64,000 nucleotides of DNA from Herbaspirillum sp. alder98 (GTDB lineage Bacteria; Pseudomonadota; Gammaproteobacteria; Burkholderiales; Burkholderiaceae_D). A model generated the notes under the pieces. That model was not told the origin of the DNA, did not search any database, and worked only from the letters and a program-made list of their open reading frames with translations. Location: positions 62,001-126,000 of the forward strand of contig NZ_JAIUCY010000007.1 of the NCBI RefSeq assembly GCF_020179755.1, read 5' to 3'. The position numbers were made by a program, and so were the translations under genes. Below, one piece after another: positions 1 through 64,000 of the stretch (its first letter is position 1; each line of letters opens with the position of its first letter).

Positions 1-867
1 GCCGGCAGCTTCGATATCACGCACGTGCTTGGCGTTGATACGCTTGTCCTTGGCGACCATCACCTTGCCCGACTTGTCGGTGATGTCGAAACGCGCGACT
101 TCGCCACGCAGGCGCTCGGAGACGAACTCCAGCTCGGCGCCTTCAGCGTGCAGGTTGAAGTTGTCGAACACGAAGAAGTTCGCCAGGATCTGCTCGGACG
201 TCATGCCGATGGCCTTGAGCAGGATCGTGACCGGCATCTTGCGGCGACGGTCGACGCGGAAGAACAGGATGTCCTTCGGGTCGAATTCGAAGTCCAGCCA
301 GGAGCCGCGGTAAGGAATGATACGGGCCGAGAACAGCAGCTTGCCCGACGAGTGCGTCTTGCCGCGGTCGTGTTCGAAGAACACGCCCGGCGAACGGTGC
401 AGCTGCGACACGATGACGCGCTCGGTACCGTTGATGACGAACGAACCGGTGGTGGTCATCAGGGGCAGTTCGCCCATGTAGACTTCCTGTTCCTTCATTT
501 CCTTGACCACCGGCTTGGTGGGGGACTCGCGGTCCAGGATCACCAGGCGCACCTTGGCACGCAATGGCGATGCGAAGGTCAGACCCCGCTGTTGGCATTC
601 CTTGACGTCGAACGGAGGCGCACCCAGCACATACGAGAGGAACTCGAGTCGCGCAAAGCCGTTGTGCGACACGATAGGGAAAATCGAGGTGAAAGCAGAT
701 TGCAGACCATCATTCTTGCGGGCCGACGGTAAGGCTTCGGACTGCAGGAACGTCTGATAGGACTCGATCTGAGTCGCCAGCAGAAACGGTACATTGTGGA
801 CGTTTGCGCGCTTCGCGAAGGACTTGCGAATACGCTTCTTCTCAGTAAATGAGTAGTGCATGGACAT
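1..867 (-). CDS. rpoB: RNA polymerase beta subunit, N-terminal 289 codons (cut by window edge)
   Basis: This is the amino-terminal part of the beta subunit of RNA polymerase, which forms one pincer of the enzyme and part of the catalytic centre. Translating the minus strand from 867 gives [17 protein letters not shown], the usual betaproteobacterial RpoB start, followed by an unbroken frame to the window edge with the conserved protrusion and lobe sequence (for example [20 protein letters not shown] and [12 protein letters not shown]). ATG 861 is an alternative start; 867 is preferred because GGAG lies about 5 nt upstream. It is the last gene of the secE-nusG-rplKAJL-rpoB cluster seen here and continues beyond position 1. 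Confidence 0.97.
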
Positions 868-1161
868 GGACACTCCGTGAGTGACAGGAAGGATAGAGAA
901 TTCAAGATTCGATTCACACCCGGCCTGCAGGATCTATATTGCGATGGATCTGGCAGCCCTGAATGACCGACAACTCAAATCTTCAAGTTTCAACCCTTGG
1001 TTTTTGCCGCATTCGCGCTTACTATTCCCGGCATCGGGATATTGCAGCACATCAAACACGAACAAAAATAAGAAACGACAAAGGAGCCAAAGCCGAATCC
1101 CTTTTTCAAGGGATTCTGCACTTTGACTCCGGCATAACACCTCGCCTTGGTAGGCAAGAAA
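868..1161 (-). promoter_or_regulatory. rplL-rpoB intergenic region with long processing/attenuation hairpin
   Basis: This 294-bp spacer holds no gene. On the minus strand 1083-1130 folds into a long near-continuous hairpin: outer arms GGAGTCAAAG and CTTTGGCTCC, then a 4-nt versus 2-nt internal loop, then a perfect 9-bp inner stem GAATCCCTT/AAGGGATTC closed by a 4-nt loop. In E. coli the equivalent spacer carries an attenuator and an RNase III processing site separating rplJL from rpoBC mRNA. The same role is inferred here from position and structure. There is no U-tract, so processing or partial attenuation is more likely than full termination. Confidence 0.7.
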
Positions 1162-1539
1162 TTACTTCAGCTCTGCCTTGGCGCCAGCTTCTTCCAGCTT
1201 CTTCTTAGCGGCTTCAGCGTCAGCCTTGGCGATGCCTTCCTTGACTGGCTTCGGAGCACCGTCCACCAGATCCTTGGCTTCCTTCAGACCCAGACCGGTG
1301 ATTTCACGCACGGCCTTGATGACGCCGACCTTGTTTGCGCCAACTTCAGCCAGCACAACGGTGAACTCGGTTTGCTCTTCAGCAGCAGCAGCACCAGCGC
1401 CGCCGCCTGCAGGACCAGCCACAGCCATCGCTGCTGCCGACACGCCAAACTTTTCTTCGAATGCCTTGACCAGGTCATTCAGTTCCATCACGGACAGGGC
1501 GCCAACGGCTTCCAGGATGTCTTCTTTGCTAATTGCCAT
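1162..1539 (-). CDS. rplL: 50S ribosomal protein L7/L12
   Basis: Acidic stalk protein of the large ribosomal subunit that recruits translational GTPases such as EF-Tu and EF-G. The 125 residues show the dimerising N-terminal domain ([17 protein letters not shown]), an Ala/Gly-rich flexible hinge at about residues 37-55, and the conserved C-terminal factor-binding domain ([31 protein letters not shown]). Length is typical. It lies 94 bp downstream of rplJ, whose product anchors L7/L12 dimers to the ribosome, and precedes rpoB. Confidence 0.98.
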
Positions 1540-1633
1540 TTGAAACTCCTAATTTATTTCGGTAATAACATCAGATTGGTATTGACGAAGGATCGTCGAA
1601 ACTGCGGAGCAGGTCGCCATCGGCGACCGCGCA

Positions 1634-2131
1634 TCACGCGGCTTCGGCTTCCTTCTTGGCTGCCAGAGCAGCCAGGCCACGTGCAAAGCCCGACACCGGA
1701 GCCTGCATGATGCCCAGCAACTGGGCCAGCAGAACTTCGCGGGATGGGATACTTGCCAACGCAGTCACGGCAGCCTTATCCAGCTGCTTGCCTGCGTAGT
1801 TACCTGCCTTCACAACCAGCTTGTCGTTGGTCTTGGCAAAGTCGGCGACGACTTTGGCAGCGGCAACGGCATCTTCCGAGATCGAATAGATCAGCGGGCC
1901 AGTCAGTTGTGGGGCGAGGTCGGCAAATTGCGTACCTTCAACAGCGCGACGAGCCAGCGTGTTTTTCAACACGCGCAAGTACACGCCCTGGGCACGCGCT
2001 TGTGCGCGCAGTTGTGTCAAGTGACCAACCTGGATGCCACGGTATTCGGCCACGACGACAGTTTGCGCAGTTGCAATCTTTGCGGAAACTTCGGCGACGA
2101 CGGCCTTCTTGTCATTCAGATTGAGACTCAA
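1634..2131 (-). CDS. rplJ: 50S ribosomal protein L10
   Basis: L10 forms the base of the L7/L12 stalk and, with L12, represses its own operon in bacteria. The TTG at 2131 is chosen as start ([16 protein letters not shown]) because GGAGG lies about 6 nt upstream, whereas the other in-frame TTG at 2137 would abut that ribosome binding site. The resulting 165-aa product has normal family length, with the conserved [18 protein letters not shown] segment and an alanine-rich helical C-terminus that binds L7/L12 dimers. A TTG start is unusual for so highly expressed a gene. Confidence 0.96.
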
Positions 2132-2137
2132 GATCAA

Positions 2138-2452
2138 CCTCCAAAAATAGTGCTTCGCAACAACACGGATAAGGATCCGCTTGCGTTACACCGGTTCGAA
2201 CACGGCGTCCGAGGTTAGGAGTTCATTGCAGCATAGTGCAAAGCGGCAAATGCTGCCTGAGACTACAAAACTTGATCGGGTTCACCATCTGCGTTGGGTC
2301 GGTTGCTTGCGCGCCCGGTTTATCGTCAACCGGCATTGCTGCCACCGGTATCGGCCCAACGGTCTTTGATTGCCTGCAGCAGTCAGACGTCGACCGCTAC
2401 AGCCCAAAGATGCGCCCCGTGCTCACCAGGAACACGGGGACTTGATTCTTGC
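2138..2452 (-). promoter_or_regulatory. rplJ leader region between rplA and rplJ
   Basis: This 315-bp gap without a gene precedes rplJ and is where L10-mediated autoregulation of rplJL acts in many bacteria. Immediately after rplA a perfect 7-bp stem (CCCCGTG/CACGGGG, 2415-2439) is visible on the minus strand. It lacks a U-tract, so it may be a partial terminator or a processing stem. I could not confidently match the rest to a published L10 leader fold, so the regulatory role rests on position. Confidence 0.45.
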
Positions 2453-3148
2453 TTAGGCAGTCAGGGAACCCTGATCCACGCGAACGCCTGCGCCCATGGT
2501 GGACGACAGTGCGACCTTGCGCAGATAGACACCCTTGCTGCTGGCCGGCTTGGCCTTGTTCAGTGCATCGATCAGTGCCAACAGGTTGGACTTCAGATCG
2601 GCGTCGGCGAACGACTTGCGACCGATGGTGGCGTGGATGATACCTGCCTTGTCGGTACGGTATTGAACCTGACCGGCCTTGGCGTTCTTGACGGCGGTAG
2701 CGACGTCAGGAGTGACAGTACCAACCTTCGGGTTAGGCATCAGGCCACGTGGGCCCAGGATCTGACCCAGGGTACCGACGATACGCATGGTGTCTGGCGA
2801 AGCGATCACGATGTCGAACGGCATGTCGCCGGCCTTCACGCGCTCTGCCAGGTCTTCCATACCGACCACATCGGCGCCAGCTGCCTTGGCAGCTTCAGCC
2901 TTGTCGCCCGAGGCGAACACGGCCACGCGGACCGACTTACCGGTACCGGCTGGCAGCACCACGGAACCACGAACCACTTGATCGGACTTCTTTGCGTCTA
3001 CACCCAGCTGGATGGAAACGTCGATCGATTCGTTGAACTTGGCAGTTGCAAATTCCTTGATCAGGGAAACGGCATTGTCGAAAGGATAAGCCTTGGTACG
3101 ATCGACCTTTTCCTTGAATGCCTTGACGCGCTTGGATACCTTAGCCAT
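2453..3148 (-). CDS. rplA: 50S ribosomal protein L1
   Basis: L1 forms the mobile stalk near the ribosomal E site and represses the rplK-rplA mRNA in model bacteria. The 231-aa product carries the typical start [15 protein letters not shown], the conserved [18 protein letters not shown] signature at about residues 130-147 and the MGAGVRVD ending. The ATG at 3148 shares one base with the stop codon of rplK (TAATG), so translation of the two genes is coupled. Confidence 0.98.
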
Positions 3149-3579
3149 TACAGACCCTCCACCGTGATGCCCATCGAACGTGCGGAACCAGCGATGGTAC
3201 GCACTGCAGCTTCCAGATCAGCAGCGGTCAAATCCGGCTTCTTCTGGGTAGCGATCTCTTCCGCTTGCTTGCGGGTGATCGAACCGACCTTGTCGGTATG
3301 TGGCTTAGGCGAACCCTTCTGGATGCCAGCTGCCTTCTTGATCAGGATGGTCGCCGGAGGCGTCTTCATCACGAACGTGAAGGACTTGTCGGCGAAGGCG
3401 GTGATCACGACCGGAATCGGCAGACCTGGTTCAACACCTTGCGTTTGCGCGTTGAAGGCCTTGCAGAATTCCATGATGTTCAGACCGCGCTGACCCAGCG
3501 CAGGACCGATCGGGGGGGAGGGATTTGCTTTACCAGCTGGCACTTGCAGCTTGATAAAACCGATGATTTTCTTTGCCAT
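3148..3579 (-). CDS. rplK: 50S ribosomal protein L11
   Basis: L11 binds 23S rRNA at the GTPase-associated centre and is needed for RelA activation. The start at 3579 gives [43 protein letters not shown]..., a 143-aa product of standard length. An in-frame extension upstream exists but has no family support. Conserved proline pairs of the N-terminal domain and the rRNA-binding C-terminal domain ([25 protein letters not shown]) are present. It is cotranscribed with nusG upstream and rplA downstream. Confidence 0.98.
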
Positions 3580-3746
3580 GACGGCTCCTGTATTGAATGA
3601 GTTTAGCGCCGGGTCGGGCATCTTGCGACGCCCTACTGTGGCTCCTCGGTTGCCGGATTGACCTGCCGGGTACCCCCGACCGGTGCGCTCCTGCGGGCGC
3701 TTGTTCTGTTACGGCGGCGTCGATAAGCGATCGCCACCTTGCATCA

Positions 3747-4337
3747 TCAGACTTTTTCGAGCTGGCCGAATTCGAGATCGACCGGTGTCGCACGACCGAA
3801 GATGGTGACCGAGACGCGCACACGCGATTTCTCGTAGTTCACTTCTTCGACGTTGCCGTTGAAATCGGTGAAAGGACCTTCCTTGATACGGATCATCTCG
3901 CCCACTTCGTACAGCACCTTTGGACGCGGCTTCTCGACGCCCTCTTGCATCTGCTGCATGATCTTGTCGACTTCATGCGGAGGAATCGGCGTAGGCCGGT
4001 TCGACTTGCCGCCGATGAAACCGGTGACCTTGCTGGTGTTCTTGACCAGGTGCCAGGTCTCGTCGGTCATTTCCATCTCGACCAGCACGTAGCCAGGAAA
4101 GAAACGACGTTCGGTGACCGACTTCTGACCGTTTTTGATATCAACCACTTCTTCGGTTGGCACCAGGATCTGGCCAAACTGGTCCTGCATGCCGGCGCGG
4201 GTGATGCGCTCGGTCAGTGCGCGCTGAACGCTTTTTTCCATGCCGGAATAGGCGTGCACCACGTACCAGCGCTTTTTTCCTGCGCTTGAAACGGCTTGCG
4301 CACCAATCGGTGCGCTGTCCTGTGTGCTATCGCTCAT
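3747..4337 (-). CDS. nusG: Transcription termination/antitermination protein NusG
   Basis: NusG binds RNA polymerase, suppresses pausing, and couples it to Rho or to the ribosomal S10 protein. The 196 residues contain an N-terminal NGN domain after a short polar extension ([21 protein letters not shown]) and a C-terminal KOW domain ([22 protein letters not shown]). It starts one base after the secE stop, the classical secE-nusG arrangement, and is followed by a 167-bp gap before rplK in which I see no gene. Confidence 0.98.
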
Positions 4338-4338
4338 A

Positions 4339-4719
4339 TTATTTCCAGCCCAAAATTACGTCGTACAACAGGAATTCCAGCAGCTTGTCTGCTCCCCAGA
4401 GGAAGATCGCCATCACCAACACGAAGGCGAAGACCACTGCTGTGATCTGCATGGCTTCCTTGCGGGTCGGCCAGACGACTTTCTTGGTTTCACGTACCGA
4501 CTCTTTGGCAAAGCCGACGAACCCGCGGCCCTGCGCTGAAGTCCAGGCAAACGCAATCGCCACCAGCAGACCAGCCACCAGAGCAACAGCGCGCACGGGA
4601 GTCGACTGATCGGACAACACAAAAAAACCGACCACACCCGCCACGACCGCAGCGATTGCCAGAGCAATCTTGATCTTGTCGTTGGAAGTGTTGACGGTTT
4701 GGACAGGCTGGCTAGACAT
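4339..4719 (-). CDS. secE: Preprotein translocase subunit SecE
   Basis: SecE is the essential clamp of the SecYEG protein-conducting channel in the inner membrane. The 126-aa form has three predicted membrane segments (about residues 15-33, 42-60 and 93-113), like the E. coli protein, with the conserved cytosolic amphipathic helix and hinge [17 protein letters not shown] before the last segment. It sits directly upstream of nusG and downstream of tRNA-Trp. Confidence 0.97.
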
Positions 4720-4751
4720 TGTTTACTTTCAGTACCCTGCACCTGATTAGG

Positions 4752-4827
4752 TGGCAGGGGCGGAGGGCCTCGAACCCCCGACCTTCGGTTTTGGAGACCG
4801 ACGCTCTGCCAATTGAGCTACGCCCCT
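4752..4827 (-). tRNA. tRNA-Trp (CCA anticodon)
   Basis: Minus-strand sequence starting AGGGGCGTAGCTCAATTGGC folds as a canonical tRNA: 7-bp acceptor stem, D arm, anticodon loop TCTCCAAAA with anticodon CCA, T arm GGGGGTTCGAGGCCCTC and an encoded 3' CCA. It lies between tuf and secE, as in E. coli and most proteobacteria, so it is part of the translation cluster transcript. Confidence 0.97.
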
Positions 4828-4848
4828 ACGAAACGCTTAGACACGAAT

Positions 4849-4874
4849 GCCGCGTAACGAAATCCGTACGCGGC
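4849..4874 (-). other. Perfect 8-bp stem-loop between tuf and tRNA-Trp
   Basis: GCCGCGTA and TACGCGGC form a perfect inverted repeat around a 10-nt loop, directly after the tuf stop and before tRNA-Trp. No U-tract follows on the minus strand, so it is probably an RNA processing or mRNA-stabilising hairpin rather than an intrinsic terminator. Confidence 0.5.
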
Positions 4875-4896
4875 AATCATGCTTTACTTCTTGATC

Positions 4897-6087
4897 TTAG
4901 GCGATGATCTTTGCAACCACACCAGCGCCGACGGTACGACCGCCTTCACGGATAGCGAAACGCAGACCTTCTTCCATCGCGATCGGGTTGATCAGCTTCA
5001 CGGTGATCGACACGTTGTCGCCTGGCATGACCATTTCCTTGCCTTCTGGCAGTTCGATCGCGCCGGTCACGTCAGTCGTACGGAAGTAGAACTGAGGACG
5101 ATAGTTGTTGAAGAACGGGGTGTGACGACCGCCTTCGTCCTTCGACAGAACGTAGATCTCGCCTGTGAAGTGCGCGTGCGGCTTGATCGAACCTGGCTTG
5201 GCCAGAACCTGGCCACGTTCCACGTCTTCACGCTTGGTGCCGCGCAGCAGCACGCCAACGTTGTCGCCTGCCTGACCTTGGTCCAGCAGCTTGCGGAACA
5301 TTTCAACGCCGGTACATGTGGTCACTTGCGTGTCACGGATACCAACGATTTCCAGGGCTTCGCCAACCTTGACGATACCGCGCTCAACACGACCGGTCAC
5401 CACAGTGCCGCGACCCGAGATCGAGAACACGTCTTCAACCGGCAGCAGGAACGAACCATCAACAGCGCGCTCTGGCGTCGGGATGTAGCTGTCCAGCGCT
5501 TCGGCCAGGGCCAGGATCGCGCCTTCGCCCAGGGGGCCTGTGTCACCTTCCAGCGCCAGCTTGGCCGAACCCTTGATGATCGGCAGGTCGTCGCCTGGGA
5601 ATTCGTACTTCGACAACAACTCGCGAACTTCCATTTCAACCAGTTCCAGCAGCTCTTCGTCGTCCACCATGTCTGCCTTGTTCAGGAAAACGATGATGTA
5701 CGGAACGCCAACCTGACGCGACAGCAGGATGTGCTCGCGGGTCTGTGGCATCGGGCCGTCAGCGGCCGAGCAAACCAGGATCGCGCCGTCCATCTGCGCA
5801 GCACCGGTGATCATGTTCTTCACATAGTCAGCGTGGCCTGGGCAGTCAACGTGCGCGTAGTGACGGTTTGCAGTTTCGTATTCAACGTGCGCGGTGTTGA
5901 TCGTGATGCCGCGTGCCTTTTCTTCTGGCGCTGCATCGATCTGATCGTATGCCTTCGCTTCGCCGCCGAACTTCTTCGACAGAACGGTCGCAATCGCTGC
6001 GGTCAGTGTGGTCTTGCCGTGGTCAACGTGACCAATCGTGCCAACGTTGACGTGCGGCTTGGTCCGCTCAAACTTGCCTTTTGCCAT
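4897..6087 (-). CDS. tuf: Translation elongation factor Tu
   Basis: EF-Tu delivers aminoacyl-tRNA to the ribosomal A site using GTP. The 396-aa protein has all G motifs: GHVDHGKT (residues 18-25), DCPGHADY and NKADMVDD, and the [11 protein letters not shown] switch region. Domains 2 and 3 follow, with the C-terminal [16 protein letters not shown]. It is embedded between tRNA-Thr and tRNA-Trp, equivalent to the thrU-tyrU-glyT-thrT-tufB cluster of E. coli. Betaproteobacteria usually carry a second tuf copy in the str operon, which is not in this window. Confidence 0.99.
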
Positions 6088-6173
6088 TTTAGACTCCTAA
6101 CTATTTGATGAGAATGTCCAGGCAATACGCCCGACTGATTGCTGACTTGCCCCAGCGAAACGACTCAAGATAC

Positions 6174-6249
<76 letters not shown>

Positions 6250-6294
6250 TTTCTGCCGGCTGCACAACATCCAAACATGCAGCCTGCCAAAACT

Positions 6295-6368
6295 TGGAGC
6301 GGGTGAAGGGAATCGAACCCTCGTCATAAGCTTGGAAGGCTTCAGCTCTACCATTGAGCTACACCCGC
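6295..6368 (-). tRNA. tRNA-Gly (TCC anticodon)
   Basis: Minus-strand cloverleaf starting GCGGGTGTAGCTCAATGGTA, with anticodon loop CTTCCAA (TCC), T arm AGGGTTCGATTCCCT and an encoded CCA end, 74 nt. The outermost anticodon-stem pair is a G-A mismatch, otherwise all stems pair. Part of the tyr-gly-thr tRNA cluster ahead of tuf. Confidence 0.96.
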
Positions 6369-6436
6369 GAGGACCAACTTTCACTTCACAACCGCCGGAT
6401 CTTTCGATCTCGGATTTCGTTCTGCTTCCCTACTTA

Positions 6437-6522
6437 TGGTGGAGAGGGCTGGATTCGAACCAGCGTACTCGTAAGAGGGCAGATTTACAGTCTGCTGCCA
6501 TTAACCACTCGGCCACCTCTCC
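6437..6522 (-). tRNA. tRNA-Tyr (GTA anticodon)
   Basis: Class II tRNA of 86 nt with a long variable arm (CCTCTTACGAGTACG region), anticodon GTA in the loop CTGTAAA, a T arm with GGTTCGAATCC and an encoded CCA end. It is the promoter-proximal gene of the tRNA-tuf transcript. Confidence 0.97.
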
Positions 6523-6538
6523 GCGCAGGGAACGCAAA

Positions 6539-6567
6539 ACTATAGATGAACATCTTTCGGATGTCAA
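6539..6567 (-). promoter_or_regulatory. Sigma70 promoter of the tRNA-tuf operon
   Basis: On the minus strand a perfect -35 TTGACA (6562-6567) and a near-consensus -10 TATAGT (6539-6544) are separated by exactly 17 bp, 17 bp upstream of the first base of tRNA-Tyr. A GC-rich stretch follows the -10, as expected of a stable-RNA promoter under stringent control. No competing gene lies between the promoter and the tRNA. Confidence 0.85.
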
Positions 6568-6650
6568 CAATAAATATCGAAATACTTATATTTTGTCGAC
6601 TCAAGCGATAGTTGCCCGTTGGAATGACGCAGCTACGTTTTTTCGAATCT

Positions 6651-7913
6651 TCAGACTATTTTTGACTGCGACTCAACCGGCCTTTCATTCCAGGGCGCAA
6701 TTCTAGGCAACATCAGCATTCCAGGCAAGGCAAGAACGAAACAAATGATGAAAAAAATCAGCCAGCCGGTCTCGGCCACCACAAACCCGACCGAAGAATT
6801 GACGAAAGTACGGGGTACCGCCATCAAGCTGGTGAACAGCGCAAACTGGGTCGCCGTATAGCGGGGATCGGTCTCGCGCATGATGTAGGCCACGAACGCA
6901 GCCGTGCCCAGGCCCACGCCGAAGGCCTCGAAGCCGATCACCAGCGCCAGCGACGCGGTATCGGCGCCCACGTGCGCCAGCCAGGCAAAGCCGAGAATGG
7001 CCACCGCCTGGACCACGCCGAACACCCACAGCGCCCGGTTGATGCCCAGCCGCACCATCCAGATCCCGCCCAGGATGCCGCCGGCCACGCTGGCCCATAG
7101 GCTGGTGGTCTTGGAGACCACGCCGATCTCGGTCATCGAGAAGCCCAGGTCGATGTAGAACTTGGTGGCCAGCGCCGTGGCCATGCTATCGCCCAGCTTG
7201 TACAGAAAGATGAAGCCGAGCACCCACAGGGCATTGCTCCAGCCGCCGCGGGTGATGAATTCGCGAAACGGCAACACCACGGCCTCGGTCAGGTTCTTGG
7301 GCGGCGCGCCATAGACCTTGGGCTCCTTGACCAGCAGCGAGCACAGCAGTCCCGGCAGCATGAACGCGGCCGTGATCCAGAACACCTCGGCCCACGGCAT
7401 GCGGTCGGCCAGCACCAGCGACAGGGCGCCGGGGATCATGCCCGAGAGCTTGTAGGCATTGACATGGATGGCGCTGCCCAGGCCCAGCTCGTCGTCCGGC
7501 AGCAGCTCGCGCCGGTAGGCATCGATGGCAATATCCTGGCTGGCCGAGAGGAAGGCGATCACCGACGCCATGAAGGCGATGGTCGACACCTGCGACAACG
7601 GGTCGAGCATGCCCAGCGCGCCGATCGACAGCACCAGCAGCAACTGGGTCGACAGCATCCAGCCGCGACGACGTCCTATGCGACCGAAATGGAAGCGGTC
7701 CATCAGCGGCGACCAGACGAACTTCCAGGTGTAGGGAAACATCACCAGCGCGAACAGGCCCAGGGTCTTGACGTTGAGACCGGCCTTGGCCAGCCAGGCC
7801 TGCAACAGCGACAGCAGGATAAACAGCGGCAGGCCGGACGAGAACCCGAGAAAGACGCAGATCAGCATGCGCCGGTTGAGGTACTGGCGCCACGAGACAG
7901 CAGAAGAGGTCAT
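6651..7913 (-). CDS. ampG: AmpG-like muropeptide MFS permease
   Basis: Inner-membrane major facilitator that imports anhydro-muropeptides for cell-wall recycling. The 420-aa protein starts SWRQYLNRRMLICVFLGFSSGLPLFILLSLLQAWLAKAG and shows the AmpG-type loop FPYTWKFVWSPLMDRF and the DIAIDAYRRELL segment, with about 12 hydrophobic segments. It is convergent with nothing and ends about 80 bp before the tRNA-tuf promoter. A 44-bp gap separates it from metW upstream, so cotranscription with metXW is possible but not required. In other bacteria AmpG influences beta-lactamase induction. Confidence 0.9.
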   Translation of the reverse strand: MTSSAVSWRQYLNRRMLICVFLGFSSGLPLFILLSLLQAWLAKAGLNVKTLGLFALVMFPYTWKFVWSPLMDRFHFGRIGRRRGWMLSTQLLLVLSIGALGMLDPLSQVSTIAFMASVIAFLSASQDIAIDAYRRELLPDDELGLGSAIHVNAYKLSGMIPGALSLVLADRMPWAEVFWITAAFMLPGLLCSLLVKEPKVYGAPPKNLTEAVVLPFREFITRGGWSNALWVLGFIFLYKLGDSMATALATKFYIDLGFSMTEIGVVSKTTSLWASVAGGILGGIWMVRLGINRALWVFGVVQAVAILGFAWLAHVGADTASLALVIGFEAFGVGLGTAAFVAYIMRETDPRYTATQFALFTSLMAVPRTFVNSSVGFVVAETGWLIFFIICFVLALPGMLMLPRIAPWNERPVESQSKIV

Positions 7914-7957
7914 GTTCGGAGAAAAGGAAACGAAACGTTGGGCCGGCGCAGGCGATG

Positions 7958-8560
7958 CTACTTCTTGCGCAGCCGGAAGACCGCAACACTACCACGCCAG
8001 TTGGGCAGATAGCGTACTGGCCTGCCATCCTTGAGCGCCACGCATTCCAGCACTTCGAGGCCGACATCGTTGGCCAGCGCCTCGAAATCCCTGATCGTGG
8101 CACAGCGCAGGTTGGGCGTGTCGTACCACTGGTATGGCAGCGTCTTGGACACCGGCATGCGCCCCCGCAGCAGCGCCACGCGGTGCGGCCAGTAGGCAAA
8201 ATTGGGAAACGAGACGGTGACCTCACGCCCGACCCGGGCGATTTCGCGCAAGGTGCCCTCGACATCCTTCACCATTTGCAATGCCGACAGACACAGCACC
8301 GCATCGAAGGCATTGTCTTCGAACATGGCCAGGCCACCATTGAGATCCTGCTGGATCACCGACACGTTACGGGCCACGCACTCGGGAATCTTGTCGTCAT
8401 CGATCTCGACCCCGTAGCCGACGCATTGCTTGTCGGTCTGCAGGTAATCCATCATCACACCGTCGCCACAGCCCAGGTCGAGCACGTTGGCGCCCTCGCG
8501 CACCCAATGCGCGATGAAAGCCAGGTCGGGGCGCAACGCGCTGAGTTCGTCAAAGGTCAT
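7958..8560 (-). CDS. metW: Methionine biosynthesis protein MetW
   Basis: Small SAM-methyltransferase-fold protein that pairs with MetX in Proteobacteria. The 200 residues contain the glycine-rich motif [15 protein letters not shown] at about residues 25-39, the later acidic segment GVEIDDDKI, and the family's [43 protein letters not shown] block. Its start overlaps the metX stop by 4 bp (ATGA), indicating translational coupling. Biochemical work in other proteobacteria shows MetW is required for full MetX activity; that is family knowledge, not visible here. Confidence 0.95.
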
Positions 8561-9696
8561 GCCCGTGCCTCCTGTGCCAGTTCGGTCCAGATACGTTGAT
8601 AGTATTGGCGCACCACCTTCAGGTAGCGCGCATCGTCGAGCAGGAAGGCATCATGGCCATGCGGCGCATCGATTTCGGCATAGCTGACGCGACGGCGGTT
8701 GGCCACCAGCGCCTGCACCATCTCGCGACTGCGTTCCGGCGAAAAGCGCCAGTCGGTGGTGAACGACACCAGCAGGAAGCCGGCGCGGGTGGTGGCAAGC
8801 GCCTTCGCCAGGTCGCCCCCGAATTCACGCGCGGGATCGAAATAATCGAGCGCCTTGGTGATCAGAAGATAGGTGTTGGCGTCGAAGTAGGTCGAGAACT
8901 TGTCACCCTGGTAGCGCAGGTAGGATTCGATCTCGAAGTCGATCCCGTAGCCAAATTGATAGCTGCCCGAACGCAGGTCGCGACCGAATTTCTCGGCCAT
9001 GTCGTCATCCGACAGATAGGTGATGTGGCCCACCATGCGCGCCACGCGCAGGCCATTCTTGGGCACCACGCCGTGGGCATAGAAGTCGCCGCCGTGGTAT
9101 TGCGGATCGGTCAGGATCGCCTGCCGCGCCACGTCATTGAAAGCAATGTTCTGCGCCGACAGCTTGGGCGTGGAGGCTATCACCAGGCAGTGTCGCAGAC
9201 GGTCGGGATACATCATGCTCCAGGCCAGCGCCTGCATGCCACCCAGCGATCCACCCATCACCGCCGCAAACTGCGTGATGCCGAGCGCGTCGGCCAGCCG
9301 CGCCTGCGCGCTGACCCAGTCTTCCACCGTCACCACCGGAAAATCGGCGCCGTAGGGCTTGCCGGTGGCGGGATTGGTATGCATCGGGCCGGTCGAGCCA
9401 AAACAGGAGCCCAGGTTGTTCACGCCAATAACGAAGAACTGGTCGGTATCGAGCGGCTTGCCGGGCCCGACCATGTTGTCCCACCAGCCGACATTGTCGG
9501 GGTCGTCGGCGTAGATGCCGGCCACGTGATGCGAGGCATTGAGGGCGTGGCACACCAGCACTGCATTGGACTTTGCGGCGTTCAGGGTGCCGTAGGTTTC
9601 ATAGGTGAGCGAATAGTCGGCCAGCGTCGCTCCCCCTTGCAAGGGAAGCGGCTCGGCGAACTGCATGACCTGGGGCGATACGATTCCGATCGACAT
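8557..9696 (-). CDS. metX: Homoserine O-acyltransferase MetX
   Basis: Acylates homoserine with acetyl- or succinyl-CoA, the committed step of methionine synthesis. The start at 9696 yields 379 aa beginning [20 protein letters not shown]; longer in-frame extensions lack family similarity. The alpha/beta-hydrolase fold shows a nucleophile elbow [11 protein letters not shown], the acid at TDWRFSPE and the histidine at [10 protein letters not shown]. It is overlapped by metW and preceded by a SAM-responsive riboswitch with terminator, which fits repression by the pathway end product. Acetyl versus succinyl specificity cannot be judged from sequence alone. Confidence 0.96.
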
Positions 9697-9795
9697 TGGC
9701 GGCTTTGCTTGAGTGGCATGGCATCCACGCGCCGGGGGCTCCGGGCACGGATGAGCGCTGGCCTCAGCGAAGGATATCCACCAGCTTGCGGACAA

Positions 9796-9828
9796 CAAAA
9801 AAGCCCGGAAGCATTGCTTGCGGGCTCG
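9796..9828 (-). terminator. Riboswitch-linked intrinsic terminator ahead of metX
   Basis: Minus-strand hairpin with outer arms AGCCCG/CGGGCT and a smaller inner pairing CAAGCA/TGCTT, followed immediately by a run of six U. It lies between the SAM-II-like element (9850-9930) and the metX start (9696), so it would stop transcription before metX if the upstream aptamer favours its formation. Confidence 0.85.
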
Positions 9829-9849
9829 TCTTGGGGGAACTGATCCAAG

Positions 9850-9930
9850 CTCGCTTTAGCCGCATTTATATGGGAGGTGAGTCCCGGCGCCCGCAAGCTG
9901 AGGTTGGTGAAACCATTCAAATCGGCGCAG
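9850..9930 (-). promoter_or_regulatory. SAM-II (SAM-alpha) riboswitch-like element upstream of metX
   Basis: Read on the minus strand, the P1 arms GCGCC and GGCGC enclose GATTTGAATGGTTTC... and CTTGCGG, and are followed 3' by ATAAATGCGGCTAAAGCG. These match the conserved pieces of the SAM-II/metA aptamer: GAUUU after P1, UUGC near the P1 3' side and the pseudoknot-forming AUAAAUGnnGCUAAA. It sits directly upstream of an intrinsic terminator and metX, the expected target gene. SAM-II was described mainly in Alphaproteobacteria, with a scattering elsewhere, so finding it in a betaproteobacterium is notable. The remaining flanks (9697-9795 and 9931-10088) show no gene. Confidence 0.8.
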
Positions 9931-10088
9931 TGATGCAAGAATACCGAACTCGGCCGCCATGAGCAAGTGCCGGGCGCTCACCGGGTCCTGACGGCGGTCA
10001 GGGCGACGGCGGTTTAGTCACCGGTAGCCCGTCGTGCCGGCGAAAGCGGCACCCGGCGGCGTTTTTTCGCCACGCCGGCAGCAGCACC

Positions 10089-11879
10089 TCATCGGCGCCG
10101 CGCCACCTTCACCTCGACCGCCTCGGGTTCTGCCGTCAAGGCCTGCAGTTGCGCCATCGCCGCTGCAATGGCCGCCGGTTCAGCGGCCCGCATGACCTTC
10201 TTGACCTGCGGCTCCAGCAATCGCAGGTCGCTGTTGAGGATTTCATTCTTGACCGACAACAACTGCGCCGGATGCATCGAGAATTCCAGCAACCCCATGC
10301 CCAGCAGAAGGCGGGTCCACTTGACGTCGCCCGCCATTTCGCCGCACACCGACACCGGTATGCCGGCGCGACGCCCCTGCGAGATCACGGTCGACAGCAG
10401 GAACAGCACCGCCGGATGCAATGGATCATAAAGATGCGCCACTTCGTGGTCGACGCGGTCGATCGCCAGCGCATATTGAATCAGGTCGTTGGTGCCGATC
10501 GACAGGAAATCCAGGCGCTTGATGAACAAGGGCAGGGCCAGCGCCGCCGCCGGGATCTCGATCATGGCGCCGACCGGGATCTCTTCATCGAACTTCTGCT
10601 TGCGGTCCCGCAGCTGCTGCTTGGCCTGCTCGATCATGCCCAGCGTCTGGTCGATCTCGAAGGCGTGCGCCAGCATCGGGATGAGCAACTTGATCGGCCC
10701 GAAGGCCGAGGCACGCAGGATCGCGCGCAGCTGCGTGAGGAACATCTGCGGTTCCGACAGGCAATACCGGATCGCCCGCAAACCCAGCGCTGGGTTCAGC
10801 GCCGTCTGCTCATCTTCGTCCAGCGGCTTGTCGGCGCCGACGTCGAGCGTGCGGATCGTCACCGGCCGGCCCTTCATGGCCACCACTGCCTGCTTGTAGG
10901 ACGCGAATTGTTCGTCTTCGGTCGGGAATTTCTCGAGGTGGCCGGCACGCCCCATGAACAGGAACTCGGAGCGGAACAGCCCGACGCCCACCGCCCCCGC
11001 CTCGAAGGCGGCGGCGCTGTCGGCCGGCAGTTCGATGTTGGCCAGCAGCGTGATGGGCTCGCCGTCCTGGGTCACCGCCGGGGTCTTCTTGAGCCGCATG
11101 AGCTTCTTGCGCTCGCGCAGCATGCGCTCCTGGCGTGCCCGGTACTGGGCCAGCACCAGCGGCGAGGGGTTCACGATCACCACGCCGGCGTCGCCGTCGA
11201 TGATCAGCACGTCATCGTGTTTGACCAACACCGAAGCGTTGTGCATGCCCACCGCGGCCGGAATGTCGAGACTGCGGGCGACGATGGCGGTATGCGAATT
11301 GGGGCCGCCCAGGTCGGTCACGAAACCGGCAAAGCTGCCATCGCGAAACTGCAGCATGTCGGCCGGCGAAATGTCGTGCGCCACCACGATGATGCTGGGT
11401 GCAGCGTCGCCGCTGGAGGGTGGCAACTGGATGGCGCTGCCGGTGAGCACCTTCAGGATGCGCTCGCCGACCTGCTGGATATCGGCCTTGCGTTCGCGCA
11501 GATAGGGGTCTTCGATCTCGTCGAACTGGGCCGACAATTCATCGATCTGGGTCACCAGCGCCCATTCGGCGTTGTAGTAGCGATGTCGAATGATGTTCTG
11601 CGGGACGTCCGACAGCATCGGGTCCGACAGGATCAGCGAATGCACGTCGATGAAAGCGCCCAGCTCGGCCGGCGCATCCTTGGGCAATTCACTGCGGATG
11701 GTATGCAATTCCTGATGCACCGCCTTGATCGCGTCGCGCAGCCGCTGGACTTCGGCCTCGACCTGGTCGCCCGCGATCAGGTAATGTTTGACGTCGAGCG
11801 CGGCCGGCGCCATCAAATGGGCACGCCCGATCGCGATGCCTTTCGACACCGCTATTCCGTGTAAGCTGAATGACGCCAT
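10089..11879 (-). CDS. ptsI: Phosphoenolpyruvate-protein phosphotransferase (PTS enzyme I)
   Basis: Autophosphorylates from phosphoenolpyruvate and passes the phosphate to HPr. The 596 residues contain the phospho-histidine motif GGPNSHTAIVARSL (about residues 191-204), the PEP-binding barrel with GLFRSEFLFMGR, the GTNDLIQYALAIDR signature and the active-site Cys in PVSVCGEMAGD near residue 500. It is 272 bp downstream of ptsH on the same strand. Without any sugar-specific EIIC here, the set probably serves a regulatory phosphorelay as in other Burkholderiales. Confidence 0.96.
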   Translation of the reverse strand: MASFSLHGIAVSKGIAIGRAHLMAPAALDVKHYLIAGDQVEAEVQRLRDAIKAVHQELHTIRSELPKDAPAELGAFIDVHSLILSDPMLSDVPQNIIRHRYYNAEWALVTQIDELSAQFDEIEDPYLRERKADIQQVGERILKVLTGSAIQLPPSSGDAAPSIIVVAHDISPADMLQFRDGSFAGFVTDLGGPNSHTAIVARSLDIPAAVGMHNASVLVKHDDVLIIDGDAGVVIVNPSPLVLAQYRARQERMLRERKKLMRLKKTPAVTQDGEPITLLANIELPADSAAAFEAGAVGVGLFRSEFLFMGRAGHLEKFPTEDEQFASYKQAVVAMKGRPVTIRTLDVGADKPLDEDEQTALNPALGLRAIRYCLSEPQMFLTQLRAILRASAFGPIKLLIPMLAHAFEIDQTLGMIEQAKQQLRDRKQKFDEEIPVGAMIEIPAAALALPLFIKRLDFLSIGTNDLIQYALAIDRVDHEVAHLYDPLHPAVLFLLSTVISQGRRAGIPVSVCGEMAGDVKWTRLLLGMGLLEFSMHPAQLLSVKNEILNSDLRLLEPQVKKVMRAAEPAAIAAAMAQLQALTAEPEAVEVKVARRR

Positions 11880-12151
11880 CGCGTTATCTCCTGCCTGGTT
11901 TTTTTATTCCGCCTTGTATGGTTCGCGGTAGCTTCGAAGAAGTTACCGAACAATGGCGTCTTTGGCAATCAGTGCGATTGCGGACCAGGCGTCATCGGAT
12001 ACAAGCGGACCGGCAGTTCCACCAAAAAGTTACTTCGAAGCGTGATCGGGCCGTGCACCAGCACATGGGCGGCACGGCTTCACCACAAACGCATCGCAAG
12101 AAACGTTCCAGCCGGATTGCTGCGACGCGCAAGCGCCGGAACCGTTTCTGC

Positions 12152-12421
12152 TTACTGGCCTTCGCCGAACTTGTCGTTGATCAACGCTTCCAGCGCAGTC
12201 AGCGCTTCCTGCTCGTCTTCACCGGTGGTCTCCAGCAAGATCACGCTGCCCTTGCCGGCGGCCAGCATCATCACGCCCATGATCGACTTGGCGTTGACGC
12301 GGCGCTTGTTGAAGGTCATCCAGACTTCGCTCTTGAACTTGCTGGCAAGCTGGGTAAATTTGGCGGAGGCGCGCGCATGCAGGCCGAGTTTATTGACGAT
12401 CTCTAATTCTTTTTGAATCAT
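12152..12421 (-). CDS. ptsH: Phosphocarrier protein HPr
   Basis: Carries phosphate from enzyme I to EIIA proteins. The 89-aa protein has the phosphorylatable His15 in NKLGLHARASAKF and Ser46 in the AKSIMGVMMLAAGKG motif, where Gram-positive HPr is modified by HPr kinase. It lies 37 bp downstream of the EIIA gene and 272 bp upstream of ptsI; that gap (11880-12151) contains no gene, only GC-rich sequence with an imperfect inverted repeat after the ptsH stop. Confidence 0.96.
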   Translation of the reverse strand: MIQKELEIVNKLGLHARASAKFTQLASKFKSEVWMTFNKRRVNAKSIMGVMMLAAGKGSVILLETTGEDEQEALTALEALINDKFGEGQ

Positions 12422-12458
12422 TTTTTTCTTTCTTCAGCTTTGCTTGTTTCAATCTGTC

Positions 12459-12869
12459 TCAGGCCGAGCTCGCCAGCCGAATGCGGTTGTCCACCCTTAC
12501 CGCACCGTTCTGGCCGCCGGCCAATGCCATTTCAACCACCACGTCCAGCGTATCGTTGCGATAGGTCAGTGCGCGCAGCAGCATCGGCAGGCTGATCCCG
12601 GCGATCACCTGGACGTTCTCGAGCCCGCACAGGAAACCGGTGCAGTTCGATGGCGTCCCGCCCATCACATCGGTGATCACCAATACGCCGCTGCCGTCAT
12701 CGAGCCGCTTGACGGCTTCGATGGCCAGCTTCTGCACATCGGCCGGATTCTGGTCGGCGATCACGTCAATGGCCTCGATACGTTCGGGCGCGCTACGGAA
12801 CACATGCGTGGCCGCAGCCAGAAATGCTTGCCCCAGCGGGGCGTGCGTCAAAAGAATGATACCGACCAT
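12459..12869 (-). CDS. PTS mannose-family EIIA domain protein
   Basis: Stand-alone EIIA of the mannose/sorbose superfamily that would accept phosphate from HPr. The start at 12869 gives 136 aa beginning MVGIILLTHAPLGQAFL with the active-site histidine at residue 9; an upstream in-frame extension reads through the gshB end and is rejected. The conserved VLVITDVMGGTPSNC segment follows. No EIIB or EIIC partners are nearby, which is the usual betaproteobacterial layout and points to regulation rather than sugar uptake. Confidence 0.9.
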   Translation of the reverse strand: MVGIILLTHAPLGQAFLAAATHVFRSAPERIEAIDVIADQNPADVQKLAIEAVKRLDDGSGVLVITDVMGGTPSNCTGFLCGLENVQVIAGISLPMLLRALTYRNDTLDVVVEMALAGGQNGAVRVDNRIRLASSA

Positions 12870-12936
12870 GGAATTGTTGCCATCGAATGCGACGCGCTTT
12901 ACCGGGAGCAGCCCGTCATGCTCTACCGAACCCATT

Positions 12937-13893
12937 TTACGCACCTGCGGCCGAACCCACCGCCGCCTCGAGCGCATCGACGAACATCGCCGCGACATCG
13001 AACCCGGTCTGCTGGGTGATTTCCTGGAAGCAGGTGGGACTGGTGACGTTGATCTCGGTCAGGTAGTCGCCGATGGCGTCCAGCCCGACCAGCAACAAGC
13101 CACGTGCAAACAGGATCGGCGCCAGTGCCTCGCCGATCTCGATATCCCGCGCCGACGCCGGCTGCGCGCGCCCCAGGCCACCTGCGGCCAGATTGCCCCG
13201 CACCTCGCCCCCCTGGGGAATACGCGCCAGCACATTGGGCACCACCTTGCCGCCGATCAACAGGATACGCTTGTCGCCGGCACTGATCTGGGGAATAAAA
13301 CGCTGCGCCATGATCGTGCGTTGACCGTTATCGGTCAGCGTCTCGATGATCGCGCCCAGGTTCATGCCATCGTCCTTGACGCGGAAGATGCCCATGCCGC
13401 CCATGCCATCGAGCGGCTTGAGGATGACGTCGCGATGCTCGGCGTGAAACGCACGCAGCCGCTTTTCGTCGCGCGTGACCAGGGTCGGCGCCGTGTATTG
13501 CGGAAACTGGGCAATCGCCAGCTTCTCGTTGTGGCTGCGAATCGCTTCCGGCTTGTTGAATACCCGCGCACCCTGCTTCTCGGCCAGCTCGAGCAGGTAG
13601 GTGGTATAGATGTATTCCATGTCGAACGGCGGGTCCTTGCGCACGATCACCGCATCGAACTCGGACAGAAACACCGACGCCGGCTTGTCGGCCCGATACC
13701 AGTCGTCCTCTTCTCCGGTGAGGCTGACCTTGAAGGCATTGGCGGTCACCAGGCCGCTCTCGAGCACCAGGTCGGTCTGCTCGAAGGCATAGATGACGTG
13801 GCCGCGACGAGCAGCCTCGCGCATCATGGCAAAAGTCGAGTCCTTGTAGGTCTTGAAGGTCTCGAGCGGGTCAGCGAGAAAGGCGATTTTCAT
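12937..13893 (-). CDS. gshB: Glutathione synthetase
   Basis: ATP-grasp enzyme that joins glycine to gamma-glutamylcysteine. The start at 13893 (MKIAFLADPLETFKTYKDSTFAMMREAARRGH) gives 318 aa, the usual length. The ATP-grasp core shows FNKPEAIRSHNEKL, VILKPLDGMGGMGIFRV and the C-terminal EINVTSPTCFQEI metal-binding strand. It follows gshA by 45 bp on the same strand, so both steps of glutathione synthesis are encoded together. Confidence 0.96.
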   Translation of the reverse strand: MKIAFLADPLETFKTYKDSTFAMMREAARRGHVIYAFEQTDLVLESGLVTANAFKVSLTGEEDDWYRADKPASVFLSEFDAVIVRKDPPFDMEYIYTTYLLELAEKQGARVFNKPEAIRSHNEKLAIAQFPQYTAPTLVTRDEKRLRAFHAEHRDVILKPLDGMGGMGIFRVKDDGMNLGAIIETLTDNGQRTIMAQRFIPQISAGDKRILLIGGKVVPNVLARIPQGGEVRGNLAAGGLGRAQPASARDIEIGEALAPILFARGLLLVGLDAIGDYLTEINVTSPTCFQEITQQTGFDVAAMFVDALEAAVGSAAGA

Positions 13894-13938
13894 GTTGCTT
13901 TGGGTCCTGTCCTGGCGGGTCGGCAAAATGCCGGCGCC

Positions 13939-15237
13939 TCAATATACTTCCGGGTTGGGGTCGGTCTTTTCCATTTCCAGCGAGGCCGCCAGCAACGCCA
14001 GCCGGGCCACTACGCCGTACATGTAGAAGCGATTGGGCGCGGTGGTGCCGGGCTTGGCCATCATATCCGGCAGCGCATGCTGCTGGGCGAACGCCAGCGG
14101 CACGAAATGCGCGCCGGGGGCGTTGAGGTTCTCGTTGACGTCGCGGTCGGCATGCACCCGATAGAAGCCACCCACCACGTAGCGGTCGATCATGTAGACC
14201 ACCGGCTCGGCTACCGCCTCGTTGATGCGCTCGAATGAATGCACGCCTTCCTGCACCACCAGCTCCGAGACTTCGAGGCCTTCCTTGCCCACCAGCAGCT
14301 TGGTGCGCTGCTTGCGGCTGAAGTCCTTGACCTCGCTGGCGTCCTTGACCGTCATGATGCCCATGCCATAGGTGCCGGCATTGGCCTTGACGATCACGAA
14401 GGGCTGCTCCTTGATGCCGTATTCCTTGTATTTCTTGCGGATCTTCGACAACAGGGCCGACACGCTGTCGGCCAGCGCGTCGCTGCCGCTGTCTTCCCGC
14501 AGATCGACTTCACCCACGCGGGCATACAGGGGATTGAGCATCCACGGATCGACCTCGACCATCTTGGCGAACTTCTTGCAGATCTCGTCGTAGGCGGCAA
14601 AGTGGTTGCTCTTGCGGCGCAGCGCCCAGCCGGCGTGCAGCGGCGGCAGCAAGCTCTGCTCGTGCAAACCCTCCAGCACCGACGGGATGCCGATCGACAG
14701 ATCATTGTTGAGCAGCACGGTACAGGGATCGAAGTTCTTCAGGCCGACCCGGCGGCCGTTGCTGGAGCGCTCCAGCGGCTCCAGCTTGATGCTGGTGCCA
14801 TCGGGCAACTCGATCTCGCGCGACTTGGTCACGCCCGGCGCAAGCGTCCCCAGCCGCACGTTCAGGCCGGTCTGCCGGAAGATCTGCATCAGGCGGCCGA
14901 TGTTCTGCAGGTAGAAGGAGTTGCCGGTGTGGTTTTCCGGGATCAGCAGCAGATTCTTGGCATCCGGGCAATACTTTTCGATGGCAGCCATGGCCGCCTG
15001 CACCGCCAGCGGCAGCATCTCGGGCGACAGATTGTTGAACCCGCCCGGGAACAGGTTGGTATCGACCGGCGCCAGCTTGAAGCCGGCGTTGCGCAGGTCG
15101 ACCGAGCAATAGAAGGGCGGCGTGTGCTCTTGCCATTCCATGCGGAACCAGCGTTCGATGGCCGGCGTCGCACCCAGGATTTTTTTCTCGAGCTCCAGCA
15201 GGGGGCCGTTCAGAGCGGTGACGAGATGGGGGACCAT
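13939..15237 (-). CDS. gshA: Glutamate-cysteine ligase (proteobacterial GshA type, PF08886-like)
   Basis: Makes gamma-glutamylcysteine from glutamate and cysteine. The start at 15237 (MVPHLVTALNGPLLELEKKILG) yields 432 aa. Recognisable blocks are FYCSVDLRNAGFKLAPVDTNLFPGGFNNL, LLIPENHTGNSFYLQN, VIVKANAGTYGMGIMTV and GGFYRVHADRDVNENLNAPG, typical of the betaproteobacterial ligase family rather than the E. coli GshA type. It is the first gene of the gshA-gshB pair. Confidence 0.92.
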   Translation of the reverse strand: MVPHLVTALNGPLLELEKKILGATPAIERWFRMEWQEHTPPFYCSVDLRNAGFKLAPVDTNLFPGGFNNLSPEMLPLAVQAAMAAIEKYCPDAKNLLLIPENHTGNSFYLQNIGRLMQIFRQTGLNVRLGTLAPGVTKSREIELPDGTSIKLEPLERSSNGRRVGLKNFDPCTVLLNNDLSIGIPSVLEGLHEQSLLPPLHAGWALRRKSNHFAAYDEICKKFAKMVEVDPWMLNPLYARVGEVDLREDSGSDALADSVSALLSKIRKKYKEYGIKEQPFVIVKANAGTYGMGIMTVKDASEVKDFSRKQRTKLLVGKEGLEVSELVVQEGVHSFERINEAVAEPVVYMIDRYVVGGFYRVHADRDVNENLNAPGAHFVPLAFAQQHALPDMMAKPGTTAPNRFYMYGVVARLALLAASLEMEKTDPNPEVY

Positions 15238-15425
15238 ATAAAACCTTAACGATATATAAATGCCGGCGGCGATTGCTGATTTTAGCGGATTCCTGAAATC
15301 GTGTTGCATCGCGCAAGACACACCGTTGCCGCCAGGCACGGAGGGATCGGATGTTGTAGATGGCGGCGCTTCGATGGTTTTAAAGAGTCCGACTCATTTA
15401 GTCGGGATTAAAATGGCCGCGCCCA

Positions 15426-15455
15426 AGAAAAAAGGCGCCCCGCAGGGCGCCTTGA
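15426..15455 (-). terminator. Intrinsic terminator after amtB
   Basis: Minus-strand stem AAGGCGCC/GGCGCCTT (8 bp, 6-nt loop CTGCGG) followed by TTTTTTC, 45 bp downstream of the amtB stop codon. It closes the torF-glnK-amtB operon. The rest of the 15238-15499 gap shows no gene and should hold the gshA promoter. Confidence 0.9.
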
Positions 15456-15499
15456 AAAGAGACCGTTGCCGGTCCCGAAGGAATAAACCTTTGATCGGA

Positions 15500-17026
15500 T
15501 CAGTGATAGGCCGATTCGCCGTGGCTGGAGATATCCAGGCCTTCGCGCTCTTCCTCTTCGGTCACACGCAGGCCGATGACGACGTCGACGATCTTGAAGG
15601 CGATGAACGACACCACGCCCGACAGGATCAACGTGGTCAGTACGCCCTGGAACTGGATCCAGACCTGGCCACCGATCGAGTAATCCGGCGACACGGCGTT
15701 GGCCACGTAGTCATAGATACCGGTGCCGCCCAGGCTTGGCGCTGCGAACACGCCAGTCAGGATCGCGCCCAGGATACCGCCCACGCCGTGCACGCCGAAC
15801 ACATCCAGTGCATCGTCAGCGCCCAGCAGCTTCTTCAGGCCAGTCACGCCCCACAGGCACAGCAGGCCAGCGATCAGGCCGATGACGACGGCGCCGATCA
15901 CACCCACGAAGCCGGCAGCCGGGGTGATTGCCACCAGGCCGGCAACTGCACCCGAAGCGCCACCCAGCATCGAAGGCTTGCCCTTGCCGATCCACTCGCC
16001 GAAGCTCCACGACAGCACTGCTGCAGCGGTTGCCAGGATGGTGTTGATGAAGGCGACGGCAGCACCGCCGTTGGCTTCCAGGCCCGAACCGGCGTTGAAG
16101 CCGAACCAGCCGAACCACAGCAGCGAGGCACCGACCATGGTCAGGGTCAGGCTATGCGGCTTGAAGGCTTCCTTGCCGAAACCGACGCGCTTGCCGATGA
16201 CATAGGCACCCACCAGGCCAGCCACGGCGGCATTGATGTGCACCACGGTGCCGCCGGCGTAATCCAGCGCGCCCTTCTGGAACAACCAACCCGAGATCGC
16301 AGTCGCCTTTTCAGCGGCGGCGGCATCGGTGAAGGCATCCGGACCAGGCCAGAACCAGACCATGTGCGCCATCGGCAGGTACGAGAAGGTGAACCACAGG
16401 ATCGAGAACAGGATCACGGCCGAGAACTTGATGCGTTCTGCGAAGGAGCCGATGATCAGCGCCACGGTGATGGCAGCGAACGCGCCCTGGAAGGCCACGA
16501 ACACCAGCTCGGGGATCACGACGCCCTTGCTGAACGTGGCGGTGTTGGAGTCACCCGTCAAGCCATGCAGGAATAGTCGATCGAAGCCGCCGAAGAAGGC
16601 GCTGCCCTCGGTGAACGCGATACTGTAGCCGTACACGAACCACAGGATGTAGATCAGCGAGAAGATCATGAAGCACTGCATCAGCACCGACAGCATGTTC
16701 TTGCTGCGCACCAGGCCGCCGTAGAACAGGCCCAGGCCTGGCAGTGTCATGAGGATCACGAATGCGGTACAAACCAGCATCCATGCGGTATCGCCCTTGT
16801 TGGGGACAGGTGCGGCAGCGGCAGCAGCGGCCGGTGCAGCAGCAGGTGCTGCGGCAGCCGGAGCAGCAGCAACAGCCTTGGGGGCTTCAACTGCAGCAGC
16901 AGCCGGTGCGGCAGCTGCTGCTTCTGGCTTGGGCGCGTCCTGCGCTTGTGCCGGCGCGGTAAAACCTACCGCCAACAACAGAGCGCCGATGGTCAGCGCG
17001 CTGGAAAACAGTTTCTTCATGCTCAT
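15500..17026 (-). CDS. amtB: Ammonium transporter AmtB
   Basis: Trimeric inner-membrane channel for ammonium. The 508-aa protein has a cleavable signal peptide (MSMKKLFSSALTIGALLLAVGFTAPAQAQ), an unusually long alanine-rich low-complexity stretch at about residues 30-75, then eleven membrane segments with FYGGLVRSKNMLSVLMQCF, the pore histidine-containing GGTVVHINAAVAG and VFGVHGVGGILGAILTG. It lies 15 bp downstream of glnK, whose product plugs the channel under nitrogen sufficiency, and is under the sigma54 promoter at 18252-18268. Confidence 0.97.
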   Translation of the reverse strand: MSMKKLFSSALTIGALLLAVGFTAPAQAQDAPKPEAAAAAPAAAAVEAPKAVAAAPAAAAPAAAPAAAAAAAPVPNKGDTAWMLVCTAFVILMTLPGLGLFYGGLVRSKNMLSVLMQCFMIFSLIYILWFVYGYSIAFTEGSAFFGGFDRLFLHGLTGDSNTATFSKGVVIPELVFVAFQGAFAAITVALIIGSFAERIKFSAVILFSILWFTFSYLPMAHMVWFWPGPDAFTDAAAAEKATAISGWLFQKGALDYAGGTVVHINAAVAGLVGAYVIGKRVGFGKEAFKPHSLTLTMVGASLLWFGWFGFNAGSGLEANGGAAVAFINTILATAAAVLSWSFGEWIGKGKPSMLGGASGAVAGLVAITPAAGFVGVIGAVVIGLIAGLLCLWGVTGLKKLLGADDALDVFGVHGVGGILGAILTGVFAAPSLGGTGIYDYVANAVSPDYSIGGQVWIQFQGVLTTLILSGVVSFIAFKIVDVVIGLRVTEEEEREGLDISSHGESAYH

Positions 17027-17041
17027 TAGAATTCCCCTTTT

Positions 17042-17392
<351 letters not shown>

Positions 17393-18190
17393 TTAGAAAG
17401 TTTTGCTGAGGGAGACGACAAAGCCCTTCTTGCCGACATTCTTCGCGCCATCCGACGTTGGCGTCACGTTCACGCCGTTCTTCAGGTCGGTGCCGAGGTA
17501 AGCCACGCCCAGGGTCACGCCGGCCAGTTCGTCGAAGGTCTTGGACACGCCGACCTTCCAGTCGGTGTAGCTGTACTGGCTGTTGCCAACGCCGGCGGTG
17601 CTACCCTTGACGGTCTGATGACCCAGGTGCAGGCCCAGCATGACGCCGTACCAGGTTTCGATGTTGGCGCCCAGGTCGTAATACTGGCTGTTCTTGCTGT
17701 CGACGGTGCCGAACAGGTTGGTCAGCGCGTGCGAATACTTGAAGTAGACCGGGCCATAACCGATCTGGCCATACAGTTCGAAGGTGTTGGCGTTCTTGGC
17801 GCCGCTGTTGGCCAGGGTGTTGCCCGGATAGTAGTAGTACAGGCCGCCCACGTCATAGGTGAAGCCGCCGCCGATGTCACCGCGCTTGCCGCCGTAGATA
17901 TCCCACTCGATATTGCCCTTGGTGTTGGTGCCGGTATTGGTGCCGGCATCCTTGATCCACTTGATGTTGGTCAGCCAGGTGCCTGCGTACAGGCCGGTCG
18001 GGTTGTGCGTGTAGTCCGCGCCAACCTGCAGTGCGGGATCAAAACGGGTCTGGGTCAGGCCGCGATAGCGGTAATCGTTGACTACGGCTGCGTTGAAGCT
18101 GAATTCGTTGTCCGGCTTTGCGTCTTCCGCGCGGGCCACGGTCGAGACGAACGATGCGGCGATGGCTGCTGCAAGAATCAGTTTCTTCAT
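17393..18190 (-). CDS. TorF-family putative outer-membrane porin
   Basis: The 265-aa product starts with a signal peptide ending ARA-ED (about residue 21) and continues as a beta-barrel-like sequence rich in alternating aromatic residues (DYRYRGLTQTRFDPALQVGADYTH) and ends in KTF, a typical outer-membrane C-terminal phenylalanine. The family (gcw_chp/TorF) is regularly linked to glnK-amtB in betaproteobacteria, suggesting an outer-membrane route for a nitrogen source; substrate is unknown. It is the first gene of the nitrogen operon, 12 bp before glnK. Confidence 0.88.
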   Translation of the reverse strand: MKKLILAAAIAASFVSTVARAEDAKPDNEFSFNAAVVNDYRYRGLTQTRFDPALQVGADYTHNPTGLYAGTWLTNIKWIKDAGTNTGTNTKGNIEWDIYGGKRGDIGGGFTYDVGGLYYYYPGNTLANSGAKNANTFELYGQIGYGPVYFKYSHALTNLFGTVDSKNSQYYDLGANIETWYGVMLGLHLGHQTVKGSTAGVGNSQYSYTDWKVGVSKTFDELAGVTLGVAYLGTDLKNGVNVTPTSDGAKNVGKKGFVVSLSKTF

Positions 18191-18251
18191 GACATCCCTC
18201 TGGTTTGTTTATTGAACAATTAAAGTCGTTTTTGTGTTTGCCCAAACCATG

Positions 18252-18268
18252 TAGCAGGAGCCGTGCCA
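18252..18268 (-). promoter_or_regulatory. Sigma54 promoter of torF-glnK-amtB
   Basis: Minus-strand TGGCACG-N5-TGCTA places the invariant GG and GC exactly 12 bp apart, matching the RpoN -24/-12 consensus. Transcription would begin about 50 nt upstream of the porin start codon at 18190. Confidence 0.85.
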
Positions 18269-18341
18269 TGTCCTCACGTCATGGGGAACCGGTCTTTTTG
18301 AAAGAATGTGAGTTTTGTAACCAATTTTTACGCAGGCTTTT

Positions 18342-18384
18342 ACCAAAATAGTGCATAGGTGCGCAAAAAGCACGGTATTGGTGC
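18342..18384 (-). promoter_or_regulatory. NtrC-type enhancer sites
   Basis: Two GCAC/GTGC dyads lie about 90-130 bp upstream of the sigma54 promoter: GCACGGTATTGGTGC at 18370-18384, and TGCATAGGTGCGCA with adjoining ACCAAAATAGTGCA at 18342-18365. Spacing and sequence resemble NtrC sites (TGCACC-N5-GGTGCA). The rest of the 18191-18615 gap shows no gene apart from the ubiK promoter region. Confidence 0.65.
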
Positions 18385-18615
18385 GAACTAAATTAGTTTT
18401 TGACAATTTCTGGTAATACTGCCAATGATTTTTTGGTGCGATGCTTGAAATCACGCCTCGCTTCACCAAGTCGGATCACGAAATGAGGGAGTGCGAGAAT
18501 CATTCATTACGGCACGACTGCGCCGCTGCGCTGTCCTAACGACAGTTATTTGAGGTTTATGGAGTGTCCGGAAACGGCTAAACTTGCCGTCATAGCAAAA
18601 CCAAGGAGAATCAGC

Positions 18616-18861
18616 ATGGAAAAGCCGCAATTTTTTGAAGACCTGCAATCGAAAATCAACAAAGCAATCGAAAACTCGCCGGCCAAGGACATCGAGAAGA
18701 ACGTCAAGGCCATGCTGAGCCAGGGCTTTTCCAAGCTCGACCTGGTCACCCGCGAGGAATTCGATATCCAGGCCCAGGTACTGGCCAAGACCCGTGCCCG
18801 CCTGGAAGCGCTCGAAACCCGGGTCGCCGCGCTGGAAGCGCAGCAGAAGCAGACTCAATAA
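18616..18861 (+). CDS. ubiK: Ubiquinone biosynthesis accessory factor UbiK (YqiC/BMFP family)
   Basis: Small coiled-coil protein that helps the cytosolic Ubi complex in aerobic ubiquinone synthesis. The ATG at 18616 has AAGGAG 7-8 nt upstream and gives 81 aa. The sequence shows the amphipathic membrane-fusogenic N-terminus (FFEDLQSKINKAIENSP), the DIEKNVKAMLSQGFSKLDLVTREEFD block and a C-terminal coiled coil with LEALETRVAALEAQ, which trimerises in homologues. Confidence 0.92.
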   Translation: MEKPQFFEDLQSKINKAIENSPAKDIEKNVKAMLSQGFSKLDLVTREEFDIQAQVLAKTRARLEALETRVAALEAQQKQTQ

Positions 18862-18947
18862 GCGTTCAACGGCCGCCGGCCAGTACCCCCGCGCAGGTAT
18901 CGGGGCCGCTGGCTGCCGCCGGCAATACCCATCCCCGCGAGAGAAAA

Positions 18948-19424
18948 ATGGCCAAGGGCGAACACAAGTACCAGGTATCGGTGGAGTGGACCGGCAACCA
19001 GGGCAGCGGCACATCGGGTTATCGCCAGTACACACGGGATCACCTCATCCGCGCCGGCAGCAAGCCGGCCATCCCGGGTTCGGCGGACCCGGCCTTTCTC
19101 GGGGACCCGACCCGCTGGAATCCGGAAGACCTGCTGGTGGCAGCCGCCTCGGCCTGTCACAAGCTGTGGTACCTGCATCTTTGCGCGGATGCCGGCATCC
19201 GCGTGATGACCTACGTCGATGACGCGCGTGGCGTCATGCTTGAAAGCCCGGACGGTGGCCGATTCACCGAAATCGTGCTGCATCCTCACGTCACTATCCG
19301 CAGTGGCGACGACCAGGCCCTGGCCCTGCAACTGCACCACGCGGCGCATGCGCAGTGCTATATCGCCAATTCCTTCAATTTTCCGGTGCGCTGCGAAGCC
19401 ACGATTGCCACGGCTGAAGCCTGA
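18948..19424 (+). CDS. OsmC-family peroxiredoxin-like protein
   Basis: The 158-aa protein belongs to the OsmC/Ohr fold, which reduces organic hydroperoxides with two cysteines. Visible are PEDLLVAAASACHKLWYLHLCADAG, carrying the first active cysteine, and the second in HHAAHAQCYIANSFNFPVRCE. SD GAGAGAAA lies just upstream of ATG 18948. It is 86 bp after ubiK on the same strand. Which subfamily (OsmC or Ohr) is not resolvable by eye. The downstream gap 19425-19584 shows no gene. Confidence 0.85.
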   Translation: MAKGEHKYQVSVEWTGNQGSGTSGYRQYTRDHLIRAGSKPAIPGSADPAFLGDPTRWNPEDLLVAAASACHKLWYLHLCADAGIRVMTYVDDARGVMLESPDGGRFTEIVLHPHVTIRSGDDQALALQLHHAAHAQCYIANSFNFPVRCEATIATAEA

Positions 19425-19584
19425 CTTCTGGCCGGCGCCTCGCCAATCTCGAACACACTGACAATGGTCGACCGGTTCCGAGCCTGGTCCTGGAGCGACT
19501 GCGCCGCCGCGGCGGCCTGGTTGACCTGTCTGGGCCGTATCGGACATCAGAAAGACATTTCAGCCCCGCCCGCACCGCTCCTGC

Positions 19585-20715
19585 CTAACCCTGCCGCCAG
19601 GCGCCGGCCGAGTGCAGCTCGAGATAACTCTCTGCGCCTTTCTGCACGATGTGATCATCTGAGTTCAACAGGTCCACCGCCAGGGCGTCGACGTCCGACA
19701 GACCGGATGCCGCCGCGAATACCTTCACCACCGGCCGCGTCAGGTCGGCCTGATTCTGCGCCACCACCACCGCCGAGCGGCCGGACCGAAGCTTGACGAT
19801 AGAGCCCTCCGGATAGATACCCAGCGTCCTGACAAAGGCCTGGAAAATGGACGGATCAAACCGCCCATGCCAGGAGGCCATCGCCGCGATGGCAACGGCG
19901 GGATCCCAGCCCGACTTGTAGGGACGGACCGACGTCAGCGCGTCATAGACGTCACAGATCGACGCCATGCGTGCATAGATCGATATGTCGGGCGCGCTCA
20001 ATTGGTGGGGATAGCCGCTGCCATCCATCTTCTCGTGATGATGCAGGCACACATCCTTGACCTCATCAGGGATGCGCGGGTCATCACGCAGGCTTTCATA
20101 GCCCAGCACGGCATGCCTGGCGATGATGGCGAATTCCTCCGCACTCAGCCGGCCCTCCTTGTTAAGCACCTCCAGCGGAATGAAGGCCTTGCCGATGTCA
20201 TGCAGGAACCCGGCGAATCCCGCGAGCTTGACGGCATGCGGTTCCATCCCCATCGTGCGCGCCAGCGACATCATCAAGCCCGACACCGCTATCGAATGCA
20301 TGAAGGTGTACTCGTCAGCCTTCTTGATCCGGATCAACGACATCAAGGCAGAGGCGCTCTGCGAAGTCGCCGCCGCTATCGCCTCTACCAGTTCCAGGCA
20401 CTGCGGCACATCGATGGCCTTGCCCAGCCGCAGTTGGTGAAATACCTGCTGGGCCACCCTGCGTGCCTGTTCACGCAATCTCAACGTGGCATCCGGCGCG
20501 TCTTCTGCGCGGCTTCGGCCAAGCTCCGATGTCGGATCTATCCAGCAAAATGCGGCGCCGGAAGATCGGATCCGGGCCAGGTCCTCAGGACTTGAAACCA
20601 GGCGCGCACCGGTACTGATGGCGCTGCCTCTTCCTTGCATGTCGAAGCCGCAAAACACCATGCCGAGCTCCAGTTCAAGCACATCGATGCGCCTGAACGC
20701 CTTGCTGTTATCCAT
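19585..20715 (-). CDS. HD-GYP domain c-di-GMP phosphodiesterase
   Basis: Likely hydrolyses cyclic di-GMP. The 376 residues begin with a DUF3391-like N-terminal segment (FRRIDVLELELGMVFCGFD) and then carry the HD-GYP core: GFLHDIGKAFIPLEVLNKEG, HAVLGYESLRDDPRIPDEVKDVCLHHHEKMDGSGYP and ARMASICDVYDALTSVRPYK. All catalytic His/Asp positions and the GYP triad are visible, so activity is probable. It is a single-gene unit; the 165-bp gap to the LysR gene contains nothing recognisable. Confidence 0.92.
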   Translation of the reverse strand: MDNSKAFRRIDVLELELGMVFCGFDMQGRGSAISTGARLVSSPEDLARIRSSGAAFCWIDPTSELGRSRAEDAPDATLRLREQARRVAQQVFHQLRLGKAIDVPQCLELVEAIAAATSQSASALMSLIRIKKADEYTFMHSIAVSGLMMSLARTMGMEPHAVKLAGFAGFLHDIGKAFIPLEVLNKEGRLSAEEFAIIARHAVLGYESLRDDPRIPDEVKDVCLHHHEKMDGSGYPHQLSAPDISIYARMASICDVYDALTSVRPYKSGWDPAVAIAAMASWHGRFDPSIFQAFVRTLGIYPEGSIVKLRSGRSAVVVAQNQADLTRPVVKVFAAASGLSDVDALAVDLLNSDDHIVQKGAESYLELHSAGAWRQG

Positions 20716-20880
20716 GCACCTCCTTGTAAATCAACGTAAATCCACCACCGGCGGACCTCGGTTGGCCATCATGGACGCGTCGCCCACAGTGCCCTCCTGG
20801 CCACTGTATTACAGGCGGAACCTTTTGATTAGCCGTGATTTACTGAGATGATTCATTACGAAAAGCGCGCAATCGACGCA

Positions 20881-21822
20881 TCAGGCATTCGCATGCGGAT
20901 GCGGATGCGGATGCGGATGCTGCATGGAAAAATAGGCGCGGATGTATTCGATACAACGCTTTACCTTCAGCGGAACCTCGTCGCGATGACGGGTCGTGAT
21001 AAAGGCGCAGAATCCATCCAGCCGCCAATCCGGCAGCACCTGCCGCAAGCGCCCGGCATCGAGATCTGCCTGGATCTTCACCCGCAGCAGGCGCGCAATG
21101 CCATGTCCTTCGACGGCCAGCAGGCGCAGGGCAAGTGCATTGTTGGCACTGACGCGTGGCAGCAGCCGCACCCGGACGCAATCGCCTCTGGCATTGGTGA
21201 GATCGATGCCGGTGGACTCGCCATGCGGGGTAAAGAGCAGGAAATCATGTCGAGCCAGTTCGTCCGGCCGCGAAATGCGCGGCCTGCTGTCCAGGTAGGC
21301 AGGCGCGGCGCACAGGACGTCATCCAACCGCGTCAATGGGATATCGCCCTCTGCCTGGCTGCGGCCCACGCGTAGCGCCAGATCGATGCGGTGCTCCACC
21401 AGATCGATGTTGTGATCGCATACATCAATGCGAACCGCCACCTTGGGATGATCCCGGATGAAACGATCCAGCGCAGGAATCAGGTAGCGCGATGCCATGA
21501 AGCTGGACACCGCCACCCGCAGCTCGCCAACGGCTTGGTTGTGCAAGGTGGCAACGTCTTGTTGTGCTTCCTTTGCCGTGGCCACCACCTTGACGCAGTT
21601 CTGGTAGAAAAGACTGCCCGCCTCGGTAAGACTGAGCTTGCGTGTCGTCCGATGCAACAAGGTAGTGCCGAGGTAGGTTTCCAGTGCGCGAATGTGCTGG
21701 CTTACCGACGAAGAGGTCAGTCCGAGTTCTTTTGCTGCGCGTGAAAATGCACCCACCTCGACCACGCGTGCAAAGATCGCCATGCGCGACAAACAGTCCA
21801 GTTCCAGTTTATTCATGCCCAT
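20881..21822 (-). CDS. LysR-family transcriptional regulator with His-Pro repeat tail
   Basis: The 313-aa protein has the LysR winged helix at residues 10-70 (MAIFARVVEVGAFSRAAKELGLTSSSVSQHIRALE) and an effector-binding domain resembling the CrgA/AaeR-like group (VRIDVCDHNIDLVEHRIDLALRVG). No target is obvious because both neighbours are independent units. Odd feature: the C-terminus ends in MQHPHPHPHPHANA, encoded by a hexanucleotide tandem repeat, which is not part of the LysR fold and could bind metal. Confidence 0.9.
   Translation of the reverse strand: MGMNKLELDCLSRMAIFARVVEVGAFSRAAKELGLTSSSVSQHIRALETYLGTTLLHRTTRKLSLTEAGSLFYQNCVKVVATAKEAQQDVATLHNQAVGELRVAVSSFMASRYLIPALDRFIRDHPKVAVRIDVCDHNIDLVEHRIDLALRVGRSQAEGDIPLTRLDDVLCAAPAYLDSRPRISRPDELARHDFLLFTPHGESTGIDLTNARGDCVRVRLLPRVSANNALALRLLAVEGHGIARLLRVKIQADLDAGRLRQVLPDWRLDGFCAFITTRHRDEVPLKVKRCIEYIRAYFSMQHPHPHPHPHANA
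20891..20920. repeat. Hexanucleotide tandem repeat (GGATGC)n in the LysR 3' end
   Basis: GCATGC followed by four exact copies of GGATGC. Each unit encodes one His-Pro dipeptide on the minus strand, so unit gain or loss changes the length of the protein tail without shifting frame. Confidence 0.9.
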
Positions 21823-21940
21823 ATTCGTTGCGCTCAGATTGGTTATTTGCGGTACGCGGCCTACCTGCGCAAAACGCGAGCATTATAGTGACGACCGGTC
21901 CCCGGCCACAACATTTCAATCTGGAAAGGCTACCTCGGCG

Positions 21941-23341
21941 CTAACGGGCCAATTCCACGCGCGCTGCCGCAAATTCGAGCGACACCACGAAGTGAAAACC
22001 GGGCGTTTGCGCAAAGCTCAGGCTGCCGCCGTGCGCCCGCATCACTTCCTCGACGATGGCCAGCCCCAGGCTGGCGCCCATGCGCCCCTGGCCGCGCGGC
22101 GAGAAGGGCTTGCGCAGCCGGTCCCACTGGTCGGCGGCTATACCCGGCCCATCATCGATGAAGCGCAGGACATGACGTTCGCCGTGGCGTTCGAGGGTGA
22201 CATGCAGCAGATGCGGCGCGCCGTATTCGAGGGCGTTATTGAGGATGTTCTTGATGGCCTCGCCCAGGCTGATCGGATCGGCCTGGATCCAGCAGGCCTC
22301 TTCGGGGATATCCAGGGCCAGGTCGGGCGAGCGTTCGCGATTGGACAACACCTCGGTCATCTGGCTGCGGACCAGTTCCCCCAGGTTGACCCGCTGCAAC
22401 AGCAAACTGTCACTACGATGCTGCACCATCGCATGGTTGATCAACTGGTTGACCAGCGCCCCCAGCTGGCGGGTGCGTTCACGCAACTGCTCCAGATGAC
22501 GCTGCCGCAGTTCGCCGCTGGATTGCGATTCAAGCAGCTCCATCTGCGCCACCAGTGCCGTGACCGGCGTTCGTAGCTGGTGGGCAGCGTCGCCGATGAC
22601 CCGGCGCATGGTGGCGCGGTGCACCGCGAGGCGCTGCATGAAGGCGTTGATGGCCGACACCAGGGCATGGGTCTCGGCCGGCACGGTCAACGTCAGCGGC
22701 GACAGATCGTTGAGATCGCGCTCGCGGATGGCGTCTTCGATGCGCTTCAACGGCGCCAGCGCCTGGTACAGCGTGAACATGGCCGCCACCAGGGTCAGCA
22801 CGCTCATGACCACGATCACCAGCAGCGCCCGCGAGCCCAGGCTTTCGGCAAACGACATGCGCGCATTGTTGGTCTGCGCCAGCACGATCACGGCCCACGG
22901 ATGCGGTCCGGCCACCGGCATGCGGCGACCGATGATGGCCATGCGCACCGCCGTGCCCAGATACTGGCCATCGCGCAGCAGGGGGCCATCGGCCAGCTGG
23001 TCCCACGGGATATCGGGACGGAACTCGCCGTCGCCTGCAATCACCCGTCCTTGCGGATCGAACACCACATAGATGGCATGGTCGCCCGCACCCAGCATCG
23101 ACAATGCCGCCAGCGGCACGTCGACATTGACCGCGCCATTTTCATACCAGGTGTTTTCGGCGATCTGCAGTGCGCTGCCGGAGAGGATGCGATCGTAGGC
23201 TTCGCGCGCCGCAAACTGGGTCGAGATCCAGATGGCAATCAGCAGCACCGCCGCACTGACCGCCAGCACCGTACCGACCCGCGTGACCAGTCGAATGTAG
23301 AGGGAACGTCCGGCGACGACATGCGGTGAACGGCTTTGCAT
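21941..23341 (-). CDS. Sensor histidine kinase (TctE/QseC-like)
   Basis: Inner-membrane kinase of 466 aa: first membrane segment at about 18-38, periplasmic sensor to about 165, second segment at about 170-190, HAMP, dimerisation helix with phospho-acceptor His254 in IGDAAHQLRTPVTALVAQMELL, and a HATPase domain with N box NILNNALEYG and G box IDDGPGIA/GASLGLAIVEEV. Its start codon overlaps the stop of the response regulator by 1 bp, so the pair is cotranscribed. It is divergent from the ABC transporter, a likely target of the system. Confidence 0.93.
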   Translation of the reverse strand: MQSRSPHVVAGRSLYIRLVTRVGTVLAVSAAVLLIAIWISTQFAAREAYDRILSGSALQIAENTWYENGAVNVDVPLAALSMLGAGDHAIYVVFDPQGRVIAGDGEFRPDIPWDQLADGPLLRDGQYLGTAVRMAIIGRRMPVAGPHPWAVIVLAQTNNARMSFAESLGSRALLVIVVMSVLTLVAAMFTLYQALAPLKRIEDAIRERDLNDLSPLTLTVPAETHALVSAINAFMQRLAVHRATMRRVIGDAAHQLRTPVTALVAQMELLESQSSGELRQRHLEQLRERTRQLGALVNQLINHAMVQHRSDSLLLQRVNLGELVRSQMTEVLSNRERSPDLALDIPEEACWIQADPISLGEAIKNILNNALEYGAPHLLHVTLERHGERHVLRFIDDGPGIAADQWDRLRKPFSPRGQGRMGASLGLAIVEEVMRAHGGSLSFAQTPGFHFVVSLEFAAARVELAR

Positions 23342-24030
23342 CAGTGCAGCGAAGGGGTCTCGGCAGGGGCGTGCAAAATCAATTGATATCCCAGGCCACG
23401 CAAGGTACGGATATCGAAGGCAGCGCCGGCCAGTTTCTTGCGCAACCGCGCCACGTATTGCTCGACCGTATTGACGTTGGGCGTGTCGTCGACCGTAAAC
23501 AGCCGCTCCATCAATTCATCCTTGTTGAAGATGCGCCCGGGCCGGGCCGCGATGATCTCCAGCAAGGTGACTTCACGCCGGGTCAGCTCAATGACCGCGC
23601 CATCGAGCGTGGTGCTGCGCGTCTTGCGGTCGATGCAGACATTGGCGCAATGGATCAGGTTGGTGGCCTCGCCGCCGCTACGTCGCAGCAATACCCGCAC
23701 GCGGGCATCGAGCTCGCGAAAGTCGAACGGCTTGATCATGTAGTCATCGGCGCCCAGGTCGAGCGCGCGCACCCGCTCCTCGATCTCGGCGCATGCCGTC
23801 AGCATCATCACCGGCGTATTCCGGCCGCGTCCACGTAGTTGCTCCAGCAGCGAGAAACCATCCTGCTGGGGCAGCATGACATCCAGGATCACCAGGTCGA
23901 AACTGTCGGCGATGCGGCGCGAGGCAGTGGCGCCGTCGCGCTCCCATTCCACCGTATGGCCGATGCGTGCCAGATGGCTGACGATGGCTTCGGCGACGTC
24001 CGCTGTGTCCTCGACCAGAAGAATGCGCAT
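23341..24030 (-). CDS. OmpR/PhoB-family response regulator
   Basis: DNA-binding partner of the adjacent kinase. Residues 1-115 form the receiver with acidic pocket VED, phospho-acceptor Asp50 in LVILDVMLPQQDG and the conserved Lys in DYMIKPF. The winged-helix output domain follows, with ELTRREVTLLEIIAARPGRIFNKDELMERLF and VEQYVARLRKKL. The sequence is closest in style to TctD/QseB regulators. The 182-bp divergent gap to the ABC genes should hold both promoters. Confidence 0.94.
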   Translation of the reverse strand: MRILLVEDTADVAEAIVSHLARIGHTVEWERDGATASRRIADSFDLVILDVMLPQQDGFSLLEQLRGRGRNTPVMMLTACAEIEERVRALDLGADDYMIKPFDFRELDARVRVLLRRSGGEATNLIHCANVCIDRKTRSTTLDGAVIELTRREVTLLEIIAARPGRIFNKDELMERLFTVDDTPNVNTVEQYVARLRKKLAGAAFDIRTLRGLGYQLILHAPAETPSLH

Positions 24031-24212
24031 GTTCGATCTCCAGTTATGTTGCGAAGCCGCAGCTGTCCACGCTGCTTGGGCTGGCGCAGATTGTATTCCC
24101 GGTCGCCTCGAAATGCGAAAAAAAGTAGCCGACGGCCCGATTCAGTCAGATTGGTTACAGCTTGGGCGCATAGCATCGACGCCAATCATCAATAAAAACC
24201 ATGGAGACTTGC

Positions 24213-25004
24213 ATGAATGACACCAGTCATGTCCCGACGCCCCCCGATGCGGCGGTCCCGCTGCTGGAAATCGACCGGGTCACGCTGCAGTACAAGACCA
24301 GCGACTCGCTGGTCACCGCGACCCAGCAGGTCAGCTTCAATGTCCACCCGTCGGATCGCTACATCCTGCTGGGGCCATCGGGCTGCGGAAAATCGACGCT
24401 GCTCAAGGCCATCGGCGGCTACCTGCAGCCGAGCGCGGGCACCATCCGCCTGAAGGGCCGCGAGGTCCACGAACCCGGCCCCGACCGGATGATGGTGTTC
24501 CAGGAGTTCGACCAGTTGCTGCCCTGGAAAACCGTGCGCCAGAACGTCGAATTCGCGCTGCACGCCAGTGGCCGCCTGCAAGGCCGTGCCGCCGCCGAAC
24601 GCGCCGAGTACTACATCGAGAAGGTCGGCCTGGCGAAATTCATCGATAGCTATCCGCACATGCTCTCGGGCGGCATGAAGCAACGGGTCTCGATTGCGCG
24701 CGGCATGGCCATGGAGCCCGACGTGCTGCTGATGGACGAGCCCTTCGCCGCGCTCGATGCCCTTACCCGCCGCAAGATGCAGGATGAACTGCTGCGCCTG
24801 TGGGACGACACCCGGTTCACGGTGCTGTTCGTGACCCATTCGATCGAAGAAGCCATACGGATCGGTTCGCGCATCCTGTTGCTGACGCCGCATCCGGGGC
24901 AGGTGCGCGCCGAACTCAACAGCATCGCCCCCGAACAGATGGGAACGGCGGCCCAGGCCGAGCTCGAGACCCGCATCAACGACATGCTGTTTGCGCACCA
25001 CTGA
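24213..25004 (+). CDS. ABC transporter ATP-binding protein (nitrate/sulfonate/taurine type)
   Basis: Cytosolic ATPase powering the importer formed with the next two genes. ATG 24213 is preferred to 24201. The 263 aa contain Walker A GPSGCGKST, the Q loop, signature LSGGMKQRVSIARGMAMEP, Walker B VLLMDEPFAALDALTRR and the switch His in FVTHSIEEA. This composition matches the SsuB/TauB/NrtD family. Confidence 0.94.
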   Translation: MNDTSHVPTPPDAAVPLLEIDRVTLQYKTSDSLVTATQQVSFNVHPSDRYILLGPSGCGKSTLLKAIGGYLQPSAGTIRLKGREVHEPGPDRMMVFQEFDQLLPWKTVRQNVEFALHASGRLQGRAAAERAEYYIEKVGLAKFIDSYPHMLSGGMKQRVSIARGMAMEPDVLLMDEPFAALDALTRRKMQDELLRLWDDTRFTVLFVTHSIEEAIRIGSRILLLTPHPGQVRAELNSIAPEQMGTAAQAELETRINDMLFAHH

Positions 25005-25026
25005 AGCGGCGCCCCAGGAGACCCTC

Positions 25027-25896
25027 ATGAACAATAATCTGCCCTTCGTCCGCGCCGAGATCGTGGTCGAGCCCGACCGCAACGCCGTCACCGAAGTCCA
25101 GCGCCCGCTATCGGCGTTTGAATCACTGTACCGCCTGGGCTGGCTGCGCAAGACCCTGATCCTGCTGGTGCTGGCGGCGATCTGGGAAGTCTATGGCCGC
25201 CTGCTGGACAACCGCCTGCTGTTTCCCAGCTTCAGCGAAACCTTGCATGCCTTCCTCTCGGGCCTGGCCAGCGGCGTGTTGCTGGAACGGGCCGCAGTGT
25301 CATTGCAGACGCTGCTGGTGGGCTATGGCCTCGGCATCCTGCTGGCGGGACTGTTGACAACATTGGCCATCAGCTCGCGCATCGGCAACGATTTGCTCGA
25401 AACCCTGACCTCGATGTTCAACCCGCTCCCCGCCATCGCCTTGCTGCCGCTGGCGCTGATCTGGTTCGGGCTGGGCACCGGCAGCATCATCTTCGTGCTG
25501 GTGCATTCGGTGCTGTGGGCGGTCGCGCTCAATACCCACGGCGGCTTCCGGGCGGTATCCAATACCTTGCGCATGGTCGGCCAGAACTATGGCCTGCGAC
25601 GCTTTTCGCTGGTGCGCTCGATCCTGATACCGGCCGCATTCCCCAGCATCCTGACCGGCCTCAAGGTGGGCTGGGCGTTTGCATGGCGCACCCTGATTGC
25701 GGCCGAACTGGTGTTCGGGGTGTCATCCGGCACCGGTGGACTGGGCTGGTACATCTTCGAAAACCGTAACCAGCTGGAAACCGCCAACGTGTTCTCGGGA
25801 TTGTTCTTCGTGATCCTGATCGGGCTGGTGGTAGAGAATCTGGTATTCGCCCAGATCGAGAAACGCACCATCCACCGCTGGGGTATGCAGCACTAG
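25027..25896 (+). CDS. ABC transporter permease (SsuC/TauC-like)
   Basis: Inner-membrane subunit of 289 aa; start at 25027 has AGGAG upstream. It shows about six membrane segments and the BPD_transp_1 signature region HGGFRAVSNTLRMVGQNYGLRRFSLVRSILIPAAFPSILTGLKVGWAFAWR (EAA loop), which contacts the ATPase. It lies 22 bp after the ATPase gene and 24 bp before the binding-protein gene. Confidence 0.94.
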   Translation: MNNNLPFVRAEIVVEPDRNAVTEVQRPLSAFESLYRLGWLRKTLILLVLAAIWEVYGRLLDNRLLFPSFSETLHAFLSGLASGVLLERAAVSLQTLLVGYGLGILLAGLLTTLAISSRIGNDLLETLTSMFNPLPAIALLPLALIWFGLGTGSIIFVLVHSVLWAVALNTHGGFRAVSNTLRMVGQNYGLRRFSLVRSILIPAAFPSILTGLKVGWAFAWRTLIAAELVFGVSSGTGGLGWYIFENRNQLETANVFSGLFFVILIGLVVENLVFAQIEKRTIHRWGMQH

Positions 25897-25920
25897 ACTA
25901 ACTAATAACAGGAGACAAGA

Positions 25921-26937
25921 ATGAAACGCCGCTATTTTTCCACCCTTCTGATTGCCTCGGCGATGAGCCTCTTCGGCGCCTCGGGCGCTGCCCGCGCCGA
26001 AGCATCGGTAGTTCGCATCTCGCACGGCTACGGCCTGCTGTACCTGCCGCTGATGGTCATTCGCGACCAGGGCCTGGTCGAAAAACACGCCAAGGCGCTG
26101 GGCCTTCCCGACGTCAAGACCAACTGGGTCCTGCTCGATGGCGGCAACGTCATCAACGATGCCATGCTGGCCGGTAATCTCGATATCGCCGGCACCGGAG
26201 CGCCGGGTTTCGTGACGCTGTGGTCCAAGGCCCACGGCATTCCGCGTTCGGAAGTGGTCGGACTGGGCGCATTGTCGACTTCATCGCTTTACCTCAATAC
26301 CAACAACCCGAACGTGAAGTCCCTGAAGGACTTCACGGCCAAGGACAAGATCGCCATTCCCGGCATCAAGACCTCGCTGTCGGCGGTATTGCTGCAGATG
26401 GCCGCAGCCAAGGCATTCGGCATCGAGAACTATGCCAAGCTGGACCCGCTGACGGTCAGCCTGTCGCATCCTGAGGCGATGGGTTCGCTGCTGTCGGGCA
26501 AGACCGAGATCACGGCCCACTTCACGTCGCCGCCGTTCTCGTACCAGGAGGCCAAGGATCCCAAGATCACGCGCGTGATCAATTCGTCCGAAGTGTTGGG
26601 CAACATCACCATCGACGTGGTGTTTGCGCTGAAGGCATTCACCGAAAAGAACCCCAAGCTGACGCAGGCCTTCATGGCCGCGCAGGAAGAAGCCAACGCC
26701 TATATCGCGAAGAACCGCAAGGGCGCCGCCGAGACTTTCCTGCGGGTGTCGAAGATGAAGCTGAGCCAGGACGAAGTCGAGAAGATGCTGGCCGATCCTG
26801 ACACGCAGTTTTCCAGCACCCCCAACGAAGTGATGCAATACGTGCTGTTCATGAGCCGGGCCGGCACCATCAAGACCAAGCCCGCTGTCTGGAGCGAACT
26901 GTTCGTGCCGGCGCTGAAGGGTCGCAACGGCAGCTGA
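25921..26937 (+). CDS. ABC transporter periplasmic substrate-binding protein (NMT1/SsuA-like)
   Basis: Exported 338-aa protein with signal peptide MKRRYFSTLLIASAMSLFGASGAARAEA. The mature part has the NMT1/SsuA signatures GYGLLYLPLMVIRDQGLVEKHA and LAGNLDIAGTGAPGFVTLWSKA. The order ATPase-permease-binding protein and the family suggest uptake of a sulfonate, nitrate-like anion or related small organic anion; substrate cannot be named. The two-component system divergent at 24030 may sense the same compound. Confidence 0.9.
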   Translation: MKRRYFSTLLIASAMSLFGASGAARAEASVVRISHGYGLLYLPLMVIRDQGLVEKHAKALGLPDVKTNWVLLDGGNVINDAMLAGNLDIAGTGAPGFVTLWSKAHGIPRSEVVGLGALSTSSLYLNTNNPNVKSLKDFTAKDKIAIPGIKTSLSAVLLQMAAAKAFGIENYAKLDPLTVSLSHPEAMGSLLSGKTEITAHFTSPPFSYQEAKDPKITRVINSSEVLGNITIDVVFALKAFTEKNPKLTQAFMAAQEEANAYIAKNRKGAAETFLRVSKMKLSQDEVEKMLADPDTQFSSTPNEVMQYVLFMSRAGTIKTKPAVWSELFVPALKGRNGS

Positions 26938-26959
26938 TCAACGCGTAAGCATTGAGTAA

Positions 26960-29566
26960 TCAATGTGCAATGGCCGGCGGCAGCAGCACAATGTGCGGCT
27001 CGCCGGCCATCAGGTTCTCGACGTTCTCGCCGAAGACATTGGACACGATGCTCTCGATATCCACCACCTGCACGGTCTGCCCCGGATCGGCGGTGCGGAT
27101 CATATTGCAGATGTAGTTGGCTCGGTTGTGGAACATCTTCAGCGGAGGGTCGATCTGCGCGCTGCCGAACTCCAGCACATCGTGCAGATCATCCACCAGC
27201 AGGCCAAGGGTATGGCGGCCGTGCCGCACCACCACGATCTCATTGGCAGACTGCGGCTTGCGCGCATCAGGGTGCAATAAGGTACGCATGTCGATCACCG
27301 GCACGAAGGCCGAACTGCTGCCGCTGCTGTCCTGGTAGTTCAGCGCGCCGGCAATCACCGGCTTGAGCGTCGAGGCCGTCAGCATGCGCTCGGTCTCGAT
27401 CGATTCGACCACGTGCCCTGCCGGCAACGCGAAGATATTGCCGTCGACCGTGACGGTGGCGAATTCCCTGGCCTCTCCCGCATGCTGCGCAGTCAACACT
27501 GTGGCTGGCAGGTTGTGCAAGGCCGCACCCGGCTCCGCTTCGGCGCCGATCGGCACCAGCACCACGGCAATGACATCATTGACATGGCCATCGCTGTTCT
27601 TGTATTCACGATAACCGAACGAGACCGTGCTGCCCGCCACCATGTACTGGCGGTCATGCACCCGGATGGTGGCCGACCCGCAGCCGTTGTCGGCCTCCAT
27701 CGCCTGCGCATCCACGCGCAGGATGCTGGCGGGCGGATAAGCCGGATGCGTGCTTGAAATAACAGCACCGGAACGATCGACATAGGCCGCAAATGCCTGG
27801 TCATTCTCGGGCAGCGACGCCGACAGCATGTTATTGAATTCGGTCTCGGCATCGAACACCACGCCGATGCCGCCCACCACCTGGCCCGGCCGTTGCGGAT
27901 CGAAGATCGCCGCGCAATAGATATAAGTGGCGCGATCACCGTAGAGCGGGCTCGGCTCGAACGGCGAGACGCAATATTGCTGCGGGTCGGCCAACTGCAT
28001 GGTCTTGCGCAGCAACTGTTCATCCATGCGCACATCGGACAGATCCAGGCCTTCACCGCGCGGATCGGAAGCGGCAATGATGGCGCCGCCGGCATCGAAC
28101 ACCACCAGCCTGGAGTAGGCGGTATAGAGCGCGTTGATCGACGCCAGGATCGACGTCATGCGCTGTCGCTCGGGTTCGCTGCGCTGGCCATTGGCGGTGA
28201 TGCGCCGGATATCGGGCGTGAGCGCCCACCAACGGCAATCGTTGGCGCGCTCATAGAGGCTGCGATCCATGATGTCGATCATCAGGCGCGAGATGAATTG
28301 CATGTCCTGCAGCGTGGCCGACAATACCGTGCCGTACAGGTCCTGGATCGACTCTCTGAAGATGGCGTTGGTCTCGTCGCCGGTCTGGCTGATCTCATGC
28401 AGGATCGACTTGAGGCGCAGCAGATCGCGGTCCTCGCCGGAGGACATGATCTTGCCGTTCCACACCACCCGGCGCAGCGAATGATTGATCGCATCGGCCA
28501 TCAGGGTGACGTCATGCAGCGGCGGACAGAACGACTTGGCATGCGACATCACGCCCGCCCGGGTGGCGCTGTCGTATTGCGCCAGCAGGTCGAGGTTCTG
28601 CTGGCGGAATGCCATTTCGCAGGGGATCATCACGTGACCATACCAACCGGGGCCGCCGTAACCCTGATAGTCGTGCGCGGCGCGGGTGCGGGCGAGGTAT
28701 TCGCGCCCGCCGTAGGCGATAACCTGATAATCGTCATCCAGCGCCAGCGGCACGGTTCGGCCGGGGGCAACGTGTTCCGGATCGCTGCTGGAGATGACGC
28801 AGCCGGCCTCATCGAGCATCAGCATCACGGATCGGTCGTCGGGCTTTTGCAGGCCGCTGAAGACATCCTTCATTTCCACTGCGATCGGAAAGCACAGGCA
28901 CAGGATGCCGATGGCGTCGCCGTTGGCCGGGTCGACGATCTTGTGCGAATAGATCAGGGCGCGCTCGCCGCCCTGGCGCAAATCGGACAAGGCAAAGGTC
29001 TCGACATAGTGGTCGGACTTGAGCGTCTGCCCGACCAGCGGATCGTACGACTGCGAGATATCGTTGTGCCGGTCCAGGTTGGCCAGCACCCGCCCCTGGG
29101 TATCGAGGATGAGGATCTCGTCATAGACGGTATATTTTTCGCGATAGGCACGCAGACGGGCAACGATATCGTCGCGCTGGTCGTCATCGGCGGCGTCCTC
29201 CCGGCACGCCAGGATGAAGCTGCGGATGGCGTCGTCCATCGCCAGAAACCCCACATCAGCGGTGCGCTCGAACAGGTTGCGCACCACGATATCAATGATG
29301 ACCTTGGCCTTGAAATCGATTTCGCGCACCGTCTTGGCGATGTTCTGCTCGACCAGGTTGGCGATGAGACGCTGTTCCAGCGTATTGAAGCCTTCGCGCG
29401 TGACCTTCATGGTCGGCAGGATGGTCTTGGCCTCGGCCGGGCACACCATCTTGGCGGTCGACTCGATCAGGCGCCAGGCGAAATTGAGTTCGCGCAGGGA
29501 TCGCTCGCATAATGCAACAGCCGGCATGTAGCGTAGAAATTCCGCTGTGTGGAATGTCGTGGTCAT
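26960..29566 (-). CDS. Large soluble protein with duplicated Cache-like sensor halves and a C-terminal CheW domain
   Basis: The start at 29566 gives 868 aa (MTTTFHTAEFLRYMPAVALCERSLRELNFAWRLIE). Two similar halves are visible: NLFERTADVGFLAMDDAIR then YDEILILDTQGRVLANLD..., and SLYERANDCRWWALTPDIRR then YSRLVVFDAGGAIIAASDP..., each resembling a Cache sensor. From about residue 700 a CheW-like domain follows (EFATVTVDGNIFALPAGHVVESIE ... VVVRHGRHTLGLLVDDLHDVLEF). No transmembrane helix or signal peptide is apparent, so it is probably a cytoplasmic ligand-responsive coupling protein for a chemotaxis-type array. No che genes are adjacent; it is convergent with the ABC operon. Confidence 0.8.
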   Translation of the reverse strand: MTTTFHTAEFLRYMPAVALCERSLRELNFAWRLIESTAKMVCPAEAKTILPTMKVTREGFNTLEQRLIANLVEQNIAKTVREIDFKAKVIIDIVVRNLFERTADVGFLAMDDAIRSFILACREDAADDDQRDDIVARLRAYREKYTVYDEILILDTQGRVLANLDRHNDISQSYDPLVGQTLKSDHYVETFALSDLRQGGERALIYSHKIVDPANGDAIGILCLCFPIAVEMKDVFSGLQKPDDRSVMLMLDEAGCVISSSDPEHVAPGRTVPLALDDDYQVIAYGGREYLARTRAAHDYQGYGGPGWYGHVMIPCEMAFRQQNLDLLAQYDSATRAGVMSHAKSFCPPLHDVTLMADAINHSLRRVVWNGKIMSSGEDRDLLRLKSILHEISQTGDETNAIFRESIQDLYGTVLSATLQDMQFISRLMIDIMDRSLYERANDCRWWALTPDIRRITANGQRSEPERQRMTSILASINALYTAYSRLVVFDAGGAIIAASDPRGEGLDLSDVRMDEQLLRKTMQLADPQQYCVSPFEPSPLYGDRATYIYCAAIFDPQRPGQVVGGIGVVFDAETEFNNMLSASLPENDQAFAAYVDRSGAVISSTHPAYPPASILRVDAQAMEADNGCGSATIRVHDRQYMVAGSTVSFGYREYKNSDGHVNDVIAVVLVPIGAEAEPGAALHNLPATVLTAQHAGEAREFATVTVDGNIFALPAGHVVESIETERMLTASTLKPVIAGALNYQDSSGSSSAFVPVIDMRTLLHPDARKPQSANEIVVVRHGRHTLGLLVDDLHDVLEFGSAQIDPPLKMFHNRANYICNMIRTADPGQTVQVVDIESIVSNVFGENVENLMAGEPHIVLLPPAIAH

Positions 29567-29914
29567 GACATCTCTTAAAAATTTGGGTGCCGTGATGTAT
29601 GCAAGAAACGGACCAGAAGCATGCATTTACTAAGTTTTTATGACAGATTCGTTACTTTCTCCTGCATTGATAAGCCGCCGCAGCATTTGCTTGTTTCCCA
29701 ATATTGCTCGCGTTATCAGACTGGCAGCAGCGGTCGCATCGTAATTTCTCAAGAGCTTCCCGCAACCACCAGCTCATCAGGCGTTATCGGGTTTATTGAA
29801 GGCAATATTGGCGATCTTCCAACTTGCGACGGCGATCGATATGCACATGCCAATAACGGCTCTTCCAATCACCGTTGTCCCGCTCACTCGCGATGGCGTC
29901 ATCGGATTCGCTCG
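29567..29914. other. Divergent intergenic region between the Cache-CheW gene and comM
   Basis: 348 bp without a supported gene. The comM frame is open upstream to 29621, but that extension has no family similarity. It should contain promoters for both divergent genes; I see no clear consensus promoter or terminator. Confidence 0.5.
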
Positions 29915-31045
29915 ATGAGCCTCGCCATCCTCCGCAGTCGCGCACTGGCCGGCATGCATGCGCCGCCGGTGACAGTTGAAGTGCATCTGGCCAATGGCTT
30001 GCCCAGTTTCACCATCGTCGGCTTGCCCGAAGCCGAGGTGAAGGAAGCGCGGGACCGGGTACGGGCCGCATTGCAGAATGCGCGCTTTGAATTTCCGGCA
30101 CGACGGATCACGGCCAATCTCGCGCCTGCCGATCTGCCCAAGGAATCGGGACGCTTCGATTTAGCGATTGCGCTGGGCATTCTGGCCGCTTCATCGCAAA
30201 TTCCCGGCGACTGTCTTGACCAATACGAGTTTGCCGGCGAGTTGTCGTTATCGGGCCAGGTGTTGCCCGTGCGCGGCGCATTGGCGATGGCTTGCGCAAT
30301 GGCACAGGGGGAGGGCGCACAGCAGCGCCGAAGTTTCATCCTGCCGCAGGCCAACGCGGACGAAGCGGCGTTGGTGAAGGATGCCGTGATCCTGCCGGCG
30401 CAGTCGCTGCTGCAGGTGTGCGCGCACTTCTCCACGCGCGACGCCAGCGAACGCTTGCAGCCGCATGTCAGCACGGCCTGTTCTTCGCCGTCGACGTGGC
30501 CCGACTTCAGCGACGTGAAAGGCCAGCTGCAGGCGCGACGCGCGCTGGAAGTCGCAGCGGCCGGTGGCCACAGTATTCTGTTGGTCGGGCCGCCCGGTAC
30601 CGGCAAATCGATGCTGGCGGCGCGCCTGCCCGGCATCTTGCCGCCGATGACCGAGCAACAGGCGCTGGAAGCTGCGGCGGTGCAATCGCTGGGGCAGGGC
30701 TTCGATGCCCGCCGCTGGAAGCAACGTCCGTTTCGCAGCCCGCATCACACGGCGTCGGCAGCGGCGCTGGTGGGTGGCGGCGGCATGCCGCGCCCGGGCG
30801 AGATTTCGCTGGCGCATCACGGGGTGCTTTTTCTGGACGAACTGCCGGAGTTCAGCCGCCATGTACTGGAGGTACTGCGCGAACCGATGGAGTCGGGCCG
30901 TATCACCATTTCACGCGCGGCACGGCAGGCCGAATTCCCGGCAAGATTCCAGTTGCTGGCGGCGATGAATCCTTGCCCTTGTGGATACTCGGGTCACGAT
31001 AGCGGCAAGTGCCGGTGTTCGCCCGATGTCATTGCCCGCTATCAG
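29915..31045 (+). pseudogene. comM: comM (yifB) 5' part, codons 1-377, interrupted by the transposon
   Basis: ComM is a hexameric Mg-chelatase-like AAA+ helicase that promotes branch migration in natural transformation. ATG 29915 starts the family's [42 protein letters not shown]. This part retains the Lon-protease-like N-domain, Walker A GPPGTGKS (about 225-232) and Walker [12 protein letters not shown] (about 302-312). The frame enters the transposon after [11 protein letters not shown] and stops at 31069 after seven foreign residues. Rejoined to 58610-58999 it would make 506 aa, the length of E. coli YifB. Confidence 0.96.
31041..31045. repeat. Left copy of 5-bp target site duplication (ATCAG)
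   Basis: ATCAG abuts the left terminal repeat and recurs at 58605-58609 next to the right one. Neighbouring bases differ (T versus A), so the duplication is exactly 5 bp, the size made by Tn7-family transposases. Confidence 0.95.
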
Positions 31046-31070
31046 TGGACTTCATCACAATTAAACTAAC
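31046..31070 (+). repeat. Left terminal inverted repeat
   Basis: Begins TGGACTTCATCACAATTAAA and continues CTAAC. Against the reverse complement of the right end (TGGACATCACCAAAATTAAG, CTAAC), 21 of 25 positions match. The inner ATTAARCTAAC is the most conserved block and recurs subterminally, suggesting a TnsB site. Confidence 0.92.
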
Positions 31071-32124
31071 TACTAATCAGAGTTAGACTCATACTGTGAC
31101 GACGCCCCCAAGTCGTCTCCGCGGCGCAACAAATCTTGCTTTTTCTGCTGGGGAGTGCCTTCGCCTTTTTGTCCCCGCATTCCCCGCACCGCTTCCTCCT
31201 CGAAGACCCCTCATCCATTCCTAAACTACCGCCTCAAATCCAATTTATTCGACGAACTCGAGCGCATCGAAATCGGCCGGAGGGCCACCATTGGCCGGAC
31301 CTCTACCATTAAACTCCAAATTACAAAATACGAGTTTAATGGTATATATCAACTAAAAATCGAGCATCTGTACATTTAAACAGTGGTGTAGAAGAGAACC
31401 CTACATTGTCAACATAGACCCGCCACCAGAGCGACTTCTACTCGCATATCCCGATGCAAAGTCCACCTTGCCTTTCCGAAAAAGTGTGCCTAAACTCGCC
31501 TCATTAAGCCAAGAATAAGGTTCATTTAAATACGAGCTAATATTTAATCCATCCCCCTCCTTTGAAATCTGCGCGATTGAAGAGCGTGGCGCAGAATCCA
31601 CAGTCCAGGGCAGTCATAGTTGCGATATGCGCAAGTTTAATTGCCCATTAGCAATTGATGCCCTCCAGATTGCCCAAAGAGATTTCGGTCGATAGCCTTA
31701 CCCGAATATTTCCTTTATGCAATTTCCTGTTGGAAATCAGAGAAAGACATTCACTCCCACGTCGAGGAGGAATTCGTCGTCGGCGATTGGTCGCTGGGGG
31801 GAACGTCACGGGGCGGCCGTAAGCGTCTGCGGGGATGGGGCGTTAGCTATGAGGATGAAATCACGCCGGATGGCGGTAAGTAGTTTGGCCTTGGCGCCAA
31901 GCTTTGAGCAACTGAAGAGAGGAAGGGAGCAGAGATTACGAGGACATCAGAAATGAAAAAGCGGCGAACTACACGCCGGTAATTCACCGCCTTTAGCTCA
32001 GGAAGGTAACCCCACCTAAGGCCTAGGAACCTTCAAGGTACCGTCCTGCAGCTAACCGGTCAAGACTCATTTGACAGCGATAGCTGTTTTTCTAAGCGCC
32101 ATTGGCGCAGAGAAAGGGATGGTA
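31071..32124. other. Left-end non-coding region of the transposon
   Basis: About 1.05 kb before tnsA with only short unsupported reading frames. It contains the 13-bp dyad at 31304-31344, AGTTTAAT again near 31634, and a minus-strand hairpin at 31952-31992 (GCGGTGAA...GTTCGCCGC followed by TTTTTC), which could stop transcription heading toward the left end. The tnsA leader just after it (31990-32065) has several short self-complementary stretches. Low coding signal and high A+T in the first part suggest a transposase-binding and regulatory zone. Confidence 0.55.
31304..31344. repeat. Perfect 13-bp inverted repeat in the left end
   Basis: TACCATTAAACTC and GAGTTTAATGGTA are exact reverse complements separated by 15 nt. 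Both arms contain ATTAAACT, the same core as in the terminal repeat (AATTAAACTAAC), so they are good candidates for internal TnsB binding sites in opposite orientation. Confidence 0.8.
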
Positions 32125-32886
32125 ATGCGAGTATCCACACACAAAATGGGCAGCCCTAAATGGGCGGATGACGTCTTCAACAGCAAGGCGTCACGAGAGC
32201 TCAGGGGTCCGTCCCGCTGGACCCAGAACCACCACTACAAATCAGAGGCGCTGGGCCAATACGTCGACGTTCAGGGCCGTAACGAATTCTGTTCAGCTTT
32301 GGCCGTCGAGTACCTCATCAACATGGGGTACATCGAGAAAGTGAAAGCTCAACCTTTCAAGACCTCCATCGACGAGTTCGGAAGTGAGATTTATCCGGAC
32401 TTTCTCTTCCAAGTACCCGGAAACCCGGTGCCGCAGCTTTACGTGCTGGAGACGAAGTCGCATCGATTCCTGTCGCCAGCGAAGCAATGGGAAATTGCGG
32501 AGTACCGCGCGAAGTTCAAAGAGCTGGGTATGAAATATCTGTTGTGGACCGACGTCTCGCCGTTAAGCAAGCCCGTTCGTGACCACCTCATGTACATGCG
32601 GATGGCGAGCAGTAGCGGCATCACTGATGACGAAATCGTGGGTCTGATGAACTGGGTGAAGGCACAGGGGCGCAATGCCACCCTGGGGGAGTTTTCGCTC
32701 AACACGGACATGGACCGAGACGTTCTCTACGCGGCAGCGTGGAAGGGCCATGTGTTCATTCCGTTGACCCAACCATTGAGCAAAGAAACCCGTATTTCGG
32801 GCATTCCACAAGACGATTTCATCAGCATGTTCCTTGGCGAGAGCGAGGAGTCGGACAGCTGGTGGAAGGCACTCGCCGACTTCTGA
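32125..32886 (+). CDS. tnsA: TnsA-like heteromeric transposase endonuclease subunit
   Basis: In Tn7, TnsA cuts the 5' strands at both ends so that, with TnsB, the element moves by cut-and-paste. ATG 32125 is chosen because AAAGGG lies about 6 nt upstream; earlier in-frame TTG/ATG codons lack a usable SD. The 253 aa show the restriction-endonuclease-like core with a Glu near residue 54 (GRNEFCSALAVEYL), Asp92 in IYPDFLF and Lys111 in VLETKSHRFL, followed by a C-terminal winged-helix-like region. It is the first gene of the transposition operon, 12 bp before tnsB. Presence of TnsA implies simple insertion rather than cointegrates. Confidence 0.93.
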   Translation: MRVSTHKMGSPKWADDVFNSKASRELRGPSRWTQNHHYKSEALGQYVDVQGRNEFCSALAVEYLINMGYIEKVKAQPFKTSIDEFGSEIYPDFLFQVPGNPVPQLYVLETKSHRFLSPAKQWEIAEYRAKFKELGMKYLLWTDVSPLSKPVRDHLMYMRMASSSGITDDEIVGLMNWVKAQGRNATLGEFSLNTDMDRDVLYAAAWKGHVFIPLTQPLSKETRISGIPQDDFISMFLGESEESDSWWKALADF

Positions 32887-32898
32887 GCGGAGGCCACC

Positions 32899-34968
32899 AT
32901 GAATGCTATCAAGCAGCCATCGCATTTTGCGGTGGAGGCGGGTACACGCCTGCGTAGAGGCAATATTGTTTTTGAGATTGTCTCTGTCCGGTCCACACAC
33001 TTGGTCATTGAACACAGCGCGACGCTTGCACGCAAGTTGATGAAGACGGAGATGTTCTGGGAGGCCTACAACAACGGCATCCTCGTCCCGTACTTCGAAA
33101 CCGAGCCGGCGACACCTGAGGGCCTGAATGCGCAGATGCAAGACGCATGGAAAGGTATCCAAACCACTGGCGGCATGCTGGCCTTTAGCGAGAAGGCTCG
33201 AACTTTCGGATTGCGGTTGATTGCATACATCAACGCAATGCGGAAGCTCGGCCATACCTCGATGAGGCCTACCCAAATCCGACAGATGGATTTAGAGCGC
33301 TTGGTGAAAAAGAACGACGACCCGAATCCGCCGAAACTGTCCACGCTTTACACCTGCGAGCGGAAAATCGAACGCGCCAGCGGAGACCTGCAAGCGGCAT
33401 TCCCGCACTACGCACAGCGTGGCGGTGGCGGGAAGAGCCGTCTTGCTGCTGCAGCACAGGAAGCCTACAACAAAGTGCTCGCCGGAATCTACAAGGACAA
33501 AAACGCGAAGGTCCGTTTCACGCAAATTCAGAAGGCGATACAGCACGAGCTGAACGAAACGCACGGTGCGGCGAAGGCTGTTGCGCTGCGGCCATCGCTA
33601 TCGACTGTCACGCGGGAGACTAAGCGGTATCTGGGGGCATATGACATCTGCAGAAGGAACGAGGGATTGACCGCTGCGAAGAGGGAATTCCGCGAATGGT
33701 ATCCGCGGGATAGGGCTTCGTTCACCGGTCAGGTCACGGAGTGTGATGACAAGGACACCGGAGTATTTGCCGTTGACGAACTGACTGGATTGCCCTTTGG
33801 ACGCGTATGGGTAACGAGCATGGTCGACCAGCTCTCCGACGTTCCGACTGGGCTCTCGATGAGTGCAGAAGCTCGCAGCCTCGAGTCCGCGGTAGCTGCA
33901 GTGATTAATGGCGTGATGCCGAAGTTGAGGGGCGAAGGCTCCTACGCGAAGGTCAAAGATGACATTCCATATATGGGACGGCCTGGACTCATCATTTTTG
34001 ACAATGCCCGCTACAACCATACGCTGGAGCTTCGTTCAGCGGCTGTGACCATCGCTAACGCCGCCGTCGAGTTCGCCAAACCACGTACGCCGACGGAGAA
34101 GGCCAAAGTCGAGAACTTCAACGGACGGATGGTCGGCCGCTTTCTTGAGTGGGTGCCTGGTTTTGTAGGACCCAAGAAGCAAGTTCGGGAGATGGTGAAG
34201 GAGGGACTTCACAGCGCCGTTCTGACCACCGAGCAATTCAGGCTGGGGTTCATGAAGTGGGCGTACGACGTGCACTGTCATGAAGCCGGCATGGATGGCT
34301 ACACACCGAAGGAACGGTATATCCGCGGAATGGAAGGCCGCCGACCGCGGCTGCCAACCAACGTTCTCGATATCAAGCTGGCCGGCATGCGTGAGGACAG
34401 CGTGCAGCTACGGCCTGTAGGGGTGCAGTTTTCTAATGTCCTGAAGTACCACCATGCTCTTTTGAGAGCTTGGAGGGTGCAGCACGGCAATTCTCTGAAG
34501 GTCATCTTTCGATATAGCCGAAATGACCTGAATTCCATCTGGGTGCTGAATCCGGTCACCAAGTTGTGGTTGGAGGTTCCGAGCGCCATTCCTGAATACA
34601 CACGGGGACTGACTCTCTTCCAGCACACCTTGATTACCAAGATGGCTCGCGAACGTAGGAGCAATCACCCTGACCTGGCTGACTATCTCAAGAGCCGCCA
34701 AGACCTCATTGACCTCACGGCCGAGATGCGGAAGTCGACCAAGCTCCGTCACCGGAAGGTTGCCATGCGGATGGGGAACGTGACGGCCAATGATGGCGAT
34801 AACACCGGTGATGACTCTGCGCCTACTAACAGCGCTTCCAAGACCGAGGAACGGGTGATGACGGCACTTGAGGCAAAGCTACGCCAGATTGACGAAGTTG
34901 AACTGGATAAGGGTGGTGATGAGGACGGGTGGGCGATGCCGGACAGTTCGCAGTTTGCATTCTCCTAA
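32899..34968 (+). CDS. tnsB: TnsB-like DDE transposase
   Basis: RNase H-fold transposase that recognises the ends and joins the 3' strands to target DNA. The 689-aa protein has N-terminal DNA-binding helices, then the catalytic triad Asp283 (TECDDKD), Asp368 (IIFDNARYNH) and Glu405 (EKAKVENFNGRM), with spacing of 36 between the last two, followed by a Mu-type C-terminal beta-barrel. A charged tail from about residue 585 (PDLADYLKSRQDLIDLTAEM) precedes an acidic end. In Tn7 the TnsB tail contacts TnsC. GGAGG lies 5 nt before ATG 32899. Confidence 0.96.
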   Translation: MNAIKQPSHFAVEAGTRLRRGNIVFEIVSVRSTHLVIEHSATLARKLMKTEMFWEAYNNGILVPYFETEPATPEGLNAQMQDAWKGIQTTGGMLAFSEKARTFGLRLIAYINAMRKLGHTSMRPTQIRQMDLERLVKKNDDPNPPKLSTLYTCERKIERASGDLQAAFPHYAQRGGGGKSRLAAAAQEAYNKVLAGIYKDKNAKVRFTQIQKAIQHELNETHGAAKAVALRPSLSTVTRETKRYLGAYDICRRNEGLTAAKREFREWYPRDRASFTGQVTECDDKDTGVFAVDELTGLPFGRVWVTSMVDQLSDVPTGLSMSAEARSLESAVAAVINGVMPKLRGEGSYAKVKDDIPYMGRPGLIIFDNARYNHTLELRSAAVTIANAAVEFAKPRTPTEKAKVENFNGRMVGRFLEWVPGFVGPKKQVREMVKEGLHSAVLTTEQFRLGFMKWAYDVHCHEAGMDGYTPKERYIRGMEGRRPRLPTNVLDIKLAGMREDSVQLRPVGVQFSNVLKYHHALLRAWRVQHGNSLKVIFRYSRNDLNSIWVLNPVTKLWLEVPSAIPEYTRGLTLFQHTLITKMARERRSNHPDLADYLKSRQDLIDLTAEMRKSTKLRHRKVAMRMGNVTANDGDNTGDDSAPTNSASKTEERVMTALEAKLRQIDEVELDKGGDEDGWAMPDSSQFAFS

Positions 34969-35009
34969 TCATCATCACGTCATCAAAACGCCCATGGACC
35001 ATGGATGTA

Positions 35010-35056
35010 CATGGGCCCTTTACGAAAGGAATTCCAATGCCCGAACGAAAAAGCAC
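35010..35056 (+). repeat. Direct-repeat translation leader, copy 1
   Basis: CATGGG-CCTTTACGAAAGGAATTCCAATG-CCGAACGAAAAAG precedes and enters the first small ORF. A diverged second copy is at 35377-35425. The repeat spans the ribosome binding site and the first six codons, showing that the two small ORFs arose by tandem duplication. Confidence 0.75.
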
Positions 35057-35297
35057 TAAAGGCAGTGCGGCCGCAGATTTTCTCGACCTGCGCGCTCACC
35101 AGCAGTTGAGGATAGCTCGCCGGCAAAGCATCAGCCCTCCTGACCTGGCTGCCCTTCTTCAGTTCCGCAAATACCTCATCGACCGCGCAGCCCAAATGAA
35201 GCCCATCAAGCTTCAACACCAGAAATCTGCAGTTCCGCCGCGGGCCGCGGGGATTGGGCGCCTGATGAGAGCGCGCTCTAAACCGAGAAATGAGTGA
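35037..35297 (+). CDS. Small basic protein resembling the TnsB C-terminal tail
   Basis: ATG 35037 follows a strong SD (GAAAGGA, 6-7 nt) and encodes 86 aa starting MPERKSTKGSAAADFLDLRAH. Residues about 34-66 (PPDLAALLQFRKYLIDRAAQ and onward to KLQHQKSA) align with TnsB PDLADYLKSRQDLIDLTAEM...KLRHRKVA, roughly half identical, and the DNA shares CCTGACCTGGCTG exactly. It lies between tnsB and tnsC in the operon. Because the TnsB tail is the TnsC-contacting part in Tn7, a role in tuning TnsB-TnsC contact is an inference worth testing. No known family was recognised. Confidence 0.7.
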   Translation: MPERKSTKGSAAADFLDLRAHQQLRIARRQSISPPDLAALLQFRKYLIDRAAQMKPIKLQHQKSAVPPRAAGIGRLMRARSKPRNE

Positions 35298-35376
35298 TGA
35301 GGGTACTCGACGAAATGCTTCGCCAAATCACTTAACGAACATCATTTCATTGAATCACCCGTGGGCTCAGGAAGTT

Positions 35377-35425
35377 CATGGGTTCTTTACACAAGAGGTA
35401 ATCCAATGTCCGAACGAAAGAACAC
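35377..35425 (+). repeat. Direct-repeat translation leader, copy 2
   Basis: CATGGGTTCTTTACACAAGAG-GTAATCCAATG-TCCGAACGAAAG, a diverged copy of 35010-35056 with a 2-nt indel before the ATG at 35406. Confidence 0.75.
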
Positions 35426-35657
35426 TACACCTGCGCCGGCTCCAGAGTCGTCCAAGCAGCGGTCTCATCTGTGGCCTCGGAAAACTGTTAGGCAGTTTCA
35501 TGCTCGGTTGATGCTGAAGCACTTTAGCAAACAGCTTTCTCATGGGGAGCTGAACCGACTCAAGGCAGTTTTGGCGGAGTTCGAGGGTGCCAGAGGGATG
35601 GTGGCACGGTTGCCTCCGCCTGATTTCCCTCGTGCGAAGAAGGGACGGAAGCCATGA
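35406..35657 (+). CDS. Second small basic protein in the tns operon
   Basis: 83 aa starting MSERKNTTPAPAPESSKQRS, preceded by AAGAGG and overlapping the tnsC start by 4 bp (ATGA), so it is translationally coupled to tnsC. The start resembles that of the preceding small protein (MPERKSTKGSA) and their upstream DNA is duplicated, but the central part (LMLKHFSKQLSHGELNRLKAVLAEFEGARGMVARLPPPDF) has diverged. Strongly basic and without a recognised domain. Confidence 0.65.
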   Translation: MSERKNTTPAPAPESSKQRSHLWPRKTVRQFHARLMLKHFSKQLSHGELNRLKAVLAEFEGARGMVARLPPPDFPRAKKGRKP

Positions 35658-36868
35658 ACGAAGGCACTGAAACCTCCGATGAAGTTGGCGCCAGGCAGTC
35701 CAGGAAAGCCGCAGGGGCGGCTGAGAGGGGCGGTGACGCGGTGCTTATCTCAAACAATTTTTCGAATACTCAAATCATGAACAACACTACTACCTCCTCT
35801 GACAATCAACGCGCTAGCTCGGCACAAGTTGCTGCCGCCATTGAAAACCAAAACGCAAAACTTGCCCCAAAAATTATGGCCGAACTCAAAGCGCACTGGC
35901 GCGGCGCAGATATCCGCTCCCGTCGCGTGCATATGGCCAACGAAATCTTCGTCCAACATCCTCAATGCAGTGTCGCCATGTCGAGCATCCGTACCATGGC
36001 AGCGAACTGCAAAGCCGAAAAACGGGGCGATTCTATGCTGGTTCTCGCCGGCTCCGGAGCAGGAAAGACATATCTCGCCGACCGCATTCAACAACTCATG
36101 CCACGCGATGATTCTGGTGAAATCAGCAAGGTGCGCTCCGTGATGTTCAAAATCCCGCCGGCACCGACCCAGCGCGGCCTTGCCTCCGAGCTTCTGCGCG
36201 CACTCGGCGACCCGAAGCCCAAAGGCACCGCTGCCGATATGCTGGACCGTATCGGAACGCTGCTCCGACATGTCGAGACAGAAATCATCTTCATTGATGA
36301 CGTGCAAGATATTCCCGAACGCCGCGGACAAAAGGGTGTTTTGCAACTGGGCAACTGGATTCGCGACTTGATTGATAAGTCGAAGTGCCTTGTCGTATTG
36401 CTTGGCACACCTTCGGCCGCAGAGGTCGTTACGACCAATGCTCAGCTCCGTAGACGCTCCATGAAACACCTCAGAATCGAGTATTTCTCCATGGACAAAG
36501 CTGAAGACATCCGCTGCTTCCTCCGCTTCCTTTCGGAACTGGATAAGGCCCTGCCGTTGGCCGAACTGTCGAAACTTGATGAGAGCACGATGGCTTGGCG
36601 CATCTACTGCGCTACCAATGGCGTGATGTCAGTGATTAACAAACTCGTTACGGAGGCTGTGTGCGTCGCTGTTGAGCATAAGCGGGAAGCACTTACTTCC
36701 GACGACTTCGAGCGAGCACTGGAGAACCTCTTCGGCAGCCACCTGAAGACTGTCAATCCGTTCGGCAAGAAAATTGAGCCTCGCCCTATCACCGCGGTTG
36801 GCGAGATGTTCCACAACTGGCACGACTCGTCCAACCCTGCGCTCCCTCCGTTGGATAAGGCTGCCTAA
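35654..36868 (+). CDS. tnsC: TnsC-like AAA+ ATPase
   Basis: TnsC forms ATP-dependent filaments on DNA that link the TniQ-marked target to the TnsAB transposase. The 404 residues have Walker A GSGAGKT (133-139), Walker B IIFIDDVQDI (211-220), a sensor region VVLLGTPSA and the arginine-rich RRRSMKHLRIEYF. The first 60 residues are polar and probably disordered; ATG 35777 (MNNTTTSSDNQRAS) is a possible shorter start, but 35654 overlaps the upstream stop and has an SD. Family members are also called TniB. Confidence 0.95.
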   Translation: MNEGTETSDEVGARQSRKAAGAAERGGDAVLISNNFSNTQIMNNTTTSSDNQRASSAQVAAAIENQNAKLAPKIMAELKAHWRGADIRSRRVHMANEIFVQHPQCSVAMSSIRTMAANCKAEKRGDSMLVLAGSGAGKTYLADRIQQLMPRDDSGEISKVRSVMFKIPPAPTQRGLASELLRALGDPKPKGTAADMLDRIGTLLRHVETEIIFIDDVQDIPERRGQKGVLQLGNWIRDLIDKSKCLVVLLGTPSAAEVVTTNAQLRRRSMKHLRIEYFSMDKAEDIRCFLRFLSELDKALPLAELSKLDESTMAWRIYCATNGVMSVINKLVTEAVCVAVEHKREALTSDDFERALENLFGSHLKTVNPFGKKIEPRPITAVGEMFHNWHDSSNPALPPLDKAA

Positions 36869-36980
36869 TAGCAACAGCAGCCATCGCTTCTTTGGCTGAA
36901 ATCCTCAAATCGGCGACATCTCGCATTCCTGCTCCCAGACGCCGAGGTGTCGCCAAAAAAATAATACGAGATAAAAATAA

Positions 36981-38252
36981 TTGACCACGACTAAACGCCC
37001 ACGACTGTTAATCCGTCCAAACGCATCTGCATATTCAAACCGACCAGACTTCATTATGCGATTAGCTGCTAGCAATCTATTAAGTCAGCGCGAATTAGTT
37101 GGAGCTCTGGATTCTTCCTACGCTCGGCTGAGGTCGATGCCCTCTTCCGAGTTGAATGACCTGATGTGCGGACATCTATCGCCCGAGCCAAGCACGGTAC
37201 GCGGACGTTCGAGGTCACAACAGTCGATGCCGCACGCCCGAGTCTGTCCCGATTGTGTTTCAGAGGGGCTCATTCCGGATGTCTCCGCGACATTCCATAT
37301 CCCATTGCCGTGTGTAAGGCATGGGTTGATGCCGATAGATGAATGCCACAGATGCAAGAACCCGCTGACCTACATGCGGACATCTCCAGTAGGCTGCGAC
37401 TGCGGCGCCGCTCTCACTGATTTGAAAAGAGTCCCCACCCCCAGTTGGTACGCTGAATTTTCGAGGAAATTCTCCTACCGAAGCATGCCTATCACTCTTG
37501 ATATGGGCCTTGAGGAGGCGCGCGAAGGCAGCTATCGAACTGCGGCCTTGATAAAAATTCTTCTCGGAACTGTTCAAAAACCCTTTGGCAACCCCTGGGT
37601 GTCGCTGAATGAGATGCTGAGTTTCGAGCGCTTCGTAACGGGATGGCCAACCCCATTGCGGAATTATGTCCATGCTTTCGTCAATGAAGTAAAGACCTAC
37701 CAAGTTCAAGAGCGCTTCATCCGAAAAATCTGCGCCACGAGAAATAAGGAATTGGCGAAGGCGATGGTTAGTCTTTGGGATGAAGCCAGCTTCAGTTGGT
37801 CCAGGAGAAAGATGGTGAATCAGTACGCTCAATACACGGAGACTATATCGATAGATGGCGCCTCCGAAATACTGGGCTGCTCGCCAAGCCTTACTTGGCT
37901 CCTCTGGTGGGCTCGGTGGTTTCCTGCAGTAGCTCTCGAGAAAGACCTCTGGACCCCACGCTTTGACCCTAAGGATATCCGTCAGGCTCTGGAGGAAGTC
38001 CGAGCCCGATGCACTATACGGACAAAGCAAAATCGATGTCTGGTTCCATTGGGGAAGTTTGGCGAGAAGGCTACCACCGTACGGTTTCATACTTTCTTGG
38101 ATTCGATTTGGCACAGCCCACTCAACTGGAAGCTATGCTCTTACGTGCATGAGCCGCTCATCAATGACTTGTATCTGCAAGACCCAAAGCTAGCAGGCTA
38201 CAAGGGCGGTAGCAACGCAGCGAGTATGCTTTTTAAAGCAGCGGTGACATAG
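36981..38252 (+). CDS. tniQ: TniQ/TnsD-like target selector 1
   Basis: TniQ-family proteins bind the target site and recruit TnsC. The 423-aa product starts at TTG 36981; the sequence RLLIRPNASAYSNRPDFIMRLAASN matches the usual TniQ N-terminus, so later ATGs would truncate the domain. Zinc-binding motifs C89-x2-C92, C111-x2-H114, C122-x2-C125 and C139-x-C141 are visible. Its C-terminal half is unique, as expected of site-specific DNA-recognition domains. A 112-bp gap separates it from tnsC. Confidence 0.88.
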   Translation: MTTTKRPRLLIRPNASAYSNRPDFIMRLAASNLLSQRELVGALDSSYARLRSMPSSELNDLMCGHLSPEPSTVRGRSRSQQSMPHARVCPDCVSEGLIPDVSATFHIPLPCVRHGLMPIDECHRCKNPLTYMRTSPVGCDCGAALTDLKRVPTPSWYAEFSRKFSYRSMPITLDMGLEEAREGSYRTAALIKILLGTVQKPFGNPWVSLNEMLSFERFVTGWPTPLRNYVHAFVNEVKTYQVQERFIRKICATRNKELAKAMVSLWDEASFSWSRRKMVNQYAQYTETISIDGASEILGCSPSLTWLLWWARWFPAVALEKDLWTPRFDPKDIRQALEEVRARCTIRTKQNRCLVPLGKFGEKATTVRFHTFLDSIWHSPLNWKLCSYVHEPLINDLYLQDPKLAGYKGGSNAASMLFKAAVT

Positions 38253-39803
38253 ATGTTTCTCCTGAGGCCAGCCCCTTTTCCCGGCGAATCGCTCTCATCA
38301 TGGCGACAGCGCGGCGGCATAGCGAATGGCTTCAGGCTCTATCCACGGCCGAACTCATCCTCTTACGCTCTGGAACCGGACCAATATCCGAAAGACGAGG
38401 AGCTGCGTTGGTTGAGCGACGTCAGCCGTGTGGCTAAAAGCGCGATTCAAGCACTATGCCTTGACTCACTAGGAAGTCATATTTCTGCGCAGTTCATGCA
38501 ATCTGGTCGGCGGAGATGGGTGGTTCCCTGCCGAGCAAATTCTTCCGTCAGCAACAGGAGCTCCTGCTGCCCAATGTGCCTTGTCGGCGATGCCACCCCA
38601 TATTTCCGACTGGCATGGCGGTTTGCCTTCATTACACACTGCCCTCTCCATGGCTGCCCGCTGAGTGAGACTTGCGCTTCATGCGGTGGCGGTATGTGGC
38701 CGGCGAGCCAGCGCATCCTTCTTGAAAGGGTTCCATCCGCATTTTCAAATTGCCAATGCTGTGGGGAAACGATTGGCGGCGCCGGCAGTGTTGACAGTGA
38801 GATGCAAGAAATCGCTAGGTCACTCTGGCTTTGTGCAACGTTAGGAGCAGTGCCGAGGGAAATGCCACAAGCGGCCAATGCTCAGGAGGTGTTCGATGCC
38901 CTTTGGGTGATGGCTCAGCTTCTCTTGCGGTCGGGCGCCCGGCAGATTTGGAGAGTATTACCAAGCTCTTTCCAGACCAGCGAACCCTTCATTAACCACG
39001 CACACAATGTGGAACAGCTTCCGTCCCCACAGCGCGCCAGGATTATCAACGCTGCTTGCTGGCTACTTTCTTCGTGGCCGGCCAATTTTCATCAAGCTAC
39101 GAGCGCAGCAAAGATAACCAAATTTCACTTCTCCGTTACCTGGGACATCCAACCTGCCTGGCTCTCAAGCTACATCCGCGAAAATCTATCGGTAAAACGC
39201 CGGGGACTTACTGAGGACGAGGTGCGTTCGGCAATCAGTCAACTCGAGGATGACGGACTCGCCGTGACGAAATCCAGTCTACGGCGCGCCCTAAAGGTAA
39301 CTGAATCGAGGGCCATACACACCCTGGTGAAGCATCGACACCGTGCGACACGCGAAGAGTTCACGACCTTTTGCGCTGCTGTTGAGCAGCGAATCACCGA
39401 AGCGCCACGGTCGCGGGACCAGAAAGCGACACTGAGCCGCGACTATCTCATTCTTCTTCTCAGCGTACTGAGCGACAAAAGCATGGAAACGGTATGCAAG
39501 ATGACCCATGCAGAAGTTGCGCTCTTGCTTAAGCAACTGCACAGTCAGTCCTTTGGCAACAGCGTACCGCCAGCGTTTCATGCCGCACTCGAGTGCGCGA
39601 AGAATCTTGCCGAAAATGAAGAACCCCTAATTTGCGCCCAAAATACAGAGTCGACGCAACGCTTTATAGGTCGATTTGGAGATGAACTTGCCGGTCACAC
39701 GGTTCGCGACCGATTCGCCAAGATGATGAGGTTGGAGCTGGGTCAGGAGCTCTGGAACAGCGTGGATGCGTTCTTGGGGATTTATCCTAGATACGAACTC
39801 TAA
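38253..39803 (+). CDS. tniQ: TniQ/TnsD-like target selector 2
   Basis: 516 aa, starting immediately after the stop of the first tniQ gene (0-bp gap), hence translationally coupled. It has the classical N-terminus LLRPAPFPGESLSSWRQRGGIANGF and zinc ligands C106-x2-C109, C130-x2-H133 and C141-x2-C144, then a long helical C-terminal region with helix-turn-helix-like LTEDEVRSAISQLEDDGLAVTKSSLRRAL. Having two TniQ proteins suggests either a heteromeric complex or two target choices. Which of them recognises comM cannot be decided from sequence. Confidence 0.9.
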   Translation: MFLLRPAPFPGESLSSWRQRGGIANGFRLYPRPNSSSYALEPDQYPKDEELRWLSDVSRVAKSAIQALCLDSLGSHISAQFMQSGRRRWVVPCRANSSVSNRSSCCPMCLVGDATPYFRLAWRFAFITHCPLHGCPLSETCASCGGGMWPASQRILLERVPSAFSNCQCCGETIGGAGSVDSEMQEIARSLWLCATLGAVPREMPQAANAQEVFDALWVMAQLLLRSGARQIWRVLPSSFQTSEPFINHAHNVEQLPSPQRARIINAACWLLSSWPANFHQATSAAKITKFHFSVTWDIQPAWLSSYIRENLSVKRRGLTEDEVRSAISQLEDDGLAVTKSSLRRALKVTESRAIHTLVKHRHRATREEFTTFCAAVEQRITEAPRSRDQKATLSRDYLILLLSVLSDKSMETVCKMTHAEVALLLKQLHSQSFGNSVPPAFHAALECAKNLAENEEPLICAQNTESTQRFIGRFGDELAGHTVRDRFAKMMRLELGQELWNSVDAFLGIYPRYEL

Positions 39804-39804
39804 A

Positions 39805-39858
39805 CTGAGAAAACAGAAAAAAGCCGACACCGTTGTCCAGTGTCGGCTTTTTTCTCAG
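39805..39858. terminator. Strong bidirectional terminator closing the transposition operon
   Basis: AAAAAAGCCGACAC (39817-39830) and GTGTCGGCTTTTTT (39840-39853) form a perfect 14-bp inverted repeat with a 9-nt loop; outer CTGAGA/TCTCAG extends it. U-tracts occur on both strands, so it isolates tns transcription from the minus-strand cargo. Confidence 0.9.
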
Positions 39859-39879
39859 GCCGATTTATCAAAAGAGCTG

Positions 39880-40065
39880 TCAGAGACTGAGACCTAATTT
39901 CTTTTGACGCTCGAAAGTGATGTCAAAGACCAATCCTGCCAGTACCATCAACGACGCCATGATGTAATGAACGACCTCAAAGCCATTTGTTGCGGTCTTT
40001 ATCAGCGCGATACCAGCCGCGCCATCTTCACTCTTAAAGATATCCGAGCGAACTGATGAAGGCAT
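39880..40065 (-). CDS. Candidate small membrane protein or gene remnant
   Basis: 61 codons from ATG 40065 (MPSSVRSDIFKSEDGAAGIALIKT) with one hydrophobic segment HYIMASLMVLAGLVFDIT and a basic end ERQKKLGLSL. The reading frame is open further upstream without a clear start, and a second minus-strand frame at 40174-40353 (MVEASDNEITVGQVVDAFASAGSAKGFEACLNT) sits just before it. The two may be remnants of one gene separated by frameshift. No family was recognised; the interval 39859-40453 otherwise shows nothing. Confidence 0.3.
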   Translation of the reverse strand: MPSSVRSDIFKSEDGAAGIALIKTATNGFEVVHYIMASLMVLAGLVFDITFERQKKLGLSL

Positions 40066-40453
40066 TGCTGGCGCCACGGCCGAAAGCTGCTTCGAAGAGC
40101 AAATCCAACGCAAAGAAAAAGGAAGAGTCAAAAACAGAGGAAAACTATCCGGCGACTGGGTCGTTGTTCTGATTCAAAGCAAGTTGGTATGCAAAATAGC
40201 AGGAGGATAGACCTCGGTAGGTCGCCAGCTTTCTCGGCAAATAGCCAATGTTGTGGTGTTGAGGCATGCCTCGAACCCTTTTGCTGAGCCAGCAGAGGCA
40301 AACGCATCCACCACTTGTCCAACCGTAATTTCGTTGTCACTAGCTTCAACCATGCTTTCCCCAATTGAGGGTTGAATCTTAGCATCGCTGAAGCGGTGAC
40401 TTTGAACGTCTGCCAAACAAGCAAGAGAGCAACATCAACTGGCAACCAATATG

Positions 40454-43400
40454 CTAATCATCATCGTCATCCAGGGAATACCGAGCCCGACGTTCGAGAG
40501 ACATCTCCCGTTTGGCGTCTCTCAATAGCTCGTCATATAGGTCATAGGTAGGAAGAGCCCGGCTTGAAGAACTGAGCATCTTCTGACAGTGCTCCGCCAA
40601 CCTTACGTCAGCCGGGAACGGCTCTCCCGGAGTGCCAGAGCGCGGACCTGAGCGTGCCGATATCGAAATTGCATTCCGGATTCCATTAAGCGCATCGAGA
40701 CTAATAGCATCTGCATCATTCAAGATATCTGCGATGAAGTCAGAAAAATCGAAAATGAGAGAAGGCTGAGCCTCTTTCAAGATTGACTCCACGAGCTCTA
40801 AACGAAGAGCAGTTCCTGTGGACATCCATTCGCGCAATTGCATAAGAAGTGGCAAATCGAAATTGCCGCACATTCCTGCAAAAACTCCCCCAATCCATGA
40901 GAGCCTCGACGACACGTCAGCATCACTGACCACCCAATCGAGAAATTCCTGAATCAACTGCTCATATTGACTGGAGGCGCGAAGGTCTATGCCTTTTGTA
41001 TGCTCCTTGCGAAGCGGCAAATACTGCCAATCATCCAGCCTACATGCCTCTTTCAAGCGCGCTTTAACAAGTTCCATAACAGCTGGAGCATCAATCTTGA
41101 CTGACTCCACAATGAAGGACCGAATCCAATGGTCATCCAAGTTAGTTCGATTTCTAAGCTTTTGTAGAATCCGAGGTCTCCATTCTTCGACATCAAGAGA
41201 TTGCATCTCCTTACTATCTGCCAACAACATAAATATGTGATGAGTGGCTTCAGTATTGATAGCGAAGTCGAGTCGGCAAATAAGTTCGAAGGCAAGACTT
41301 GGAGATTGGGAAAAAATCTGACGAGAAAGCTGCGCCGCTGAAAAAATTACTGATTCATTCTCTGACAAAAAGATTCGCTCAAAGAGAGAGCACTCCTCGT
41401 CCGTGTATGCGCGTGCAGATTGAAAATATGCGTAGCCGTCAGCAAGCCGCATCAATGCCTCATCGGATTTCCTGGAGAACTCCACATAGTCCGCAATAAG
41501 GGAATTCCGGCCCGACATGAGTTCAATGCATATTGCTCTGCCTATAGCTACATTCAGCGGACCAACATCATGATACAAACTCTCTCTGAGAATCTTTCCC
41601 GCGAAACCAGGGACTGCATCCAAAAGAGAACCGAGGAACAAGTACGGGGTGCCAAATCCTGGCGCAAGGACCGACATTTCTTGTAACGCAGATTGAATCT
41701 CTGCATAAAAATTGTCGATATCTGGGAAGGCCTCGATTAGCTCCTTTGCTGTAGCCTCGCAGTTCATCTTAAACTGGTTGGCATCCGTATCTCCGTCATA
41801 AGGCTTCCACGTGTTATTACCCCACGCATCAATAAGCATTCGGATTAGCCGAGTCCGCAAATCTCGATGTAGATAGCTTTGAATCTTTAACGCAACCGGA
41901 GCAGTGATTGACTGAGAATAGTATGCATGCCATCTGACGGCCTGGCCAATCCGCACCAGCACCACCGCGTGCACATGCGTTCCCTCAACAATCGCAAGAA
42001 GCTTGTTTAGCAGATTCAAATGCTCATGCGTCCATTCATCATTCGCAGGCTTGGCACGCATAGGACCTTGCAATGCATTGCTCAGCGTCTGGACTGCAAG
42101 AAACGCCTTCCTGTCTGTACCACTTCTTAAATACTCAAAGAGTGCATTGGTAACTTTGTCTCGCAATGACTGAACCCTAGACAGAGAAACGATGTAGCGC
42201 CCAATGGTAAAGGCTAAACGGGAGTATGTCGTTGACTGATATTCCGTCTGCAATGGCCCTTCCAAAACACAAAATGGATTGTTTTCAAAGCTCAGCGTGG
42301 TGGGGTTTTCCAGCAATTTGAGTACGAAATCGATGACCTCATCGATATATGCAAGAGGCTTATTCACCTGGTACTTGGCCAAGTCAGCAAAGACACTCAT
42401 TCCAGGATTGAGCGCAGTTTTCTTACCATTTTTTGCCCCCCTTCCGGCCCGCCACAGTAGGGAGCAAGCTTCTTGAACGTGGTCGTAAGTGTAAGCAGCA
42501 TAGCGAAGCAAATTGCACACATTCGTATCGTCTCCGTGCCCCTCTGTAATGAGACGTTTTGCGAAGTCCATTGCGAATCTCGGCTGATAAAAAGCTACAG
42601 CTTCTGCGGCTTTCAAATGCGTATTACTGTATTTCCCCTGCCATTTCAGCTTAGGTGCTATGTTCGTCAACAACGTACTTTGGTCTGTCTTTCCCTCTCG
42701 CAGGCGCCAGTCAAGCCGCCCCAGATTTAAGAACATGTTTTTTAGATGCTCTACGCCCAGCTGCTCGAATATCTGCTCAACCAAGGCATTTGCTTGGGAA
42801 TTGGGGTCAATATAGTTGGCTCGAATAATTTCATCGGCGAGCAAGTCTGGTGCCAACCTTGAGCGAATTCCACGCTTGAAAAGAACCCCAGCTTCGTTTA
42901 ACACGTTCATCAAGCGCGTCGCATCTGTCTTACTGACGCCCTCAACTTTCTCCAGTATCTCCAAGAAGGCCGGGTCGTCCTGGATGACTGGCTGTAGAAG
43001 CGAAATTGTACGAAGAACCGCATTGAGTTTTCCGCGCTCATATTCTTGAACTAACTCTAGTGCAATGACCTGCTGAAGGCTACGGAGCACATGAATTCGG
43101 AATTCCTCTTCTTGAGCAAGTAACTCTAACGGGATGTTGTGCTTCGCCACTAGCTGCGCTGCAAGCACGGTAGTTAGGGGGGTCGTAAAGGTCACTTTCG
43201 CAATGGCCTTGGCAGCTTCTATTGGGCCGTTGCATTGCTTTAGGACGTACTCGGCTAAGGCTTGCGCCTGTTCCTTTGTCGGAGGAAGAATCTCAATGAA
43301 TTTTATAGCGGTGCCAGATACGCCTGCCGATGCAGCATTGCGCTTGATTGGTTCAATCCCATATGGACGAGTCGTAAATAGGAGCTTGGTGAGATTATCT

Positions 43401-44500
43401 GGAACTGACGCGAAATTGAGTAGAAGAGGCAAATCCTCTCTATCGTGGGCATCATCCACAATCAGCAAGGTTTCGCCACCATCTTTTGCTCTCACCCCTT
43501 CGAAATGTGAGGCTTTTATAGTTTCGCCGGCTGATACAAACCTGATATACAAGGAAGTATCCGCTTCAAGACGAGCCACGACCTCTCGCAATACACGGCT
43601 TTTTCCGACCCCCGGCGGGCCACTGATGCATGTCAACAGAACGTCATCTTCTTTAGCAAATGCGACAGCATTGGCAACTTCATCGGTTCGACCAATCAGT
43701 GTCCACGCATGATTGAAATAGCGACTACCCACCAGGAACTGAGCGAAGAACTCGCCTGCACTTTGGATAGGACCCTGCTCAGTTATTCCAAGCAAGTCCA
43801 ATCTCTTACCGACAAAGAATCTGTCGACCAATGCAACTTGGTCAAAGCGAGGAAGCAGACGAATCTTTCGGGTAATGTCGAATGGGTCCCAAAGTTGCCA
43901 ACCGGGATAATCAGCTATTGCGTCTCGAGCATCTGGACTAGCGGTATATCCCAGTAACAGAACCTTGAATGACGCTTTGTATGTCTGCTTCTTTACTGCC
44001 TCATGTACCTTCTGAGCGCCGAAGTCCCTTACACGTTTGCACTGAAAAGAGTGCACATAGTTTTCGCCACGGGCAACGATGTCGATTCCGTGCTGCTTAT
44101 GGCCAGTAGCTCCGTAGCGATGAACCTCGGAGCCACGAGGGTGGTACAGAAAATCGAGAAACGTAGCGCAGAACTCCTCAAAGTCGTCTGCGGTTAGCGA
44201 AGACAAAGGAAAAACACTGGATATCGTCGTCGTACTAGCTTCATTCGCTTGAGCAGCTTCTTTGGAAAAACCTGCGGCGGTCAATAAGGCGTTATCAGTT
44301 GCGTGTACTAGCTGCTGCAGCTGCAGCACTGTCTCTTGCCGCGGCCGAGATATGCCGTTTTCCCATGAAAGCACGGTACGAGCATTTGCATGGATAGCTT
44401 CGGCCAGCTCCTTGTGGTCCTTGAAGTCAGCCTTTTCTCTCAACTCCTTCAGGAGCTTCCCCAGCTCCAAGTATTTTTGGCTATTCTTTTTTGGATTCAT
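40454..44500 (-). CDS. XRE-HTH / PD-(D/E)XK nuclease / STAND NTPase giant protein (Avs-like defence candidate)
   Basis: 1348 aa. Residues 15-65 form an XRE helix-turn-helix (LLKELREKADFKDHKELAEAIHANARTVLSWENG). Residues 100-215 form an Mrr-like restriction-endonuclease fold with Glu109, Asp140 (HGIDIVA) and Gln153-x-Lys155 (FQCKR). An NTPase follows with Walker A GPPGVGKS (294-301), Walker B TLLIVDDAHD (about 344-353) and arginine sensor LLFTTRPYG. The last 850 residues are helical and repeat-like, the position of ligand-sensing modules in STAND proteins. Avs antiphage proteins combine a nuclease, a STAND ATPase and helical repeats; the added N-terminal HTH is unusual. All motifs look intact. 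Function in phage defence is inferred. Confidence 0.82.
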   Translation of the reverse strand: MNPKKNSQKYLELGKLLKELREKADFKDHKELAEAIHANARTVLSWENGISRPRQETVLQLQQLVHATDNALLTAAGFSKEAAQANEASTTTISSVFPLSSLTADDFEEFCATFLDFLYHPRGSEVHRYGATGHKQHGIDIVARGENYVHSFQCKRVRDFGAQKVHEAVKKQTYKASFKVLLLGYTASPDARDAIADYPGWQLWDPFDITRKIRLLPRFDQVALVDRFFVGKRLDLLGITEQGPIQSAGEFFAQFLVGSRYFNHAWTLIGRTDEVANAVAFAKEDDVLLTCISGPPGVGKSRVLREVVARLEADTSLYIRFVSAGETIKASHFEGVRAKDGGETLLIVDDAHDREDLPLLLNFASVPDNLTKLLFTTRPYGIEPIKRNAASAGVSGTAIKFIEILPPTKEQAQALAEYVLKQCNGPIEAAKAIAKVTFTTPLTTVLAAQLVAKHNIPLELLAQEEEFRIHVLRSLQQVIALELVQEYERGKLNAVLRTISLLQPVIQDDPAFLEILEKVEGVSKTDATRLMNVLNEAGVLFKRGIRSRLAPDLLADEIIRANYIDPNSQANALVEQIFEQLGVEHLKNMFLNLGRLDWRLREGKTDQSTLLTNIAPKLKWQGKYSNTHLKAAEAVAFYQPRFAMDFAKRLITEGHGDDTNVCNLLRYAAYTYDHVQEACSLLWRAGRGAKNGKKTALNPGMSVFADLAKYQVNKPLAYIDEVIDFVLKLLENPTTLSFENNPFCVLEGPLQTEYQSTTYSRLAFTIGRYIVSLSRVQSLRDKVTNALFEYLRSGTDRKAFLAVQTLSNALQGPMRAKPANDEWTHEHLNLLNKLLAIVEGTHVHAVVLVRIGQAVRWHAYYSQSITAPVALKIQSYLHRDLRTRLIRMLIDAWGNNTWKPYDGDTDANQFKMNCEATAKELIEAFPDIDNFYAEIQSALQEMSVLAPGFGTPYLFLGSLLDAVPGFAGKILRESLYHDVGPLNVAIGRAICIELMSGRNSLIADYVEFSRKSDEALMRLADGYAYFQSARAYTDEECSLFERIFLSENESVIFSAAQLSRQIFSQSPSLAFELICRLDFAINTEATHHIFMLLADSKEMQSLDVEEWRPRILQKLRNRTNLDDHWIRSFIVESVKIDAPAVMELVKARLKEACRLDDWQYLPLRKEHTKGIDLRASSQYEQLIQEFLDWVVSDADVSSRLSWIGGVFAGMCGNFDLPLLMQLREWMSTGTALRLELVESILKEAQPSLIFDFSDFIADILNDADAISLDALNGIRNAISISARSGPRSGTPGEPFPADVRLAEHCQKMLSSSSRALPTYDLYDELLRDAKREMSLERRARYSLDDDDD

Positions 44501-44555
44501 TTGTATCCCGATTTCTTGTTCTTCTAAGCATCAAATCAGCCTTCCCGATAATTGC

Positions 44556-45287
44556 CTAGAGCCTCTCAATAGCACGTTCAAGTAGCTGGAGAAGATTCCC
44601 CTCACCATGAAGATGGAGTCCGCCGACTACAACCAATACCTTCCGCTCAGATTTACATAGCTCGTGCATCGCTCCGAGCCAATTTTCATTGCGCCCTGTG
44701 AGGGCAGCTCTGCGGAGGGAGGGTACCGTAATGATTGTCTTCTTTTGGACACGGCGAAACATGGTATCCAGGTCTCGCTTGTTCCAATCGGAGAACATGC
44801 CTTTGATGCCTTTATCGTTATCTCCGATTGAAGAAATCGCTTCATTCAGCGCCAACAGCACGTCCTCGGAAGGCACTGAGCGCATCGAATCTGCAAATTC
44901 AACTGGGGTTTCCAGATAGCGGATATCCTTCCCATCCTTGACCGCAAGGTCACGAAACTGGACGTCTATCCCATGCTTAGTTTTTGCTCCGACTTTCCCC
45001 AATTGCATAAAGACAAGCCATGCAGGTGTCCTATGCAGCTCGCCTAGCTCCGCCGGCCAATGGGCGACAAGCCACTCCCAGACATTCTTTGGCACATGGT
45101 CGGATAACGACTGCCCTTGTGGCAAAGTGAATTCATCTCCGATGGCCCCCCAATCTGTCTCGAAAACCAACTCATCGGCCCAAGCATATGCATCACGGGC
45201 CCATCTTGGCACTTCAGGTACATTCGCGGGGAAAAGATGAATCGAGCCGAGCACTCGAACTGTGGTGTTGTCGATTTGAAAGTACAT
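44556..45287 (-). CDS. Cytosolic TraB/GumN-like protein
   Basis: ATG 45287 has GGAGGGG 5 nt upstream and gives 243 aa. Family motifs are VLGSIHLFPANVPEVP near the start, LVFETDWG, GIDVQFRDLAV, the LETPVEF strand, GRNENWLGAM and VVVGGLHLHGEGNLLQLLE, matching the TraB/GumN (EreA/ChaN-like) fold with its paired GxxH/ExxE-type residues. Most bacterial GumN proteins are exported; this one lacks a signal peptide. It lies 55 bp upstream of the STAND gene on the same strand, so they are probably cotranscribed. Enzymatic activity is unknown. Confidence 0.75.
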   Translation of the reverse strand: MYFQIDNTTVRVLGSIHLFPANVPEVPRWARDAYAWADELVFETDWGAIGDEFTLPQGQSLSDHVPKNVWEWLVAHWPAELGELHRTPAWLVFMQLGKVGAKTKHGIDVQFRDLAVKDGKDIRYLETPVEFADSMRSVPSEDVLLALNEAISSIGDNDKGIKGMFSDWNKRDLDTMFRRVQKKTIITVPSLRRAALTGRNENWLGAMHELCKSERKVLVVVGGLHLHGEGNLLQLLERAIERL

Positions 45288-45406
45288 GGCCCCCTCCATT
45301 TATCTCTCAAGTATGTCACGGAGCATGCAGACATAAAATTTAGAACGACGGTTATGACCTCGTTGCAGCTGCTGAAACGGGGTCGCTCTTCTAGCTCGCG
45401 CCCGCT

Positions 45407-47221
45407 TCATTCTCCGGCTTCTGCTGCCTGCGATTGATGCTTCTCCACAAATTGCATGACCATACCCAAAAACATGGTCGTGTGAACCAACCAAAGCACT
45501 GATACCGGAGCGATATCATCGAGCCCCAATAAGCCATGCGCGAACCTATTTCTCAGATTCCAACCACGCGGGTCGACATACAAAGCCTGCAAATAAAGCT
45601 TTAGCGGCTCACCCACGGGACCTATTGAGTCCATCGTCCCGTTGGCGAACACCACGTCGCCCATATTGATGGCAACACTGGTTCCCGGAACGGCGCCGTA
45701 TGGTTTTGTCGTCGCCTTACCCACCCTGGCAGACAATTCGCGGAATGCATGTTCGATTTGCGGAATTAGAACGTGAAGTGCGGTTACATGGTCCTCATGA
45801 AGCCAGGCTTCAAAGCCATGCTGCAACAATGACAGACGGTCCTTCTCAAACAACTTGCCTCGATTTGCCCACGCAACAAAATGGCCACTCTTGAAATCGA
45901 ATTTCTTGATAGCCGCGTCAACCACCCAATTGAGCCACGGCCCTCGGAACTGCATTTCCTTTAGCGCCTCCTGGAGGAGCCGACCGCCAGGGTCATCATC
46001 CACGCCACCAATTTTCGCCGCGACCATGTTGTCTCTCACAAGCTCCTGAGTCAACATCGCAAAGAGTGGCTCATTTGTTCTCAAGTCTTGAATGCGTGCT
46101 CGCAAGCGTCCGATACGTGGCAAAAACTCCATGGTGATGTTGGCCAGAGTCTGAATGTCAGAATCTACGACATGGTTGCCGATGAACTTCTCGATTTCTT
46201 CCTTGGAAATCTCGGTTCGGGTTGTGAAAGTCCCCATTTCATCATGCGACTGCCGTATCTTCTCCTGCATCAGAATTCGCACGCGCTCTGCCTCCGCCGG
46301 CTCAGATGCCAAAACATACTGATTCAGACTGGTCTGAAGGAACGATGCTGCCAGCTGCGCCTTACCAAGCGTTGCGGCGTGCTCGAAAACCTTTGCGACC
46401 ACAATGTGTACTCGTTTGACCTCGGCCGGCTCCGACAGCTTGCCGTAGTATCGCGCCAGAGCGCCCCCAGCCATCTCGGCACCATGTGGGTTGAATTTTC
46501 CTGGCTCTACAGACGCGTTCGAAAGCAGAATCGACTCGACATCGCCAACCAATTCGGCCCTTTCCTTGTCGGTCAGCCCAGCCATCTTATTGTCCATCAG
46601 ATAGTCGAATATCTGATGCCACCAACCCATATCGCGGCGATGGAGCTCCAACAGGACAGCACGTGCTTCGGCAACGCGTGCTGAGTCACGAATTGTTGCA
46701 GCCAAGTCGATAGCACGCTTGGCGCCATTCAGACCGTCCCAAATATCCGCACCTTGCTCAAACCGGGCTGAACTGAGATACGCATCAATCGCCATTTTGC
46801 ATGTGTCGATGTTCCGCCGCCGCCCCTTCTCGACGATTGGTGTGAGCTCCCAAGCTGCATCAGCATATCGAGCCTTCATCGTCTGGTTTACGGCCTTGGC
46901 TGCCCGCTCAGACCAGTAGTCAATAGTGCCGGCCGGCAAATATGAAATATCGGGGAAATAGATAATCGCCCCGTCTTTTCCTGTAGCTGAACTACCCGGC
47001 CGAAAATAGCAGTTCCACGGATTCTCTGCCGTATTACCAACACTGATATTGAGAAGGAAAATAGCGAGGTCAACATAAGCCGCCTCCCGCAATTCTTCGT
47101 CCTCCAGTGCGTTCCGTGCCCCAGAGAGTTCGCCAATCACTGCGTAGAAATCCAGAGGCACATCAGCAACGTTAAACTTCTGGATGACGGCATCGATGGC
47201 CGGGATGGTCTTGATAGGCAT
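45407..47221 (-). CDS. DUF4209-like protein with HEPN-type RNxxxH motif
   Basis: 604 aa, mostly alpha-helical. Near residues 545-565 it has DPRGWNLRNRFAHGLLGLDDI, the conserved RNxxxHG signature of DUF4209. The same Rx4H pattern is the catalytic motif of HEPN ribonucleases, so RNase activity is a reasonable hypothesis. The first 500 residues are helical repeats without a recognised name. It is the first gene of a possible three-gene unit with the GumN-like gene (119 bp further) and the STAND gene. Confidence 0.72.
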   Translation of the reverse strand: MPIKTIPAIDAVIQKFNVADVPLDFYAVIGELSGARNALEDEELREAAYVDLAIFLLNISVGNTAENPWNCYFRPGSSATGKDGAIIYFPDISYLPAGTIDYWSERAAKAVNQTMKARYADAAWELTPIVEKGRRRNIDTCKMAIDAYLSSARFEQGADIWDGLNGAKRAIDLAATIRDSARVAEARAVLLELHRRDMGWWHQIFDYLMDNKMAGLTDKERAELVGDVESILLSNASVEPGKFNPHGAEMAGGALARYYGKLSEPAEVKRVHIVVAKVFEHAATLGKAQLAASFLQTSLNQYVLASEPAEAERVRILMQEKIRQSHDEMGTFTTRTEISKEEIEKFIGNHVVDSDIQTLANITMEFLPRIGRLRARIQDLRTNEPLFAMLTQELVRDNMVAAKIGGVDDDPGGRLLQEALKEMQFRGPWLNWVVDAAIKKFDFKSGHFVAWANRGKLFEKDRLSLLQHGFEAWLHEDHVTALHVLIPQIEHAFRELSARVGKATTKPYGAVPGTSVAINMGDVVFANGTMDSIGPVGEPLKLYLQALYVDPRGWNLRNRFAHGLLGLDDIAPVSVLWLVHTTMFLGMVMQFVEKHQSQAAEAGE

Positions 47222-47347
47222 GGCTCTGAGTTAGTAAGAAAGATGCGTCATCATTGAAGATACTCGGTCGCTGAAGTGGTGGCGCCAACGGTTTAACCGT
47301 GATATTGGGCGGCCATCTCATTCCGCATCGGCCCCAGTGGCCCAAAC

Positions 47348-47791
47348 TCACCTCCGGCAAAACGCCTCACGGAGCTTGTCCAAGTCATTGAATTTCTCCG
47401 CAGCATCAGTAAGCGCGACAAGCCCCTTAATCTCAGTACGTTTCGGGCGGTACGCATTGGCCGTCAAATAACCATAGAAGCGACCATCCCTGTCCACAAT
47501 CACCGGTGGGTCACTAGCGTACGTATTCCAAGGGGAAAGAGAGCTGTAGCTTGAGCCGTATTGGCCGTAACTATTCCAGATGCTGTCAGAGTTGTAGCCT
47601 GAACCATACGAGCCGTACTCATTGCAGACCGAACCGTTGTCGTGTTCGCTGCAGTTCAAGCAGCCCAAGAACTTGTCGTGGCTGTGCCCCCCGAAAAGAA
47701 GTAGTGCTGGCGCCTGCGCCGCAGATACCCCCATCACGGCAGCCATGATTGTGCCTGTTACGGCCTTCAAGACAAATTTGCAAGCCCCCAT
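47348..47791 (-). CDS. Exported Tyr/Gly/Ser-rich hypothetical protein
   Basis: 147 aa with a hydrophobic N-terminal segment (VTGTIMAAVMGVSAAQA) that looks like a signal peptide. The mature part has HDKFLGCLNCSEHDNGSVCN and a low-complexity stretch NEYGSYGSGYNSDSIWNSYGQ, then PPVIVDRDGRFYGYLTANAY. Similar short proteins occur as hypotheticals in proteobacteria; no function is known to me. A 126-bp gap separates it from the DUF4209 gene. Confidence 0.65.
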   Translation of the reverse strand: MGACKFVLKAVTGTIMAAVMGVSAAQAPALLLFGGHSHDKFLGCLNCSEHDNGSVCNEYGSYGSGYNSDSIWNSYGQYGSSYSSLSPWNTYASDPPVIVDRDGRFYGYLTANAYRPKRTEIKGLVALTDAAEKFNDLDKLREAFCRR

Positions 47792-47869
47792 GCATTTCCC
47801 CTTGTTTGCGTTTTCGCGAAAGCATAACGGGAATCTTGACTTAATGGAGACGACAACAGCTGGTGTAAC

Positions 47870-47900
47870 GTCCGAAAAGAAGCCGACCTAGCGGTCGGCT
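47870..47900 (-). terminator. Terminator after the 246-aa hypothetical gene
   Basis: Minus-strand stem AGCCGACC/GGTCGGCT with the 4-nt loop GCTA, followed by TCTTCTTTTC, 15 bp downstream of the stop at 47915. Confidence 0.75.
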
Positions 47901-47914
47901 CCACGTGCTTCGGA

Positions 47915-48655
47915 CTATTTCACGGCGCCTTTATCACCAAAGCCCAGCGGTTCGACTTCAAGTGAGAACAGCCTTTCCAAAACCGGCCTTTTGCAGCGGA
48001 ACGAATCCATCGCACTTTGCAGCCAAGCGCCATCTCTTCTTTCCAGCCAACTCATCGCAACGGCGTCGCACTCCTGTAGAGTCGCATAGTAAGCGATGGG
48101 GCTACCGCCCGTTCGTGGATTCAGCATCACCTCGACCGCAATTTCCGAATAGCCGATATCCCTCACTTTGACCCGAGCAAGGTCACCAGTGGTCAACTGA
48201 AACTCGAAAATATGAGACCCCATGGTCTGATGCGATGGCCAACGGTTGTCGTCAGGACGAAGCGAAAAGAGTCGACGGCGTAACGCTTCGTTGACGGCCG
48301 AAACCATCAGGTTCCGCCAGGCCTTTTGCCGCTTGGTCTTATATTCAATGTCAAACGACCGCAGACACAACGTCTCCCGCATCTCGGGGATATCAGCCGC
48401 ATCAAAGAAGAAGTCGTTCGCTACTGGATACCCCAGGGCATTGAGGCGCTTTGTTAGTCGTTCTTCATCCACGATATAGAACAGAGGGTCATTACCCTGT
48501 AGTTCTATTTCTTTGAGCAAGGCAGCGTTTGTGTTGAAGCCAAGCGCATAAGCCAGAGCTTCAGAGAGATGAGCAGATTTGCACTCATCGAACCATTTGG
48601 TCAGGTCTGTTTTGACGGCCTTAACGGCCTGGGTTGATAGCGGAATGCTCGCCAT
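47915..48655 (-). CDS. Hypothetical protein, accessory-element type
   Basis: 246 aa (MASIPLSTQAVKAVKTDLTKWF). The start DECKSAHLSEALAYALGFNTNAALLKEI resembles the N-terminal segment of uncharacterised proteins common on plasmids and integrative elements. No catalytic motif was recognised; the rest is mixed alpha/beta with several tryptophans. It stands alone with its own terminator. Confidence 0.6.
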   Translation of the reverse strand: MASIPLSTQAVKAVKTDLTKWFDECKSAHLSEALAYALGFNTNAALLKEIELQGNDPLFYIVDEERLTKRLNALGYPVANDFFFDAADIPEMRETLCLRSFDIEYKTKRQKAWRNLMVSAVNEALRRRLFSLRPDDNRWPSHQTMGSHIFEFQLTTGDLARVKVRDIGYSEIAVEVMLNPRTGGSPIAYYATLQECDAVAMSWLERRDGAWLQSAMDSFRCKRPVLERLFSLEVEPLGFGDKGAVK

Positions 48656-49108
48656 GGATACACCTCAATCGTCTATATGGCCGGCGTTCGTCGTTTAAGC
48701 ACCGACCTCGGATTGAAGGTCAGGAAATACTGAAATGCATCACCTGTTTAACTCGACGACAAGTTGGGTCCAGGTAGCCTGGAAACAAGATTAGTCATCC
48801 GTCGAGCTCGTGTCAAGCAATCCACAAAAGGCACCCGACTGCGTACTTATCCCCGTTTTGGCTGGAAAAATCTGTGGATAACTCAAGTTGTTGGCTCACC
48901 ACGCTGCTTGCTGATTGGGCGCAGGCGGGATTGCCTATTTATTGAGCACAAATGCAGAAGCCCCGACTAGCGGGGCTTCTGGTCCATCGGGTCCGATTCC
49001 TCTTACCTAGCGGTTGCTAGGCCAAGCAGCGCCTGGCGGGCAACCCCTCGAGTCGGCTGAAGGGGTCCTTTAATATAGGTTACCAAGCTGGCGTTCTTAC
49101 CGCAAACC
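48656..49108. other. Gene-poor interval with one DnaA-box match and a hairpin
   Basis: No supported gene. TGTGGATAA at 48873-48881 is the reverse complement of the consensus DnaA box, with a diverged TTATCCCCG at 48848-48856; the reading frame at 48764-48970 has no coding features. A GC-rich, multiply self-complementary stretch (CCTAGCGGTTGCTAGG) lies at 49005-49020. I see nothing else. Confidence 0.4.
48956..48980 (-). terminator. Perfect 10-bp hairpin after the HTH operon
   Basis: AGAAGCCCCG and CGGGGCTTCT are exact reverse complements around a 5-nt loop, downstream of the 49857-49109 minus-strand operon. The loop style matches the terminator at 47870-47900, but the U-run is weak. Confidence 0.5.
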
Positions 49109-49372
49109 TTAATGCAAATCGGGGGCAATACCGTCTACATGTTCCAACAGGTACCGGAGCGCTATCTCGTTGGCGACTCGGAGACTCAGCCCAGCGTAGT
49201 TCTTGGCAAGCCGGCAGGAAGCACCTACATGCAGGTCGACTAGATAGTTGCTGTTCAGCAGGCATCCAGGGCGAAAGGCCAGGTCCCTACGAATGCGCAC
49301 ATGCACCGACTCGCCCGGGTGGATGCCGGAAGGCACTGAGAACTCCTCGATTAACAGGTGGGTGCTTTGCAT
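49109..49372 (-). CDS. Small hypothetical protein overlapping the HTH gene
   Basis: 87 aa (MQSTHLLIEEFSVPSGIHPGESVHVRIRRDLAFRPG). Its start lies 22 bp inside the end of the HTH gene, suggesting coupled translation. Sequence contains NYLVDLHVGASCRLAKNYAGLSLRVANEIALRYLLEHVDG, a beta-strand then helices. The layout of a regulator gene with a small overlapping partner recalls toxin-antitoxin pairs, but no toxin family was recognised. Confidence 0.55.
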   Translation of the reverse strand: MQSTHLLIEEFSVPSGIHPGESVHVRIRRDLAFRPGCLLNSNYLVDLHVGASCRLAKNYAGLSLRVANEIALRYLLEHVDGIAPDLH

Positions 49373-49857
49373 ATCTCAAAACGAACGTGTCTTCCCGCGC
49401 GCAGCAGCATGTCCACCAGGGAATCGATGGTGAAATTTCGCGGATTCATCTTGAATATCTCGTCCACGCGTTGGGTTTTCGCGTGGAGCCTTTCCGCAGC
49501 TTGGGCGTGCGTAAGCTGATTCAGCTCTACCCAGCTCACGAGCTCGGTCATCAAACTCTCCATGACGGCCAGCTTCTTCATGAGGATTTCATCGACTTTC
49601 TCTCCGCCCTGTACAGGCTCGGTCGAGTACAGCTCCGCGCTCGGGATGGCAGTCTTCACATCCGCAATAGCGCTGCGAATTGCCTGCTCCAACGAAGTTG
49701 CACTGCGAGAGAAATCCAGAGCTATCTTCCCCGGGGTCCCTATCCCCACTAAAGCGTCTAAGCAGCCAGCCTCTCCGAGCCGCTCAACGATGTCGTTCAC
49801 ATCGCCGGCAACATCGGCCATGTCCAGGCTAAATCGAAGAGTGAATTCATGTTCCAT
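49351..49857 (-). CDS. XRE/HigA2-like DNA-binding protein with extra N-terminal domain
   Basis: ATG 49857 has GAGGA about 7 nt upstream and gives 168 aa. The N-terminal half (HEFTLRFSLDMADVAGDVNDIVERLGEAGCLDALVGIG) is a compact alpha/beta domain seen in some HTH regulators; the C-terminal half is a helix-turn-helix (VELNQLTHAQAAERLHAKTQRVDEIFKMNPRNFTIDSLVDMLL). Five 31-bp repeats lie directly upstream (49939-50085) and are natural candidates for its operators. Confidence 0.72.
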   Translation of the reverse strand: MEHEFTLRFSLDMADVAGDVNDIVERLGEAGCLDALVGIGTPGKIALDFSRSATSLEQAIRSAIADVKTAIPSAELYSTEPVQGGEKVDEILMKKLAVMESLMTELVSWVELNQLTHAQAAERLHAKTQRVDEIFKMNPRNFTIDSLVDMLLRAGRHVRFEICKAPTC

Positions 49858-49938
49858 GTCGCTTCCTCGTGGAGTCGATGAAATCAGTTTAGGCCGTCCC
49901 ACAACTGAAACAAGTTGCTCTCTAAGCAGGGCATCGTG

Positions 49939-50085
49939 TGTCCGAAGGAGGCGCCGATTTGTCCCGGCTTGTCCGAAAACTACTTCGATTTATGGTGCTT
50001 TTGTCCGAAAAGTACGTAGATTCTCAGAATCGTGTCCGAAAAGCACTTCGATTTCTCAATCCGTGTCTGAAACCACGTATGATTT
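49939..50085. repeat. Five tandem ~31-bp repeats with TGTCCGAAAA core
   Basis: Units start at 49939, 49970, 50002, 50033 and 50064, a spacing of 31, 32, 31 and 31 bp. The best copies read TGTCCGAAAACTACTTCGAT and TGTCCGAAAAGCACTTCGAT; each holds a short dyad CGAA-N6-TTCG. The outer copies are degenerate. The period equals three helical turns, which places all sites on one DNA face, as for cooperative operators or replication iterons. The flanks of this 360-bp interval (49858-50217) contain no gene. Confidence 0.85.
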
Positions 50086-50217
50086 TTTGGCGCATTATTC
50101 ATACGTGGCCATAGGGAAGAAGTGGGCCGGTATGCATTAGCGTGAAAGCCACTCACTGCATCCCCCCCTGGTGAGCCCTTGCCTGATTCAAGTCACGCAT
50201 CCTTCGTCAGCCCAAAC

Positions 50218-50997
50218 TCAACCACCGGCACGTTCCAAGACCGGAGCTTTGGCAAAATCGCGCGCAAAAGCATACTTATGGGCTTGTGAAACCAGAGACG
50301 TATTCAGTGCGGCAACGTCCATGAAGGTAAGGGTGCGGTTTGGCTCGTTTGCTATCAACCAGATTGAAGGTGATACCGGTATGCCCATTCCTTCGCTGAA
50401 GCTATCTGGGACGATGAACTCGCCCTCTTGCGCCCGCCATATTCCCCACGAAGGAACCTCACTACGCCGGCGGTACATCCGCCGGCCGTACATATGAATG
50501 CCGGCAATCACGCGGCCAGACATTTTCCCGTCAGGGCCAACAAACGAAACATAGTTGCTTTCCAACTGCTCTTGCTGGTCAATAGTCAAGTTGTTCGCAG
50601 TTGTGCCCGGGAACGTTACGTCTTCAAGCGGGGTGATATGAGCCTTGTACCGCTCATTCATAAGGTCCCAAAAATCCACTGCCACCATGTTCATTGATGC
50701 GTCCAGCTCTTGCACCTCGCCAGAGACTACTTGGTCGGCCAATTTCGCAAAGTCATCTTCAACCCCTTTGCCATCCAGTTTTTCTGCTTTCTGGTCCCAC
50801 GCACGATATGCGCAAAAGATTTCGTGTTTGGTACTGACTCGAAAAGGGTTCGGATTGCTAATGAGTATCACATGAACAAAATCAGCAACAGCAAACCTTT
50901 CCAGCCCTTTCTTCGGAAAGATATGCTGGTTCTTCGTCAGACCGTGGGGGTTCCCTTTCTGTACCGGCGCCTGCTTCTTGCGAGATTGGCTAGTCAT
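50218..50997 (-). CDS. DUF4238-like hypothetical protein
   Basis: ATG 50997 (MTSQSRKKQAPVQKGNPHGLTKNQHIFPKKGLERFAV) gives 259 aa; ATG 51048 is an alternative start adding 17 residues. The NQHIFPKK motif near the start resembles the N/H-x-P-K signature of DUF4238. A later block MYGRRMYRRRSEVPSWGIWRAQEGEFIVPDSF is distinctive. Function unknown; DUF4238 proteins are frequent in mobile and defence regions. It is divergent from the XRE gene at 51303 across a dyad-rich region. Confidence 0.6.
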   Translation of the reverse strand: MTSQSRKKQAPVQKGNPHGLTKNQHIFPKKGLERFAVADFVHVILISNPNPFRVSTKHEIFCAYRAWDQKAEKLDGKGVEDDFAKLADQVVSGEVQELDASMNMVAVDFWDLMNERYKAHITPLEDVTFPGTTANNLTIDQQEQLESNYVSFVGPDGKMSGRVIAGIHMYGRRMYRRRSEVPSWGIWRAQEGEFIVPDSFSEGMGIPVSPSIWLIANEPNRTLTFMDVAALNTSLVSQAHKYAFARDFAKAPVLERAGG

Positions 50998-51088
50998 GGT
51001 GTCGAAATTGTCATGGCAATCCTGATATTGGAACAGATTTCGTCTCATACCCGAGATTTCTCTCGACGCAGGTGCACCTCCCTGTACC

Positions 51089-51149
51089 CGCTATACCCAA
51101 TTATCTGAATACAGATAATTATCCGAACTCGGTATAACGCGGTATAGCG
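51089..51149. promoter_or_regulatory. Nested inverted repeats in a divergent promoter region
   Basis: Inner dyad: AATTATCTG (51099-51107) and CAGATAATT (51112-51120), perfect 9-bp arms. Outer dyad: CGCTATACC (51089-51097) and GGTATAGCG (51141-51149), also perfect, with a partial direct copy GGTATAACG at 51131-51139. It lies between the divergent DUF4238-like (start 50997) and XRE (start 51303) genes, so it is a probable operator for the XRE protein. The remaining part of 50998-51302 shows no gene. Confidence 0.7.
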
Positions 51150-51302
51150 CTGCCCCCAACCTAGCATTCAGCAGCGAGCCTCCTACAATAGGCTCGAGAG
51201 AAGGGGAATGGCGGTGGAGCATCGGCGCCATTATTCCCACTTACGAGACCCAATTGCCTTGGCGCCGCCATACAGCGTCATTAATCACTAAAGGTGGGAA
51301 TT

Positions 51303-51647
51303 ATGGGAAGGATGATAAAGACTGCGGAAGAAGAGAGTCATCCGCACGCATCGAGCATGGAGGCGTTGGGTCGAATACTGCGGCACCGCCGAACGAGCGG
51401 CGGCATCAAACTGATTGACGCCGCAGACCAACTCCGCATTTCCAAGAGTACGCTCTCTAGATTGGAAAACGGGAAGTCGACGAACATCGAATTGCTGTTC
51501 ACCGTGCTTGAAGGATTAGGCCTGAATCTCCTTGTGACCGACAAGGCGGAAACCAGGGAAGCGCTCGAGGCCGTCCAACTCTGCCGTGATGCGGATGAAG
51601 ATGTGAAGCTTGCCCGCGCTCACGGCAAGACATGGCCATTAAAGTAG
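51303..51647 (+). CDS. XRE-family HTH regulator (HipB-like)
   Basis: ATG 51303 follows AGGTGGGA and gives 114 aa. The HTH is at about residues 20-75 (LGRILRHRRTSGGIKLIDAADQLRISKSTLSRLENGKSTNIELLFTVLEGLGLNL). Such proteins are often antitoxins, but no HipA-like or other toxin gene follows. The nested dyads 150-210 bp upstream are candidate operators. Confidence 0.8.
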   Translation: MGRMIKTAEEESHPHASSMEALGRILRHRRTSGGIKLIDAADQLRISKSTLSRLENGKSTNIELLFTVLEGLGLNLLVTDKAETREALEAVQLCRDADEDVKLARAHGKTWPLK

Positions 51648-51671
51648 GATATTTCGATTAAATCCTACTTT
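51641..51671. promoter_or_regulatory. Perfect 10-bp dyad between two XRE genes
   Basis: AAAGTAGGAT (51641-51650) and ATCCTACTTT (51662-51671) with an 11-nt spacer. It overlaps the stop codon of the first XRE gene and lies 37 bp before the second, so it may be an operator or a weak terminator. Confidence 0.65.
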
Positions 51672-51707
51672 GTTGCGCATCACTGAACTGAGATTCCAGA
51701 GACATAT

Positions 51708-52016
51708 ATGCGAAATCTAGGAGACATCGCCACTCTCATGCGCGATGCAATGAAAAAGCAGAAGGTAACGCAGCAGGACCTGCGGGAACGTGCCGGCATT
51801 GCCAGAAGGACGCTGACCGGAGTTCTTAGCGGGGAATCGGATTACAAGGTCACCACCTTGATGGCGGTACTCGACCGCCTGGGCTACGAGATGGCCATCG
51901 TGCCCAAAGCGGCCGTGCACGCACTTCCAACGGAGTGGGAGCCCACTGAGCCGGCGGTCAAGACGAAAGTGCAGATTGCGATTGAAAGACTCGCATCACA
52001 AAAAAATACCTCTTAG
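51708..52016 (+). CDS. XRE-family HTH protein
   Basis: 102 aa from ATG 51708. HTH at residues 5-60 (IATLMRDAMKKQKVTQQDLRERAGIARRTLTGVLSGESDYKVTTLMAVLDRLGYEM), followed by a short basic tail. It converges on the end of the SMC-like gene with a 19-bp gap. The SD is weak. It is either an orphan antitoxin-like regulator or controls the adjacent XRE gene via the dyad at 51641-51671. Confidence 0.75.
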   Translation: MRNLGDIATLMRDAMKKQKVTQQDLRERAGIARRTLTGVLSGESDYKVTTLMAVLDRLGYEMAIVPKAAVHALPTEWEPTEPAVKTKVQIAIERLASQKNTS

Positions 52017-52035
52017 CAAATCTAACTCTCTGAAC

Positions 52036-55000
52036 TTATCGCCCTAGTTCGAGCAACTTGAACTCGTCACCAAGAAAGGCAAACTTATGCATGAACAGCC
52101 CTGCAATCTTCGCGTCGGCGGTCGCGAAGAATATTTGCCTATCAGAGCTCAAAACCAAATTCCGAAGGTAGTCCAAGAATGACAATGCATTCAAATCGTC
52201 AACCTGAGAAATCGGGTCATCTAACATAATCACCTTCGGACCATTAGTTACCATCGCATTCATAGCTAGAAACATCGATAAAGCGTAGGCCGCACGTTGC
52301 CCAGTGCTAATCTCGTTGAGAGTTACGGGCTTGTTGTCGTCTCGCCGAACCAAAGGAGCAGCGGCATCGTCAGCGATACGATATTCAGCTGGAATATGGA
52401 TGCGATTAAAAACAGTTCCTGCCACTTTATGAGTGGCCTTTATAACGGCTGCAGTTGAGTTCTCCAGCGAATCACGAGCAATAATAGGTTCAAGACCATC
52501 ACGAGCAATTTTAAGTCTTTGAATCGCTTGTTCGACCCCATCTAACGATGCTTCATGGTTACTTCTATCTCGGAGCAAATCAGATATCGCATCCATATAC
52601 TTTTTGTCTCGCTCGAATAGACTAATAGTATTTTTCGCTGAAAGAACGGCTGAACTAATGGTGGCCAACGTCATCTTCAAATCTGAATCCTGACTTATTG
52701 CAATCTCAGAAAATACTTCTTCAATCGATGCCATTGCCAGGATAAGTAACGTAATTCGTTCCTTCAAATTACCGGCAAGGCCGTTGGCTGGCGAATTAGT
52801 AGTAAGCCCGGCTGACTCAAAATGCTTTTGAATTTGTTTTCTTTTTAGGGCACTTATTTCATCAAGCTCAGACAATTCTTTTTCAATATCTTCACTCATT
52901 TTTTGGGCGCGCAATCGAGCAGCTCGCAAATCGAGCTGCTGCGACTCATCCAAAATACGTCCATCAATTGGCAGGCATAGCTCGGTTAGTCTCTCCACAG
53001 TTACGCCTAGTTCTCCAAGAGATGCGAGCACGGTGTTTATATCAAAGTTTTCCGCCAGAAGCTTAGTCCTTTTCACACTAAGTCTATTGGCCTCTTCAAC
53101 AGTTTGCGTAACGGTCACTTTTGAAGTATCGACTTCACGAGCCAGACAGAACGAACGCAAGGAATTCAATAGCTCTAGTCTCTCGACTGCATTGTTAAAA
53201 GATTCGCGCTCAGCTTCGACCTTTTGAGCTGTGGCACGTAAGTCCTCCTCCCCAAAGAAAGTCACATCCAAGCGCATCCTCTCAGCAAGCTCTCCATAAG
53301 CAAAATTCGTTCTACAAAGCGGGCATTGGTCATCACTATGCTGATGCTCAAGTACGAAGGACGCTGCTTCGAACAATCGCGAAATTTCTTGCTGAAGTCG
53401 TGACTTAGTCTTACTCAGGGTATCGAGTGAACCTTGGAATTCTGCCAAACTCAATTGATGATGGTTACACTGCTCTTCGACTTCCGCTATGGCCTGCTTG
53501 ATAGAAAGAGAATTGAAAGTGCTTATGCTAAGAGTCTTTAGGTCTCCACGCGGTAGCCTGCTAAAGGCCAAAGAGTCCTCTGCAAAAGCTTTCTCATTCT
53601 CCGCCAAACTGTTGCGCAGATTAACCAATTCATCCGCCGACTTTAAGTCAATTTTGTCAATTTCTTGAACACGGTTGTGCGCGCCAGCATATTCAACAAC
53701 CAGTAATTTCGCCATCTCATAGTTCGCGCGCTCATCATCGAGAAGTTCGTCTATCACTTTGCTAATAGGGGTCAATCTTTCATACTCATCTCTTATAGCA
53801 GTCTGAGTTACCGAAGATTGCATCCACTCGAGCTGCCTGATAATTCCTAAATTGCCGGCAACGCGCACAAGGTCATCAACATCACCTTCCTTCAGGTCAT
53901 CGATGGATTTTGGAGATTTTTTCCAACCGAGCTTATTTAATTCCTCCTCCAATATGCTGAAAGCCGCATCAGACTCTACAGGAGCATCAGTAGCGGATGA
54001 TATTTGCTCTTCCACGACTTTCAGGTTCGCACGTATGGTTTCAGCTGTAAGTTTCTGTACGCGAAGCTCTTCAATAATGTCCCGGTTAACTTGGTTTATA
54101 CGCTTCCAAACCTCGGTTACTTCGTGTCCACTCAACAAGTCTGCGAGACTTTCGGCGTCGCTTTTTATGCCGCGACGTTGAATTCCACTTAGCAAAGAGA
54201 GCTCTGCGGCGGCGTCGGTATTTAGAAAATTGAATCGCGCAAACTGATTTTTTAGGAAATTTTCGTTGCCTTTGTCATTTGTCCCATACCAGCGTCGCTG
54301 GCGAGTTCTAAAGTCGTTGGAGTCTTGAACACTACTTGTAACAACGACCTCTCCCGATTTTAGGCGCGCTTCCACTGTGATATCTTGCGCAAGCTTCGAC
54401 CGACGGTTTTGACCGCAAAAAAGAAATTCTAGGCCCTCCATAAACGACGTCTTGCCCACACCGTTTGCGCCGAAGAGCAAATTCACTCTCCCTAGGTCAT
54501 CAAAATCTACTGATGCCAAGTTTCGTCCGAATTTCTGGAGATTTAAGGCAGATAAATGACTTGAAACTAGCGCCGAAGCTGTCAACAGACCTGTGTCTCG
54601 TTTGCTACGTGAGGTTGTTCTCGTCTGCCCGCCAGAAACTGTCTTGACGATTTCGCTAATGGGACGGTCAGTTGATATGACTTCAGAAAGGCCAAGCAGG
54701 TCTAATTTTTCCGTCCACGTTTCTAGGACGTTTCCAACTTGAATCTGACGCGTACTGGTGGCGACGGAATCCAACTCTGCCAAAACTTCATCGAAATCCT
54801 CTTCCGAGATAATGAATTTCCGTGCATAGCTTCTGTTTGCTTCAATAGCTCTCTTCTTTATATTGAAGCCGTCACTATTTTTCACATCACCATTAACGAC
54901 AAAATACAAATAGTTATTCCAACGAAGGTCAGAGGCATTACGTTCGTCGAAATAGCTGTGACCGACCACTCGGTCAAGATACTTGCTCAGCTCTCCCTCA

Positions 55001-55158
55001 GTGTGAGGCAGACTATTTGTCACATCAAAAACGTATGCAGCAAACTCAAGTTGATTACGCTTTCTGACGCCGCGATAGATACCTTCTGACACGTCTGTGA
55101 CGCCTTGGAATTTGACACCGATTTTCTCTCTAGCTACCTGAAAGTCCATGGTTCTCAT
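52036..55158 (-). CDS. SMC/Rad50-like (AAA15) ATPase with zinc-hook-type CPLC, defence candidate
   Basis: 1040 aa. Residues 1-140 form a separate N-terminal domain with no name known to me. The ATPase starts with VNLLFGANGVGKTSFMEGLEFLF (Walker A, 230-237), continues in long coiled coils (about 330-900) interrupted by DQCPLCRTNF near residue 611 (a zinc-hook-like CxxC), and ends with signature STGQRAAYALSMFLAMN (about 945-960) and Walker B KVIMLDDPISQVDD (about 974-987). Such ATPases power Lamassu-, Septu- and Gabija-type systems. The ATGA overlap with the nitrilase-like gene implies a two-subunit system. Confidence 0.85.
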   Translation of the reverse strand: MRTMDFQVAREKIGVKFQGVTDVSEGIYRGVRKRNQLEFAAYVFDVTNSLPHTEGELSKYLDRVVGHSYFDERNASDLRWNNYLYFVVNGDVKNSDGFNIKKRAIEANRSYARKFIISEEDFDEVLAELDSVATSTRQIQVGNVLETWTEKLDLLGLSEVISTDRPISEIVKTVSGGQTRTTSRSKRDTGLLTASALVSSHLSALNLQKFGRNLASVDFDDLGRVNLLFGANGVGKTSFMEGLEFLFCGQNRRSKLAQDITVEARLKSGEVVVTSSVQDSNDFRTRQRRWYGTNDKGNENFLKNQFARFNFLNTDAAAELSLLSGIQRRGIKSDAESLADLLSGHEVTEVWKRINQVNRDIIEELRVQKLTAETIRANLKVVEEQISSATDAPVESDAAFSILEEELNKLGWKKSPKSIDDLKEGDVDDLVRVAGNLGIIRQLEWMQSSVTQTAIRDEYERLTPISKVIDELLDDERANYEMAKLLVVEYAGAHNRVQEIDKIDLKSADELVNLRNSLAENEKAFAEDSLAFSRLPRGDLKTLSISTFNSLSIKQAIAEVEEQCNHHQLSLAEFQGSLDTLSKTKSRLQQEISRLFEAASFVLEHQHSDDQCPLCRTNFAYGELAERMRLDVTFFGEEDLRATAQKVEAERESFNNAVERLELLNSLRSFCLAREVDTSKVTVTQTVEEANRLSVKRTKLLAENFDINTVLASLGELGVTVERLTELCLPIDGRILDESQQLDLRAARLRAQKMSEDIEKELSELDEISALKRKQIQKHFESAGLTTNSPANGLAGNLKERITLLILAMASIEEVFSEIAISQDSDLKMTLATISSAVLSAKNTISLFERDKKYMDAISDLLRDRSNHEASLDGVEQAIQRLKIARDGLEPIIARDSLENSTAAVIKATHKVAGTVFNRIHIPAEYRIADDAAAPLVRRDDNKPVTLNEISTGQRAAYALSMFLAMNAMVTNGPKVIMLDDPISQVDDLNALSFLDYLRNLVLSSDRQIFFATADAKIAGLFMHKFAFLGDEFKLLELGR

Positions 55159-56987
55159 TGTTGTTCTCTAGTAAGTGGCGACGCTAGTGGATTTGTGAAA
55201 TCGGGCGTAGAGGAGTTGAGCGGCTGCGCGTAAGATAAATAATGCGGATTTCTATATGCGACCGTTTTTGTATCATCTACATATAGAAGGCAATATCGCG
55301 ACGCGGCTCTAGCCTGGTGCTGACGGACTAAACTTCGCATGTCCAAATCTGACAGAACACGGTCCGGCTCAGCGATTTCCCCCGCCACAATCTTTCGCAT
55401 TTTTTGGTCGACTATATCCAAAATCGACGTATCGAGAACCTCTCCCAAATACACGACGGTAGCTAAGGTGCTATCACTTGCTTTGATGTTCCGGTGCTGA
55501 TGCGGACTTGGCGGAGAAACGAATTCAAAACCTTCGTTCAAGAACTGCAGTTCCACTGGCCACTCGTAGTTTCTATTTTGTAGACCGGCTAAGACTATTG
55601 CAGCCTTCAGTCTATTCATTCTGAACATTCTGCCTTCAGGGTCCTGAGCGAAGGTAACCCTATTGATGAATTCGTCCTCTCCAATACGAATCGAATCTAT
55701 GTTCTGAATCGCGTGCCACTCCGAGCCGCTATCCAATTCCCCTGCAGTAACAGCTAGTGTCCGCTCTAACCCCAAGGGAGAATCCTCATGAAGTTTGACG
55801 ATATCTGCATATCGGTCCGCCGCGGCCCCTAGAGAAGCCTTGAAGCCATCGTTCGGTAAATCGCGGGGATGAATCGCTTCAGTCCAGGTATTGTTGGACC
55901 ATACGAAAGTCTTAAGTGCTTTAGGTCCGGTTCTCCTAGACCTAGCCTTAGGAACAGCATGATGAAAAACTTTCGTCGCCTGAAAGAAGAACACGCGCTC
56001 ACGGTAGTCAAATTGCAATACGTGCGTTCTAAAGGGTTGATGTCGTGTGTAGTAGACGCCAGCACCATGGTTTGCCTTTACTGTCCGCTCAGAGGCATCG
56101 AACTCTGGGGCACGGGTGTACCAGCATGAGCCCCCAATATTCCTCCAGGACGTAAATGCCCCATCCACACGGTCCGTCGACTGAATATTCTCTGCCCAAT
56201 TCAAACAAAGGAGCTCAGTATCGGCATCTAGTTCATACAAATACTGGCGATATCTCTTGTAAGAAATATGCCTAGGATTGTTATTTAGCTGAATATGTAA
56301 AAGGAGAAGTCGGTCATGAACAGCGGCGCAAATCGCCTGATTGAAGTCAAACACATCTGAGCAAATTAGCGTGATTAGACTAACTTCATTGGCACGTCCA
56401 AATCGATACACATAACGTCCGCGCATCATGCCGATTGCTTCGGTGTTAGCTGCGTCTCCAGATGGAGCGGTCTTGTATTGAACAATCATCACGAGCGCGG
56501 GCTGAGCATTTACAACTGCGCGTGTTTGAAAGAGATAGACAAGCGGATTTCGATAGCTCTGGGTAGTCAGCTCTTCAACGGACGATTCGTCATCAATAAT
56601 GATGACCTGTCCGTTTAGAGCTTCACGTATCTCATTGAGCTGACCGAATCTCAAACTTTCACATCCAAGTACCCAGAGCTGGCCGTTTCCGGGAACGACA
56701 CCGTTATCAATGGCTCTCTTCAGCGCATTCCAGGGCATGCTGTATTCCGGACACACCACCAAGTCGGGACTCGGTGCCAATGCAGAAGCATGACGTAAAA
56801 ACTCATACATCTTCCGCTCTGACTCATTGTGGCGCGCGTTCCCGATGAAATCGGGCTTTATGAGAATTTTCCCCTCAGGCTGAATAAGCAATGCCGTGTA
56901 CTGTGCTTCAGTCGCTTGCAGTACATTCAAATTTGGATGCTCTAAGCCCTGCGCAGCTAGTATTTCTGAAATGGAAACAACGTCCAA
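55155..56987 (-). CDS. Nitrilase-superfamily-like protein paired with the SMC-like ATPase
   Basis: 610 aa; TTG 56987 follows a purine-rich GGGGGG and no better start is nearby. The N-terminal about 300 residues carry the nitrilase Glu-Lys-Cys pattern: Glu81 in LVVCPEYSMPW, Lys172 in VMIVQYKTAPSGD and Cys209 in LITLICSDVFDF. The C-terminal half (from about 330) is unrecognised, with DRVLSDLDMRSLVRQHQARAASRYCLLYVDD near the end. It is the first gene of the operon and overlaps the ATPase gene by 4 bp. Nitrilases hydrolyse C-N bonds; as a partner of an SMC-like sensor it could act as a metabolite-depleting effector, which is an inference. Confidence 0.78.
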   Translation of the reverse strand: MDVVSISEILAAQGLEHPNLNVLQATEAQYTALLIQPEGKILIKPDFIGNARHNESERKMYEFLRHASALAPSPDLVVCPEYSMPWNALKRAIDNGVVPGNGQLWVLGCESLRFGQLNEIREALNGQVIIIDDESSVEELTTQSYRNPLVYLFQTRAVVNAQPALVMIVQYKTAPSGDAANTEAIGMMRGRYVYRFGRANEVSLITLICSDVFDFNQAICAAVHDRLLLLHIQLNNNPRHISYKRYRQYLYELDADTELLCLNWAENIQSTDRVDGAFTSWRNIGGSCWYTRAPEFDASERTVKANHGAGVYYTRHQPFRTHVLQFDYRERVFFFQATKVFHHAVPKARSRRTGPKALKTFVWSNNTWTEAIHPRDLPNDGFKASLGAAADRYADIVKLHEDSPLGLERTLAVTAGELDSGSEWHAIQNIDSIRIGEDEFINRVTFAQDPEGRMFRMNRLKAAIVLAGLQNRNYEWPVELQFLNEGFEFVSPPSPHQHRNIKASDSTLATVVYLGEVLDTSILDIVDQKMRKIVAGEIAEPDRVLSDLDMRSLVRQHQARAASRYCLLYVDDTKTVAYRNPHYLSYAQPLNSSTPDFTNPLASPLTREQQ

Positions 56988-57397
56988 TCTTGCCCCCCAC
57001 CAATATCACTGTTTGGTTGCCACTTTTGCTCAATGATACATCGGACAAACAGTAATGTTGACAGGCCCCGCTACTCGTCGCTCATTACAACTTGCAGCAG
57101 AAAATAGAACTACAAGGCCCACTATATTGAGCACTAATGAGAGATTTAATAGATAAAGCTCATGAATCTGAAGCCTAAGTTGGCAACCTAGGGTGAAGTC
57201 TGTAGTCTGTACGGAACTCGGGAAACGCCTCCGGGCACGCTCGACTCGCTAACAGCTGGCAGCAAACGAAAGTGGAAGCATTGGATGCAACTACGACTAG
57301 ACATCGCGTAAGTAAGCCATCCTTGAAATAAAAGAAAACACCCTCTTCAGGGCAAAATATGAAAGTATAGCTATACGTATAATGTTAATTCGTATAT
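56988..57397. other. A+T-rich divergent region before the nitrilase-like and XRE genes
   Basis: 410 bp with no supported gene. It should hold the promoter of the 56987-52036 operon. At its right end lies the operator/promoter described separately at 57365-57383. Confidence 0.5.
57365..57383 (+). promoter_or_regulatory. Palindromic operator overlapping a perfect -10 box
   Basis: GTATAGCTATAC (57365-57376) is a perfect 12-bp palindrome, overlapped by the palindrome TATACGTATA (57372-57381) and a consensus -10 TATAAT (57378-57383). The XRE start codon lies 15 bp downstream. The layout indicates negative autoregulation. Confidence 0.7.
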
Positions 57398-57796
57398 ATG
57401 CCTCCGCGTCCCCGCGCCATCTGGCAGCTCCCTCCGTCGACCCAATCTGCCCTCGAAAAGCTTGGCGCAGACCTCGCAGTCGCCCGCCTGCGCAGGAAGG
57501 AGTCGCTCAAGGTCTGGGCCGGTCGTATGGGCGTCTCAATCCCCACCCTCCAGCGCCTCGAGGCCGGCGACCCAACAGTGAGCGTCGGCATCCTAGCCAC
57601 CGCACTGTGGCTCCTCCGGCGAGACCATGAACTGGCGCAGTTGGCGAACCCTGAACAAGACCTGGGCGCCATTGAGCGAGACGTCCGTAAGGCGATGGAG
57701 CTAGGTAAAAAGCGGGCGAAAGCCTCGGCTGAGGCACGTGCTGGGCGTCAGCGGAAAGATGAAACAACGGATACTGGCGCCGACGACGGAAAATAA
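57398..57796 (+). CDS. XRE-family HTH regulator (antitoxin-like)
   Basis: 132 aa from ATG 57398. The HTH spans about residues 22-75 (LGADLAVARLRRKESLKVWAGRMGVSIPTLQRLEAGDPTVSVGILATALWLL), in the style of HipB-like antitoxins; the tail is highly charged (GKKRAKASAEARAGRQRKDE). With only about 15 nt between the -10 box and the ATG, the transcript may be near leaderless. It is followed by a phosphatase-like gene rather than a HipA toxin. Confidence 0.82.
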   Translation: MPPRPRAIWQLPPSTQSALEKLGADLAVARLRRKESLKVWAGRMGVSIPTLQRLEAGDPTVSVGILATALWLLRRDHELAQLANPEQDLGAIERDVRKAMELGKKRAKASAEARAGRQRKDETTDTGADDGK

Positions 57797-57846
57797 GGGT
57801 AGCCAGGACTTGACCGGCACCCACTCCGTTGGAGTAGATTCATCTG

Positions 57847-58347
57847 ATGAACACCAGAGTCAAAGATGTCGTCGCCAAGCTATACCGTCCACCTCCACAA
57901 GGCAGACGGATATTCGCGCTGGGTAGAGGTGACGCTGAACGGATACCTCTGATACGCGGTGTGGCCATGATTTCCATCACGGCGCCAGAAAAAGGCCCAG
58001 CCCAGCTACCGGAGTACGAGCACCTGTTGAGGCTCAGCTTCGCAGACGTCGATTTCCTTGGCGAGCTCTCCGCGCGGGCAGCTGAAAAGCTTCCGGACGC
58101 CATGACCAAGGAGGATGCGGAGGGGATTCTTGAGTTTGTGAAAGCGCTTCCAGAGACTGTACACACCTTAGTGGTCCACTGCGAAGGCGGATTTTCCAGG
58201 TCGGCCGGCGTTGTAAAGGCATTGAAGGAACTGTACGGGTACGAGGCTGAGGATTCCAGGCTCGTGCAGGCCAATCCCAGTGTGATGAAAACGCTCCTTG
58301 CAACAGCAAAGAGCGTCGAAAAGAAGAAAGAACGCAAGAACGGTTAA
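57847..58347 (+). CDS. Dual-specificity/tyrosine phosphatase-like protein (CX5R)
   Basis: 166 aa. The P-loop LVVHCEGGFSRSAGVVKAL matches the HCX5R(S/T) catalytic motif of cysteine phosphatases, and an upstream Asp-containing loop (LSFADVDF) could supply the general acid. The C-terminus is lysine-rich. It lies 50 bp after the XRE gene on the same strand and is the last gene before the transposon right end. Substrate is unknown; a phosphoprotein or phosphonucleotide role in defence is speculative. Confidence 0.78.
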   Translation: MNTRVKDVVAKLYRPPPQGRRIFALGRGDAERIPLIRGVAMISITAPEKGPAQLPEYEHLLRLSFADVDFLGELSARAAEKLPDAMTKEDAEGILEFVKALPETVHTLVVHCEGGFSRSAGVVKALKELYGYEAEDSRLVQANPSVMKTLLATAKSVEKKKERKNG

Positions 58348-58579
58348 GCAGTGAACGAATTGCGCCGAAAAACATAAAAAAGCCACCTGGGGATGCACCT
58401 CACATCTCGCTATACGCAACGTAGGGCAATACAGCGAACCAAGCGCCGAATAGCCGAAAAATCGGGCTATTCGGACACAATTCGCAGTTCAGTACAAAAA
58501 TCAGCGCAACTGTGACGTTTTCGGCCGATTTTTTATTAAGCTCACGCCCCTTAAGTCTGTGATTTATTTCGTTTTAGGC
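58348..58579. other. Right-end non-coding region of the transposon
   Basis: No gene. A perfect 10-bp stem CCGAATAGCC/GGCTATTCGG (58446-58474) may terminate phosphatase transcription. The stretch 58530-58579 is A+T-rich and bears a TnsB-like subterminal repeat. Confidence 0.6.
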
Positions 58580-58590
58580 GTTAGCTTAAT
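58535..58590. repeat. Subterminal inverted repeat of the right end
   Basis: ATTAAGCTCACGCC (58535-58548) and GGCGTTAGCTTAAT (58577-58590) are inverted copies matching at 13 of 14 positions with a 28-nt spacer. The outer arm is part of the terminal repeat, so the inner arm is probably a second transposase site in opposite orientation. Confidence 0.75.
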
Positions 58591-58604
58591 TTTGGTGATG
58601 TCCA
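58580..58604 (-). repeat. Right terminal inverted repeat
   Basis: Read on the minus strand it begins TGGACATCACCAAAATTAAG and continues CTAAC, matching the left end at 21 of 25 positions. An in-frame ATG within it (58598) could initiate translation of the comM 3' fragment. Confidence 0.92.
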
Positions 58605-58609
58605 ATCAG
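58605..58609. repeat. Right copy of 5-bp target site duplication (ATCAG)
   Basis: Identical to 31041-31045 and directly abutting the right terminal repeat. Confidence 0.95.
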
Positions 58610-58999
58610 GGAAGAATTTCAGGCCCGATGCTGGATCGCATCGATATGCAGGTGTTGGTCGGCCAAATACCGGCGGCGCAGTTGTCGACTGCTGCTACCG
58701 GTGAAGATTCGGCAACCATCGCCGCGCGCGTGGCGACCGCGTTTGAACGGCAACTGCAACGACAGGGAAAACCTAACAGTTTGCTGGGCACGCGCGAGAT
58801 CGATCAGCATTGCCGTCCGGACGAAGCAGGGGAGGCCTTGCTGCAACGGGCCATGGAAAGACTGGACTGGTCGGCGCGGGCTTATCACCGGGTGTTGAAG
58901 CTGGCGCGCACGATTGCCGACATGGGAGACGCGCCCCGGGTGGAGCGGGTCCATGTGGCTGAGGCTATTCAGTATCGGCGGGCGTTGCGGGAGAGGTAA
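58610..58999 (+). pseudogene. comM: comM (yifB) 3' part, codons 378-506
   Basis: Continues the comM frame exactly from the GGA codon after the duplicated ATCAG: GRISGPMLDRIDMQVLVGQI, then the C-terminal helical domain with LDWSARAYHRVLKLARTIADMG and VAEAIQYRRALRER, which is the sensor-2 arginine region of the AAA+ module. Separated from its ATP-binding half it cannot work as a helicase. Confidence 0.95.
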
Positions 59000-59049
59000 G
59001 CTCATTAACGGACTTAAGAAGGATGCCTCGGCCCGCCGGAGCAGCCTGA

Positions 59050-61050
59050 TCAGGCTGCCAGCACCCGCCGCCCGATCAGCCACAAAATCAACGCAAAGAC
59101 CAGCAACCCCAGCCACTGCCCGACCTGCTCAAAACTCCCCCCAGCCAGTGCCAATGGCGCATTACTCCCGGTAATGCCGATCACGCCAGCCAGCAACACT
59201 CCCACCAGGCTTTCACCCACGATCAAACCCGACGCCACCAGAATGCCGCGCTGGCGCGGCTTGGCCGCATAGGCTTCGGGTTCGACGCCAAGCGCCATGG
59301 CGCGACGTCGTAGTTGCCGATCGATCACCCAGCCCAGCACCGCACCAATGAAGAGCGCCGTACTCACCGTGGGCGGCAGGTAAATGCCGATGCCGACCGC
59401 CAGTGCCGGTAATCGCGCCACGCCACCTCGGCGCGCCAGCAAATGATCGATGGCGATCAGCACCATGCCCAATATCACGCCGACGAACAACATCGTCCAG
59501 TTGAGCTCGCGGGTGAATATGCCGGTGGCGATAGCCGTCATGAGCATGGCCTGGGGCGCAGCCAGCGCATGGGTCGGATCCATGTCGGGACGCGGCAGCA
59601 CACCCGTGAAGCCATAGGCGTTGTACAACAGGTTGAGCACCGGTGGGATCACCATCGCCCCCACCACGCAGCCGATCAGCAAGGCCAGTTGCTGGCGCCA
59701 GGGCGTAGCCCCCACCAGGTGGCCGGTCTTGAGGTCCTGCAGGTTGTCATTGGCGATGGCGGCCACGGCAATGATGGCGGCCGTCACGAACAAGGCGATG
59801 GCAATGGCCAGCTTGCTGCCTTCAGGGGTTGCCAGCAACGAATCGACGGCGCCCGAGACCAGCAACAACGATGACACCAGGATCACGGCCACGATGCCGA
59901 TGCCCGAAATCGGGCTGGCCGACGAGCCGATCAGCCCGGCCATATAGCCGCAGGCAGCCGCCACCAGAAAACCGAAGATGAAGGCAAAGGCGACCGCATA
60001 CACCACCAGTGCGGCAAACAAGCCGGTCGACAACGGCGCGTCACTGAGGAAACTGCAGAACACCACCGCCAGCAACGCAATCATGGCCAGGCTGATGATG
60101 ATGATCCAGGTCGGCGAGAGGTCGCGGTCGGTACGCTCGCTACTGCCCTCGGCGCGACGCGAAAGGGTAGATAGCGAAGCCTTCACACCCGCTACCATCG
60201 GCTTGAACAGCGTGACCAGCGTCCAGATCGCGGCCACGCCGATCAGGCCGGCACCCATGAAGCGCACCTGGCTGCTCCAGATGCCGGTGGCCACGCTGGC
60301 CAGCGTGGCACCGTCCGGGCGAGGCGTGACTGCGCTCAGATAAGGCACGGCGATGCCCCAGGCGATCACCAGGCCAATCAGGATGGCAATACCCGAGACG
60401 ATGCCGATCATATAGCCGGCGCCGACCAGCGCCAACGAAAAGCCCAACGGCAAGCGTACGATCGAGGCGCCGGCGGCAAACCAGAGGCTGAGGCTTTCGG
60501 CGAACACCTTGAAGCCGCTGGCCACCAGGCTGAAACCGGCCGCCAACGTCCCACCGAACAGGATGTCGCGCAACCCGCGCCGGGTTTCTTCGCCGCCCCC
60601 CGCATCGGCGCTGCCGACCCGCAGGATCTCGGCTGCCGCCACGCCTTCGGGATAGGGCAGATTGCCTTGCACCACCATCACCCGCCGCAACGGCACCGAG
60701 AACATCACGCCCAGCATGCCGCCCCCGGCACAGATACCCAGCGTCTGCCAGAACGGAAAACCATGCCAGTGCCCCATCATCACCAGGCCCGGCAGAATGA
60801 AGATGATCGCCGACAACGTGCCGGCCGCCGATGCCTGGGTCTGCACCATGTTGTTCTCGAGGATATTGGCGTTGGCGAACAGGCGCAGCACTGCCATCGA
60901 GATCACCGCCGCCGGAATCGCCGACGAGAACGTCAAGCCGACCTTCAGGCCAAGATAGACATTGGAGGCGGTGAAGACGACCGTGATCATCGCCCCCAGG
61001 ATCATGCCGCGCAGGGTCAGTTCGGGAAGCGGGGTAGGGTCGGACTGCAT
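59050..61050 (-). CDS. OPT-family oligopeptide/metal-chelate transporter
   Basis: 666 aa; ATG 61050 has AGGAGG 5 nt upstream, better than the adjacent TTG 61053. The N-terminus PELTLRGMILGAMITVVFTASNVYLGLKVGLTFSSAIPAAVISMAVLR is the OPT signature, followed by LPYPEGVAAAEILRVG and about 14-16 hydrophobic segments. OPT proteins import small peptides or metal-chelators by proton symport; bacterial substrates are largely unknown. It converges on comM with a 50-bp gap. Confidence 0.9.
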   Translation of the reverse strand: MQSDPTPLPELTLRGMILGAMITVVFTASNVYLGLKVGLTFSSAIPAAVISMAVLRLFANANILENNMVQTQASAAGTLSAIIFILPGLVMMGHWHGFPFWQTLGICAGGGMLGVMFSVPLRRVMVVQGNLPYPEGVAAAEILRVGSADAGGGEETRRGLRDILFGGTLAAGFSLVASGFKVFAESLSLWFAAGASIVRLPLGFSLALVGAGYMIGIVSGIAILIGLVIAWGIAVPYLSAVTPRPDGATLASVATGIWSSQVRFMGAGLIGVAAIWTLVTLFKPMVAGVKASLSTLSRRAEGSSERTDRDLSPTWIIIISLAMIALLAVVFCSFLSDAPLSTGLFAALVVYAVAFAFIFGFLVAAACGYMAGLIGSSASPISGIGIVAVILVSSLLLVSGAVDSLLATPEGSKLAIAIALFVTAAIIAVAAIANDNLQDLKTGHLVGATPWRQQLALLIGCVVGAMVIPPVLNLLYNAYGFTGVLPRPDMDPTHALAAPQAMLMTAIATGIFTRELNWTMLFVGVILGMVLIAIDHLLARRGGVARLPALAVGIGIYLPPTVSTALFIGAVLGWVIDRQLRRRAMALGVEPEAYAAKPRQRGILVASGLIVGESLVGVLLAGVIGITGSNAPLALAGGSFEQVGQWLGLLVFALILWLIGRRVLAA

Positions 61051-61230
61051 CAAGGCCTCCTGTTGTAATGGTTGTTTTCTCGCTTACCCGTTATACCGGA
61101 AGCCGGGAACTCCCACTGTCGGACAATTTCTGTTTTTTTGTGATTCCGCCCGATCAGAACAGGCGAGCTCATACCACTTTGATATGATTATTCAGCGCAG
61201 CCTGATCGCGCCTTCTCGCTGAGGATCCTG

Positions 61231-61589
61231 ATGATTCGCTTTACCCGACTGCTGTCGCTCCCGCTCTCTTTCCCATTAGTCATGCTGCTGGCCGCGCCTG
61301 TGGCGGTGGCGCAAGGCAGCGCTAACTACCTCAATCCCTATGCCACCGATGTCAGGAAGGCCATCGCTCCCCAGCCGGGCGAGGCGCCACGTCCGGGGCT
61401 GAACCAGGGCAACAGCGAAAGCCCGGCCTGCCGTGAATTACGCATGCGCATGGACCGGGCGCGCAGCATGCCGCACGCAGAATCGCGGCCGTTGCCGTCA
61501 GATAGCGCGCGCCGTAACGGGCAGTCGGCCTATGTCGGCAGCGTCGCCGCCGATCCGCTGGCCGACGCCGAACAGCGCTATCGGAACGA

Positions 61590-61599
<10 letters not shown>
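61231..61599 (+). CDS. Exported hypothetical protein
   Basis: 122 aa with a signal peptide (MIRFTRLLSLPLSFPLVMLLAAPVAVAQ, cleavage after AQG or AVA). The mature part (NPYATDVRKAIAPQPGEAPRPGLNQGNSESPACRELRMRMDRA) is low in secondary structure with two cysteines. No family recognised. It overlaps the next gene's start, so the two are coupled. Confidence 0.7.
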
Positions 61600-62150
<551 letters not shown>

Positions 62151-62258
62151 ATGGCCCACCAGCGGATGACAGGACTTCAACCGCCGCAGTATCCTAGTAG
62201 GCCGTTGCCGATGGTTGGCCGGAGCAACATTTTTAGCAATCAAAGACCCTGAGGAAAT

Positions 62259-62603
62259 ATGCTGATTACATTCAAATCAAAAGCGGCCGCCGATGTGGTG
62301 ATGTACGAGTCGCACGCCAAACCGATTCTCGACCTGCTGCACAAGGACGCTGCCCGTGGCGTCATCTCCGCGACCGAGGCGGGCAATGCGGTGGCTTTGC
62401 TCGAAAAGCAGATTGTTGCCAGCAAGAACCACGAAGCGGTTGAAGCGTTGGAGCGCGATATTCACGCCCATCACAACGACGCCCACGATGATCACAACCA
62501 CGAAAGAATCGAGCCGGTCACGTTTTCGGCACGCGCCTATCCGCTGCTGGACATGCTGCGCGAAGCGCAGAAGGGCAATCACGACGTGCTGTGGGGCGTC
62601 TGA
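62259..62603 (+). CDS. DUF1840 family protein
   Basis: 114 aa with the family start MLITFKSKAAADVVMYESHAKPILDLLHKD and end FSARAYPLLDMLREAQKGNHDVLWGV. A central His/Asp-rich stretch (HAHHNDAHDDHNHE) could bind metal. DUF1840 proteins are typical of betaproteobacteria; their role is unknown. Confidence 0.88.
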   Translation: MLITFKSKAAADVVMYESHAKPILDLLHKDAARGVISATEAGNAVALLEKQIVASKNHEAVEALERDIHAHHNDAHDDHNHERIEPVTFSARAYPLLDMLREAQKGNHDVLWGV

Positions 62604-62644
62604 TCACCGAATAACCAATAACGGCGCCGTCCGGGCGCAGCTGT

Positions 62645-62688
62645 AAAAAAGGCCGACGCGATCATCCACCGCGTCGGCCTTTTTTTCG
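62645..62688. terminator. Bidirectional intrinsic terminator
   Basis: AAAAAAGGCCGACGCG...CGCGTCGGCCTTTTTTT forms a 10-bp GC-rich stem with A and T runs on either side, between the DUF1840 gene and the convergent MFS gene. Confidence 0.92.
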
Positions 62689-62713
62689 CCCGAGTCTGCG
62701 GGAATGCTCCGTA

Positions 62714-63919
62714 TCAGCGGGGTGAGCGCAGCTCCGTGAGGTAGTACAGCAGGGCAATGCACGGGAACGCAAAACCCAGCCAGCTGGCGCCGGACCAGCC
62801 GGCCTGGGCGTAGATCCAGCCTCCCAGCGCCGAACCGGCGGCCGCACCGGCGAAGAAAGTCGCCATGAAGAGGCCATTGAGACGGCTGCGGATCTCGGCG
62901 CCCAGCCCATAGATGGCGCGCTGGCTCAGCACCAGGTTGGCGGCCACCGCCAGGTCGAGCAACAGGGAAGTCACCAGCAAACCGGCCAGCGACCACTCGC
63001 GGCCGACCGGCACCAGGTGCGGCACCAGAAAAGACACCGCTGCAGACAGCAACGCGGTGCCCGTCGCAGGGCGGCTCCAGCCACGATCGGCAATCCGCCC
63101 GGCCACTGGCGCGGCGATCACGCCGATCACGCCGGACAGGGCAAACAGGGCGATCCCACGCTGCGACAGGCCCAGCTCGGGGCTGGCCAGCCATAACGGC
63201 GAGGCGGTCCAGAACACGCTGAAGGCGGCGAACAGCATGGCGTGATAAAACGACCGGCGACGCAATATCGGCGTGGTGCGCATCAGCGTCCACATCGATG
63301 CCAGCAATGCGCCGTAGTGCATGCCCGCCGGTGGCTGGCGACGCGGCAGGTAACGCGCCAGCACCACCATCAGTGCCGCGACCATCACGGCCGATATGGC
63401 GAAGATGGCGTGCCAGCCGAACAGGTCGGTGACCAGGCTGGCCACCGGCCGCGCCAGCAGGATGCCCAGCAACAGCCCGCTCATCACATTGCCGACGGCC
63501 CGCCCGCGCGTGTGCGGCAGCGAGAAATGCGCGGCATACGGCACCAGCACCTGGGCGCCGACGGTGCTCAGACCGATCACCGCCATCGACGCCAGCAACT
63601 GCGGCGCGCTGTTGGCCAGGGCCGCACCCACCAGCGCCAGGCAGGTGACTGCCAGCCCGCAGAGCACCAGGCGCCGGTTCTCGAACAGATCGCCCATGGG
63701 TACGATGAACAACAAGCCCAGGCCGTAGCCGACCTGCGTCAGCGTTACGATCAGGCCTGCCGCTGCCGGCGAGATGCCGGTGGCGGCGCTGATCGGGCCG
63801 ACCAGGGGCTGGGCGTAGTAGAGATTGGCGACAATGATGCCGCAGGCGCTGGCCAGCAGCATCACCATCCAGCGCGGGATGTCCTGGGGCAAGGGCGATT
63901 CGAGTGGGACGGCTTGCAT
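62714..63919 (-). CDS. MFS transporter (multidrug-efflux/sugar-exporter type)
   Basis: Twelve-helix major facilitator. ATG 63919 (MQAVPLESPLPQDIPRWMVMLLASACGIIVANLYYAQPLVGPI) gives 401 aa; TTG 63955 would add 12 residues and neither has a good SD. The loop GLLFIVPMGDLFENRRLVL after the second helix is the MFS A motif. Substrate cannot be assigned. Confidence 0.85.
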   Translation of the reverse strand: MQAVPLESPLPQDIPRWMVMLLASACGIIVANLYYAQPLVGPISAATGISPAAAGLIVTLTQVGYGLGLLFIVPMGDLFENRRLVLCGLAVTCLALVGAALANSAPQLLASMAVIGLSTVGAQVLVPYAAHFSLPHTRGRAVGNVMSGLLLGILLARPVASLVTDLFGWHAIFAISAVMVAALMVVLARYLPRRQPPAGMHYGALLASMWTLMRTTPILRRRSFYHAMLFAAFSVFWTASPLWLASPELGLSQRGIALFALSGVIGVIAAPVAGRIADRGWSRPATGTALLSAAVSFLVPHLVPVGREWSLAGLLVTSLLLDLAVAANLVLSQRAIYGLGAEIRSRLNGLFMATFFAGAAAGSALGGWIYAQAGWSGASWLGFAFPCIALLYYLTELRSPR

Positions 63920-64000
63920 GTGCGATGTCGGCCCGGCTGCGACCGCCTGTTTCAAAGGCAGCCACTGTAGCCGAAGCGGCTGATTTCTGCCGATGCCCGA

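Follow-up and report, generated by a model that had tools for sequence, protein, structure and literature searches.

The locus lies in a 64,000-nucleotide window (the whole stretch of DNA analysed) from Herbaspirillum sp. alder98 and consists of a gene for a LmuA-like effector followed by a gene for a LmuB-like ATPase of the Rad50/SMC type (Table 1). Both open reading frames described by the initial annotation, as well as their ATGA overlap, were recovered on the minus strand. The TTG start of the effector is supported by the stretch GGTGGGGGG directly upstream, and most effector relatives start at the same alignment column.

Table 1. Positions in the window of the two genes, their domains and motifs, and the mobile element that carries them
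Feature	Position	Strand	Basis or remark
Tn7-like element with the pair as cargo	31046-58604		27.6 kb; flanking duplication, inverted repeat, transposition genes
LmuB-like Rad50/SMC ATPase gene with fused middle component	52036-55158	minus	ORF; 1040 aa
Walker B, residues 976-981, VIMLDD	52216-52233	minus	D980-D981 in 24/24
ABC signature, residues 951-955, STGQR	52294-52308	minus	S951-x-GQR invariant 24/24
Zinc-hook motif, residues 612-615, CPLC	53314-53325	minus	C612-P-x-C615 in 24/24
Walker A, residues 230-238, GANGVGKTS	54445-54471	minus	G230-x-NG-x-GKT invariant 24/24
N-terminal middle-component domain (MComp1/LmuC type), ATPase residues 1-190	54589-55158	minus	Pfam match at residues 56-129 (54772-54993)
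Stop/start overlap of effector and ATPase genes, ATGA	55155-55158	minus	sequence; 4 bp
LmuA-like effector gene	55155-56987	minus	ORF; 610 aa, TTG start
Effector C-terminal region, residues 350-610	55158-55940	minus	possible docking domain, putative role
Predicted nitrilase-fold domain, effector residues 26-349	55941-56912	minus	structure prediction
C209, predicted nucleophile	56361-56363	minus	invariant 25/25
E183, predicted second Glu of the catalytic tetrad	56439-56441	minus	invariant 25/25; putative role, from its place after the Lys
K172, predicted catalytic Lys	56472-56474	minus	invariant 25/25
E81, predicted catalytic Glu	56745-56747	minus	invariant 25/25

Sequence-only annotation of the effector gave nothing usable, so structure prediction was needed. 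The protein had no match in PADLOC or NCBIfam at E≤0.1, its sole Pfam match was at chance level (E 0.21) and none of the PDB chains compared by sequence was convincing. The Pfam CN_hydrolase model did not match it either, and matched one of 25 effectors of the lineage (E 0.033). The 610-aa product is confidently predicted to adopt a nitrilase fold, mainly over residues 26-349, which is the outcome on which the initial annotation had made its reading depend. Enzymes of several kinds are among its structural neighbours, such as glutamine-dependent NAD synthetase, amidases and carbamoylases. The nitrilase-type residues E81, K172 and C209 that had been picked out from the sequence are invariant in 37/37 aligned effectors and, together with E183, which we add to the set, in 25/25 members of a more diverse set reaching down to 22% identity (the window's own protein is counted in both). 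The E-K-E-C set is also kept in a haloarchaeal relative. By its fold, its catalytic Glu-Lys-Cys and its second Glu, the effector is a predicted member of the nitrilase superfamily. It has the fold and the residue set in common with Nit2, formamidase and glutamine-dependent NAD synthetase, and differs from these enzymes in an additional 260-residue C-terminal region. This region is predicted to be folded to approximately residue 585 and did not match the Pfam ABC-3C CTD models.

The ATPase carries the Walker A, CPLC hook, GQ signature and DD Walker B motifs first read from the sequence, and all of them held in the 24 aligned ATPases (window's included). LmuB models matched 24/24 of these proteins, and PADLOC model PDLC03859 matched the window ATPase with E 7.4e-32, in agreement with the earlier proposal of a Lamassu-like SMC ATPase paired with a nitrilase-fold effector. 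Foldseek searches with the ATPase, whose head resembles Rad50, returned the solved Lamassu LmuB chains 9hqx, 9hqu, 9uxh and 9ux7, ranked below the top Rad50/SMC matches; a second structure comparison gave no Lamassu chain among the best 50 matches listed. The Walker B motif ends in DD, whereas a review describes an E-to-Q form for Lamassu (PMC10586767). Pfam models revealed no nuclease family in the ATPase and no nuclease or other effector domain elsewhere in the pair.

An extra 200-residue segment at the N-terminus of the ATPase had been left without explanation. The segment is there, and it can be accounted for: its first 190 residues are, on profile evidence, an ABC-3C middle component of the MComp1/LmuC type fused to the ATPase, with a marginal Pfam score. 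The Pfam MComp1 model (PF20289) scored 26.7 bits against the whole protein with hmmscan, just under the cut-off of 27.3; in a six-frame search it exceeded the cut-off, with 31.3 bits. At E≤0.01, MComp1 matched 16/24 ATPases and failed to match the other 8. Profile comparison of the N-terminal region of the family with nine stand-alone middle components gave an hhalign probability of 93.7 (E 1.9e-7). The family's own middle-component profile (A4) matched the window's genome alone among 398 genomes of the phylum, detecting no stand-alone middle components, which PF20289 does find in the same sample, and it did not match the haloarchaeal partner. The window pair differs in layout from three-gene Lamassu/DdmABC/ABC-3C systems, with which it has in common a LmuB-type Rad50-like ATPase, a middle component and an effector as first gene. 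In those systems LmuC is a separate gene (a frame of 185-228 aa in 8 of 10 MComp1 genomes of the phylum sample) and the effectors are Cap4, Mrr and others, whereas here the middle component is fused to the ATPase and the effector is a predicted nitrilase. Some Lamassu systems lack LmuC, according to the review's account (PMC10586767).

The genomic association of the two families, which the initial annotation had also made a test of its reading, is near-perfect. Scoring of 7996 candidates gave 554 effector relatives at E≤0.001. The ATPase lies directly downstream of the effector in 25/28 homologous loci from bacteria and archaea, and in 2/2 plasmid records, among them plasmid pPNAP01 (WP_011798038.1 and WP_011798039.1); 18/25 homologous pairs have the 4-bp gene overlap. 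The partner was not detected at three loci: the sequence ends near or inside the pair in two of them (L007 and L029), and at the third (L020), where the nitrilase is truncated, the search revealed no ATPase. Distances between effectors and between ATPases correlate with r=0.968, a value reached in 0/5000 permutations. When the 227 ORFs of 110 aa or more in the flanks were clustered, no third conserved gene emerged: each of the 13 resulting clusters came from two loci only, and nine of them reflect genes shared by the near-copies L026 and L027. Taken on gene order and co-variation, the predicted nitrilase and the ATPase are one unit of effectively two genes. The pair is rare, being present among 369 genomes of the class in the window's own genome only. 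No relatives were found in phage records or encoded by the 83 pattern-matching stretches of viral contigs.

The pair lies on a Tn7-like element, and its neighbours across the homologous loci are rich in known defence genes. The element is flanked by a 5-bp duplication, ATCAG (31041-31045 and 58605-58609), has a terminal inverted repeat with 10/12 matching positions, encodes proteins matching TnsB, TnsC and TniQ, and is inserted in a gene read as comM. The Pfam TnsA model had no match in this genome nor in any control genome. Overlap with defence islands had been suggested as a check: models of 132 PADLOC families were matched among 78 genes in the flanks of the homologous loci at E≤1e-20, compared with one family (mad3, 2 genes) among 78 background genes at the same threshold.

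The pair comprises a LmuB-like SMC/Rad50-type ATPase, an effector gene that is in an operon with it and has a predicted N-terminal enzymatic domain, and a middle component, which in Lamassu may be separate or fused and is here a fused MComp1 domain of marginal Pfam score. As far as homology tells, it is a Lamassu (ABC-3C)-type system and not a new kind, because PADLOC already contains a LmuA with nitrilase residues, PDLC03850, in a two-gene Lamassu with a fused middle component. In that system (PDLC03850 with PDLC03861; we take its subtype name to be Lamassu-Amidase) the nitrilase-type effector lies upstream of, and overlaps, a LmuB with fused MComp1, as in the window, and its E76, K163 and C205 align with E81, K172 and C209. 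The name LmuA is the PADLOC 2.0.0 label of PDLC03850; nitrilase-type is our own reading of it. A two-gene Lamassu with a PDLC03850 LmuA was found in the same genus (locus L058); the PDLC03850 genome search was run without a positive control. Two ideas, that a nitrilase effector and that a fused middle component would be unprecedented, were rejected once this locus had been found.

Compared as profiles, the window lineage and PDLC03850 are related (hhalign probability 95.8, E 6.7e-9), in an alignment limited to the nitrilase core; the C-terminal regions do not align. The PDLC03850 model matched 6/25 effectors of the window lineage at E≤0.01 (best 4.1e-9) and did not match the window effector at E≤0.1. 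The window ATPase is also approximately 170 aa shorter than the PDLC03861-type LmuB (1040 versus 1206 aa in L058). Since the relation holds at the profile level and the model leaves the window effector unmatched, we file the window lineage as a deep, unlabelled sister of the PDLC03850 lineage and not as a member of it. PADLOC 2.0.0 misses the window effector and labels 6/25 of its lineage as LmuA at E≤0.01, so that many such loci would go unreported.

The initial annotation had placed a nitrilase effector outside the established defence types. This part did not stand: besides PDLC03850, the review's list of Lamassu effectors includes 'C-N hydrolase' (PMC10586767), the one mention of a nitrilase or amidase Lamassu that we found in the open-licence literature, and in DRT1 a nitrilase domain serves as effector (PMC13275509). 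According to the DRT1 authors, nitrilases are uncommon in antiphage defence; which substrate the DRT1 nitrilase acts on is left open in their article (PMC13275509). DRT1 and the window pair have in common a nitrilase domain with conserved catalytic residues, likely the effector in the window as well, and the RTasNitrilase model matched 1/25 effectors of the window lineage (E 0.0089). They differ in that DRT1 has a reverse transcriptase, whereas neither protein of the pair matched an RT family at E≤1 and the likely sensor is the SMC-like ATPase.

We consider it probable, from sequence, predicted structure and analogy, that the pair is a Lamassu-type defence module in which the Rad50-like ATPase with its fused middle component senses DNA and releases a predicted nitrilase that hydrolyses a metabolite. 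The ATPase would dimerise via its zinc hook and heads and bind the DNA ends or hairpins that a phage or plasmid exposes as it replicates. In the resting state, the effector C-terminal region and the middle component would tether the nitrilase to the ATPase, preventing self-assembly. DNA engagement would then free the nitrilase to oligomerise, and the assembled enzyme would hydrolyse an amide or nitrile bond of an essential small molecule, so that the infected cell stops (abortive infection). The release step is modelled on Cap4-type Lamassu, whose LmuA is set free and assembles into a homotetramer, as stated in the addendum to PMC12409362, and on the homo-oligomerisation that nitrilases need for activity (PMC13275509).

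Among the alternatives, the one that survives best, though we think it unlikely, keeps the Lamassu-type system and drops metabolite depletion: the nitrilase would make a toxic or signalling product, or modify a protein or nucleic-acid amide. The varied enzymes among its structural neighbours mean that the fold does not fix the chemistry, and toxin generation is raised as an alternative for the DRT1 nitrilase by its authors (PMC13275509). A role of the nitrilase fold as non-catalytic scaffold or ligand sensor, with the ATPase as executor on DNA, is quite improbable. Such a division would suit the Rad50-like head and a pair with no other effector domain, but a scaffold would not need the four residues that are invariant down to 22% identity and kept in the haloarchaeal relative, and the ATPase has no nuclease family. 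Least probable of all is a housekeeping or DNA-repair operon of Rad50 and a salvage amidase, for which the Rad50-like ATPase and the 'exonuclease SbcC' label of its relatives in public records would speak, but which fits poorly with a rare and patchy pair that has defence-rich neighbours, is carried as cargo of a Tn7-like element and, by clustering of the flank ORFs, lacks a recurring third gene of the kind that an Mre11 partner would be.

The favoured reading, a Lamassu-type module with a DNA-sensing ATPase and a releasable nitrilase, can be extended tentatively, as a possibility that we hold with less conviction than the module itself. Lamassu killing would here proceed without DNA cutting: the built-in middle component would help the Rad50-like sensor to keep the nitrilase monomeric until foreign DNA sets it free, and the assembled enzyme would then destroy an essential amide metabolite. 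If so, then together with DRT1 and the PDLC03850 lineage, nitrilases would form a general class of oligomerisation-gated effectors in prokaryotic immunity, spanning bacteria and archaea and carried by Tn7-like elements and plasmids. As a compact system of two genes that stands apart from the reverse transcriptase of DRT1, the window lineage is suited to asking what immune nitrilases hydrolyse and whether oligomerisation gates them, and its fusion provides a direct handle on the role of the Lamassu middle component.

Promoter and terminator scans gave no excess over shuffled sequence. Two HTH genes, one of 117 aa that did not recur in the flank clustering and one of 102 aa that fell below its length limit, lie at 51294-52016 on the plus strand, convergent with the pair.

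The effector and ATPase genes form one unit. A scan with one genome per species returned 28 homologous loci, many of them from MAGs; going by record titles, bacterial sources were Pseudomonadota, Nitrospirota, Planctomycetota, Verrucomicrobia, clostridia, Bacteroidetes genera and others, and archaeal sources were a Methanosarcinaceae MAG, Methanolobus and a Bathyarchaeota MAG. The ATPase gene lay directly downstream of the effector gene in 25 of the 28, counting one locus with the effector in two frames (L018) and two with short ATPase frames (L016 and L028, 949 and 615 aa), and the overlap was exactly 4 bp in 18 of these 25 pairs, the remaining seven ranging from -11 to 86. No partner was detected at three loci: L029 stops within the effector, at L007 an ATPase start breaks off close to the contig end, and at L020, where the effector is truncated, no ATPase was found. 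Gene order was kept in both plasmid records with a match (2/2), with a 14-bp gap on pPNAP01 and a 4-bp overlap on the haloarchaeal plasmid phalar01 (23% identity). The phalar01 effector retains E, K, E and C; its ATPase did not match the middle-component profile built from the window's lineage, and its Walker B lacks DDP. Pairwise distances of the two proteins correlated (r=0.968, 23 pairs; as high in 0 of 5000 permutations), shared descent alone explaining part of this. All residues and motifs that the initial annotation had named were found in the two proteins. Among 369 genomes of the class, the window's lineage is rare, occurring in its own genome only. Copies L008, L011 and L012, in Methanosarcinaceae, Actinomycetota and Bathyarchaeota MAGs, are 73-82% identical in both proteins, a sign of either transfer from one domain to the other or contigs binned wrongly.

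Fusion of the middle component is the exception among MComp1 genomes of the phylum sample. MComp1 (PF20289) was matched at E<=0.001 in 10 of 398 genomes, nine over the cut-off; in eight of the ten the match fell in a stand-alone frame of 185-228 aa, always adjoining an ATPase matched by the lineage's ATPase profile, and the other two are the window's genome and G701. Of the 11 loci read (nine of the MComp1 genomes, G028 and G036), only those of G701 (L056) and G028 (L058) had an effector matching the lineage's nitrilase profile (A3, E<=1). Within this small sample, nitrilase effector and fused middle component co-occur, since both these loci also have MComp1 close to the N-terminus of the ATPase gene. 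L056 (G701, 5782-10755) is a PDLC03850-type Lamassu with an interrupted ATPase gene, whose pieces (344 and 405 aa) lie either side of a 781-aa ORF without Pfam match.

The window's pair is not a categorically new kind of system. L058, from the same genus, is a two-gene system whose proteins match the PADLOC models of LmuA (PDLC03850, E 1.9e-276) and LmuB (PDLC03861, E 0). Like the window's pair it has a fused MComp1 (28.4 bits in L058), and its effector carries the same E-K-C residues. Profile comparison linked the window's and PDLC03850 effector lineages over the nitrilase core only (probability 95.8, E 6.7e-9), and of the 25 aligned effectors on the window's side, six matched PDLC03850 directly at E<=0.01; the window's own effector received no PADLOC label. 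On these grounds the lineage of the window counts as a deep sister of the PDLC03850 lineage.

In published accounts, the effector of Cap4-type Lamassu is liberated and then forms a homotetramer (PMC12409362, addendum), fused effectors in Lamassu are activated by oligomerisation (PMC12799240), and hairpins or DNA ends are what Lamassu senses (PMC12904381). Nitrilases are described as requiring homo-oligomerisation, and the nitrilase of the reverse-transcriptase defence system DRT1 as working from a tetramer (PMC13275509). The simplest transfer from these systems would be that the window's ATPase keeps nitrilase molecules separated up to the point of DNA sensing; we infer each of these steps for this pair by analogy.

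The pair is carried by a Tn7-like element whose cargo is a defence island. About 1500 end pairs were scanned; neighbouring offsets also gave repeats of 10-11/12, and matching 5-bp flanks occurred only at the chosen one. The element encodes a TnsB-like protein (PDB Tn6677 TnsB, E 4e-24), a TnsC-like protein (VchTnsC, E 8e-28) and a TniQ (PF06527, E 1e-16). GC content around the pair is low (0.45-0.54, ~40 to 58 kb) compared with 0.57-0.65 on either side (up to 32 kb, and from 58 kb on). Neighbours of the pair match PADLOC PDC-S39 and PDC-M06B, and domain matches make the 1348-aa protein a likely further defence gene of the same cargo. The longer of the two small HTH genes did not recur at other loci. 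In the nearest flank genes of the homologous loci (78 genes, 22 loci), PADLOC models of 132 families were matched at E<=1e-20, family counts exceeding gene counts because several models match one gene; among the 25 families listed are type I and III restriction-modification, BREX, AbiE, PrrC and PD-T7-5. In the same scan, 78 background genes, taken at arbitrary places in 16 further Pseudomonadota genomes and not in the loci's own, matched one family, mad3, in two genes. On pPNAP01, an annotated Hachiman HamA gene and a helicase gene lie upstream of the pair, two genes away.

Features of the gene pair, its carrier and its neighbours in the window
Feature	Position	Strand	Remarks
Tn7-like element carrying the pair	31046-58604		ATCAG 5-bp duplication both sides; terminal inverted repeats 10/12 bp
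TnsA-like	32071-32886		assigned by eye; nothing matched in databases
Second TniQ/TnsD-like	36981-38252		assigned by eye; nothing matched in databases
1348-aa protein	40454-44500	-	matches HTH, Mrr-type endonuclease and STAND-like NTPase models, at scores under the curated cut-offs
PDC-S39 match	45407-47221	-	PADLOC candidate, E 8e-32; DUF4209/DUF7380
PDC-M06B match with C-terminal HTH	49351-49902, within 49109-49902	-	PADLOC, E 8e-28; small overlapping ORF next
Two small Xre/HipB-like HTH genes	51294-52016	+	convergent with pair
ATPase gene	52036-55158	-	1040 aa, downstream gene of pair
Overlap of effector and ATPase genes	55155-55158	-	4 bp
Effector gene	55155-56987	-	610 aa, upstream gene of pair
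HTH gene, then 166-aa protein	57398-58347	+	HCxxGxxRS-type phosphatase signature in the 166-aa protein (by reading); upstream of pair, divergent

The element splits a gene that we take, by its motifs, to be comM. All 13 genomes in the genus sample had a match to the upstream part of this gene, and among the 12 relatives the gene is in one piece in eight and in two pieces in four. This gene may be an insertion hotspot in the genus, because it also seems to be split, by ~4-29 kb, in other genomes there (G007, G008 and G011).
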